Source: a virus | Length of the DNA stretch: 32,316 bases | Virus record (IMG/VR): IMGVR_UViG_3300042691_032333 | Coordinates: 1-32,316 of that record | Strand: one strand, 5' to 3' | In this document: piece by piece, positions 1-32,316 of the stretch | How positions within the stretch are numbered: the first letter of the stretch is position 1 | Layout of the letters: each line of letters begins with the position of its first letter | Translations under genes and position numbers: made by a program | The notes under the pieces: model-generated | What the model saw: only the letters and a program-made list of their open reading frames with translations | What the model was told of the DNA's origin: nothing | Databases searched by the model: none

Positions 1-68
1 ATAGCTCAATTGGATAGAGCATCTGACTTCGGATCAGAGGGTTGTGGGTTCGACTCCTGCTTGGGGCA
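1..68 (+). tRNA. tRNA-Arg(TCG), 5' truncated
   Basis: The anticodon arm TCTGA-CTTCGGA-TCAGA gives anticodon TCG. The T arm GTGGG-TTCGACT-CCTGC is followed by acceptor strand TTGGGGC and discriminator A. The first six acceptor bases lie outside the window. CCA is not encoded. Confidence 0.93.
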
Positions 69-89
69 TTACATTTTAATTAAACATTT

Positions 90-449
90 ATGAGATTCTT
101 AACAAGAAAGTTGGTACAGCCGGGTGATTTGAATGCCAATAACACCTTGTTTGGAGGTCGGTGTTTGGCATGGATTGACGAAGAAGCTGCAATATATGCT
201 GGTATTGAAATGCGTCACAAACGTGTAGTCACAAAAAGTATTTCGGCTATAAACTTTTTTGCTCCTGCTTTTCAAGGTGATATTGTAGAAATTGGTATTG
301 GTTTAAAACGGGTTGGAAGAACATCCCTCACATTAGAAGTACAAGTTAGGGACTTGACAACTCAAAAAACTATAGTTAATATTGATGAGATGGTATTTGT
401 TGCTGTTGACGAAATGGGTAAACCTGTTCAACATTCCTTGAGTAAATAA
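90..449 (+). CDS. hotdog-fold acyl-CoA thioesterase-like protein
   Basis: This 119-residue protein looks like a single hotdog domain of the YciA/BFIT acyl-CoA hydrolase type, which cleaves acyl-CoA thioesters in the cytosol. Residues 11-34 carry the family's N-terminal signature (N..NTLFGG..LAWIDEEAA), with the usual acidic residue on the hotdog helix. Residues 60-85 hold the Gly-Asp turn and the GIGLKRVGRTSLTLEV strand expected of the family. Length matches a single-domain thioesterase without extensions. It begins 21 bases after the partial tRNA-Arg and ends one base before the PQ-loop-like gene, so the two are probably cotranscribed. The acyl substrate cannot be read. The family call is fairly secure; its role in a phage, perhaps altering host lipid or acyl-CoA pools, is inference. 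Confidence 0.8.
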   Translation: MRFLTRKLVQPGDLNANNTLFGGRCLAWIDEEAAIYAGIEMRHKRVVTKSISAINFFAPAFQGDIVEIGIGLKRVGRTSLTLEVQVRDLTTQKTIVNIDEMVFVAVDEMGKPVQHSLSK

Positions 450-450
450 T

Positions 451-708
451 ATGGAATTGATAGGGTTTATTGGAAGTTTTCTGTTAACAATCAATGCGAT
501 TCCAGAAGTTATTCGTACTATTAAAGATGGTCGGTGTCACATTGGATGGCCCATGTTGGTTCTTTGGTTTTTGGGTGAAATATTTATGACGATATATGCT
601 ATATATCTACACAATATACCACTCCTTATGAATTACGCATTTAATTTTTTTGTAGTAATTATTATGTTGTGGTACAAGATACTCACTCTTAAAAACAAAT
701 ATGAATAA
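451..708 (+). CDS. small PQ-loop/SWEET-like membrane protein
   Basis: This 85-residue protein has three predicted membrane segments (about 1-20, 33-53 and 57-76), the size of one PQ-loop/SemiSWEET unit. Segment 1 ends in INAIPEVIRTIKDGRCHIGWP, like the PQ-loop signature (Pro-Gln, then a basic loop and a second helix), here with Pro18-Glu19 instead of Pro-Gln. Such proteins work as dimers that move small solutes across the inner membrane. It starts one base after the thioesterase stop and overlaps the next gene by 8 bases, so the three probably form one translational unit. Substrate unknown; a generic three-helix protein is the alternative. Confidence 0.65.
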   Translation: MELIGFIGSFLLTINAIPEVIRTIKDGRCHIGWPMLVLWFLGEIFMTIYAIYLHNIPLLMNYAFNFFVVIIMLWYKILTLKNKYE

Positions 709-1273
709 CCTTATAGTTATTGGTCACCCAGATAAAAAAAGTTTTTGTTATAATGGTATTATGAAAACCATTAAACAAGAAATTGAAGTCGGTCAAGAAA
801 ACTTAGAAATTATTGATTTGTATAAAGACGATCTTTCAATTAAAAAGAAGGAAGTCATTAAACATTATCAAGAGCTTGTAAAATGGGCAGATCGTATTTA
901 TATTATCTCTCCTGTGTGGTGGTTTCGATGTACACCGTTGATGGAAGAATTTTTTGATGTGGTATTCACGCCAGGATTTGCATATAAATTCATGCCACTA
1001 TTTCCAAAGTATGGATATCCGAAACCACTCTTATCAAATAAGAAAGTTCGAACATACTTAACACACGGGGCACCAGCATTACCAGTATACATGTTATACT
1101 TCAATGCAGTAAAATTACGATTGTCTCTAGGTGTATATTCATTTGTATTTGGATGGTTTAAAGCAAAAACACGACAGTTTTGGAGTGTACCCTTCTGTAC
1201 AAATGATGAACGACAGAAAATGTTAGAAAAAGTAAAACGTGATGTACAAAAAGATTTGACAACACTAAGATAA
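701..1273 (+). CDS. flavodoxin-fold NAD(P)H oxidoreductase
   Basis: This 190-residue protein fits the Flavodoxin_2 / NAD(P)H:quinone oxidoreductase family (KefF, MdaB), FMN- or FAD-dependent enzymes reducing quinones with NAD(P)H. The N terminus NLIVIGHPDKKSF is the flavin phosphate-binding loop after strand 1. The segment IYIISPVWWFRCTPLMEEFFDVVFTPGFAY, at about residues 67-97, matches the family's P-x-WW-x-x-P-x-x-x-K-x-W-x-D-x-V-x-x-x-G-F-A-Y region; the usual Lys and Trp are replaced by Glu and Phe. A second conserved block, LTHGAPA, lies at about residues 120-126. It overlaps the preceding gene by 8 bases. A long antisense reading frame across this gene is a shadow. Confidence 0.82.
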   Translation: MNNLIVIGHPDKKSFCYNGIMKTIKQEIEVGQENLEIIDLYKDDLSIKKKEVIKHYQELVKWADRIYIISPVWWFRCTPLMEEFFDVVFTPGFAYKFMPLFPKYGYPKPLLSNKKVRTYLTHGAPALPVYMLYFNAVKLRLSLGVYSFVFGWFKAKTRQFWSVPFCTNDERQKMLEKVKRDVQKDLTTLR

Positions 1274-1279
1274 GTCATT

Positions 1280-1489
1280 ATGAAAGTAAGCGAACTAATT
1301 AAACTATTGGAAACGTTGGACCAAGATAAACGAGTAGTTATTAGTGGGTACGAGGGTGGTGTTGATGATGTCGATAATTTAAACATTACACGTATTTTAC
1401 TCAACGCCAATTCCGAATGGTATTACGGAAAGCATGAAGAAGTGTTTTTGGAAGGTCCATACGACGAAGAAGCATATATCATCGTATAA
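1280..1489 (+). CDS. small acidic protein, unknown function
   Basis: This 69-residue acidic protein starts MKVSELIKLLETLDQDKRVVI, a pattern common in small phage proteins (a helix followed by a 'P/D-x-x-V' strand). It has no membrane segment or catalytic motif. It begins 6 bases after the oxidoreductase stop and ends just before tRNA-Asn, so it closes the four-gene group starting at 90. No function can be assigned. Confidence 0.7.
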   Translation: MKVSELIKLLETLDQDKRVVISGYEGGVDDVDNLNITRILLNANSEWYYGKHEEVFLEGPYDEEAYIIV

Positions 1490-1492
1490 CAT

Positions 1493-1565
1493 TCCCAGAT
1501 AGCTCAGTCGGTAGAGCAGGTGACTGTTAATCACCGGGTCGGGGGTTCAAGTCCCTCTCTGGGAG
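1493..1565 (+). tRNA. tRNA-Asn(GTT)
   Basis: Acceptor TCCCAGA/TCTGGGA is fully paired. The anticodon loop CTGTTAA gives GTT, the T arm is GGGGG-TTCAAGT-CCCTC and the discriminator is G. CCA is not encoded. Confidence 0.96.
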
Positions 1566-1583
1566 CTTTTTATAGGAGAGTCT

Positions 1584-1979
1584 ATGTTGGAAACTATTTC
1601 ATTGATTGTTGGGGTTGCAAGTTCGTTAGTAACATTGATTGGGTATATAACCGATACAGATAAACATAAGCGAAACAACGCAGCACAATTGTTATCATTC
1701 ATCGGTGAGACGTTGGAAGAAGTAGTAGAAAAACTTAAAGTCAATGAAGTTCCACATGGAGCATGTGAAATTATTCAACAATGTGCACGAGATATACCAA
1801 CTACGCTGTCGGGGTTATTACCCGAATCTGAATTGCAAGAACTATCGGCTAAATTGGAATATGCACATCAAGTGGAACAATTAGTAATAACCACACAGCA
1901 GTATCCAGAAAGTTTAATAGAATTGGAAAAAGCAGTTGGTCAATTTAAAGTAGCAACACAATTGATGCAAATAAAATAG
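1584..1979 (+). CDS. hypothetical protein with N-terminal membrane segment
   Basis: This 131-residue protein has one hydrophobic segment (about residues 3-22, ISLIVGVASSLVTLIGYI), then a soluble, mostly helical acidic domain with few recognisable features. A ribosome-binding site (TAGGAG) lies about 8 bases before the ATG. It sits alone between tRNA-Asn and tRNA-Trp. I do not recognise the family. The membrane anchor suggests a cytoplasmic domain held at the inner membrane. Confidence 0.72.
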   Translation: MLETISLIVGVASSLVTLIGYITDTDKHKRNNAAQLLSFIGETLEEVVEKLKVNEVPHGACEIIQQCARDIPTTLSGLLPESELQELSAKLEYAHQVEQLVITTQQYPESLIELEKAVGQFKVATQLMQIK

Positions 1980-1985
1980 TAGTAT

Positions 1986-2057
1986 GCGTTCTTGGTGTAA
2001 TGGTAGCACAGCAGCCTCCAAATCTGCTAGGTGTGGGTGCGAATCCTACAGAGCGTG
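1986..2057 (+). tRNA. tRNA-Trp(CCA)
   Basis: Acceptor GCGTTCT/AGAGCGT pairs with G-U wobbles. The anticodon loop CTCCAAA gives CCA and the discriminator is G. The T loop reads TGCGAAT, with G in place of the normally invariant T55 (pseudouridine). Confidence 0.92.
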
Positions 2058-2064
2058 TTAGTTT

Positions 2065-2138
2065 GGCATCGTGGCGCGAGTGGTTTAGGCACTCCCCTCA
2101 GAAGGGAGCTTACGTTGGTTCAAATCCAATCGGTGCTA
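2065..2138 (+). tRNA. tRNA-Leu(CAG)-like, short variable loop
   Basis: Acceptor GGCATCG/CGGTGCT pairs throughout with wobbles. Anticodon arm CTCCC-CTCAGAA-GGGAG gives anticodon CAG, the T arm is GTTGG-TTCAAAT-CCAAT and the discriminator is A. The variable region is only CTTAC (5 nt), unlike normal class II leucine tRNAs, and the D stem is weak. Confidence 0.82.
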
Positions 2139-2164
2139 TGTTTACAGAGTTTAAATGAGACAAT

Positions 2165-2458
2165 ATGGCAGAACAAACTAAAACCACACAAGTGTTTCGT
2201 AAAATATGGTTAGGTGTTTTCGTCTTTGCGTTAATCATAGAAGCTTTGTCATTACCTCACGGACATCGTGATACATTATCTGAAACAATATGGGATCATG
2301 TACGATGGTCGTATTGGCGAATTTTGTTTTTACCTGGATGGACATGGTTAACATGGCATTGGATTTTACGCCGTGAACAAGTTATTGATTATCGTGATGG
2401 TATTGCCATTGCCATCGGATTAATATGGGCAATTGTAGAATTGGTAGTACGTAAATAA
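2165..2458 (+). CDS. small multi-pass membrane protein, unknown function
   Basis: This 97-residue protein has three likely membrane segments (about 13-30, 50-68 and 79-94). The middle one is rich in Trp (LFLPGWTWLTWHWILRR). No family is recognised. The stop codon TAA ends at 2458 and tRNA-Tyr starts at the next base, so the mRNA must be cut at the tRNA 5' end directly after the stop codon. It is probably expressed from the same long transcript as the surrounding tRNAs. Confidence 0.72.
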   Translation: MAEQTKTTQVFRKIWLGVFVFALIIEALSLPHGHRDTLSETIWDHVRWSYWRILFLPGWTWLTWHWILRREQVIDYRDGIAIAIGLIWAIVELVVRK

Positions 2459-2542
2459 GGGAGTGCTGCAGAGTTGGAGGACTGCACCAGACTGTAAATC
2501 TGTCGCTGAGAGGCCTAGTAGGTTCGAATCCTTCCACTCCCA
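2459..2542 (+). tRNA. tRNA-Tyr(GTA)
   Basis: Acceptor GGGAGTG/CACTCCC is perfect. The anticodon loop CTGTAAA gives GTA. The long variable arm is as expected for bacterial tyrosine tRNA, the T arm is GTAGG-TTCGAAT-CCTTC and the discriminator is A. Confidence 0.95.
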
Positions 2543-2545
2543 TAT

Positions 2546-2619
2546 CCGCATCAGGTGTAAGTGGTGTGCACGCTGCTCTGATAAAGCAGAGGTACTTGGT
2601 TCAACTCCAAGGATGCGGA
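2546..2619 (+). tRNA. tRNA-Ile(GAT)
   Basis: Acceptor CCGCATC/GATGCGG is perfect. D stem GTGT/GCAC, anticodon arm CTGCT-CTGATAA-AGCAG giving GAT, T arm CTTGG-TTCAACT-CCAAG, discriminator A. Position 8 is A instead of the usual T. Confidence 0.92.
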
Positions 2620-2624
2620 CTTAT

Positions 2625-2698
<74 letters not shown>

Positions 2699-2704
2699 CT
2701 GTAA

Positions 2705-2812
2705 GTTTATGTGATAGCTATTTGGAGCATCGGGTGAAATACCCCGGTAATGTAGTTCAATTCTACACATGCGCTGGGCAAGCGAAGAGGTTCAACTCCT
2801 CGTCACATAAAC
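2705..2812 (+). ncRNA. tRNA-like RNA with expanded D region (Leu-like)
   Basis: A perfect 10-bp terminal helix (2705-2714 with 2803-2812) encloses a T arm (GAGG-TTCAACT-CCTC), a class II variable-arm-like hairpin (CGCT-GGGCA-AGCG) and a perfect arm TGTAG-TTCAATT-CTACA that could be an anticodon arm (CAA in this register). Between acceptor and that arm lie 36 nt instead of about 19. They contain an extra hairpin (GCT-ATTTGG-AGC) and a segment resembling the D arm of the tRNA-Leu(TAA) at 5236 (GGTGAAAT..CGGTAA). It could be a degenerate leucine tRNA, a tRNA carrying an insertion, or a tRNA mimic. Confidence 0.6.
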
Positions 2813-2820
2813 TTTAATTT

Positions 2821-2903
2821 GGTGCGATGACTGAGTGGCTGAAAGTAGGAGTCTGCAAAACTCTAGGAGAAATCCCACGCCAGTTCGAATCTGGCTCGCA
2901 CCT
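2821..2903 (+). tRNA. class II tRNA-Cys(GCA)
   Basis: Acceptor GGTGCGA/TCGCACC is perfect. Anticodon arm GGAGT-CTGCAAA-ACTCT gives GCA, the T arm is GCCAG-TTCGAAT-CTGGC and the discriminator is T, the usual Cys identity base. The body looks like a serine tRNA: D arm ACT..GAGTGGCTGAA..AGT and a 14-nt variable arm with GGA-GAAA-TCC stem-loop. Ordinary tRNA-Cys is class I. Confidence 0.88.
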
Positions 2904-2918
2904 TTTATTGGAGATTAT

Positions 2919-3197
2919 ATGAAGGACATTTTGTTTGCAAAGCCAAAATCATTATCAGAAACAGAAGAACACAAAATCGTTAAACGAAAATGGTGGGCAG
3001 TTATATTACTGATTATTGGTGGTATCATGCTGGCGGGAAGAATTCCTAATGCACCACCAGCAATACCCTACGCATTATTTTTCTTTGGGCATGGTGGTAT
3101 GTTACATAGTTTTTGGAATAAGCATGATTATCCAATGGTTATTGTAAATTCTGTGTGGTTGTTGATTGATGTACTTGGTATAATTCGATGGATGTAA
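2919..3197 (+). CDS. small multi-pass membrane protein, unknown function
   Basis: The start is the ATG at 2919, 5 bases after a GGAG ribosome-binding site; an in-frame extension upstream runs through tRNA-Cys and is not coding. The 92-residue product has a charged, cytoplasmic-looking N terminus (1-22), then three hydrophobic segments (about 25-40, 47-63 and 72-90). It is not recognised as a named family. It overlaps the DUF1289 gene by 10 bases, so the two are likely translated together. Confidence 0.72.
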   Translation: MKDILFAKPKSLSETEEHKIVKRKWWAVILLIIGGIMLAGRIPNAPPAIPYALFFFGHGGMLHSFWNKHDYPMVIVNSVWLLIDVLGIIRWM

Positions 3198-3367
3198 AAT
3201 CCCCATGTATAAAGATATGTAAGTTACACGACGATGTTTGTGTTGGATGTTTTCGTACTATTGATGAAATTAAGAATTGGAAACACTCTTCCAAAAAAGA
3301 AAAATTACAAATACTTGACAATATAAAACAACGAGGTTATAATGTTATCGAAGATGACACCAAATGA
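3188..3367 (+). CDS. DUF1289-family Cys-rich small protein
   Basis: This 59-residue ORF starts at the ATG at 3188 inside the end of the preceding gene. Its N terminus reads SPCIKICKLHDDVCVGCFRT followed by IDEIKNW, the signature of the DUF1289 family: four cysteines in a C-x3-C-x6-C-x2-C arrangement and a conserved 'GC.R...EI..W'. Family members are short bacterial proteins suspected to bind a metal or Fe-S cluster; the biochemical role is unknown. The gene overlaps its upstream neighbour by 10 bases and the DsbA-like gene by 26, an unusually tight nest. The C-terminal half also carries a promoter-like sequence (3315-3343). Confidence 0.78.
   Translation: MDVKSPCIKICKLHDDVCVGCFRTIDEIKNWKHSSKKEKLQILDNIKQRGYNVIEDDTK
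3315..3343 (+). promoter_or_regulatory. consensus sigma70-type promoter inside DUF1289 gene
   Basis: TTGACA (3315-3320), a 17-bp spacer and TATAAT (3338-3343) match the consensus exactly. Transcription would start near 3350, downstream of the first possible start codon of the DsbA-like gene (3342) and just before a second in-frame ATG at 3354. Confidence 0.5.
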
Positions 3368-3593
3368 TAAGTTAAAATTAACTGCTGCATTAAAAGATAT
3401 GAGTACATCGATGACTCGTGTTGACGCGGAACGAGATTTGCAAAAGAATATCAAGGGTGATATTTGTAAAGAGTTGGATTTGAGTAAAAAGGTTTTTTCA
3501 AAATTAGCAAAGGTATATCACAGGCAGAACTTTGCTGATGAAGTAGCAACACATCAAGAGTTTGAAACATTGTACGAAGAAGTTACGAAGTAA
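3342..3593 (+). CDS. dsbA: DsbA-like dsDNA-binding late transcription protein
   Basis: This 83-residue protein resembles T4 DsbA, a small double-stranded-DNA-binding protein that assists gp55-dependent late transcription. From memory of that family, the shared pattern is an N-terminal helix with K-L-K, a central 'I..D...I....K.EL.[VL]..K.F..L...YH..N' stretch (here about residues 31-64) and an acidic C terminus ending in a 'LY[DE].V' motif (here TLYEEVTK). A GAGG ribosome-binding site precedes the ATG at 3342. A second in-frame ATG at 3354 could serve a transcript from the overlapping promoter. A gp55-like gene at 15355 supports a late-transcription role. Confidence 0.75.
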   Translation: MLSKMTPNDKLKLTAALKDMSTSMTRVDAERDLQKNIKGDICKELDLSKKVFSKLAKVYHRQNFADEVATHQEFETLYEEVTK

Positions 3594-3601
3594 TGTAGGT
3601 T

Positions 3602-3673
3602 GGAGCATTGGTCTATCGGTTAGGACGACAGCCTGTCACGCTGTAAGGACGAGTTCGACTCTCGTATGTTCCG
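3602..3673 (+). tRNA. tRNA-Asp(GTC)
   Basis: Acceptor GGAGCAT/ATGTTCC pairs with one wobble. The anticodon loop CTGTCAC gives GTC, the T arm is ACGAG-TTCGACT-CTCGT and the discriminator is G. Confidence 0.95.
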
Positions 3674-3688
3674 TTTTTGGAGATTACT

Positions 3689-4738
3689 ATGAAGGTATTG
3701 ATATTATCTGTTTGTGGTAAATTAAACGAACCTGAAGAAACAAAATATCTTAATTTATATTTTGCTTCACTCAAAAAGTATGTAGTTCCATTTTTTGAAA
3801 CTAAGGTTGTTTTACTGACAACGTATAAAATTGAAAATTTGGAAGATAGTTTACTTCGTAAACGAATCAAAGAATTTGAATTGGATGATGTGGTATCTCT
3901 ACATACAATTGATGATTTACAATTACCAATAAAATCATTAGAAATTATAAAATCCTATGATTGGTTTTCACGAATAGGTATGCATATGAATATTTTATAT
4001 GATTATGCTAAACTTAATAATTTTTTCGATGCAGATTGGATATTTCACACAGACACCGATAGTGAATTTTTACAAGATTTTTCTTCATGTTTAAACTCAT
4101 TAAATGAATTAAAAAAGGTAGAACCGGGGATATTTATTTCTCTGGCTGGAGATGCTTGGCCACCAAGTATAATATACGAGGGAACAGAATATCTTATAAA
4201 GCAACCGGATCGTGTTGATTTTTATGATGAAGAAACTGTTAGACGACAAGAGTTTATTGTAAAAATTGAAGAACGTAGATTACCAGAAGACGATTATAGA
4301 AAAAAACAAAATCATATAACGTTTTCACCGGCACAGATGAAAATTAGAAATGATTTTGTTGGTATGTCACGGAGAGCAGCAGACGTTTGTCAATTTAATT
4401 GGTCAACTGCATATTTTCCAACACATAACTTTCATGAATCGGAACCATTTGATAAGTTTTGGCCACAAAAAGCAATTCGTATCGAAGAACAGGGTACAGA
4501 TGTACGTATTGTAGATGTTCCAAAAATACATATAAATTATCACATGGGTGGTATGTTATTGTATAAATTTCAAAATAATGAACTTCCTGTAACAAAGATA
4601 CAATTTCAAGGATATTCACGAATGATGTTACATCATAGTTCGGGGTGGTTCCAATCTCACTATACGGAACGTTCGTTGGAATCTTTGAATGCAAACTATA
4701 GTGATACAAAAGAAATTTGGAATAAAGATTTTGAATAA
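3689..4738 (+). CDS. glycosyltransferase-like protein (GT-A type, DxD)
   Basis: The ATG at 3689 follows a GGAG ribosome-binding site by 6 bases. The 349-residue protein begins MKVLILSVCGKL, like a first beta strand, and carries HTDTDSEF at residues 120-127. D122-T-D124 fits the DxD motif by which GT-A glycosyltransferases bind the metal and nucleotide-sugar. Later features, such as AGDAWPPS near 155 and HINYHMGG in the C-terminal part, resemble acceptor-site loops but are not diagnostic. Phages use such enzymes on host glycans, DNA or virion proteins; the substrate is not readable. It lies alone between tRNA-Asp and tRNA-Ser. A DxD-containing protein of another class is the alternative. Confidence 0.62.
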   Translation: MKVLILSVCGKLNEPEETKYLNLYFASLKKYVVPFFETKVVLLTTYKIENLEDSLLRKRIKEFELDDVVSLHTIDDLQLPIKSLEIIKSYDWFSRIGMHMNILYDYAKLNNFFDADWIFHTDTDSEFLQDFSSCLNSLNELKKVEPGIFISLAGDAWPPSIIYEGTEYLIKQPDRVDFYDEETVRRQEFIVKIEERRLPEDDYRKKQNHITFSPAQMKIRNDFVGMSRRAADVCQFNWSTAYFPTHNFHESEPFDKFWPQKAIRIEEQGTDVRIVDVPKIHINYHMGGMLLYKFQNNELPVTKIQFQGYSRMMLHHSSGWFQSHYTERSLESLNANYSDTKEIWNKDFE

Positions 4739-4744
4739 AAGTTT

Positions 4745-4828
4745 GGAAGGTTCGCATAATGGTATTGCACCGGTCTACTAAACCGACGACCTTAATCGGT
4801 CATGTGGGTTCGAATCCCTCACCTTCCG
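4745..4828 (+). tRNA. tRNA-Ser(ACT)
   Basis: Acceptor GGAAGGT/ACCTTCC is perfect. Anticodon arm CGGT-CTACTAA-ACCG gives ACT. The class II variable arm is GACC-TTAATC-GGTC and the discriminator is G, all consistent with serine identity. A34 is very unusual for an AGY-reading tRNA, where GCT is normal. Confidence 0.88.
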
Positions 4829-4874
4829 TTATAATGTATTAAAATATAATTAATATCTATTTATAACGACCCCC

Positions 4875-4903
4875 TTGACAACAGTAACTCTATGATGTAT
4901 ATT
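4875..4903 (+). promoter_or_regulatory. sigma70-type promoter for downstream tRNA block
   Basis: TTGACA (4875-4880), a 17-bp spacer and TATATT (4898-4903). The following ACTAGTGTTGAGTGAA is nearly identical downstream of the promoter at 8721-8749 (ACCAGTGTTGAGTGAA), which argues that the element is real. It lies in a gene-free gap and points at tRNA-Lys. Confidence 0.72.
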
Positions 4904-4950
4904 ACTAGTGTTGAGTGAAACGAAACGATGTTTGACAACAGAAACACAAC

Positions 4951-5023
4951 GCCTCCATAACTCAATTGGCAGAGTAGCTGGCTTTTAACCAGTAAGTTGT
5001 AGGTTCAAGTCCTACTGGGGGCA
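4951..5023 (+). tRNA. tRNA-Lys(TTT)
   Basis: Acceptor GCCTCCA/TGGGGGC pairs with one wobble. The anticodon loop CTTTTAA gives TTT, the T arm is GTAGG-TTCAAGT-CCTAC and the discriminator is A. Confidence 0.95.
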
Positions 5024-5031
5024 TTTGTTGT

Positions 5032-5198
5032 AGAATCTACCCGCGGTCGGAACACGGTTCCCGCGTCCACACGATTTATTTCTCTATCGGCCCTTACGTG
5101 AGACACCACTACAACGGTGCATGGGAAGATACCGTAAGCACGCCCTCGTGAATGGAAAACATGTGTGAGGATGGCACCATGAAGAATAGGTAGATTCT
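5032..5198 (+). ncRNA. structured RNA A (about 167 nt), novel
   Basis: A perfect 10-bp helix (5032-5041 with 5189-5198) closes the region. Inside are a double hairpin (5042-5045/5062-5065 and 5049-5053/5057-5061) and a stem 5093-5098/5133-5138 capped by CACC/GGTG (5104-5107/5116-5119). GAGGATGGCACC near the 3' side resembles a motif in RNA C. It is followed by a small GGATG/CATCC hairpin before tRNA-Leu. No start codon with a credible ribosome-binding site opens a long frame here. Not a known family as far as I can tell. Confidence 0.6.
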
Positions 5199-5235
5199 TC
5201 TCTATAAAATGAGAGGATGTAGTATCATCCAATTT

Positions 5236-5318
5236 GCTCCGATGGTGAAATCGGTAAACACAGGAGACTTAAAATCTCCCGCCCCAAAGGCTTGTCGGTT
5301 CGATTCCGACTCGGAGCA
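5236..5318 (+). tRNA. tRNA-Leu(TAA)
   Basis: Acceptor GCTCCGA/TCGGAGC is perfect. Anticodon arm GGAGA-CTTAAAA-TCTCC gives TAA. A normal class II variable arm (GCC/GGC), T arm GTCGG-TTCGATT-CCGAC and discriminator A. Confidence 0.96.
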
Positions 5319-5335
5319 CTATTTATTAAGATGTT

Positions 5336-5408
5336 GCGGGTGTAACTCAGTTGGTAGAGTACATGCTTGCCAAGCATGATGTCGCGGGTTCGAGCCCCGC
5401 CATCCGCT
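5336..5408 (+). tRNA. tRNA-Gly(GCC)
   Basis: Acceptor GCGGGTG/CATCCGC pairs with a wobble. Anticodon arm CATGC-TTGCCAA-GCATG gives GCC, the T arm is GCGGG-TTCGAGC-CCCGC and the discriminator is T, typical for glycine. Confidence 0.96.
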
Positions 5409-5423
5409 TATACGGAGAATTAT

Positions 5424-6053
5424 ATGAATATACCATATACAAGTTTTTTAATCAATAAATTAGTTAGTGAAAATAATTATAAAAATTATTTAGAGATTGG
5501 AATTTCATCTGGAAATACATTTCGTCAAGTTATATGTGAAACAAAACACGGAGTAGATCCAAATGGTGGTGACCCTTCAAAACCAGATGTACCATCGTTT
5601 ATAACATATCCATATACGTCCGATGTGTTTTTTGAACAACACATTACGCAGAAATATGATATAGTGTTTATCGATGGATTGCATCACGCAGACCAAGTAT
5701 TACGTGATATATACAATAGTATTAAACACCTAAATGTAGGTGGTACAATTTTACTACACGATACAAAACCGTGGTCGGAATTGATGCAACGCAATCCACA
5801 ACCAGACGAAGTAGCAAGAGGTGGTATATGGACAGGGGATGTGTGGAAAGCTGTTGCAAAGTTTCGTAGTGTAGAAACAAAATACACATGTGAAACAATA
5901 GATTTTGATTTAGGAATTTCGGTTATACGAGAAGGTAATGCAGTACCAATTAGTATTCCATCTGATGAAGATTTAACATACGAATACTACTTGACAAATA
6001 AAGATTACATTTTAAATTTAGTATTATCCGATACATATTTAAATGGATATTAG
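5424..6053 (+). CDS. SAM-dependent methyltransferase (class I)
   Basis: The real start is the ATG at 5424, after CGGAGAA; a longer in-frame reading begins inside tRNA-Gly and is not coding. The 209-residue protein is a compact Rossmann-fold methyltransferase of the Methyltransf_24 type. Motif I is LEIGISSGNTF (residues 23-33). A post-I acidic loop around 42-47 contains Asp45. VFIDGLHH (81-88) is the motif II strand with a metal- or substrate-binding His pair, and LLHDTKPW follows at 110-117. In phages such enzymes often sit with glycosyltransferases and modify sugars, but the acceptor is unknown. Its TAG stop shares its last base with tRNA-Ala. Confidence 0.82.
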   Translation: MNIPYTSFLINKLVSENNYKNYLEIGISSGNTFRQVICETKHGVDPNGGDPSKPDVPSFITYPYTSDVFFEQHITQKYDIVFIDGLHHADQVLRDIYNSIKHLNVGGTILLHDTKPWSELMQRNPQPDEVARGGIWTGDVWKAVAKFRSVETKYTCETIDFDLGISVIREGNAVPISIPSDEDLTYEYYLTNKDYILNLVLSDTYLNGY

Positions 6054-6123
6054 GGCTCGTAAGCTAACGGGAAACTGACGCCTTTGCACGGCGTACTTGT
6101 GGGTTCGATTCCCACCGAGTCCA
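6053..6123 (+). tRNA. tRNA-Ala(TGC)
   Basis: Acceptor GGGCTCG/CGAGTCC pairs with one wobble. Anticodon arm ACGCC-TTTGCAC-GGCGT gives TGC, the T arm is GTGGG-TTCGATT-CCCAC and the discriminator is A. Its first base is the last base of the methyltransferase stop codon. Confidence 0.94.
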
Positions 6124-6132
6124 CTGTTAATT

Positions 6133-6218
6133 CCAAGGGTGGCCCAGCTTGTATACAAGTATACTCGCGCTTGGTAGTCGAGTTGTCCGACATTTTACGA
6201 AAGGGCTTCGTAGACAAC
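6133..6218 (+). ncRNA. structured RNA B (two stem-loops), novel
   Basis: The first element, 6133-6174, is closed by CCAAG/CTTGG and contains GGGTGGCC and a self-complementary CTTGTATACAAG. The second, 6182-6218, is GTTGTC/GACAAC with an inner perfect TACGAA-AGGGC-TTCGTA hairpin. It fills the gap between tRNA-Ala and tRNA-Val. There is no terminator-like T run, so it is probably released from the array transcript. Confidence 0.55.
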
Positions 6219-6221
6219 AAA

Positions 6222-6295
6222 GGACGGTTAGCTCAGTTGGTTAGAGCACTTCGTTTACACCGAAGGGGTCGGGGGTTCGAGCCCCTCACTGTCCA
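6222..6295 (+). tRNA. tRNA-Val(TAC)
   Basis: Acceptor GGACGGT/ACTGTCC pairs with one wobble. Anticodon arm CTTCG-TTTACAC-CGAAG gives TAC, the T arm is GGGGG-TTCGAGC-CCCTC and the discriminator is A. Confidence 0.96.
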
Positions 6296-6315
6296 CTTTA
6301 CATTAGGAGGATATT

Positions 6316-6525
6316 ATGAAAGCACGTGTAGTTGAAATGTTACGAACGCAAGCAGAAGCAGAACGACAGAAGGCACTTCTCTCATTGGACTTGTTGATGA
6401 ATGTTCCTGTTGGGATTGGTGACCATTCTACCGGTGATTTCTATAAGAACGCAGAAGAAGCATTACAGATGCTTGTTGATGCCGAAGATAAGTTGGAAAC
6501 ATTGCATAAATATTTTTCTGAATAA
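6316..6525 (+). CDS. small helical protein, unknown function
   Basis: This 69-residue ORF is preceded by a strong AGGAGG 7 bases before the ATG. The product is almost entirely predicted helix, with a short break around GIGDHSTGD (residues 34-42). This two-helix layout (1-32, then 43-68) could form a hairpin or coiled coil. No membrane segment and no recognised family. It is the only protein gene between tRNA-Val and RNA C. Confidence 0.72.
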   Translation: MKARVVEMLRTQAEAERQKALLSLDLLMNVPVGIGDHSTGDFYKNAEEALQMLVDAEDKLETLHKYFSE

Positions 6526-6531
6526 AAAATA

Positions 6532-6645
6532 AAAGATGTTATGCGTAAAAGGAACAGATAGATATTGGACGAGGGTGGCACCTCATAATGCAGGTTTAAA
6601 GTAAGAGCCAATCCTAATGTTCTGCCACCGGCCTCTGACATCTTT
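6532..6645 (+). ncRNA. structured RNA C with pseudoknot, novel
   Basis: Nested helices: 6532-6539/6638-6645 (AAAGATGT/ACATCTTT), 6552-6556/6618-6622, 6564-6568/6608-6612, and hairpin GAGG-GTGGCA-CCTC at 6571-6584. The hairpin's GGTGGCA (6574-6580) is exactly complementary to TGCCACC at 6623-6629, so a pseudoknot or an alternative state is possible. The hairpin sequence GAGGGTGGCACC resembles the core of the T-box motif (AGGGTGGNACC). The TA-rich stretch after the upstream gene does not code. Confidence 0.6.
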
Positions 6646-6649
6646 AAAT

Positions 6650-6850
6650 TTGGGTGGCTCCCTCAAAGGAAACTGTCGTCAAGGCGTACCTTGAACATCC
6701 AATAGTGCTGATACAGGGGGCGAAACAGCACTGGCAAAATCGGTAGCAAACAAGAACTGAAATAGGTTCCGTCACTACCGTCGTGTTTACTTTCCGAGTT
6801 CACGGATGCAAACTCCGACGAAGATGAGGGCCTTCGTAAAAAAGACCTCG
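6650..6850 (+). ncRNA. structured region D (multiple hairpins), novel
   Basis: A series of hairpins fills this gap with no protein gene: GGG-TGGCT-CCC (6652-6662); AAGG-CGTA-CCTT (6681-6692); GTGCTG/CAGCAC (6705-6710/6726-6731); CGGTAG/CTACCG (6741-6746/6775-6780) with inner GAAC/GTTC; CGTCG/CGACG (6779-6783/6816-6820) with inner GAGTT/AACTC; and CGAAG/CTTCG (6819-6823/6832-6836). It ends just before tRNA-Gly(TCC). It may be one RNA or several processed pieces; boundaries are uncertain. Confidence 0.5.
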
Positions 6851-6852
6851 CC

Positions 6853-6924
6853 GCACGTGTCATATAATGGCCATTATCCTAGCCTTCCAAGCTAGAGACG
6901 CGGGTTCGATTCCCGCCACGTGCT
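6853..6924 (+). tRNA. tRNA-Gly(TCC)
   Basis: Acceptor GCACGTG/CACGTGC is perfect. Anticodon arm CTAGC-CTTCCAA-GCTAG gives TCC, the T arm is GCGGG-TTCGATT-CCCGC and the discriminator is T. Confidence 0.96.
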
Positions 6925-6926
6925 CT

Positions 6927-7015
6927 AAACATAACGATAACCACCAACCCACTGGTAGTAGGCAGACAGAACGAATGGAATGTCCTATGTCGTAAGTCCT
7001 ATCGTTATGTTTTTC
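6927..7015 (+). ncRNA. structured RNA E with 13-bp closing helix
   Basis: A perfect 13-bp helix (6927-6939 with 7000-7012) encloses about 60 nt containing ACCA/TGGT and GACA/TGTC pairings. The 3' arm runs into TTTTTC, so the element could also end transcription. It begins two bases after tRNA-Gly(TCC) and precedes the small gene at 7041. Confidence 0.55.
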
Positions 7016-7040
7016 TTTATGTAATACAACCAACGAGGTC

Positions 7041-7175
7041 ATGATGATTGCACAAATTATTTTGTTCTTAGGTATAATTGCGGGTATTATCTCATTATCT
7101 CTTTGCTGGGCATCTGGAATAGATTATATGAAATCTAAGCACCCCGATTACAAGGGTGATGATTTTCTTAATTGA
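7041..7175 (+). CDS. 44-residue single-pass membrane protein
   Basis: A short ORF with CGAGG 6 bases before the first of two consecutive ATGs. The product has one strong membrane segment (about residues 3-23, MIAQIILFLGIIAGIISLSLC), then a charged tail ending HPDYKGDDFLN. No family is recognised. Its position between two structured RNAs in the tRNA array is typical of other small membrane genes here. Confidence 0.6.
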   Translation: MMIAQIILFLGIIAGIISLSLCWASGIDYMKSKHPDYKGDDFLN

Positions 7176-7178
7176 TTA

Positions 7179-7448
7179 GTAGTACAGCAGGACGAGTCTT
7201 ACTCGGTTAGTGGTCGTATGGAAAGGCATCTGAAAACTGTAAAGTGGTTCTGTTGAGGAGTTGTAATAGTGGTGACGCGAATAATCGTACCCATCACCCC
7301 ACAATACAGCTAAAACCCCCTGGGGTTAGGATGAATAACGACGATGTATAGGGGTGGTCATTGCCCGACGATTTCGGGGTGATACACAGATAAGAGTTGC
7401 AACTACTTATCACCCGATTGCAGGACAACACCTTTCCCGCTGTACTAC
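7179..7448 (+). ncRNA. structured RNA F (about 270 nt), novel
   Basis: A perfect 10-bp helix, GTAGTACAGC (7179-7188) with GCTGTACTAC (7439-7448), closes 270 nt without a protein gene. Inside are CGAGT-CTT-ACTCG next to the closing stem, a GTGGTGA..TCACC.CAC pairing, a CTAAAACCCC/GGGGTTAG hairpin, and a GGTGATA/TATCACC stem near the 3' side that includes a self-complementary GTTGCAAC. I looked for the conserved blocks of RNase P RNA, tmRNA and 6S RNA and did not see them. Confidence 0.62.
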
Positions 7449-7488
7449 ACATACTCCCCGTGGGCATACATGGGTGATAGGTAAATAG

Positions 7489-7517
7489 GTCTTGGTGCTC
7501 AACATGCCGGCCAAGAC
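7489..7517 (+). ncRNA. perfect 7-bp hairpin after RNA F
   Basis: GTCTTGG (7489-7495) pairs with CCAAGAC (7511-7517) around a 15-nt loop. There is no T run, so it is not an ordinary terminator. It may protect the 3' end of RNA F or belong to a separate small RNA before tRNA-Leu(CAA). Confidence 0.4.
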
Positions 7518-7545
7518 AACAGAATGATAATTGATAATGTTTTAC

Positions 7546-7619
7546 GCCCTTGTGACGGAATTGGCATACGTACAGGTCTCAAAAACCTGGTTTTGTGGGT
7601 TCGACCCCCACCGAGGGCA
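7546..7619 (+). tRNA. tRNA-Leu(CAA), short variable loop
   Basis: Acceptor GCCCTTG/CGAGGGC pairs with one wobble. Anticodon arm CAGGT-CTCAAAA-ACCTG gives CAA. The D arm GACGGAATTGGCA is leucine-like, the T arm is GTGGG-TTCGACC-CCCAC and the discriminator is A. The variable region is only GTTTT, not the long class II arm. Confidence 0.9.
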
Positions 7620-7623
7620 TCAT

Positions 7624-7698
7624 AGAGGATTAGCGTAGTCCGGTTATCGCGTCTGCTTTGGGAGCAGAAGGTCGGGGGTTCGAATCCCTCATCCTCTA
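7624..7698 (+). tRNA. tRNA-Pro(TGG)
   Basis: Acceptor AGAGGAT/ATCCTCT is perfect. Anticodon arm TCTGC-TTTGGGA-GCAGA gives TGG, the T arm is GGGGG-TTCGAAT-CCCTC and the discriminator is A. Confidence 0.95.
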
Positions 7699-7714
7699 TT
7701 TAATGGAGAAGTAA

Positions 7715-8380
7715 ATGCGAGTACTAGTATTTTCTACACCACGAAGTTGTAGTTCTTATGTGATACACATACTATCGAATGTGTTTGATATAAAAAATTA
7801 TAACGAATTATTTGACCAATCGGTTAAACCTGAAGAGTTACCAGAGTTGGTGGAAACTAAATTGTATGGTACCGACGATTACGCAGTAAAGTTCATGTCG
7901 GGTTATTTTACAATGGGTTGGTTGGATTTTGATGATATTAAATGGGATATGTTTGACCACATAGTGTTTACCGAACGAGATGATATTACATCGCACATTG
8001 CAAGTTGGTACGCTATATTTTCTTACAATCAAGATTTAAATCAAAAGTTAGTACGTGGTGAAGATGTAGTAGAAGATATACAAGATAGATTTTTTGATAA
8101 TGAATTAATTTCGTTTAAAGAAACGTTTAAAAATTATAACGTATACAAAAATAAACTATTGAAATTGTATCCAGAAAAATGTATTACGTTAAAATATGAA
8201 TTATTTCAAAAACCTATCGCAGAATATTTGCCTATCTTAAATGAAATAACAAAGTTTAACTTTGAAGAAAAACATCTGTATGAGAAAATACGTAGAAAAA
8301 TAGACTACAGAAAAGTTTTTTCCAATTATGACAAACTTGAAGAAATAGTAACCTCTTGGGGAAATGTACATGATAATTGA
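7715..8380 (+). CDS. sulfotransferase-like P-loop protein
   Basis: This 221-residue protein starts with MRVLVFSTPRSCSSYVIHIL. Residues 6-14 (FSTPRSCSS) match the 5'-phosphosulfate-binding loop of PAPS-dependent sulfotransferases (usually 'xxPRSGTT/S'), with Cys for the common Gly. The segment VFTERDDITSHIASWYA, at about residues 89-105, fits the 3'-phosphate-binding region (R..x..S..S). Such enzymes move sulfate from PAPS to a sugar or other hydroxyl. A GGAG ribosome-binding site precedes the start. It overlaps the following NTF2-like gene, suggesting joint translation and perhaps one pathway. The acceptor is unknown. Confidence 0.75.
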   Translation: MRVLVFSTPRSCSSYVIHILSNVFDIKNYNELFDQSVKPEELPELVETKLYGTDDYAVKFMSGYFTMGWLDFDDIKWDMFDHIVFTERDDITSHIASWYAIFSYNQDLNQKLVRGEDVVEDIQDRFFDNELISFKETFKNYNVYKNKLLKLYPEKCITLKYELFQKPIAEYLPILNEITKFNFEEKHLYEKIRRKIDYRKVFSNYDKLEEIVTSWGNVHDN

Positions 8381-8699
8381 TAATATAGTAAATGAATACT
8401 TCGATGCATTTACCAAAAAAAATATAGGACGATTGTCGGAACTATATCACGATGATGTTTCATTAAATGAATGGAATTCGTCTATCTTCGAAGGTAAGTC
8501 TGCAGTCATTGAAGCAAATAAAAAGTTATTTGAACAGTTTGAAAAAATTGCAATAGTAGTAAAGACAAAAGGAATTACAGCAAATCGTTCTATTAATGAA
8601 ATTTTAGTTGTCTTGGATGGAACAAGTGTTAATGTTGTAGACGTAATCGAAATTGTGGATAATAAAATAAAAAATATAGTAGCATACAGAGGATTTTAA
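8370..8699 (+). CDS. NTF2/SnoaL-like small protein
   Basis: About 109 residues with the hallmarks of an NTF2-like fold: an N-terminal helix, then F.....GRLSELYHDDVSLNEWN, a GKSAVIEANKKLFEQF helix, and alternating strands to the end (INEILVVLDGTSVNVVDVIEIVDNKIKNIVAYRG). Members are small isomerases, hydrolases or binding partners with a cone-shaped pocket. The ATG at 8370 has GGGGAA at good spacing; the ATG at 8364 would add two residues but lies too close to it. It overlaps the sulfotransferase-like gene by 11 bases and may act on the same product. Confidence 0.68.
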   Translation: MIIDNIVNEYFDAFTKKNIGRLSELYHDDVSLNEWNSSIFEGKSAVIEANKKLFEQFEKIAIVVKTKGITANRSINEILVVLDGTSVNVVDVIEIVDNKIKNIVAYRGF

Positions 8700-8720
8700 T
8701 CAATCCTTAACAAAAGACGC

Positions 8721-8749
8721 TTGACAATGGGGTACAAACTATGTATATT
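8721..8749 (+). promoter_or_regulatory. sigma70-type promoter for tRNA-Glu block
   Basis: TTGACA (8721-8726), a 17-bp spacer and TATATT (8744-8749), followed by ACCAGTGTTGAGTGAA, nearly the same as after the promoter at 4875. The leader ends with a GAGATA/TATCTC hairpin (8802-8823) just before tRNA-Glu. Confidence 0.75.
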
Positions 8750-8833
8750 ACCAGTGTTGAGTGAATGACGGTGACCCGAAGCACAGTCGAGGGAATTAAA
8801 TGAGATAACGTGCAAAATATCTCAACCGTATAT

Positions 8834-8905
8834 GCGGCGTTCGTCTATCGGTTAGGACATGGCCCTTTCAAGGCCAGAAGGCGGGTTCGATTCCCGCACG
8901 CCGTA
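8834..8905 (+). tRNA. tRNA-Glu(TTC)
   Basis: Acceptor GCGGCGT/ACGCCGT pairs with one wobble. Anticodon arm TGGCC-CTTTCAA-GGCCA gives TTC, the T arm is GCGGG-TTCGATT-CCCGC and the discriminator is A. Confidence 0.95.
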
Positions 8906-8913
8906 CTTAGCAT

Positions 8914-8978
8914 CACGGTAGTAATGATATCTTACTCGTAATCCGTGAGCAGTCCACCGCCTAGTCGTGCCGGTGGAC
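8914..8978 (+). ncRNA. structured RNA G (two hairpins)
   Basis: CACGG (8914-8918) pairs with CCGTG (8943-8947). It is followed by a perfect 8-bp hairpin GTCCACCG/CGGTGGAC (8952-8959/8971-8978) with an 11-nt loop. It fills the gap between tRNA-Glu and tRNA-Ile(TAT) and has no coding frame. Confidence 0.5.
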
Positions 8979-8983
8979 ACTAA

Positions 8984-9058
8984 CCGCCACGAGCCAGCTA
9001 GGTTGAAGGTGCCGATCTTATAAATCGGAGATGCCGGGTTCAAATCCCGGGTGGCGGA
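8984..9058 (+). tRNA. tRNA-Ile(TAT)
   Basis: Acceptor CCGCCAC/GTGGCGG is perfect. Anticodon arm CCGAT-CTTATAA-ATCGG gives TAT, the T arm is CCGGG-TTCAAAT-CCCGG and the discriminator is A. It would read the ATA codons that are frequent in this genome. Confidence 0.95.
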
Positions 9059-9103
9059 CTGGTTATGTACATTTTCAATAGTAACCCTTGTATAGTAGTT
9101 ATC

Positions 9104-9177
9104 GGTCCCTTAGCTCAGTCGGTTAGAGCAGCGAACTCATAATTCGAAGTGCGGGGGTTCAAGTCCCTCAGGGACCA
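9104..9177 (+). tRNA. tRNA-Met(CAT) or tRNA-Ile2(CAT)
   Basis: Acceptor GGTCCCT/AGGGACC is perfect. Anticodon loop CTCATAA gives CAT, the T arm is GGGGG-TTCAAGT-CCCTC and the discriminator is A. The body resembles bacterial tRNA-Ile2 (lysidine-modified CAT) at least as much as elongator methionine tRNA; the sequence alone does not settle which. Confidence 0.9.
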
Positions 9178-9191
9178 CTTTGGAGAAACAA

Positions 9192-9284
9192 ATGCCACAT
9201 CCACGAAAATGCGGTAAAGGTCGTAGAAAAGTAGGTTCTAAGAAACGAAGAAATCGTTGGAAGAACAGAAAACGTAAACATTAA
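9192..9284 (+). CDS. 30-residue, extremely basic peptide
   Basis: A short ORF with GGAG 8 bases before the ATG, between tRNA-Met and RNA H. The product, MPHPRKCGKGRRKVGSKKRR followed by NRWKNRKRKH, has 16 Lys or Arg in 30 residues, one Cys and one Trp. It has the look of an arginine-rich RNA-binding peptide or a tiny ribosomal-protein-like factor, but I cannot name a family. The ribosome-binding site and unbroken basic composition argue for a real gene. Being embedded in an array of tRNAs and structured RNAs makes an RNA partner plausible; that is inference. Confidence 0.6.
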   Translation: MPHPRKCGKGRRKVGSKKRRNRWKNRKRKH

Positions 9285-9292
9285 AATATTCT

Positions 9293-9427
9293 CGTCAACT
9301 TCGTAGAGTGATTTGACGTTAAATTCAGAACTCTACCGTCCGACCTATCTGACGTAGAGATAGGTGCTTGGCAACGTGTCGGATGTTGCAAAAGGTTAAG
9401 GGGAGCGGGTCTAGACCGCGCGACATC
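9293..9427 (+). ncRNA. structured RNA H with H-type pseudoknot
   Basis: CGTCAA (9293-9298) pairs with TTGACG (9313-9318). The loop's GTAGAGT (9303-9309) pairs with ACTCTAC (9330-9336) downstream, giving a classical H-type pseudoknot with perfect stems of 6 and 7 bp. It is followed by TCCGA/TCGGA enclosing CCTATCT/AGATAGG (9344-9350/9358-9364) and a GCGG/CCGC hairpin (9405-9408/9416-9419). GATGT/ACATC may close the 3' part. It precedes tRNA-Gln. Confidence 0.55.
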
Positions 9428-9467
9428 CTTGGGTAATTGGAAACTACCTCAATTGTCACCCCTCTAT

Positions 9468-9539
9468 TGGCCCATAGTATAACGGTTATTACGGCGGACT
9501 TTGGATCCGCATATCATGGTTCGATTCCATGTGGGCCTA
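9468..9539 (+). tRNA. tRNA-Gln(TTG)
   Basis: Acceptor TGGCCCA/TGGGCCT has an unpaired T1-T72 end, compatible with the weak first pair preferred by GlnRS. Anticodon arm GCGGA-CTTTGGA-TCCGC gives TTG, the T arm is CATGG-TTCGATT-CCATG and the discriminator is A. Confidence 0.94.
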
Positions 9540-9543
9540 TAAC

Positions 9544-9612
9544 GCGGTTTTGGTGTAATGTAGCACGGTTGGCAACCAGCTGACAGGTCCGGTGCAAGTC
9601 CGTGAAACCGCT
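9544..9612 (+). ncRNA. tRNA-like RNA without a normal anticodon loop
   Basis: The acceptor GCGGTTT/AAACCGC is perfect and the D arm GTG-TAATGTAG-CAC matches that of tRNA-Trp minus one G of the D-loop GG pair. The T loop TGCAAGT has the same G55 oddity as tRNA-Trp. The anticodon region pairs as GTTGGC/GCTGAC with only AACCA in the loop, or has A instead of T at position 33. It may be a decayed tRNA-Trp copy or a tRNA mimic. Confidence 0.6.
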
Positions 9613-9627
9613 CTTTATTGTTTTTGT

Positions 9628-9699
9628 CGCAGAGTAGAGCATCGGTAGCTCGCCACGCTCATAATGTGGAGGTAGGTGGTTCGACTCCACCCTCTGCCA
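9628..9699 (+). tRNA. initiator-type tRNA-fMet(CAT)
   Basis: The first acceptor pair is mismatched (C1 against C72) with the other six paired (GCAGAG/CTCTGC), the hallmark that lets initiator tRNA be formylated. Anticodon loop CTCATAA gives CAT. The D arm GAGC-ATCGGTA-GCTC and following CGCC resemble bacterial initiators. T arm GGTGG-TTCGACT-CCACC, discriminator A. Confidence 0.82.
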
Positions 9700-9726
9700 T
9701 GTAGTAAAATTTAAAAGGAGAACTTT

Positions 9727-9903
9727 ATGCGTAAATTTATGATTATGGCAGTACTGGGAGTAACAGCGTGTTCAGGTGGTGAAACAAAGAGTACAGACAC
9801 TCCGGTGGTTGTAATCGATAGTACATCAACACCATCAGATACATTAACTAAGTTACCTACCGATACAACATTCCTACCGCCAGATACGTCGATAGCACGG
9901 TAA
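9727..9903 (+). CDS. 58-residue predicted lipoprotein
   Basis: A short ORF with AGGAG 8 bases before the ATG, too short for most gene callers. The N terminus MRKFMIMAVLGVTACSGG is a typical lipoprotein signal: Arg-Lys, a hydrophobic core and the lipobox V-T-A-C with Cys15 as the lipidated residue. The mature part is a short Thr/Ser/Asp/Pro-rich stretch, like a flexible spacer. After cleavage it would be anchored in the envelope with its tail in the periplasm. Phage lipoproteins of this size often act in superinfection exclusion or lysis; neither is shown here. Confidence 0.68.
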   Translation: MRKFMIMAVLGVTACSGGETKSTDTPVVVIDSTSTPSDTLTKLPTDTTFLPPDTSIAR

Positions 9904-9905
9904 TA

Positions 9906-9989
9906 ATAAGAATGACACCGTGCGAGGTGTGACGCACTTGTTGTGGTGGCAGGAAGAACAGAATACTGTTTGAAAGGTGTCATTCTTAT
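9906..9989 (+). ncRNA. structured RNA I with 14-bp closing helix
   Basis: A perfect 14-bp helix (9906-9919 with 9976-9989) encloses hairpin GTGCG/CGCAC (9920-9924/9933-9937) and hairpin AACAG-AATA-CTGTT (9957-9970), giving a compact multi-branch RNA of 84 nt. It starts three bases after the lipoprotein stop and ends four bases before tRNA-Ser(TGA). There is no strong T run after the 3' arm. Confidence 0.62.
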
Positions 9990-9993
9990 ATTT

Positions 9994-10076
9994 GGAAGTA
10001 ACCCGGCTGGATGAGGAACTTGTCTTGAAAACAAGCGGGCCGAAAGGTCTTGGGGGTTCGAGTCCCTCTGCTTCCG
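9994..10076 (+). tRNA. tRNA-Ser(TGA)
   Basis: Acceptor GGAAGTA/TGCTTCC pairs with one wobble. Anticodon arm CTTGT-CTTGAAA-ACAAG gives TGA. A class II variable arm (GGCC-GAAA-GGTC), T arm GGGGG-TTCGAGT-CCCTC and discriminator G. Confidence 0.95.
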
Positions 10077-10083
10077 TTGTAAC

Positions 10084-10156
10084 GCCATCATAGCTCAGTT
10101 GGTAGAGCAGCTGATTTGTAATCAGCAGGTCGGGGGTTCAAGCCCCTCTGGTGGCT
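10084..10156 (+). tRNA. tRNA-Thr(TGT)
   Basis: Acceptor GCCATCA/TGGTGGC pairs with one wobble. Anticodon loop TTTGTAA gives TGT, the T arm is GGGGG-TTCAAGC-CCCTC and the discriminator is T. It is the last tRNA of the array. Confidence 0.95.
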
Positions 10157-10186
10157 CTGAAATCAATCTAGTGTTATATTTATAAA

Positions 10187-10217
10187 GGACTCGCACCTTA
10201 ATGGTGGAGTCCTTTTT
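10187..10217 (+). terminator. intrinsic terminator closing the tRNA array
   Basis: GGACTC-G-CACC / GGTG-GAGTCC with loop TTAAT forms a 10-bp stem with one bulged G, followed by TTTTT. It lies 30 bases after the last tRNA and upstream of the hsp20 leader. Confidence 0.88.
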
Positions 10218-10261
10218 CCGTGGCGCTCGTGGTGAGGCCACATAACCATAGGAGGTCAATT

Positions 10262-10741
10262 ATGACTCGTTTAGTTTTACGCCCATTTGGAACCAATGTT
10301 TTGAATTCTCGTGATAATTTCATTTCTACCTTTGATAAGGTGTTTGATGAAATCGCACGAAACAGTTTCCCCGACATTTATCAAAATCTTGGGGTTGAAC
10401 CATTTGGAAAAGCAGCATATCCAAAGGTTAATGTAATTTCTGAAAACGATTCTGTAGTAATTGAGGCAGAATTGGCGGGATATAAAAAGGACGAAATTGA
10501 TATTTCTGTCCAAGATGGGGTTCTCACTATTTCTGGTAAGGCATCACAACACACCGAACAAACTGATAAAGCAGTTTATCTCCTTCGTGAGTTGAAGCGC
10601 AGTGCTTTCAGCCGATCGTTCAAGTTAGGTGACCAGTTGGATGTTTCCGATGTAGATGCGAAGTTCAATAATGGGTTACTTACAATTACAATCCAAAAGT
10701 TGACGAAGGAGCCAGAAACAAAAAAGGTTATGATTAAGTAA
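10262..10741 (+). CDS. Hsp20/alpha-crystallin small heat-shock protein
   Basis: The ATG at 10262 follows AGGAGG by 6 bases; a longer in-frame reading starts in the leader and is not supported. The 159-residue protein has a variable N-terminal arm (1-50) and an alpha-crystallin domain (about 51-145). Family marks are YPKVNVISENDSVVIEAELAG, the YKKDEIDISVQDGVLTISG block (about residues 74-92) and FNNGLLTITI, the conserved G-x-L near the domain end. It acts as an ATP-independent holdase oligomer in the cytoplasm. Hsp20 genes are a known feature of marine T4-like phages, where they may protect virion proteins during assembly. Confidence 0.93.
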   Translation: MTRLVLRPFGTNVLNSRDNFISTFDKVFDEIARNSFPDIYQNLGVEPFGKAAYPKVNVISENDSVVIEAELAGYKKDEIDISVQDGVLTISGKASQHTEQTDKAVYLLRELKRSAFSRSFKLGDQLDVSDVDAKFNNGLLTITIQKLTKEPETKKVMIK

Positions 10742-10766
10742 TCACAATTACTAACAGGAGGTCAGA

Positions 10767-10817
10767 ATGATGTGTAGCTGTCTAATTTGTACTTGTCATT
10801 CACATATAACCGATTAA
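10767..10817 (+). CDS. 16-residue Cys-rich micropeptide (leader ORF 1)
   Basis: AGGAGG (10756-10761) precedes two consecutive ATGs at 10767 and 10770. The peptide MMCSCLICTCHSHITD has a C-x-C-x2-C-x-C-H pattern capable of binding a metal. The stop codon lies at the foot of the following hairpin (10806-10842), so translation of this ORF could melt that hairpin. Too short to claim as a gene without expression data; it may simply be a leader peptide. Confidence 0.4.
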   Translation: MMCSCLICTCHSHITD

Positions 10818-10842
10818 CTAGGAGGTGATCTATATCGGTTAT
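10806..10842 (+). promoter_or_regulatory. hairpin presenting an 11-nt perfect Shine-Dalgarno
   Basis: ATAACCGAT (10806-10814) pairs perfectly with ATCGGTTAT (10834-10842). The loop contains AGGAGGTGATC (10820-10830), complementary to the bacterial 16S rRNA 3' tail over 11 nt. The next ATG (10841) lies in the 3' arm, so the hairpin would control its translation. Confidence 0.55.
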
Positions 10843-10882
10843 GTTCATGGCTCAAACCTCTAGCATTTGGGAGAACAAATGA
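10841..10882 (+). CDS. 13-residue ORF (leader ORF 2)
   Basis: It starts at the end of the Shine-Dalgarno hairpin and encodes MFMAQTSSIWENK. Its TGA overlaps the ATG of the next tiny ORF (ATGA at 10879-10882). The ribosome-binding site is exceptionally strong but spaced longer than usual (about 12 bases from the core). Probably a leader peptide, if translated. Confidence 0.3.
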   Translation: MFMAQTSSIWENK

Positions 10883-10941
10883 AATTACACGGGTCGGTTT
10901 CTAATATAGGACCGGCCCGTTTTCGTTGGGAGAATATATGA
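10879..10941 (+). CDS. 20-residue ORF (leader ORF 3) over attenuator
   Basis: It starts after GGGAGAA, encodes MKLHGSVSNIGPARFRWENI and ends in an ATGA overlap with the start of the next gene (10938). It spans the terminator-like hairpin at 10890-10923, so ribosomes on it would disrupt that hairpin. This supports a leader role more than a protein function. Confidence 0.35.
   Translation: MKLHGSVSNIGPARFRWENI
10890..10923 (+). terminator. terminator or attenuator before membrane protein gene
   Basis: CGGGTCGGT (10890-10898) pairs with ACCGGCCCG (10911-10919), nine pairs with one G-U, followed directly by TTTT. It lies 15 bases before the start of the next gene and inside a tiny ORF, so it could be an attenuator controlled by translation. 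Confidence 0.72.
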
Positions 10942-11945
10942 GTAAATTTTTTGATTTTAAAACATTAATATCATTTTCTGCATTAACAATTGCGGGATGT
11001 GCTGCGTTGTTTTCCGTAACGGGTATTGGAACGTTATTTGCGGGTGCGGCAGTATCTGCGATGATAATGGCTAGTGCATTGGAACTGGGAAAATTAGTTG
11101 GTATTTCGTTCTTATATCGTTATTGGAATGAAATTCCAAAAGCATTAAAAACATACATGTCCGTTGCAACCGTAATATTGATATTAATAACTTCTGCTGG
11201 TATCTATGGGTATCTGTCATCGGCATATGCGAAAGTTGCGGCTACACCATTGAAGATGAGTACTGATATTCAAATTTTAAATTCGCAAGTAACCACGTTG
11301 GATGAAGAGATTAAACGAAAAACCACAAGACTTGACCAGATTATTTCATTACGTGGGCAGCAGGAAAATCGTATCGACAATCTTATCAGTAAAAGCACTA
11401 CAGGTTCGAACACATCTATCCGGTCAGCACAAAACAGTTTGACGGAACTAAATAAAACCGCAACACAGTTACAAAAGGAAATTAATCAAACGTCTGCACA
11501 ACGAGATAGTTTGAAAGCAAAAAGTTTGATGACAGAAGTAGATATTAATACCAACTCCGATATTGGAACATTTGTATATATTTCCAAAGCTATTGGTGTT
11601 TCATTGGATACGGTTGTTAAATGGTTTATATTAATTATAGTGTTTGTATTTGACCCATTATCTATTTGTCTAGTATTAGCTTATAATTTCTTGGTTAAAC
11701 GAGGTGATGTTGTTGAAGAACCAACGAAATTAACTATATTTAATGAAAATCCTATAGAGGAATCTATAGAAGTAGAGGAACAGCAACCAGAACCCGCGCC
11801 AGAATCCGCAGAAACCACGCCAGAATCGAACGAATCTATAGAAGTCACTACTTCTACGGATGACCCGTTTCCGCAGTATATGACACGGGCAGAGACAGAT
11901 GATGTTTTGGAAAAATGGTGGGCAAAAAGAAATGGTTTAAAATAG
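10938..11945 (+). CDS. membrane protein with coiled-coil domain, unknown function
   Basis: The ATG at 10938 follows GGGAGAA. The 335-residue protein has hydrophobic segments at about 10-30, 33-52 and 71-94 and a fourth at about 226-248. A soluble, coiled-coil-like domain (about 105-205, heptad-rich, TTLDEEIKRKTTRLDQIISL) lies between segments 3 and 4. The C-terminal tail is long, acidic and Pro/Glu/Ser/Thr-rich and ends in a short basic helix (WWAKRNGLK). The layout places the coiled coil on one side of the inner membrane, held by helices at both ends. I do not recognise a named family. It is preceded by the leader ORFs and attenuator and followed by a terminator, so it looks like an independently controlled unit. 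Confidence 0.8.
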   Translation: MSKFFDFKTLISFSALTIAGCAALFSVTGIGTLFAGAAVSAMIMASALELGKLVGISFLYRYWNEIPKALKTYMSVATVILILITSAGIYGYLSSAYAKVAATPLKMSTDIQILNSQVTTLDEEIKRKTTRLDQIISLRGQQENRIDNLISKSTTGSNTSIRSAQNSLTELNKTATQLQKEINQTSAQRDSLKAKSLMTEVDINTNSDIGTFVYISKAIGVSLDTVVKWFILIIVFVFDPLSICLVLAYNFLVKRGDVVEEPTKLTIFNENPIEESIEVEEQQPEPAPESAETTPESNESIEVTTSTDDPFPQYMTRAETDDVLEKWWAKRNGLK

Positions 11946-11956
11946 TATTTAAGTAC

Positions 11957-11985
11957 TTGACAAATTTGATACGCTGGTGTATATT
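11957..11985 (+). promoter_or_regulatory. sigma70-type promoter for uvsE group
   Basis: TTGACA (11957-11962), 17 bp and TATATT (11980-11985), the same boxes and spacing as at 4875 and 8721. It would start transcription near 11992, 38 bases before uvsE. The -10 box lies inside a hairpin, described separately. Confidence 0.62.
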
Positions 11986-12005
11986 TCATATACTAGCGTA
12001 TTTTT
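11971..12005 (+). terminator. terminator overlapping the uvsE promoter
   Basis: ACGCTGGTGTAT (11971-11982) pairs with ATATACTAGCGT (11988-11999), 12 pairs including two G-U, then A and TTTTT. It would end transcripts of the membrane protein gene while sharing bases with the promoter of the next operon. Confidence 0.65.
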
Positions 12006-12029
12006 ATTCACCTCAATACGGTAATACTT

Positions 12030-12926
12030 ATGCCACACAATGTCGGCTATTGTTGTATCAATCTTACTCTACAATCGTCTCGTAATATTACGACCAATCG
12101 TGGTATGATTCAACGTACATTTGAGCAACGTGGTGTCAAATATGCATCGGAGCTAGCACTACAAAATGCACGAGATTTGGTAGAAATTATACGGTGGAAC
12201 GCACAGCAAAATATCAGAGTGTTCCGTATGTCATCCGGTATATTTCCGTGGAACAGTAAGTACCAACTTACTGACCTTCCTGACTACGATAAGATTTCAT
12301 CCACACTACGGCAAGCTGGTAATATTGCTCATGCTACCAAACAACGTGTTTCCGCACATCCTGATCATTTTGTCAAACTAGGGTCGGACAAACCACATGT
12401 TGTTGATAATGCTATTCATGACTTGGAAAATCATTCAACTGTATTTGACCTCATGGGATTGTCTGCTACACATTACAATCCACTTAATATCCATGTTGGT
12501 ATGAATTATTCCGACGAGACTATCAATCGTTGGCTCCGAGCTTTCGATAGATTGTCTGACAATTGTAAGAAACGATTGGTTGTCGAGAACGATGACAAGG
12601 CGTCGGCATTCTCTGTACAACAGTTATACGACAAGATATACAAGCAAATATACACACCGATAACGTTCGACTACTTCCATCATCAGTTTCACCAAGATGG
12701 TTTGACTACAAAAGAAGCAGCAGTGTTGTCTGCATTTACGTGGGACACAACTCCTCTCTTTCACTATAGTGAATCTAAGAATCTCAACGAGGGTGTGTCT
12801 GGTAATCCACGTGCACATGCAGACTATGTGTTCAATAAGATTGATGATTTTGGTTTGACGTTCGATGTAGACTTGGAAGCTAAAGCTAAAGAAAAAGCTC
12901 TATTCAAATACTGGGAGTTACTATGA
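12030..12926 (+). CDS. uvsE: UV damage endonuclease UvsE/UvdE
   Basis: The 298-residue protein matches the UV DNA damage endonuclease family, TIM-barrel enzymes that nick DNA 5' to pyrimidine dimers and other lesions using a metal cluster. Visible marks are the N-terminal GYCCINLTLQ, the FRMSSGIFPW block (about residues 68-77), SAHPDHFVKL with metal-binding His (about 107-116), LNIHVG (about 151-156), RLVVENDDKASAF, with metal-binding Glu (about 182-194), and TFDYFHHQFH with paired His (about 213-222). Length is normal for the family. It overlaps the next gene by ATGA. Phage UvsE is known in marine T4-like phages and would protect the genome from sunlight damage. Confidence 0.92.
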   Translation: MPHNVGYCCINLTLQSSRNITTNRGMIQRTFEQRGVKYASELALQNARDLVEIIRWNAQQNIRVFRMSSGIFPWNSKYQLTDLPDYDKISSTLRQAGNIAHATKQRVSAHPDHFVKLGSDKPHVVDNAIHDLENHSTVFDLMGLSATHYNPLNIHVGMNYSDETINRWLRAFDRLSDNCKKRLVVENDDKASAFSVQQLYDKIYKQIYTPITFDYFHHQFHQDGLTTKEAAVLSAFTWDTTPLFHYSESKNLNEGVSGNPRAHADYVFNKIDDFGLTFDVDLEAKAKEKALFKYWELL

Positions 12927-13549
12927 TAAGTTTTGCGGTTACGACACACAACGAAGGTGAATACATACAAAAACTATTTGACCAACTCATACCGTTTTGC
13001 GAAAAGACGGGAGATGAAATAGTTGTACTGGATGACAATTCAACCGACACATACACACAGAATCTATTATTTAGATACGCCGACACAGATCAGATTCAAT
13101 TACATTACAGACAATTTGAAGGTGATTTTGCCGAGCATAAAAATTATTTGAATTCTTTGTGTAGGGGAGAGTATATCTGTCAAATTGATGCGGATGAAAC
13201 TCTAAACGAAAATTTGTTAAATTATCTACATGACTTGACAGGACATAATCCAACGGTAGATTTGTTTTGGTTACCCCGTGTTAACGTAGTCAACGGCCTT
13301 ACAGACGACGATGTTCGGAAGTGGGGTTGGAGTTTAAATGATAAGGGGTGGGTTATGTTTCCCGATTATCAAGGAAGATTATACAGAAATTCTACAGATA
13401 TTAAATGGGAACGAAAAGTTCACGAACGTATTGTAGGACACAAACTAGAAGCACATCTTCCGGCGGAAGAAGAGTGGTCAATAGTACATGTGAAAGATAT
13501 TCATCGGCAGAGGGAGCAAAATAAGTTATATGACACGATTACGAAATGA
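12923..13549 (+). CDS. glycosyltransferase family 2-like protein
   Basis: The ATG overlaps the uvsE stop (ATGA). The 208-residue protein begins MISFAVTTHNEGEYIQKLFDQL, the classic GT2 N terminus, followed by DEIVVLDDNSTDTY (about 31-44; nucleotide-binding DD), AEHKNYLN, and the DxD block CQIDADETL (about 90-98). The segment FPDYQGRLYRNS...ERKVHERIVG, with W and R/E residues, matches the later catalytic part of small GT2 enzymes. It would transfer a sugar from a nucleotide-sugar to an unknown acceptor. It overlaps the next gene by 20 bases. Confidence 0.85.
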   Translation: MISFAVTTHNEGEYIQKLFDQLIPFCEKTGDEIVVLDDNSTDTYTQNLLFRYADTDQIQLHYRQFEGDFAEHKNYLNSLCRGEYICQIDADETLNENLLNYLHDLTGHNPTVDLFWLPRVNVVNGLTDDDVRKWGWSLNDKGWVMFPDYQGRLYRNSTDIKWERKVHERIVGHKLEAHLPAEEEWSIVHVKDIHRQREQNKLYDTITK

Positions 13550-14561
13550 TAAAACGGCGTACACCTACGACGATATACAGTTAATTCCTAAGTATTCGGA
13601 GATTGAGTCACGTTCAAAAATTGACCTTACTACTAAGTTAACAACTAATTATAGTATTGGGGTACCATTCATTGCCTCACCAATGGATACTGTCTGTGAG
13701 TCGGAAATGGCTATTGCGATGATGGATTTGGGTGGCGTTGGATGCATTCATCGGTTTATGAATATTGAAGAGCAATCGCAGGAAGTAAATAAAGTACATA
13801 TACATACGTTTAAATATATGGCTGGTATTCCTGTTATGGCGGCAATCGGTGCAAATGGTGATTATTTAGAACGGGCACAAGAGTTGACAAAGGCGGGTGC
13901 CAATGTTATCTTAATAGATGTAGCACATGGACATCACAAGTTTGTCAAAGATGCTATAGAAAATTTAAAGAAACATCTTCCATCTCACGTTGATATCGTC
14001 GCAGGAAACGTAGCTACTACAGAAGCAGCCATTGATTTGGAACATTGGGGAGCAGATGCAATTCGTGTTGGTATTGGTGGGGGTTCCCTCTGTACTACAC
14101 GAATTAAAACAGGATTCGGTGTACCAAATGTTACGTCATTGTATGATTGTTCGATGGTAGTAAGTATTCCTGTAATTGCGTGTGGTGGTATTCGTACAAG
14201 CGGGGACATTGCTAAAGCATTAGCGATGGGAGCTCAATCGGTTATTCTGGGTTCACTTCTGGCGGGAACCACGGAGGCGCCTGGAGCAATTGTTCAAAAA
14301 TCTAACGGGTTATATAAAAGATATCGTGGAGCAGCATCACTAGAAACAAAAACGGTTCACGGTCAAGTACAACGAAACGTAGAAGGTGAATCCACCATTG
14401 TTCCTTTCAAGGGTGGAGCAAAATTTGTAATTGAAGGTTTGTTAGATGGATTACGGTCAGCGTTATCATATGCTGGTGCAGAATCAATAGAAAACTTTAA
14501 ACCAAATTTTTGTGTGGTAACCAACGCTGGTATTGCGGAGGCAAAACCACATCTTCTTTAA
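13530..14561 (+). CDS. IMP dehydrogenase/GMP reductase family enzyme
   Basis: The 343-residue TIM-barrel protein spans the whole IMPDH/GMP reductase catalytic domain. Substrate-site marks are YDDIQLIP near the N terminus, SPMDTVCES, the catalytic loop GGGSLCTTRI with Cys188, ACGGIRTSGDIAKALAMGA for phosphate binding, and GSLLAGTTEAPG. The CBS domains usual in bacterial IMPDH are absent. After YKRYRGAAS the flap reads QRNVEGESTIVPFKG, closer to GMP reductase (NVEGK) than to IMPDH, whose flap carries catalytic Arg-Tyr. GMP reductase (GMP to IMP with NADPH) is therefore preferred, with a short IMPDH as the alternative. Overlap with the preceding GT2 gene suggests coupled translation. Confidence 0.88.
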   Translation: MTRLRNDKTAYTYDDIQLIPKYSEIESRSKIDLTTKLTTNYSIGVPFIASPMDTVCESEMAIAMMDLGGVGCIHRFMNIEEQSQEVNKVHIHTFKYMAGIPVMAAIGANGDYLERAQELTKAGANVILIDVAHGHHKFVKDAIENLKKHLPSHVDIVAGNVATTEAAIDLEHWGADAIRVGIGGGSLCTTRIKTGFGVPNVTSLYDCSMVVSIPVIACGGIRTSGDIAKALAMGAQSVILGSLLAGTTEAPGAIVQKSNGLYKRYRGAASLETKTVHGQVQRNVEGESTIVPFKGGAKFVIEGLLDGLRSALSYAGAESIENFKPNFCVVTNAGIAEAKPHLL

Positions 14562-14574
14562 TTAAGGAGAAAAT

Positions 14575-15102
14575 ATGAGATATCTCGTAATAGTACTACT
14601 AACAGTCGCGGTATTATTCGCAGCAGAAAATAATAAAATTCATGTACCAAATCGTGTTGTGAAATCACAACCAACGGAACTTGAGAAATTTTTGAAACAT
14701 ATAGCATATAGAGAAAGTAATAATACTCGTAATATTGTCAATAAATTTGGGATGATGGGTAAGTATCAATTTTCACCAAACACAGTACGAGGATTAGGTT
14801 TCAAAGTTACAAAGAAAGAATTTTTACAAAATGAAGAATTACAAGACTCTGTTATGGTGGCATATATGAGACAGAACAACAGAGAATTGAATTCTATTAT
14901 TAAGAAGTATGATGGTAAAGTCGTAAAGGGAGTACAAGTAACACGATCTGGTATACTTGCCGCAGCACATCTGGGAGGTTCTCAGAGCGTAGTCAATTAT
15001 TTTTCAACGGATGATTGGACAGGATTGACAGATGCCAATGGTACGAGTATCCGTGAGTACATGAAAACTTTTTCCAAATATAAACTACAAAATAAAATAT
15101 GA
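14575..15102 (+). CDS. secreted lysozyme/transglycosylase-like protein
   Basis: A 175-residue protein with a signal peptide or signal anchor (residues 1-17, MRYLVIVLLTVAVLFAA). The mature domain carries the lysozyme-superfamily layout: catalytic-type Glu in AYRESNN (about residues 45-51), then GMMGKYQFSPNTVRGLGF (about 59-76) and a C-terminal AAHLGG block. These are the landmarks of transglycosylase-like lysozymes that cut peptidoglycan. It has AAGGAG before the ATG and overlaps the next gene by ATGA. With its own secretion signal it could be the endolysin or a periplasmic muramidase; no neighbour looks like a classical holin apart from the small membrane protein that follows. Confidence 0.75.
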   Translation: MRYLVIVLLTVAVLFAAENNKIHVPNRVVKSQPTELEKFLKHIAYRESNNTRNIVNKFGMMGKYQFSPNTVRGLGFKVTKKEFLQNEELQDSVMVAYMRQNNRELNSIIKKYDGKVVKGVQVTRSGILAAAHLGGSQSVVNYFSTDDWTGLTDANGTSIREYMKTFSKYKLQNKI

Positions 15103-15386
15103 TAGTATTTTTAATTATAAGTTTAATTGTTAATGTTTTATTGGGATATGCTGCATTTAACGCATCTAATAAAATCACATCATTGGAAGAAGCAGTTAAT
15201 TACTTTTATTCTCGTCTTGAAATAACATTACAACTAATGCGGACTATAGATGAAAAACAAATGTTTGAGAAGGATGATGAAGTTGGTGAAGTATTCACAC
15301 AACTAACAGACATTGTTAACGACCTTCGTCCAGTTTTATATGGGAGTATAATTGATGGTGAAACAAGCAAAGAAAGCGTTGGGTAA
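15099..15386 (+). CDS. small membrane-anchored protein, unknown function
   Basis: 95 residues with one N-terminal membrane segment (2-21, IVFLIISLIVNVLLGYAAF) and an acidic coiled-coil-like remainder (about 28-80). The gene overlaps the lysozyme-like gene by ATGA and the gp55-like gene by 32 bases. The position directly after a peptidoglycan hydrolase allows a holin- or spanin-type role, but no specific motif supports one. Confidence 0.72.
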   Translation: MIVFLIISLIVNVLLGYAAFNASNKITSLEEAVNYFYSRLEITLQLMRTIDEKQMFEKDDEVGEVFTQLTDIVNDLRPVLYGSIIDGETSKESVG

Positions 15387-16095
15387 GGTGTATTTTACAC
15401 AAGAAACAGAAGATGCGATTATAAAATACAACAAAGCAACGGACATGGACGAACGGGAAGAAGTATATAGAGAGTATATACAAGCACCCTTTGATAAATT
15501 GGCAGAAAACGTAATTAACAGATTTAAGTTTCCTTATATGGAAGGCACCTTTGAAGAAGTTAAAGCAGAGGTGGTTTCCTTTTTGGTTATAAATCTACAT
15601 AAGTTTACAGAAGGTAAGGGAAAGGCATTTTCCTACTTCAGCGTCATAGCCAAAAATTATTTAATATTGCATAATAACAATGCATACAAAGAAGAAAAAC
15701 GTTCTGTGTATTTGGTAGACAAGATTGACGAAACGTTTTCATTGGAAGAAACATTAATATCAGAACCGGAAGAAGAAGAAATTCAAAGCGACATGCGAGA
15801 TTTTATTCATATACTGGTACAGTATTGGGATTTCAATCTTACTAAAATATTTAAGAAAAAACGAGATGTTGAAATTGCCACTGCCGTTGTCGAATTGTTA
15901 CGACGGGTTGATGGGATTGAAAATTTTAATAAAAAAGCATTGTATTTGATGATACGTGAGATGACCAATCATAAAACTTCGCACATAACAAAGGTTATCA
16001 ATAAAATGAAAGGTCATGTATTTGAAAAAATGAAAGAATTTCGTAGAACTGGACATATATCTGATCCATCCACGTATTTTACATTCAAAAAATAA
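15355..16095 (+). CDS. gp55-like late transcription sigma factor
   Basis: The preferred start is the ATG at 15355 after GGGAG; an alternative TTG lies one codon upstream. The 246-residue protein resembles T4 gp55, the small sigma factor that directs host RNA polymerase to late promoters. The recognisable block is FDKLAENVINRFKFPYMEGT followed by a KAEVVSFLVINLHKF helix and GKGKAFSYFSVIAKNYLI (about residues 42-103), equivalent to sigma region 2, including its aromatic residues. A C-terminal helical part with basic residues follows. It sits directly upstream of the baseplate genes that such a factor would activate; the DsbA-like gene at 3342 is its probable helper. Confidence 0.86.
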   Translation: MVKQAKKALGKVYFTQETEDAIIKYNKATDMDEREEVYREYIQAPFDKLAENVINRFKFPYMEGTFEEVKAEVVSFLVINLHKFTEGKGKAFSYFSVIAKNYLILHNNNAYKEEKRSVYLVDKIDETFSLEETLISEPEEEEIQSDMRDFIHILVQYWDFNLTKIFKKKRDVEIATAVVELLRRVDGIENFNKKALYLMIREMTNHKTSHITKVINKMKGHVFEKMKEFRRTGHISDPSTYFTFKK

Positions 16096-16129
16096 CCTCT
16101 AACTATTTATAATATAGTAATTGGAGGTT
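16094..16129 (+). promoter_or_regulatory. hairpin sequestering a ribosome-binding site
   Basis: AACCTC (16094-16099) pairs with GAGGTT (16124-16129), and ACTAT/ATAGT (16102-16106/16114-16118) extends the stem. The 3' arm contains the GGAGG that serves the gene at 16133. The loop carries a TATAATA sequence that could be part of a late promoter. Confidence 0.45.
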
Positions 16130-16132
16130 TTT

Positions 16133-16531
16133 ATGAGTTTGGACAAAGAAATATTTGACGGGAAAACACTATCGGACCTTTTCTCGGAAATTTACAAAAA
16201 TACAGATAATAAACGACAGCAAATTAACTCCTTTGTTTCCAAGTTAATTATGCTCATACGTACACCAGAAGATGCTGCCGTTATTGGTCCTATTATAAAA
16301 GATTTTATAGAAGTCAATGTAAAGAACGATGAACATTTGGTGCGAGTTGCACAAATTGCTCAACGAATTGTCGGTGCTGTATCTAAGGGTGAAAACATAG
16401 ACGGATTATTGAGTGAGTCGGAAAAGCAAGCATTGCTGGGTGATTTACACGCAGAATTACAACAAATTGAAGACGAATCTGATAAATTGGATGATGCGAT
16501 ATTTTCCGCATCAAACCGAGTTAAAAAATGA
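16133..16531 (+). CDS. conserved-looking helical protein, unknown function
   Basis: The ATG at 16133 follows GGAGG; a TTG further upstream is less likely. The 132-residue, mostly helical, acidic protein has no membrane segment. Its C terminus reads LQQIEDESDKLDDAIFSASN, like a short coiled coil. It overlaps the spike gene by ATGA and opens the baseplate module, so a structural, chaperone or assembly role is plausible. I do not recognise the family. Confidence 0.72.
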   Translation: MSLDKEIFDGKTLSDLFSEIYKNTDNKRQQINSFVSKLIMLIRTPEDAAVIGPIIKDFIEVNVKNDEHLVRVAQIAQRIVGAVSKGENIDGLLSESEKQALLGDLHAELQQIEDESDKLDDAIFSASNRVKK

Positions 16532-17931
16532 CAACTCCCGGTGGATTTCGAATAACTAACAGACAATCTGGATTGGCAACACAAAAACCTGGACAAAATA
16601 CAGGGGGTGGTGTTACAACTCAACCGTTTATTTATGGAGTTGCACAGGTAGAATCTATCATTATTAATGAAGAAGGCTCCGGTAATAATATACGTAATGA
16701 CAAATTAGCAGCGAAAACATCAGGTCGTGCTAAAATTAGATTGTTGGAACTTGACCAAGTAACGAGAAGAAAGGACTTATACGAAGCAGATCCTCTCAAT
16801 CCATACCAATCTACATTCCCATTGGTTGGAGAGTTTGTACTAGTATTTAAGGCACTGGGTAAATATTATTATGTAGGTCCGTTAAATGTAGACAGACATA
16901 TAACTCAAAATGCAAGACCACTGTTGGGTGATATGGTAGAGGCTGCACAACCTAGTAAAATAAGAAATAGACAACGAGAAGCTAGGGAAGGTATATACAA
17001 AACACCATCAAAAATAAAAAATAAACCTGGATATCAATTCATAGAGGCTGAAAAGATACAATCGGTAAAAAATTTTGAAGGTGATGTGGTATATCAAGGA
17101 CGTTATGGTCACAGTATCAGATTTGGTACAAGTCAACTACACGAATCATCTGCAAGACAATCACCCAACATTGTATTACGAACTGGACAAGCGAAGGATT
17201 CTGGCAAGGTTGAGGATAAAAAATCATCACTAACCATCGAAAACTTAGATTCCGACGCGACATCAATATATCTAACTTCTGACGAAGTGTTACCATTCAC
17301 TCCTGCAACAAAAAAGAGTGAAACATTTTTGTTTTCTATGGTATCAAAACCCACCTCGTTTGATGGCGCACAGATTCTTATTAATTCTGATACAGTTACA
17401 TTAAACTCCAAGTTAAAATCCATATATTTGTTCAGTAAAGAAGGAATTCATATGAATTCTTTACGACAAGGGGTAACGATTGATTCGGAAGGACCAATCA
17501 CAGAACGAACCTTACAAGATATGACATTACTGGCAAAGCAAAATATGATAGGTAAGGCTAAGTCTGATATATTTTTTGCCGGTGGAACGGATGTCAATAT
17601 CGATGCTGGTAGATATGTCGTCATTCGAAGTAATGAAACATATCTCGGTGGATATAACGACAGAGCGGAACCTATTGTAATGGGTAGTACGTTGAAAAAA
17701 TTCTTTTTGGAATTACTAAAAGTGTTAACCAGTACACAACCATTAGTGTTAGGACCAACTGGAGCAGTAAATCCTGCATTGGTAGCTAGATTGTGGATGA
17801 CATATATGCGATACCTTGTGGTACCTGGGCCAATAAATGCACGATGGTCATCCGACGATAATCACGTAGTCAAGTTGAATGAAAAGACACAATCTTCGTC
17901 TGGATTATTTGGAAATGGTATTCAAATTTAA
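16528..17931 (+). CDS. gp5-like baseplate spike/hub OB-fold protein
   Basis: The 467-residue protein has a Gly/Thr-rich N terminus and then an OB-fold-like region (about 35-125): IYGVAQVESIIINEE...KIRLLELD...LYEADPLNPYQSTFPLVGEFVLVFKALGKYYYVGPLN. This resembles gp5/gpV-type spike proteins that mix a central OB fold with a beta-helical needle. Later parts show FEGDVVYQGRYGHSIRFGTS and, near the C terminus, repeated short strands (DIFFAGGTDVNIDAGRYVVIRSNETYLGG), as in the triple beta-helix of tail spikes. No lysozyme domain is visible, unlike T4 gp5. Placement before gp25 and gp6 supports a baseplate hub role. Confidence 0.72.
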   Translation: MTTPGGFRITNRQSGLATQKPGQNTGGGVTTQPFIYGVAQVESIIINEEGSGNNIRNDKLAAKTSGRAKIRLLELDQVTRRKDLYEADPLNPYQSTFPLVGEFVLVFKALGKYYYVGPLNVDRHITQNARPLLGDMVEAAQPSKIRNRQREAREGIYKTPSKIKNKPGYQFIEAEKIQSVKNFEGDVVYQGRYGHSIRFGTSQLHESSARQSPNIVLRTGQAKDSGKVEDKKSSLTIENLDSDATSIYLTSDEVLPFTPATKKSETFLFSMVSKPTSFDGAQILINSDTVTLNSKLKSIYLFSKEGIHMNSLRQGVTIDSEGPITERTLQDMTLLAKQNMIGKAKSDIFFAGGTDVNIDAGRYVVIRSNETYLGGYNDRAEPIVMGSTLKKFFLELLKVLTSTQPLVLGPTGAVNPALVARLWMTYMRYLVVPGPINARWSSDDNHVVKLNEKTQSSSGLFGNGIQI

Positions 17932-17936
17932 TTACT

Positions 17937-20372
17937 ATGGCATTAAATAAAATTTTTTCATCCGTTGATAAAGTTAGAAATGTATTGGCACTGGCACAGA
18001 CTACGGTCAGTAAAATGCCAGATTTAACTAATGCCACAAAAACAAATATCGTAGCATTAACGAGACAACAAGAAGCAAAGAACGTTGCGGTACCGGATTC
18101 ATTACGAGATATATCGAACAAACTTAAACAACAAGAAACATCGAATAGTATTTCTACAGAATTATCAAATTTTAAACCTGAAATTATTGATAATGTTATT
18201 CAACGAAGACGAAGTATTAATACGCAAGTTGAAACGGGTGACAGTAGGAACAGGTCAACAGGTAGATCAAACGCAAAGAAGAATTTATTGAAGGGTGTAG
18301 ACCCACTAACTCAACAAACAGCCCAAGCTGCAAAGGACATAGTTGCGTTGGGATTGGAAAAAACAAAATTAACAAGTCAGTTAAATAAAACAGAAGCACA
18401 AATAACAGCATTGGCTGCTAAAATCCAAGCTTTAACAAATACCGATGCTACCGGTGACAAAATAAGACAGTACCAAGATAAACTTGAAGAATTTTCCAAT
18501 AAATATGATCAAATAAAACTTAGATTGGAACAAATCAACGAGTTGTACAAACAACGGCATGAACTTTGGAGAAAACTTCGTCGGAAAAAACAAGAACTCC
18601 AGAAAAAATTTTCTGATAATTACGATAAATTTCTAAAATTACTTAATAAGTTCAGAGAAATACCACGTAAGTTGAAAATGCCGAAGTTGCCAAAACTTCC
18701 AACATTCAATGTTAGAAAATCTAACTTACGAATGAAAATTAGAGATTTGGTAGATAAAATTAAAAAAGCATCACAAAAAGCATCGAAGGTAGCACTAGAA
18801 CAATCCAGAGAACAAGCTAAAGAAAAAATACGAGATCCTAAAAAAGGTGACGCATTTCAAAAAGCAATGGCAAACACTAGAAAAGCTTTTGCCGAAGCTG
18901 TTGCACGATATGACTCGGTGATTGCGGCAAAAAATGCTGCAATTGATACTGTTACAAATCAAGCATTTGACCAAATACGTCGTGTTCGTTCTAGTGTAAA
19001 TAAAGCACAACGGCAAATTGAAGCAGGGATTGATACGGCCGCGGCATCGCAAAATTCTAAAGTATTAAAAATACGAGAAGCACAACAAAAAGCTAAACGT
19101 TTACGAGATGCTACGCTGAATAAAATAGATAGTGCAAGGTCTTTGGTTGATAGAGCTGCGAGTGGTATACAATCCGCACAGAACGTATTGAACGGACAGT
19201 TAGTAGGTGCTGATATAAAAAGTTCTGCAGTTGTTAATAATATGACTGTCGCCGAAAAAGAACGAACTGATCTATTAAATGCTAATATAACGCAATTTTT
19301 AAACTTAAATAATATAAATAATTTTATAGTTGGTGTTGGAAAAGGATCCACACTGGCATCAGCCAGAAATATGTCACTTACATTAGATAGATTCAAAGCA
19401 CAATATCCTACAGCTAGATATGACGTTTTGAGTAGAATTGCTAATATCGATGGTGTATATATTGTGGTTACAGTTACATACGAAAAACCCGTTGTTGCAC
19501 GATTAATACAACCACCACTCGTAGTAAACAACACGGTAATCACCACACCCACACCATCTACGACAAATACACCTACATCAACACCTACTGGAACAACGAC
19601 TACCCCAACACCTACTGGAACAACACCTACACCAACACCTACGGGAACAACGTCTACACCAACGCCTACGGCAGCACCTATATCTAATGGAGCACCTATA
19701 CCAACACCTACACCTATGGTAGAACGAGCGCCTACATCCACACCCACAACTACAAAGGTACAATCTGGTAATAAAATTTTGATAGTTGGTGACTCTATTA
19801 CGGCAGATTTGTATCAAAATCAAAAAACAAGTACATGGTCCGTTAGATTTAAAGATTCACGAAAAGATTTAAATGTAGAAATAATGGCCATTGGTGGTAA
19901 ATTGTTAACTAACTGGATGAAACCGGAATTGTTTAAACGATTGGATGCTGGAAACAGATATAACAAAATTGTTATCTATGGTGGAGTAAACGATATGTTC
20001 TCCGGACCAACTCCCCAACAAGCACTCACCGCTTTACAAGCAATGGTAGATAAGGCTCGGAGTACTGGTGCGCAAGTAGTCGTAGTTACGGGATATGATA
20101 CGGCAAACGATATGAATGTATTGAAATATCCACGACGACCGTATAATCGAAATGTAGATGCTAATGGAGATAGGATTATAACCGACGAGGACTTAATAAC
20201 CAAAGTAACACCATTAAAAAACAAATATATACAGTATCAGCAATTAATACAAACAAGACTTACGGGAGCGACGGTAGTACCACCTGTTCGTGTAGGTGAA
20301 CTTAGCGATGGTGTACATCCATACGGTAGACAAGTAACAACTTTATTAAATCATATATCTCCGTACATATAA
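17937..20372 (+). CDS. coiled-coil virion protein with C-terminal SGNH hydrolase
   Basis: This 811-residue protein has three parts. Residues 1-480 are Lys/Gln/Ala-rich and strongly helical, with long coiled coils (for example LEEFSNKYDQIKLRLEQINE). A Thr-Pro linker of TPT repeats spans about 535-612. The C-terminal domain (about 613-811) is an SGNH/GDSL hydrolase: ILIVGDSIT (catalytic Ser620), GGVNDM (Asn685) and SDGVHPYG with Asp791 and His794 as the catalytic pair. Such enzymes cleave acetyl or other esters from carbohydrates. Among baseplate genes, the enzyme is probably carried on the tail tip and may de-esterify capsule, LPS or peptidoglycan during infection. It begins 5 bases after the spike gene. 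Confidence 0.86.
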   Translation: MALNKIFSSVDKVRNVLALAQTTVSKMPDLTNATKTNIVALTRQQEAKNVAVPDSLRDISNKLKQQETSNSISTELSNFKPEIIDNVIQRRRSINTQVETGDSRNRSTGRSNAKKNLLKGVDPLTQQTAQAAKDIVALGLEKTKLTSQLNKTEAQITALAAKIQALTNTDATGDKIRQYQDKLEEFSNKYDQIKLRLEQINELYKQRHELWRKLRRKKQELQKKFSDNYDKFLKLLNKFREIPRKLKMPKLPKLPTFNVRKSNLRMKIRDLVDKIKKASQKASKVALEQSREQAKEKIRDPKKGDAFQKAMANTRKAFAEAVARYDSVIAAKNAAIDTVTNQAFDQIRRVRSSVNKAQRQIEAGIDTAAASQNSKVLKIREAQQKAKRLRDATLNKIDSARSLVDRAASGIQSAQNVLNGQLVGADIKSSAVVNNMTVAEKERTDLLNANITQFLNLNNINNFIVGVGKGSTLASARNMSLTLDRFKAQYPTARYDVLSRIANIDGVYIVVTVTYEKPVVARLIQPPLVVNNTVITTPTPSTTNTPTSTPTGTTTTPTPTGTTPTPTPTGTTSTPTPTAAPISNGAPIPTPTPMVERAPTSTPTTTKVQSGNKILIVGDSITADLYQNQKTSTWSVRFKDSRKDLNVEIMAIGGKLLTNWMKPELFKRLDAGNRYNKIVIYGGVNDMFSGPTPQQALTALQAMVDKARSTGAQVVVVTGYDTANDMNVLKYPRRPYNRNVDANGDRIITDEDLITKVTPLKNKYIQYQQLIQTRLTGATVVPPVRVGELSDGVHPYGRQVTTLLNHISPYI

Positions 20373-20443
20373 ATCGTTATAAATTGTAGTTTTTTGATAT
20401 TTAAGTAAAGGGCTCAAAGGTTATAATTTTCAAGGAGATAGAA

Positions 20444-20806
20444 ATGGATAAGGCATTATTTCGAGCGTATGTAAAAGAATTGGTAAGAGAACAGATAGAA
20501 GAATCTGTGGAAAAAACCGTTCGTAAGTTACTTCCTAATATTTTGGATGAAGCTATAGCAGAAATAAAAGGAACTCAACGAATTACCGAATCAAATAGTA
20601 CCAAAAAACCACAAATTGACCGTTCAAAATTAGCAAGTATGATGGGATTGGAGCGAATGGGAGATACCCTATCGGCAACAACCAATCGCATGATAGTTCC
20701 AGAAAATGCAAATGTGGATGTTAACAATCCGAATGTAAAACCAGCAATGGAAGCAATAAATCGAGATTATAGTCAAGTTATGAAAAAATTGGGACTTGCC
20801 AAATAA
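20444..20806 (+). CDS. small helical protein next to gp25, unknown function
   Basis: 120 residues with AAGGAG before the ATG. The N-terminal half is a charged amphipathic helix (MDKALFRAYVKELVREQIEE); the middle contains Ser/Thr/Lys and Pro; the C terminus ends NRDYSQVMKKLGLAK. The upstream 70 bases contain two TATAAAT sequences (20369 and 20379), similar to the T4 late promoter TATAAATA. It lies 3 bases before gp25. Position suggests a minor baseplate or assembly component; no family is recognised. Confidence 0.72.
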   Translation: MDKALFRAYVKELVREQIEESVEKTVRKLLPNILDEAIAEIKGTQRITESNSTKKPQIDRSKLASMMGLERMGDTLSATTNRMIVPENANVDVNNPNVKPAMEAINRDYSQVMKKLGLAK

Positions 20807-20809
20807 CCT

Positions 20810-21247
20810 ATGTCAAAAACAGTATATCTGGGTTCACCCCTACCACTAAATCGGTCCTCCCGGGGATATTTCGCAACCACAACGGATGCGTTAGAAAACG
20901 AAAAGTCAAAATTTATTAATTTAATATTGACTATGAAGGGAGAACGAGTAGGTAATCCTGGATTTGGTTGTGATCTTCCAAAATTATTATTTGAGCAGAA
21001 AACAGCAAATGTACAAGAACTAGCACAGCAATATGTACTAGATGCTGTAAGCCAATGGATGCCATATCTGCGACTCCAACAAGTGGAAGTACTAAACGAA
21101 GATACATTTTTGAACGACAACAGTATTTTATTATACGTGCAGTATGGATTTGTCAATAATCCGCTATCGGTACAATCCGTCCAGGTAACAATTGGTGATG
21201 TTCCTCGTGGAAGTTTAATCAGTTCTGGAAGATTAACAACAATTTGA
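20810..21247 (+). CDS. gp25-like baseplate wedge protein
   Basis: The 145-residue protein matches the GPW/gp25 family, the small wedge component that starts the tail sheath in T4 and P2-type phages. The signature is the block LILTMKGERVGNPGFGCDLPKLLFEQ (about residues 39-64), equivalent to the family's 'T..GER.~.P.~G~.L...L~' region. A terminal helix-strand pair (VQELAQQYVLDAVSQWMPYLRL) follows. Length is normal. It lies 8 bases before gp6, the usual order in T4-like phages. Confidence 0.92.
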   Translation: MSKTVYLGSPLPLNRSSRGYFATTTDALENEKSKFINLILTMKGERVGNPGFGCDLPKLLFEQKTANVQELAQQYVLDAVSQWMPYLRLQQVEVLNEDTFLNDNSILLYVQYGFVNNPLSVQSVQVTIGDVPRGSLISSGRLTTI

Positions 21248-21255
21248 GATAACGT

Positions 21256-23214
21256 ATGTCATTAAACACTAGTGTTATTAGAAAACTAAATGATGTTACG
21301 CCAAAAGAAGTCAAATATCTAAACAAGAACTTTAGAGACTTCAAAGCGGACTTAATAACATTTACAAAACAATATTATCCCAATACATGGACGGATTTTA
21401 ACGAGTCTAATCCTGGTATGATAATGTTGGAAATGGCAGCGTACGTTGGTGATGTATTGTCATTTTACGTGGATAATCAATTTAAAGAAAATTTATTGGT
21501 ATATGCGGAAGAAGAAAAGAACATAATTAACATAGCACAGGCCTTTGGATACAAACCAAAGTTGATAATACCATCAGTCACGGAATTATTAATATCACAG
21601 ATAGTACCAGCAAAGGGACCGGATGATGGATTTATACCGGATCCTACCTATATGTTAAAAATTGATAGAAATTCCACATTCTCCACAACGGGAGAAACAA
21701 TTGTATCATTTAGAAGTGTAGAACTTGTAGATTTTGCCGACCCCACAAACAGATCTATTCAACCATATCAAATAGATGACCAAACTTTACAAATTACTAC
21801 ATATTTGATAACAAAACCCGTGAAGGTGACTGCGGGTCAATTAAGAACACAATCATTTACATTTGGTGACCCATCAAAATTTTCTACCATAACTTTGGGT
21901 GATGAAAATGTAAACTCTATATCCAAGGTCACCGATTCCGAAGGAAACCTGTGGTATGAGGTTGAGTATCTTGCACAAGATACTATTATTGATGACAAAG
22001 AAGTTACATATACGTCATCCGAATCGGAATCTACAAATCCATCATACGTTATAAAATTTAAAACCGTTCCACGTAGATTCGTGACACGAATAAATAACGA
22101 AAAAAGAACTCAGTTGGTATTTGGTTCGGGACAAGGTAATATTTCGGAAGAAATTGTTTCCTTAGATGCACGAAGAGTCGCAAACGAAGATTTTACCACA
22201 AATCTTGCAAGTGTGGCATTGGATACCACAGATTTCTTAAATACAGACAGCTTTGGATTGGCACCAGCAAATACTACATTGACGGTAGAATACTCGGTTG
22301 GTGGTGGAATAGAAACAAACTCCGCATCAGGAACAATAACAGAAGTTGGTGTACTTAATATACTAAATGATACTACGGAATTTAGTCAAGATGAATTGGT
22401 GTTATTCAATGACATACGATCTACAGTCTCGGTATTCAATGCAATGCCAGCAACAGGTGGATTGGACGGTGAAACTGTAGAAGAAATTCGTCAACGTGCA
22501 TTATCGTTTTTGAATGCACAGAATCGTGTTGTGACTCGTGAAGACTACGAAGGGCGTGTATTAGCAATGCCATCAAAATATGGGGCTGCTGCGAAAGTAT
22601 TCGCTGTATCAGACAACCAACAAAATAAAATTCAAGCATTACCACCTGATATAAATCTTCAAGACCAAGACGAAGATACGAATCGGTTGTATGTTGAAGA
22701 CAATCCAAAACCAAACGCTATAAATTTATATGTGTTGGGATATAATCAGAATGGTAAATTGACAACACTGAATTCTTTGGTTAAAAAGAATATACAATCA
22801 TATTTATCAAAATATAGAATGTTGACGGACCAAGTAAATATACTAGACGCGTTTATTGTTAACGTTGGTGTAAATTTTGACATTACCGTTTTTAAAGGAT
22901 ACAATTTACAAGATGTATTGTCCGTGTGTCTTGATGCAGTTCGTAACTATTTCAATGTACGTAAATGGCAGATAAATCAGCCGATAAAGTTGGCAGAATT
23001 ACGTGTGTTAATAGTTGCACAAGAAGGTGTGCAAAGTATAAGTAATCTTGAAATTGTAAATAAATATTTCTTCAAAGACGGTCGTGATTATCAAAACTAT
23101 CGTTATGATATTAACGAAGCAACGGTTGATGACGTTGTATATCCATCATTAGATCCATGTGTATTTGAAATACGATATCCCGAAACGGATATTGTAGGGA
23201 CGGCAAGACAATGA
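21256..23214 (+). CDS. gp6-like baseplate wedge protein (baseplate J family)
   Basis: The 652-residue protein matches the T4 gp6 / baseplate_J wedge family, which dimerises to form the inner baseplate ring. The N terminus carries VKYLNKNFRDFKADLITFTK and WTDFNESNPGMIMLEMAAYVGDVLSFYVDNQFKENLL (about 45-82), typical of gp6. The later GGLDGETVEEIRQRALSFLNAQNRVVTREDYEGRVLAMPS (about residues 401-440) is the baseplate_J core with the conserved VT..DY. Length is close to T4 gp6. It overlaps the next gene by ATGA. Confidence 0.93.
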   Translation: MSLNTSVIRKLNDVTPKEVKYLNKNFRDFKADLITFTKQYYPNTWTDFNESNPGMIMLEMAAYVGDVLSFYVDNQFKENLLVYAEEEKNIINIAQAFGYKPKLIIPSVTELLISQIVPAKGPDDGFIPDPTYMLKIDRNSTFSTTGETIVSFRSVELVDFADPTNRSIQPYQIDDQTLQITTYLITKPVKVTAGQLRTQSFTFGDPSKFSTITLGDENVNSISKVTDSEGNLWYEVEYLAQDTIIDDKEVTYTSSESESTNPSYVIKFKTVPRRFVTRINNEKRTQLVFGSGQGNISEEIVSLDARRVANEDFTTNLASVALDTTDFLNTDSFGLAPANTTLTVEYSVGGGIETNSASGTITEVGVLNILNDTTEFSQDELVLFNDIRSTVSVFNAMPATGGLDGETVEEIRQRALSFLNAQNRVVTREDYEGRVLAMPSKYGAAAKVFAVSDNQQNKIQALPPDINLQDQDEDTNRLYVEDNPKPNAINLYVLGYNQNGKLTTLNSLVKKNIQSYLSKYRMLTDQVNILDAFIVNVGVNFDITVFKGYNLQDVLSVCLDAVRNYFNVRKWQINQPIKLAELRVLIVAQEGVQSISNLEIVNKYFFKDGRDYQNYRYDINEATVDDVVYPSLDPCVFEIRYPETDIVGTARQ

Positions 23215-24245
23215 GAATATTTTTAACTGCTTCTAAAGACACAACTTTGTATCAACGGTATCCAACGAACAATGCGGGATTGGATGAAATACTTGAAGTT
23301 GGAAAACTTGCAAAACCCGAAGATTTGGAAATTGCATATTCGGGAAGTGCAGCTAGAACAGCTATAAGTTTTGATATATCTAATAGTTCCTCATTTTTTG
23401 AGTTAACCCCTAGATATTTTCTAAGTTTAAAAATTGCAAACGCTACGAAATTACCGTACTCACAAGAGATACAAATACATAAAATTTCATCACCTTGGAC
23501 AGAAGGTAGTGGATATTTTGTACAACAATCTAAAAATGCGGGTGATGGAGCAACTTGGAGACAATCTACTAAATCTGTATCTTGGAGTTATGGGGCACCG
23601 TACGCAGAAGAACCATCGCAAAGTGTTATATTAAATGAATACCCATTAAATGATTTACACATCGATGTAACTGATATACTACATCCTGTAGTATCGGAAT
23701 CATTGGAATGGAATGGTTTGTTGATAAAGTTTGTAAGTTCTTCGGAAGTAGATCAAGAAAATGCTGGAAACATTAAGTTTTTCTCAAAACAAACACACAC
23801 TATACACCAACCTACATTACAAATTGCTTGGGACGATTCTACATTTGTAACAGGGTCAGTGTTAAAAGCTATACCCAATACGTTCGATATTTCTGTGGTA
23901 CCGAAAAACGTACAAGAGTCGTATGTTCGTGGATCAAAAGAACGAATACGATTGTTTGTACGAGACAAATATCCACCGAAAACTTTTGATGCGACATTAC
24001 GATATAAAAATAAATACTATCTACCTTCATCATCGTATTTTAGTATTGTAGACGTACAGGCAGGAACAACTATAGTTCCAGACGACGAATTTTCTAAAAT
24101 CAGTTGTGATCCAACAGGATCATACTTCGTATTAGATACGATACCATTGTATAAGAACAGATATTATTCTGTTAACATTAATATTAATAATGGTAATTCT
24201 GATATTAATATTATCCCTGAAGTATTTACATTTTTGGTGAAGTAA
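23211..24245 (+). CDS. DNRLRE-like structural protein
   Basis: The 344-residue beta-rich protein opens MRIFLTASKDTTLYQRYPTNNAGLDEILEVGK, the typical beginning of DNRLRE/carbohydrate-binding-like jelly-roll domains ('D.T......N.G....L.VG'). It continues with TAISFDIS, LSLKIANATKLP, IQIHKISSPWTEGSGY and DVTDILHP...GLLIKF (up to about residue 190). The remaining part (about 210-344) looks like an immunoglobulin-like beta domain. In several marine phages such proteins lie after gp6 and are thought to be baseplate or fibre-attachment components. It overlaps gp6 by ATGA and is followed one base later by the next gene. Confidence 0.72.
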   Translation: MRIFLTASKDTTLYQRYPTNNAGLDEILEVGKLAKPEDLEIAYSGSAARTAISFDISNSSSFFELTPRYFLSLKIANATKLPYSQEIQIHKISSPWTEGSGYFVQQSKNAGDGATWRQSTKSVSWSYGAPYAEEPSQSVILNEYPLNDLHIDVTDILHPVVSESLEWNGLLIKFVSSSEVDQENAGNIKFFSKQTHTIHQPTLQIAWDDSTFVTGSVLKAIPNTFDISVVPKNVQESYVRGSKERIRLFVRDKYPPKTFDATLRYKNKYYLPSSSYFSIVDVQAGTTIVPDDEFSKISCDPTGSYFVLDTIPLYKNRYYSVNININNGNSDINIIPEVFTFLVK

Positions 24246-24246
24246 T

Positions 24247-25767
24247 ATGGCGGATATTCGGTATATAGACAAGACGTACATAGAAAATGAATCATTTCAA
24301 ACGCCAGTCGAAGATTTAACGATACGTATACAATTATCCGATGGTGAGGAAGTATTATTTACTGCGGAAAAAGAATTTTATACACCCCGTAGAATTGCAA
24401 CGAATACTTCGGATGTATTGGAATTACAAAATGTAGTTACCTATACACCAAATAATGTTGCAATAATAAAAATGCAAAACGGACAGACGGATTTAACCAA
24501 ACCGCAATACTATATAAATTCCATTGTACGTGATGTATACAAGCAATATCGGTTGGATAACTTCTTTACAGAATTAGACGATGAACTTGCCGCGCCGGAA
24601 TTTATTGGAACGTTGAACGAACAACGACAATTAGCACTAAACGCATTACTTAGTCTTGAAGATTTGGCAGCTGCGGCGGCGGTGGGTGATTTGGATGCTG
24701 TGAATGAGGCAGCGGCGGAAATTGACGAAAACTTTTCAGAGTTGGCAGGGTTTGACAGTATACGCCAATTGACACCTGGTCAAATAACAACACCTGAAGA
24801 AGAAGATCAATTAGCAGCTTTGGATTTTGTGGGATTGACAAATGGACCTGGATCTGTTCCTGGTGGATACGTAGGATCTTTACCTGGAAATTCACAACCC
24901 TCTCCTTCGCAAGTACTTCCAATAGAAGAAGGTGAAAATAACATAAATCCTATCACTGGTCTACCATACTCACGAGGAATAAATGGTGGTACATCCGCAC
25001 CTACGAATACGGAAAGCCCCACAACGGGAACAGTGGTAAGAACAGGACCGGGACCGGATGATTTCTATGTTGTTGATTCTGGTGATGGAAGTGAAATACC
25101 TGAAGATAGTGCATTTTCCGATGAGGGAGGATTGTTCAGTTCACCGGATACGTCAGACGATATTATTTCTCCAATTCCAACGGTTAATGAAGATTCGTTG
25201 ATAACTATGGGCAGTGGTGTTTCGAATTTAGCGGCAGCTGTTCCTGGTATAGATATTGTAAATAATGCTATAGATATTCTCAATACTGGTATTCAACAAA
25301 TCGAAGACAGTATGCAAGGTGGTACTAATGATCAAGGTCAATCTAATACCGTAACTGTAGCACCAGGTAAAGAAGCGTACATATCTTCGGGTGGAGAATT
25401 CACGGGTATTAAACCAGAACGAAAGATACCACGTTCTTCTATAGAAAAACGTTTGTCTGATGTGGAAACTGATATAAGTACGCAGGAAAACACTCCATAC
25501 ACAATCTTAGAGACTATTAGTGGAGTTCCAACTTTGGTAAAGATACAAAAATCTACGTTGTTTGGTAAACTAATTAACAATTTGTCATCTCCTGGTGTAT
25601 TGTCTGCACTGTCAAAAACAGTTGGAGCACCAAAATTATTGTCAAATATAAAAGGAACATCGGTGCAAATGCAAATACCAGATGGATATAAACCAATGCA
25701 ACGAGATAATTTGTTAACTTTGTTATATAAAACAAAAGATCAATTAGAAACAACCTTATCACAATAA
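24247..25767 (+). CDS. large low-complexity structural protein, unknown function
   Basis: 506 residues. The N terminus (1-100) looks like a folded beta domain (IRYIDKTYIENESFQTPVED and RIQLSDGEEVLFTAEKEF). An acidic helical stretch follows (about 110-170, with Ala-rich EDLAAAAAVGDLDAVNEAAAEID), then a long Gly/Pro/Ser/Asn-rich flexible region (about 180-320), and a C-terminal part with IEKRLSDVETDI and NLLTLLYKTKDQLE helices. It is close-packed between two baseplate-module genes, so it is probably a virion part such as a fibre connector. I cannot name a family. Confidence 0.72.
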   Translation: MADIRYIDKTYIENESFQTPVEDLTIRIQLSDGEEVLFTAEKEFYTPRRIATNTSDVLELQNVVTYTPNNVAIIKMQNGQTDLTKPQYYINSIVRDVYKQYRLDNFFTELDDELAAPEFIGTLNEQRQLALNALLSLEDLAAAAAVGDLDAVNEAAAEIDENFSELAGFDSIRQLTPGQITTPEEEDQLAALDFVGLTNGPGSVPGGYVGSLPGNSQPSPSQVLPIEEGENNINPITGLPYSRGINGGTSAPTNTESPTTGTVVRTGPGPDDFYVVDSGDGSEIPEDSAFSDEGGLFSSPDTSDDIISPIPTVNEDSLITMGSGVSNLAAAVPGIDIVNNAIDILNTGIQQIEDSMQGGTNDQGQSNTVTVAPGKEAYISSGGEFTGIKPERKIPRSSIEKRLSDVETDISTQENTPYTILETISGVPTLVKIQKSTLFGKLINNLSSPGVLSALSKTVGAPKLLSNIKGTSVQMQIPDGYKPMQRDNLLTLLYKTKDQLETTLSQ

Positions 25768-25772
25768 TAGTT

Positions 25773-26651
25773 ATGCCAAAGCAACCGAATTACGTTCAAC
25801 TCATTCCAACAACCCCACAGTCAGTTTCAATTTCACGATTAGCTGAATCGGAAAATGATGCGGATATTTTAGAGTATAGACTCCCCGCTGAATTTGGATT
25901 TGATCCAGATGATAATTTGGAATTACACTTCTACGACAGTCAAAATAATTTAGTCAATACTACTATCGTAGGATTGAGTACTGGAGTTATATCCATTCGT
26001 TCGTTATCATTGCCTGATGGTACTCGTGAAGAAAAATTAGTAGTCGATATGACACGGGCACAAACGGATTTAGGGTTATTTCTTTCGCCAGGAACGTATA
26101 CATTAGTAATAAATTTATTCTCAGACGAGATAGGAACCTACGCCAATAAAAAATTATCTATTGACGAAATTTCCGAGTCCAGAACAGAGTTACGACTTGG
26201 TTTTAACGTACCATTTACATCAACGGAACAGCAAGAATTATTCGAATTTATAGAACCTGGACTACCAAGAGTATTGGCGGGTGGTGCGATGAGTGCTATA
26301 ATGGGATTAAATGAAGGTGATGTTGTTAGTAATCAACAATTTGAACCTGTACAAACGGAAGAATTTATTGTAAGTGTCAATGATGCATTAAATGAATTGG
26401 TACCGGATTTACAAACACAACTTGTGGATATCGAACAAGAATTACCAGATGAGTTAAATCAAACTATAGAAATTGCAAGTGCGGCGGTATATGATGAGTT
26501 TGTACAATTACTGGTAGCAACAAAAAATAGCAATATTTTCGATAGATTACAGGCAAGCGAACTAGATATATTAGTAGAACGTGCGGTTGATAATGCATTT
26601 ATTAATAATAACATTGGTCTGTTAGTCCAAGGTAAAATTCAATTAATTTGA
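25773..26651 (+). CDS. putative virion protein, unknown function
   Basis: 292 residues. The first half is beta-rich (residues 1-145: YVQLIPTTPQSVSISRLAES, EYRLPAEFGF, TIVGLSTGVISIRSLSLPDG, YTLVINLFSDEIG), like a baseplate or fibre adaptor domain. The second half is helical and acidic, with LNELVPDLQTQLVDIEQELP. It has no signal peptide or catalytic motif. It lies 5 bases after the low-complexity gene and 8 bases before the YNP-repeat gene, so all three are likely cotranscribed. Confidence 0.72.
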   Translation: MPKQPNYVQLIPTTPQSVSISRLAESENDADILEYRLPAEFGFDPDDNLELHFYDSQNNLVNTTIVGLSTGVISIRSLSLPDGTREEKLVVDMTRAQTDLGLFLSPGTYTLVINLFSDEIGTYANKKLSIDEISESRTELRLGFNVPFTSTEQQELFEFIEPGLPRVLAGGAMSAIMGLNEGDVVSNQQFEPVQTEEFIVSVNDALNELVPDLQTQLVDIEQELPDELNQTIEIASAAVYDEFVQLLVATKNSNIFDRLQASELDILVERAVDNAFINNNIGLLVQGKIQLI

Positions 26652-26659
26652 GGTAGTTT

Positions 26660-28843
26660 ATGGCACAAGCGGCTGATTATTTACAATTTTCAACACAACA
26701 AGTTGAAGCGGCATATAAGTTAAGAACACGTAACATACAATCTCAACAAGTTACGATAACTAATGTTGCGGAATATTACAGAATAACAGTTTTAATTGAT
26801 GATACCTTTGAAGGTGCAACTATTACACCAAATCAAATAGTATTGGAACCAAAAGAATCAAAGACGTTTACAGTATCATATGATATAAGTGTTCTGGAAA
26901 CATTACCATCTGGATTGATACCATCAAAAATTAATTTCACCGCAACCGCCGAAGTTATTAGACTACCACCCCCACCACCCCCACCACCGATTGACAGACC
27001 TCTTCCACCACCATTGATATATCTGGGATGTACAGATCCTACTGCTCTAAATTATTCACGAAAGGCAACGAATAACGACGGAAGTTGTATTCAAAAAGTA
27101 ATCGGATGTACCAATCCAAATGCGTCTAATTACAATCCAGCAGCAAACGTTGACGACGGGTCGTGTAGAACAGTAGTTATAACACCAAGAGAAACACCTG
27201 GATGTACAGTAATTGATTCTTTGAATTATAATCCACAAGCAACGGTAAACGATGGTTCGTGTATTCCTATAGTTGTTGGATGCCGAGATATAAACGCAGC
27301 AAATTACAATCCAAGTGCAAATGTCGATGGCGTTTGTATACCAAGAGAAGATACACGGGTATTTGGATGCACTGACATATCTGCTTTTAATTATAATCCA
27401 CGAGCAAATGCAAATGACGGTACGTGCGAATACGACAGATCGGTGGATGACCCCATACCTGGATGTACACGAGCTGGTGCAACCAATTATAATCCATTGG
27501 CGACGGTAGATGATGGAAGTTGCGTACTTCCAGTAATTGTTGGTTGTATGGACACAGCTGCAATAAATTATAATTTATTAGCTACACAAAATGATATAAA
27601 CAATCCGTGTCAGTATCATGTATATGGATGTACAAATCCACAAGCTGCAAACTTCAACCGTTCTGCGACGAGAGATGATGGGACCTGTGTATTTATAGGA
27701 TGTAAGAACCCTATATCAGCAAATTATGACCCGTCACCAAACATAGTACCGTGTCCAAACGATTCGTGTTGTATCCCACAATGCCCACCAGGAGCTCCGT
27801 GTAGTCTTGAAGGTGAAATTGCATCACAAGGACCAGTAGACGATAATGGATACGCGGTAGTGTGTAGATATATCCAAAATACAACAGGAACATGTCCTTC
27901 TGGATGTGATACACGATGTGCGCCGGAACTGGTATTTACTCGTAGAGTCGGTGGGTGTACAAGACCTGAATGTATTAATTATAACCCATTAGCTACTGTT
28001 GATGATGGAAGTTGTGACTGTGAAGTCCGAGGATGTACGGATACGGCAGCTAACAATTATAATCCACGAGCAAATACGGATGATGGTTCATGTGTATACC
28101 CTATTATCGGATGTATGGATCCTAGTGCACTCAATTACGATCCACGAGCAACACAATCAGGGCCATGTACACCTGTGGTAACGGGATGTATGGATCCTAA
28201 AGCTGCAAATTATAATCAATTTGCTAATAGAGATGATGGTTCGTGTTATACAATTACATGTCCTGCCGCTGGAACACGATTGGGATGTACGCAGATTGGA
28301 TTTGATTTGGGAACGATATCCGCTGGATTAAATATTAATATAAATCTCGGTGGAAAGGTACAATACTTAATAGCTACCGCTGATGGAAATTGTGGGGTTA
28401 CTTATGACTACGCGGATAGTTGCACAGGTGAACGAATTGAAGTATATGGATGTACGGATTCGACTGCAACCAATTACAATCCAAACGCGACTTCAAATGT
28501 AGGAGTTGAGTGTATCTATGAAAAAATTATAGATGGATGTACGGATGTTAATGCAGCCAACTATAATCCATTAGCTAATAGAAATGATGGGTCGTGTATT
28601 ACCTGTGAACCTGCCGGAAGAATAATTCGATGTATACCTGTAACTGGTGGATACGGTACAGTTACAACTTACATTGTAGAAGCAACTAATGGTAGTTGTG
28701 GAACAGAACAATATGAATCGAGTAGTTGTGGTGGTAGTGGGGGTGGTGGTAGCGCTACTGAGGTGGAAACTACATTATTGACAGGAACGGTAGGTGGTGG
28801 TACAGTTGAGGAAGGTGGTGTAGTAACAGCAAATCTAATATAA
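26660..28843 (+). CDS. adhesin-like virion protein with 15 Cys-rich YNP repeats
   Basis: 727 residues. The N-terminal domain (1-100) is beta-rich and followed by a Pro-rich linker (PPPPPPPPIDRPLPPPL). From about residue 115 there are 15 copies of a 20-35-residue repeat with consensus GC-x-D-x-x-A-x-N-Y-N-P-x-A-x-x-D-D-G-S-C, each with two Cys flanking an Asn-Tyr-Asn-Pro core. Some copies have lost parts, for example GVC without the second Asp. The same type of repeat occurs in large surface proteins of marine bacteria, where Cys pairs and Asp/Asn loops suggest disulphides and calcium sites. The C terminus is Gly-rich (GGSGGGGSATEVETTLLTG). It is probably a rod-like tail fibre or receptor-contact protein. 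Confidence 0.78.
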   Translation: MAQAADYLQFSTQQVEAAYKLRTRNIQSQQVTITNVAEYYRITVLIDDTFEGATITPNQIVLEPKESKTFTVSYDISVLETLPSGLIPSKINFTATAEVIRLPPPPPPPPIDRPLPPPLIYLGCTDPTALNYSRKATNNDGSCIQKVIGCTNPNASNYNPAANVDDGSCRTVVITPRETPGCTVIDSLNYNPQATVNDGSCIPIVVGCRDINAANYNPSANVDGVCIPREDTRVFGCTDISAFNYNPRANANDGTCEYDRSVDDPIPGCTRAGATNYNPLATVDDGSCVLPVIVGCMDTAAINYNLLATQNDINNPCQYHVYGCTNPQAANFNRSATRDDGTCVFIGCKNPISANYDPSPNIVPCPNDSCCIPQCPPGAPCSLEGEIASQGPVDDNGYAVVCRYIQNTTGTCPSGCDTRCAPELVFTRRVGGCTRPECINYNPLATVDDGSCDCEVRGCTDTAANNYNPRANTDDGSCVYPIIGCMDPSALNYDPRATQSGPCTPVVTGCMDPKAANYNQFANRDDGSCYTITCPAAGTRLGCTQIGFDLGTISAGLNININLGGKVQYLIATADGNCGVTYDYADSCTGERIEVYGCTDSTATNYNPNATSNVGVECIYEKIIDGCTDVNAANYNPLANRNDGSCITCEPAGRIIRCIPVTGGYGTVTTYIVEATNGSCGTEQYESSSCGGSGGGGSATEVETTLLTGTVGGGTVEEGGVVTANLI

Positions 28844-28860
28844 AATTTAGTTGAATTAAT

Positions 28861-31800
28861 ATGACAACTATATCCGATGCCGATATACAAAACATTGCAG
28901 CGTATAATGAAATAATTGCACGTTTTCCAAACGTAGTTACAATACGTACTACGAGTGGAAACGTGGCATTCATTGATCCAGAAATTCCAGGATCACAACA
29001 GACTATTGGACAATATCAAACAGGACAGTTAACAGGAAATTTGATAGAAGGACAACCCGTGGGACTTATCTATATGATAACCACCTCACAGGTAAGTGCT
29101 GATGCGTCGCAGTCAACGGTATACACGCCGAAACAGTTGGCACAGCTGGAAATGGAACGTGTTGTTCGATATAGATTGAGTCAAGGTATTACTTCGTTTG
29201 ATGATTACGCACAATTACCACCAACTCCACCACAACCGAGTAGTACATCTATTAATTTAGTTGTTCGATTGTTTAATGAAGATTTGGATAGTTCCCAAAC
29301 AACAATCCCATTAGATATTCGTGTTATACCGTATGATCCTGTTTTAGTACCATTGCGAGAAGCAATGATTAGTGTTCTACAACAAAAAATTAGAACGATA
29401 GTACAAAACTTTAACGATCCGGAACGATATTTAAAAACTTTATTAAACTTCGGTGATGACGTACAACGTATTTTAATTAATTGGAAATTAGATCCTAATG
29501 ACGGTACTAAACTATTAATCAAATTATTAGAACCGTTGGATTTAAATTTCGACGTTGGACAAGATGTTTTACTTAGTAGAGAAGTTGCAAATACGGTTGT
29601 TGATACGATAAAAATTGACATCGAACCATTACAAGATACTAGTTTATGGTTGCGTCCATTAAACAACGACATTAAAGTATTAAATTCCGCAGCAAATATT
29701 TTACGAAATAAAACTCTTCAAAGTATTGGAATTAGTGTAGAGGGTGTCGAAGATGTTTATGGAAATTATAGTTACGCAAACGAAATACTGAGACGTTGGT
29801 ATACAGATGATTATCGTTCTGTAGAGTTAAATGTAGATTATACAAATTATAAAAATTTCGTTCGATTTAGTTCGGCTGAAATGCGACTCAAGTCATTCAG
29901 ACAAAAGTTATTGAGATTATACGAACTAGAACAAAACTCCAGATATTTGGGTGGACTGGCAACTGGATCTGTGTTTGGAACTACTGCATTGTTAATTTCG
30001 TCACCGGTTGTAGTAACCAGTCCATCATCATCGTACGCGAGTCCAACAACAATATTACCACCGAGTGGATCGTTACTTATATCAACAGGATCTACAGTAA
30101 CAATACTTAGTGCACAAGAACTTCCGTCCGCATCGTTGTATTTACAAGAAGGATCTAAGAAAGCTGCGTTGGAAATGGAAGAAATTATCCGTGGGTTTGA
30201 TGGATATGAAAGATATCTGTTCTATGATTCCGGAAGTTCGTATAGTGCGAGTGTGTATTGGACCGATAACGGAACAGAATATAATCCTTTGGGAACTTGG
30301 CCAAAACGTGAGGATGGAACGTTACAACTTCCAACAGATACGACTGCGATAGATTGGTATACAACGCAAAGTGCTATCGCACAACGATACGATGAATTTA
30401 ATGCACAGGTAATTTCAAATAGTATTCCTTCGTATTTACAAGCAGATACTCAGTCCGAAGATTTTGTTGTATTTACAAAGATGATTGGCCATTTCTTCGA
30501 TAACATTCGATTGTATATCGAACAAATGGTGAATATATACGATAGAAAAGTTAATGCAACCGAAGGATTATCGCAAGATTTGGTATGGGATGTTTCCAAA
30601 GCATTTGGAATGAACTTGGTAAACCCACATGCTATGGATAGTTTGTATAACTACATAACTGATTCCACTTCTTTGGTAAAACGTAGAGAATTAACCACCG
30701 AATTATTTAAACGATTCTTACACAATTCTTTATATTTAAATCGTATTAAAGGAACGAGAACATCGTTACAGGCACTATTGAATATTTTTGGATTAAACGA
30801 GCAAATTGTTTCAATCAGAGAAACTGACACACCAACAACTGCAAGTTTTGAAATATTTGACGAAGTAACGAACGCGTTGAATTTCAATTCCGGATCATAT
30901 CTAAAGTTACCACTATCCGAATCATTACGAGAAGTAAGTACCATTCAATTTAGATTTGCCTCAACAACACCACAGATAACTACATTGGCAAATGGTGATG
31001 ATTTGTGGCACATGAAATTGAATACACATCCTTCAGGATCTTCTGTATTGGGAAGAATTGAAGTTACCAATAATATTGGTGAAGTAATACTAAGTAGTAG
31101 TTATAGTGATTATTTTGGTGGTGATTATTTCGATGTAATGTTACGATACAATACATCCAGTGTAAATTTACAAGTCGCTAAATCGGATGGAGAAGAAATA
31201 TTATATACATCAAGTATGTATACAACTTCATCATATTTACGAGACTCCCTCCCATTAACGCATAATATGTACTTGGGAGGTTCTGGATCATTATCTCTCA
31301 ATAATTTTGATGGAACGGTAGACGAAGTTCGTATCTGGGGTGAAGAAATTAATGATGTTAATTTCTTAAATCAAACATTAAATCCCGGAACATTTGCTGG
31401 TAATGCATATTGGTCATCCGCAGAAAATTTATATGTCCGATTGTCATTCCACAAACCACAAAACTTATGGTATGGTAGTACGAGTAACGATACTCCATAT
31501 AAGAACGTTGATGGTGTTTCTGATCCTACAAAACCACTATTACCAAATTTGAGTAATATTATTGCGTATGGATTTATAGATGCACCAACGTTCCCATATC
31601 AAATGTCGCGTATTACTAGACGAGTAAATCAATACACGACAAATGCGGGTGCTTCTGTATACGGAAGTAACAAAATTATCGTTCAACCACCTCCTGTATT
31701 TTTGGAAACCACACCATTGGGTGAACCTCTATTGAGTAGAACAAAGAGTATAGTTTCCGTCGAGGCTCGTAAATCACAACCGCAATCGAAAAAGTTTATT

Positions 31801-32316
31801 GGATTTTTTGTATCACCCACAGATGCTACAAACAATTTGATAATCCGTTCGTTGGGAAATGTCAATATAACAGATAAGATAGGATATCCGGGTAATAGAT
31901 ATAAAAATAGTTATCCTGATTTGGAAGCATTCAAAGCATATTATAATGAATTCTATAGTGTTCCTGTAAATATACCACAATTTGTTAGATTCTTTGACAA
32001 GATATCACCGGTGTTGTTTGAACAGGCAAAGATGTTAGTTCCTGCAAAAACAACGTTGGGGTCGGGTATTATCATAGAACCAAATTTAATAGAACGCAAA
32101 AAAGTATCTCTCGACAAACCCACAAAATTAAGTGGTGCAAATACAAAACGAAATAGAGATGCAGTAACAACCTCTCGTACATATAATAGAGATATGGATA
32201 TTACGTTGTCAACAGAAACCAACGTAACAGTACGAGAAGATTCTGCACTGGACGCAACGTACACAGATGTATTGGCGTTGTTTAATGGAACTGATTTCAT
32301 CAACACAACGGGAACT
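28861..32316 (+). CDS. very large baseplate/fibre protein with LamG domain (partial)
   Basis: The frame opens at the ATG at 28861, 18 bases after the YNP gene, and stays open to the right edge (1152 codons, no stop), so the C terminus is missing. The N-terminal 250 residues are beta-rich. A long helical/beta region follows with FTKMIGHFFDNIRLYIEQM and RFLHNSLYLNRIKGTRTSLQ. Around residues 670-850 is a concanavalin-like LamG/laminin-G fold, with LREVSTIQFRF, VMLRYNTSSVNLQVAKSDGE and the typical ending NFDGTVDEVRIWGEEIND. Position and size suggest the gp7-like wedge or a baseplate-anchored fibre, the LamG domain binding glycans. Start codon confidence is moderate, as no strong ribosome-binding site is visible. 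Confidence 0.82.
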   Translation, partial: MTTISDADIQNIAAYNEIIARFPNVVTIRTTSGNVAFIDPEIPGSQQTIGQYQTGQLTGNLIEGQPVGLIYMITTSQVSADASQSTVYTPKQLAQLEMERVVRYRLSQGITSFDDYAQLPPTPPQPSSTSINLVVRLFNEDLDSSQTTIPLDIRVIPYDPVLVPLREAMISVLQQKIRTIVQNFNDPERYLKTLLNFGDDVQRILINWKLDPNDGTKLLIKLLEPLDLNFDVGQDVLLSREVANTVVDTIKIDIEPLQDTSLWLRPLNNDIKVLNSAANILRNKTLQSIGISVEGVEDVYGNYSYANEILRRWYTDDYRSVELNVDYTNYKNFVRFSSAEMRLKSFRQKLLRLYELEQNSRYLGGLATGSVFGTTALLISSPVVVTSPSSSYASPTTILPPSGSLLISTGSTVTILSAQELPSASLYLQEGSKKAALEMEEIIRGFDGYERYLFYDSGSSYSASVYWTDNGTEYNPLGTWPKREDGTLQLPTDTTAIDWYTTQSAIAQRYDEFNAQVISNSIPSYLQADTQSEDFVVFTKMIGHFFDNIRLYIEQMVNIYDRKVNATEGLSQDLVWDVSKAFGMNLVNPHAMDSLYNYITDSTSLVKRRELTTELFKRFLHNSLYLNRIKGTRTSLQALLNIFGLNEQIVSIRETDTPTTASFEIFDEVTNALNFNSGSYLKLPLSESLREVSTIQFRFASTTPQITTLANGDDLWHMKLNTHPSGSSVLGRIEVTNNIGEVILSSSYSDYFGGDYFDVMLRYNTSSVNLQVAKSDGEEILYTSSMYTTSSYLRDSLPLTHNMYLGGSGSLSLNNFDGTVDEVRIWGEEINDVNFLNQTLNPGTFAGNAYWSSAENLYVRLSFHKPQNLWYGSTSNDTPYKNVDGVSDPTKPLLPNLSNIIAYGFIDAPTFPYQMSRITRRVNQYTTNAGASVYGSNKIIVQPPPVFLETTPLGEPLLSRTKSIVSVEARKSQPQSKKFIGFFVSPTDATNNLIIRSLGNVNITDKIGYPGNRYKNSYPDLEAFKAYYNEFYSVPVNIPQFVRFFDKISPVLFEQAKMLVPAKTTLGSGIIIEPNLIERKKVSLDKPTKLSGANTKRNRDAVTTSRTYNRDMDITLSTETNVTVREDSALDATYTDVLALFNGTDFINTTGT

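Follow-up and report, generated by a model that had tools for sequence, protein, structure and literature searches.

Results

We find that four gaps between the tRNA genes of this uncultured freshwater phage almost certainly encode conserved structured RNAs, E1, E6, E8 and E10 (Table 1). The window, i.e., the whole 32,316-nt stretch of DNA that was analyzed, holds 23 tRNA genes called by ARAGORN and, beyond these calls, one tRNA truncated where the window begins, as well as a divergent tRNA-Ser(tga). A preliminary description had placed structured RNAs in at least nine gaps of this array and listed nine intervals. Covariation supports the view that different RNAs are interleaved with the tRNAs in four of these intervals, but E3, E4 and E7 are without a clear homologue, and E2 and E5 have just one or two near homologues, with covariation slight or absent. 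Nor are the elements a family in the strict sense, as had been proposed: they are mutually non-homologous, and a shared GGTGGC-like motif is not enriched over shuffles.

Table 1. Features of the tRNA array, with positions in the window.
Feature	Position	Strand	Description
Ea	2703-2814	+	tRNA-like RNA; 6 nt 5' of tRNA-Cys; 11-12 bp acceptor-like stem
Promoter	4875-4903	+	sigma-70-like, TTGACA-N17-TATATT; precedes tRNA-Lys and E1; leader GTGTTGAGTGA comes next
E1	5027-5235	+	between tRNA-Lys(ttt) and tRNA-Leu(taa); 11 homologues with full fold
E2	6125-6221	+	two hairpins in the tRNA-Ala to tRNA-Val gap; homologues only in L010/L039 (88% identity)
E3	6532-6645	+	8-bp closing helix; unproven
E4	6650-6850	+	spacer claimed as structured; unsupported
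E5	6927-7015	+	13-bp closing helix; starts 2 nt after tRNA-Gly(tcc); 94% homologue in L010
E6	7179-7448	+	closing helix 7179-7188/7439-7448; six distinct sequences, five lineages
Promoter	8721-8749	+	sigma-70-like; 5' of tRNA-Glu; same leader motif as at 4875-4903
E7	8910-8978	+	two hairpins in the tRNA-Glu to tRNA-Ile gap; z -3.5 (8907-8983); unproven
E8	9287-9466	+	4 nt 5' of tRNA-Gln(ttg); six sequences
E9	9544-9612	+	aberrant tRNA-Gly-like gene; no G18G19; T-loop UGCAAGU; anticodon loop CAACCAG
E10	9906-9989	+	four-way junction, 13-14 bp closing helix, three hairpins; eight sequences
tRNA-Ser(tga)	9994-10075	+	no ARAGORN call here; aligns to Ser(tga) of relatives; weak tRNA-type matches
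Hairpin and T-run	10184-10220	+	3' of last tRNA; 9-bp perfect stem, p = 0.003; AAAGGACTC...GAGTCCTTTTT; likely terminator of the array

The four families comprise 6-11 homologues each, and every one of these comes from contigs of related, uncultured phages of freshwater type. Both sides of a base pair have changed in 19 of 51 pairs of E1, 10 of 60 of E6, 18 of 44 of E8 and 8 of 29 of E10, and the covariation score of each family was reached in none of 500 column shuffles, controls that leave phylogeny in the covariation statistics. Covariation of all four also lay well above that of every slid version in a slide control. Absence of covarying pairs from related arrays had been named beforehand as grounds against the proposal; such pairs are present. 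For E1, E6 and E8 the folding z-score lies in the range -1.1 to -1.9, and among the nine intervals strong values were obtained only for 9904-9993 (-5.5), 8907-8983 and 6926-7018 (-2.6). As E1, E6 and E8 have such modest scores, single-sequence folding is insufficient as proof, and it is the comparative evidence that establishes them. The argument that long perfect closing helices would not arise by chance held in part: the arms exceeded those of shuffled sequence in five intervals of the nine (10 bp at 5032-5198, p = 0.007; 8 bp at 6532-6645, p = 0.013; and 13 bp at 6927-7015, 10 bp at 7179-7448 and 14 bp at 9906-9989, each p = 0.003), but not at 6133-6218, 6650-6850, 8914-8978 or 9293-9427, and z-scores are mostly modest.

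Two of these intervals needed new boundaries. E1 now reaches from a 5' pseudoknot strand to a 3' hairpin (5198-5202/5211-5215), and its closing helix is 5033-5041/5189-5197. In the predicted 7-bp pseudoknot the 5' strand GUUGUAG (5027-5033) pairs with the loop CUACAAC (5109-5115), and three of the seven pairs covary: eight sequences read GUUGUAG/CUACAAC, two GUUGCGG/CCGUAAC and one GUUAUGG/CCAUAAC. A covariance model of E1 matches L135 and L136 with E-values of 1e-23 to 1e-25; a weak 24-bit match in G006/L137 was left out of the evidence. E8, also redrawn, may contain an H-type pseudoknot (9293-9297/9314-9318 with 9303-9309/9330-9336 in our model), the first stem of which is invariant among the six sequences, and its 3' domain is closed by 9400-9404/9458-9462. 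E6 carries in the window an extra 78-nt arm (7234-7311) that is absent in L110, L010, L039 and L055, and no tRNA adjoins it on the 3' side. A hammerhead core was suspected in a CUGAUGA string that relatives carry in E6; we rejected it, as the string lacks a GAAA partner after it and is disrupted by the insert in the window.

The distance from E8 to tRNA-Gln is 4-5 nt in all six sequences, that from its replacement E8' is 0-2 nt in 10 of 10, and E10 ends 4 nt 5' of tRNA-Ser(tga) in the window and 4-14 nt in all eight sequences. Since E8, E8' and E10 end 0-14 nt 5' of a constant tRNA (Gln, Gln and Ser, respectively), they occupy tRNA-like slots, and this range overlaps the usual short spacing of adjacent tRNAs in these arrays.

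E2, E5, E7 and the tRNA-like Ea, which the preliminary description had missed, are possible further members of the set. For E2 the evidence is suggestive, with four cells changed on both sides in 28 consensus pairs, all from two near-identical sequences; homology in L027 and L041 was unsupported. Compensatory changes were absent between E5 and its L010 homologue, and a search of relatives gave no homologue of E3 or E7. E4 has a z-score of -0.3, and relatives match only its last 34 nt; the claim of structure is unsupported here. Ea has a 12-bp closing helix (p = 0.003), z-scores of about -4.2 to -4.4 and a T-arm, GAGG-TTCAACT-CCTC, directly 5' of the 3' strand of its acceptor-like stem; its close homologue in L039 offers no useful variation.

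The gap at 9541-9626 contains no new fold but E9. This conserved gene has 14 distinct homologous sequences, and in several relatives ARAGORN annotates it as Gly(tcc). It departs from the tRNA hallmarks G18G19, U33 and U54U55C56: the D-loop is without GG in all 14 sequences, the T-loop is UGCAA in 12 of them, and several have G or A at position 33, the window sequence among them with A. We identified no transferase partner for E9.

Database searches gave no known family for these RNAs. Rfam, public phage records and T4 contained no match to E1, E6, E8 or E10, and all elements joined had no match in 50,697 phage records. The Rfam search that had been suggested at the outset returned only tRNA at the gathering score in the window, and up to E = 5 in positions 1-11000 only tRNA-type and chance matches, with no ribozyme, intron or GOLLD/ROOL; the GOLLD/ROOL models at gathering score matched neither the window nor its relatives. 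The E1 core was not found in bacterial and archaeal genomes by an exact pattern, which distant copies could escape. The window protein at 7715-8380, used as bait for further arrays, found no relatives.

Discussion

On balance, we favor the view that the tRNA operon of this phage is also the source of small RNAs, mutually unrelated and each with a fold of its own, which are released by tRNA enzymes and act in trans. E1, E6, E8 and E10 would share transcripts with the tRNAs, initiated at the TTGACA/TATATT promoters, RNase P acting at the 5' end of the next tRNA and a 3'-tRNA nuclease acting at the preceding tRNA would free them, and their closing helices would shield the freed RNAs from exonucleases. 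Processing from tRNA transcripts is consistent with the positions of the promoters and with closing helices of E8, E8' and E10 that lie so close to the next tRNA, and we consider it quite likely that the four are released as discrete RNAs. Their action is less certain; the most likely target would be the machinery of translation or of the tRNAs, or else host defences directed against that machinery, and a trans role in translation or defence is put forward tentatively. With similar reserve we suggest that unrelated structured RNAs, the aberrant tRNA-Gly, tRNA-like RNAs and about 25 tRNAs might form an RNA toolkit in one polycistronic transcript, acting jointly in trans on host translation or tRNA-based defence. 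If so, it would be the RNA counterpart of an accessory-gene island, assembled by swaps of RNA modules between phages.

The main rival to trans action, in our judgement rather unlikely, is that the RNAs are cis-acting leaders that control transcription of the next tRNA or steer its processing. It is strongest for E1, which might serve as attenuator or riboswitch-like leader between promoter and array, as the promoter of 4875-4903 and its leader stand directly 5' of E1 in L135, L136, L120 and L145, and a T-run comes after the 3' hairpin, though only in L135, L136 and L145. In the window and its nearest relatives, however, E1 comes after tRNA-Lys and no T-run follows the hairpin, and a terminator scan left the L135 hairpin unflagged, its 9-nt loop exceeding the limit of the scan. 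L009, L010, L039 and L041 are the only arrays with a second CUACAAC 3' of the hairpin, a possible competitor for pseudoknot pairing; it is absent in the window. The downstream tRNA is constant in the arrays inspected (Leu(taa) for E1, Gln for E8 and E8', Ser for E10), a constancy that suits a leader too, but an element may also be kept while its neighbours differ, E6 being near Leu(caa) in most arrays and 5' of Thr in L110, and Rfam cis-regulatory families gave no match.

It is very improbable that the structures are a by-product of GC-richer spacers and degenerate tRNA genes. In E4 and E8 no helix exceeds chance and z-scores are weak, E9 and 9994-10075 are tRNA-derived, and the internally deleted E1 of L120 demonstrates that decay happens; the compensatory changes in E1, E6, E8 and E10 nevertheless contradict such an origin, which may still fit E3, E4 and E7. 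Least probable of all are selfish or mobile elements, such as intron-like insertions, homing into tRNA arrays: group I introns are present in this phage group, and E6 and part of E8 recur at 96-99% identity in L110 amid a different tRNA order, while the 5' half of E8 differs there, which indicates an exchange of modules; but such exchange fits ordinary phage recombination, positions are mostly syntenic, genes are never interrupted, no nuclease gene accompanies the RNAs and no intron or ribozyme family matches here.

If the RNAs act in trans, as we favor, phages package non-coding RNA effectors together with their tRNAs; if in cis, phage tRNA genes would be under the control of a new regulatory RNA, E1. 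The predicted structures can be put to the test, natural variants and the deleted allele of L120 are at hand for comparison, and there is evidence that modules have been exchanged.

The closest known parallel is RNAC and RNAD of T4 (species 1 and 2 stable RNAs), whose function has been an open question for decades. These small structured RNAs, 139 and 119 nt long, belong to the tRNA cluster of T4 and are annotated beside tRNA-Arg; they are late and Northern-validated (PMC9697503), and their role is unknown (PMC3014915). Like E8, E8' and E10, they lie a few nt from a tRNA, and rnaC ends in a canonical T-arm, as does Ea. Covariance models of E10 (R1), E8 (R2) and E1 (R3) found no match in T4, nor was there a sequence match. 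T4 has two such RNAs, at one end of its cluster, whereas at least four and perhaps eight are interleaved here, and pseudoknots are predicted here but are not described for the T4 RNAs in the sources consulted. The present phages represent a different group with several comparable RNAs whose folds are defined and backed by covariation. GOLLD and ROOL are likewise ornate, pseudoknotted phage RNAs, often beside tRNA islands (PMC12286853), but they are mostly several hundred nt long, compared with 80-270 nt here, and no sequence similarity was detected. Evasion of retrons and anticodon nucleases by tRNAs of phages (PMC11555353, PMC10264068) offers another comparison, as the genomic setting is shared, but E1, E6, E8 and E10 are not tRNAs. 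Finally, E9 resembles, in sequence only, the non-proteinogenic tRNA-Gly(UCC) of staphylococci, which has lost G18G19 and has an altered T-loop (PMC4052509, PMC8007984), and differs from it in being phage-encoded and in that U33 and even the anticodon vary.

The tRNA array and its relatives

The window, 32,316 bases long, is an entire record of an uncultured virus, and the proteins it encodes most resemble those of a 484-kb uncultured phage, Flavobacterium immuto phages and Microcystis phage Mel-JY01. Its first 10.2 kb form a tRNA array, with 23 genes by ARAGORN, which is interspersed with small protein genes, ends in a hairpin with a T-run and is followed by an Hsp20 gene; a UvdE-type UV-damage endonuclease gene is found at 12030-12926. 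About 20 distinct related arrays came out of scans of viral contigs for which the baits were Hsp20, a protein of glycosyltransferase size (3677-4738), a basic protein of 30 residues encoded in the array, and RNA patterns. Elements between the tRNA genes (E elements) were found again in these relatives at syntenic sites with 70-95% identity, and the ORF-free gaps of 20 arrays gave about ten recurrent clusters and many singletons. The basic protein (9192-9284, MPHPRKCGKGRRKVGSKKRRNRWKNRKRKH) is extremely conserved, lies just 5′ of E8 or its replacement E8′ in the arrays examined, and possibly binds RNA.

Features of the tRNA array (window coordinates)
Feature	Position	Description
Partial tRNA	left end	truncated
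Ea	2703-2814	tRNA-like; closing stem 11-12 bp; T-arm GAGG-TTCAACT-CCTC; absent from the preliminary description
Promoter	4875	near-consensus TTGACA-N17-TATATT, then conserved leader GTGTTGAGTGA
E1	5027-5235	compensatory changes in homologues
E6	7179-7448	window copy with extra 78-nt arm
Promoter	8721	near-consensus TTGACA-N17-TATATT, then conserved leader GTGTTGAGTGA
E8	9287-9466	six sequences aligned
E9	9544-9612	conserved, aberrant tRNA-Gly-like gene
E10	9906-9989	compact four-way junction; closing helix 13-14 bp; loops invariant
Divergent tRNA-Ser	9994-10075	

Covariation of the array RNAs

The preliminary description had proposed structured RNAs in at least nine gaps from their long, mostly perfect closing arms and nested hairpins. 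Tested against dinucleotide shuffles, the perfect arms exceed chance in five of the nine gaps listed (5032-5198, 6532-6645, 6927-7015, 7179-7448, 9906-9989) but not in the other four, and folding energies are strong at 9904-9993 (z = -5.5), 8907-8983 (-3.5) and 6926-7018 (-2.6) and modest elsewhere. As the single-sequence argument is thus only partly right, the decision was left to comparative evidence.

For E1, eight close sequences alone gave compensatory changes in 12 of 51 pairs. A covariance model built from these eight retrieved two distant homologues (L135 and L136), in arrays without strong blast similarity, and with these added the count became 19 of 51; the covariation score was 0.274 against 0.160 in column shuffles (reached by 0/500) and at most 0.094 with the helices slid along the alignment. 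The E1 pseudoknot itself covaries: the 5′ strand GUUGUAG pairs with the hairpin loop CUACAAC, and the strands are GUUGCGG/CCGUAAC in L135 and L145 and GUUAUGG/CCAUAAC in L136. An internally deleted E1 copy occurs in L120. Directly 3′ of E1, at L135:2150-2336 and L145:5269-5455 (minus strand), is a group I intron (RF00028), which appears to interrupt tRNA-Leu(taa).

Compensatory pairs were also found in E6 (10/60), E8 (18/44, n = 6), E10 (8/29) and E8′ (13/48, n = 10), the last an RNA unrelated to E8 that occupies the E8 site in another phage lineage. None of 500 shuffles reached the score of any of these four. The sequence sets, that of E1 included, are small, and shuffling does not correct for phylogeny, but the slid-helix control, which keeps phylogeny, fell far below the observed score every time. 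A possible H-type pseudoknot in E8 has an invariant first stem (CGUCA/UGACG), on which covariation therefore says nothing. Over its last 75 nt E8 shares 98.7% identity with L110:7038-7228, while the 5′ halves are strongly divergent, which is evidence that phages swap RNA modules. For E2 and E5 a single lineage supplies close homologues, whose sequences offer hardly any informative variation or none, and E3, E4 and E7 have no homologue among the related arrays.

Probable release and possible function

The TTGACA-N17-TATATT promoter and leader also lie directly 5′ of E1 in L135, L136, L120 and L145. The gap from the last paired base to the next tRNA is 4-5 nt for E8 (tRNA-Gln, 6/6 arrays), 0-2 nt for E8′ (tRNA-Gln, 10/10) and 4-14 nt for E10 (tRNA-Ser(tga), 8/8); between adjacent tRNAs the spacing is usually 2-5 nt and at times stretches to about 22. 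Given these short gaps and established tRNA maturation, we infer that cleavage at tRNA ends would liberate E8, E8′ and E10 as discrete molecules.

The main rival to a role in trans is that the elements act in cis, and indeed the downstream tRNA is constant for E1, E8 and E10, and an attenuator-like T-run follows the E1 hairpin in L135, L136 and L145. The window E1, however, lacks this T-run and is placed 3′ of tRNA-Lys, which weakens the still plausible cis reading. Our most plausible guess is a function in trans that affects translation, tRNA biology or defences directed at tRNAs, given that host defences of this last type are known to be overcome by phage tRNAs (PMC11555353, PMC10264068).

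Relation to known RNAs

E9, found in nearly every array covering its position, lacks G18G19 in 14/14 sequences, has G for U55 in 12/14 and varies at position 33. The window copy has A33 and the anticodon ACC, which tRNA-Gly is reported to lack in every domain of life (PMC8007984). In staphylococcal tRNA-Gly for cell-wall bridges G18G19 is missing as well and the loops are altered (PMC4052509, PMC8007984), and from its sequence E9 could possibly be a phage-encoded non-proteinogenic tRNA-Gly.

Related phages carry further RNAs. tmRNA genes (predicted tags e.g. GNYTLALAA) are present in L031, L024, L039, L041, L056, L131 and the records of L110, L019 and L029. A conserved structured region of about 450 nt between tRNA-Leu(tag) and tRNA-Lys (L110:8163-8651, L122:3508-4004; fold z -3 to -4) matches nothing in Rfam and has the look of a further large phage RNA.

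The array RNAs of the window and its relatives match no Rfam family, and GOLLD and ROOL, which are associated with tRNAs (PMC12286853), were rejected accordingly. They were not found in 50,697 deposited phage records, and the exact E1 pattern had no match in the species genomes scanned. Homology to the T4 RNAs was rejected, as covariance models of E1, E8 and E10 found nothing in T4. The niche, small RNAs of the phage tRNA region, is nevertheless shared with T4 RNAC and RNAD, which are small, stable and of unknown role (PMC3014915) and were confirmed by Northern blot as late RNAs (PMC9697503). Ea is like T4 rnaC in its T-arm, which in rnaC is canonical and terminal. By setting the array RNAs are of a known kind, that of phage tRNA-array RNAs. 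As families, however, they are new, and it is unusual for so many to be interleaved in this way.

Follow-up and report, generated by a model that had tools for sequence, protein, structure and literature searches.

A new family of structured RNAs in the tRNA arrays of large tailed phages

Comparison of six natural variants shows a conserved structured RNA on the plus strand of a phage tRNA array, which is closed by a terminal helix (P1) and carries branches inside. It occupies positions 7179 to 7448 of the window, i.e., of the whole 32.3-kb virus record analysed here (IMG/VR record IMGVR_UViG_3300042691_032333, 32,316 nt). A preliminary description had proposed a functional RNA closed by a 10-bp helix at this locus, and covariation together with a natural recombinant strongly supports this proposal. 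Judged from sequence comparison, the RNA represents a new non-coding RNA family in the tRNA arrays of large tailed phages, although its kind is already known. It is probably a stable, structured RNA that is liberated from the transcript of the tRNAs and functions in trans.

Genomic context and distribution

The window contains 23 tRNA genes predicted by ARAGORN and one additional tRNA gene, cut at the left end, that was recognised by Rfam. The array is followed by genes encoding an Hsp20-like protein, an endonuclease, and a baseplate wedge protein. Since the baseplate protein is 37-40% identical to its counterparts in the Microcystis phage Mel-JY01 (190 kb) and the Flavobacterium phages 'immuto' (160 kb), the window is on sequence grounds a fragment of a large tailed phage. 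The RNA is located in an intergenic stretch of 370 nt (7176-7545), and no ORF is common to all variants, in agreement with its earlier designation as a gene-free stretch.

A search that started from the Hsp20 gene collected 28 loci from related phages; the protein encoded at 7715-8377, a neighbour of the RNA, gave no relatives as bait. The whole IMG/VR collection was scanned with the patterns GATGAATAACGACGAT, GATTGCAGGACAACACC, GTGGTCGTATGGAAAGG, and AGTTGCAACTA-gap-GATTGCAGGA. Eleven further contigs with the RNA were found in IMG/VR, all of which are recovered by GTGGTCGTATGGAAAGG and by AGTTGCAACTA-gap-GATTGCAGGA; the patterns GATGAATAACGACGAT and GATTGCAGGACAACACC recover 8 to 10 of them, with one-base breaks in some variants. 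Five motif patterns and one exact-arm pattern revealed no other true member in IMG/VR. The exact-arm pattern with a gap of 235-265 nt had 0 matches in this collection, the arms or the length being different in every other variant. Including the window, the 12 contigs, all carriers being fragments, represent a set of only six distinct variants with lengths of 194-270 nt:

W (window), 270 nt
L006 type, 225 nt
L037, 226 nt
L038/L039, 194 nt
L048, 233 nt
L049/L051/L052, 239 nt

A covariance model of the family (R1) gives one match per record with 194-223 bits (201 bits for W), and over ~0.4 Mb of related loci it detects nothing else but a weak reverse-strand echo. Cultured phages (INPHARED, 50,697 phage records) yielded either no matches or chance matches of 32 nt, and the plasmid collection contained no meaningful match to the RNA. 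In GTDB genomes, a 17-mer had 12 exact matches, none of which scores as a family member with the profile. The best of these (L062) is situated inside a 491-codon open frame, and L058, read by eye, lacks the other blocks; the GTDB matches thus look like chance.

All carriers have arrays with many tRNA genes, in which the RNA is always located between tRNA genes or small ORFs, in five out of six variants downstream of tRNA-Gly(UCC). In one phage (L003, L004, L006, L007) it lies between tRNA-Met and tRNA-Leu. The first paired base is found 1-2 nt past the 3' end of the upstream tRNA in L039 and L006, and in L037, L048, and L051 the stop codon of the upstream ORF falls inside the 5' arm. Downstream, the RNA is followed by a second small RNA and tRNA-Leu in W, by tRNA-Leu in L006 and L037, by an ORF in L039 and L048, and by tRNA-Thr in L051. 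The overlap with the ORF stop in three variants and the position inside a transcription unit would suit a cis-acting leader or attenuator that controls whichever gene or tRNA comes next in its own transcript. Given that the downstream neighbour differs between variants, that a terminator hairpin with T run is absent downstream of the RNA, and that P1 closes the whole RNA whatever comes after, we consider such a role unlikely.

In the related phages L002, L012, and L020, tRNA-Gly(UCC) and tRNA-Leu(CAA) are situated close together and the whole RNA is absent. Due to these relatives the RNA is, as far as gene content tells, accessory and not essential. The preliminary description had named loss of the complementary arms between retained tRNAs as evidence against its proposal; the three phages do lack the RNA as a whole, but no relative keeps the RNA without its arms.

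Structure and covariation

The features of the RNA and its upstream neighbour are as follows, in window coordinates:

7041..7175, plus strand, 44-aa ORF (by translation) immediately upstream of the RNA, stop 3 nt before P1
7179..7448, plus strand, complete structured RNA (270 nt, variant W) with homologues in 11 further contigs
7179..7188, plus strand, 5' arm of the closing helix P1, G-C/A-U compensatory change at pair 4, U-G and G-U in relatives
7193..7205, plus strand, hairpin H1 (CGAGT-CTT-ACTCG), two pairs with three standard pair types each, CTT loop invariant
7210..7217, plus strand, predicted 5' strand of P2, GTGGTCGT, pairing with 7338-7345, RNAalifold helix in 6/6 variants, one wobble change, weak covariation
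7218..7226, plus strand, invariant internal loop ATGGAAAGG, 100% conserved in six variants
7227..7231, plus strand, predicted 5' strand of P2b, CATCT, pairing with GGATG at 7329-7333, one-sided consistent changes (A-U to G-U, U-G to C-G)
7232..7313, plus strand, optional arm CTGTA...TACAG (alignment A2)
7314..7327, plus strand, hairpin H2 (AACCC/GGGTT), 4/5 pairs changed on both sides across variants
7328..7345, plus strand, conserved segment AGGATGAATAACGACGAT (3' strands of P2b and P2), two copies in L006/L037
7354..7387, plus strand, hairpin H3 (GTGGTCAT...GTGATACAC) with tip CCCGA-CGATT-TCGGG, double changes A-U to G-C in the stem and G-C to A-U in the tip
7389..7411, plus strand, hairpin H4 (GATAAG-AGTTGCAACTA-CTTATC), one stem pair with double change A-U to G-C, tip invariant
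7396-7403, plus strand, palindrome GTTGCAAC in the H4 tip, invariant
7412..7438, plus strand, conserved 3' segment ACC(C/T)GATTGCAGGACAACACCTTTCCC, all but two positions invariant in six variants
7439..7448, plus strand, 3' arm of P1, change in L037 restoring the pair with the swapped 5' arm

As described before, the arms GTAGTACAGC (7179-7188) and GCTGTACTAC (7439-7448) are perfect reverse complements, and on folding the probability of P1 amounts to 0.96-1.0. A 10-bp pair is, however, present by chance in 3.9% of the dinucleotide shuffles of 7176-7545, and the 10.2-kb array contains 11 such pairs compared to 3.1 in shuffles (11 were reached in 0/200). As a lone observation the arm pair is weak, since chance alone would give the array about 3 pairs and 7176-7545 one with a likelihood of 4%. 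The folding with shuffled controls that had been suggested earlier gave a divided answer: P1 forms, but the folding energy is ordinary on the plus strand (z of -1.2 to -1.9 in the window, compared to -3.4 on the minus strand). In the relatives z ranges from -1.4 to -2.9, and the minus strand sometimes folds better. Free-energy z-scores were rejected as proof of the element, as they separate neither the plus from the minus strand nor the RNA from shuffles. Due to the unremarkable folding energy of the plus strand, we relied on the comparison between relatives.

The conserved stems with compensatory changes that the preliminary description had sought in related phage contigs are present in the six variants, the compensatory changes being distributed over five helices. 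Of all pair cells, 98.9% are standard, and the covariation score is 0.182 versus 0.104 in shuffles (0/500). Eleven cells are changed on both sides versus 3.1 in shuffles (0/500); with partners slid by 1-3 columns, 0 both-side-changed pairs are left. H2 and the H3 tip contribute five more compensated pairs (four and one, respectively), for which the strands were aligned manually, as MAFFT displaces H2 by one. P1, P2, P2b, and H3 include U-G or G-U pairs, which on the opposite strand are A-C mismatches; since G-U pairs form on the plus strand only, this strand is the functional one, as for the tRNAs.

A natural recombinant bears on P1 directly. In L037, the upstream ~250-260 nt and the 5' arm GTAATATGGC match L051, and most of the body agrees with L006, as do the 129 nt that begin with the 3' arm. 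Over these 129 nt, L037 differs from L006 by a single C to T change. This change affects precisely that base of the 3' arm whose partner is altered in the swapped 5' arm, so that the broken pair is restored. The simplest reading of these sequences is that the closing helix was maintained by selection after recombination. The mosaic flanks of L037 and the patchy distribution in close relatives might also be ascribed to a mobile or intron-like RNA element (a group I intron relic or similar) jumping between arrays. This is very improbable, as the RNA has no Rfam intron match, encodes no protein, and never interrupts a tRNA or an ORF. The constant place of five variants after tRNA-Gly(UCC) rather argues for inheritance and exchange by recombination in the flanks.

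The supported fold, derived from these comparisons, consists of P1, H1, a two-helix module P2/P2b holding H2 and the optional arm, H3, and H4. Within the module, the P2 core pairing GUCGU/ACGAC and the P2b pairing CAUCU/GGAUG are plausible but unproven, since their changes are one-sided and consistent. Along with the palindrome they vary little or not at all and are hence beyond the reach of covariation; single-sequence folding favours P2 only in L006, L037, and L039. A pattern letting P2 vary returned five extra matches, all lacking a model score or tRNAs, and therefore provided no covariation test for P2. The loop sequence GGAAAGG (7220-7226) is complementary to CCUUUCC (7431-7437), a 7-bp match with a chance of ~3% that makes a pseudoknot possible.

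The hairpins named in the preliminary description fared differently. CGAGT-CTT-ACTCG is confirmed and covaries, and of CTAAAACCCC/GGGGTTAG the AACCC/GGGTT part holds and covaries as well. In the window GGTGATA and TATCACC do complement each other, but L006, L037, and L039 have not retained this stem; the pairings supported instead are GTCAT/GTGAT and GATAAG/CTTATC.

The optional arm comprises ~80 nt in W and ~40 nt in L048/L051, and is absent in L006/L037/L039. In L006 and L037, a second P2/P2b/H2 module, including a copy of the P2b 5' strand, replaces the H3 tip and is identical to the first module in 45 of 61 positions. With a module that is duplicated and an arm that varies, core and periphery are thus separable.

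The core is 80-94% identical between relatives, a tRNA-like level, compared to ~68-80% for a large part of the coding DNA nearby. The blocks that do not vary comprise AUGGAAAGG and GGAUGAAUA(A/G)CGACGAUGUAUAGGGGUGGUC as well as AGUUGCAACUA at the tip of H4 and, in the 3' segment, the surroundings of GAUUGCAGGA. Just outside the RNA, the sequence is unalignable in several comparisons. This contrast, with long unpaired or loop blocks invariant in six variants, is hard to reconcile with a processing spacer, i.e., a structured filler that aids cuts by RNase P, RNase Z, or RNase E and is roleless after release. Relatives encoding the same tRNAs without the RNA speak against a spacer, too. Its proponents could refer to the RNA abutting tRNA 3' ends in L006 and L039 and to the closing helices of many other inter-tRNA stretches of the array, yet we regard it as quite improbable.

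Relation to known RNA families

At gathering scores, Rfam has no match inside the RNA in the window; RNase P, 6S, GOLLD, ROOL, and OLE remained unmatched at E up to 5 (window 6500-7560), and the shortest variant alone (L039, 194 nt) had no Rfam match at E up to 10. Neither ARAGORN nor Rfam predicts a tRNA or tmRNA inside 7179-7448. Of the earlier suggestion of a functional RNA such as RNase P RNA or 6S RNA, to be checked with Infernal against Rfam, the functional RNA stands and the named families do not. The argument from size fails because the ~80-nt arm of the window is optional: 270 nt is the length of the longest variant, and the shortest complete one has 194 nt. In case of 6S RNA (RF00013), there is no covariance-model match and the supported structure is multibranched, unlike the long hairpin of 6S RNA with its open central bubble. 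The RNA nevertheless fits the general kind of structured non-coding RNAs in phage tRNA arrays, as it combines a conserved secondary structure showing compensatory changes with a position among phage tRNA genes.

Further candidates were rejected. For a hammerhead, CUGAUGA occurs in L006, L037, and L039 without a GAAA partner after the stem, and the motif is absent in W, L048, and L051. The T-box-like sequence AGGGGUGG is at least in part explained by H3 pairing and has no Rfam support. With regard to Y RNA or YrlA, a TROVE (Ro60) protein was found in 0 of 13 carrier records, which are contig fragments, and in the control genome; no partner gene of the RNA was found in the carrier fragments.

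Bacterial RNase P RNA is marked by a P4 helix with the CR I and CR V sequences and a bulged U. The RNA shares with it a terminal closing helix and a GGAAAG near the 5' end that is complementary to a segment before the 3' arm. We take this complement, the helix it crosses, and GAUGAAU before the 3' strand of that helix to resemble P4, P2, and J18/2, respectively. A strongly reduced and divergent RNase P-like catalyst or cofactor, maturing or binding tRNAs in the service of the phage's own array, would accordingly have a core pseudoknot of GGAAAGG (7220-7226) and CCUUUCC (7431-7437) that crosses P2, the 3' strand of which is directly preceded by GAUGAAU. However, this topology was noticed after the fact, and the covariance models of bacterial RNase P RNA (RF00010/RF00011) do not match. 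By eye only GGAAAG is common to both, CCUUUCC being a plain complement that forms a 7-bp helix without bulged U; the conserved ACAGAA and the specificity domain are not seen. An RNase P-like nature is therefore far-fetched, with hardly any probability.

The tRNA gene cluster of phage T4 yields the stable non-tRNA RNAs C and D ('species 1 and 2') of about 120-140 nt, the function of which is unknown. As small RNAs from a phage tRNA cluster they resemble the RNA described here, the stability of which is predicted, but they are shorter; homology was compared indirectly through the 50,697 phage records, which hold no meaningful match.

The nearest kind is given by GOLLD and ROOL, large structured RNAs that occur in the tRNA islands of phages and prophages and assemble into cages made of RNA alone (PMC12286853). 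Common to them and the RNA are the tRNA-array niche, conserved loops, and variable peripheral parts. The RNA could thus be a small cousin of these assemblies that multimerises via kissing loops: its invariant palindromic tip GUUGCAAC is carried on a covarying stem, and a duplex of two such loops was computed at -16 kcal/mol, although the tip is only suggestive of a multimer, since the palindrome could equally be a protein site or pair intramolecularly (UUGCA, 7418-7422). With 194-270 nt the RNA is also much smaller than many GOLLD members, which often exceed 800 nt, and it lacks sequence or covariance-model matches to GOLLD and ROOL, or to OLE in Rfam. We rate this kinship as rather unlikely.

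Proposed function and further elements of the array

Release from the tRNA transcript and action in trans remain the preferred reading. The RNA is likely transcribed together with the tRNAs and excised by the enzymes that process them, as suggested by its start 1-2 nt after a tRNA in L039 and L006. RNase Z would cut at the 3' end of the upstream tRNA and RNase P at the next tRNA downstream, and P1 would then seal the molecule, enabling independent folding and survival. More tentatively, and with clearly lower confidence, the released RNA may act in trans by binding a protein or another RNA, as a decoy or scaffold that engages a protein of the host or the phage in the course of infection, in translation take-over or counter-defence. 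The candidate site for this binding is the internal loop AUGGAAAGG/GAAUA, which is invariant and belongs to the module present twice in two variants; self-pairing via the palindromic tip may occur and possibly result in a dimer. By analogy, counter-defence would be a plausible context, given that defence by tRNA cleavage can be blocked by tRNAs of phages (PMC11555353). Those tRNAs likewise are array-borne RNAs that serve the phage and offer a possible functional setting, but the RNA itself is not a tRNA and has no tRNA model match in 7179-7448.

Many more likely structured RNAs are situated between the tRNAs in window 1-10219, where closing helices exceed chance and are conserved in other phages; about ten more such RNAs appear to be present in the array. 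Right after the 270-nt RNA, a second small RNA (7455-7535; L002:6938-7015) is composed of the hairpin CCGTG-GGCATA-CACGG and a covarying stem with loop TGCTCAACATGCCG, and its GGCAT and ATGCC could kiss. L002 has this second RNA without the 270-nt RNA. An element of ~86 nt at 6927-7012, with the closing helix AACATAACGATA/TATCGTTATGTT, is 94% identical in L006.

Two elements are tRNA-like. The one at 2703-2814 has a T-arm-like GAGGTTCAACTCC and an overlong closing helix AAGTTTATGTGA/TCACATAAACTT, is 93% identical in L049/L051/L052, and received no ARAGORN or Rfam call. The other, at 9543-9613, with acceptor GCGGTTT/AAACCGC and an odd T arm, was missed by ARAGORN; L039 and L013 share it with 86% identity, and in several relatives a tRNA-Gly(UCC) is called at the corresponding position. 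The intergenic stretches 5032-5198, 6125-6221, 9285-9466, and 9906-9989 are ~70-88% conserved in related arrays, those at 5032 and 9906 with closing helices. At 9192-9284, a very basic 30-aa peptide (MPHPRKCGKGRRKVGSKKRRNRWKNRKRKH) is encoded, and several related loci are ~74-85% identical to the DNA around it (~9192-9283). Two promoter-like leaders at 4875-4919 and 8721-8765 (TTGACA ... ATGTATATTAC(T/C)AGTGTTGAGTGAA), which are nearly identical (96% alike over 25 nt), are probably separate promoters within the array.

Few structured RNAs are known from phage tRNA islands, and the RNA family is an undescribed and well-supported addition to them, with L037 as a natural recombinant that strongly supports the closing helix. 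Considering the roughly ten more such RNAs apparent in the array, large phages may keep in their tRNA arrays a whole reservoir of RNAs used during infection that await study. Should the RNA indeed counter host defence or assist tRNA maturation, it would help to explain why these phages carry such arrays.
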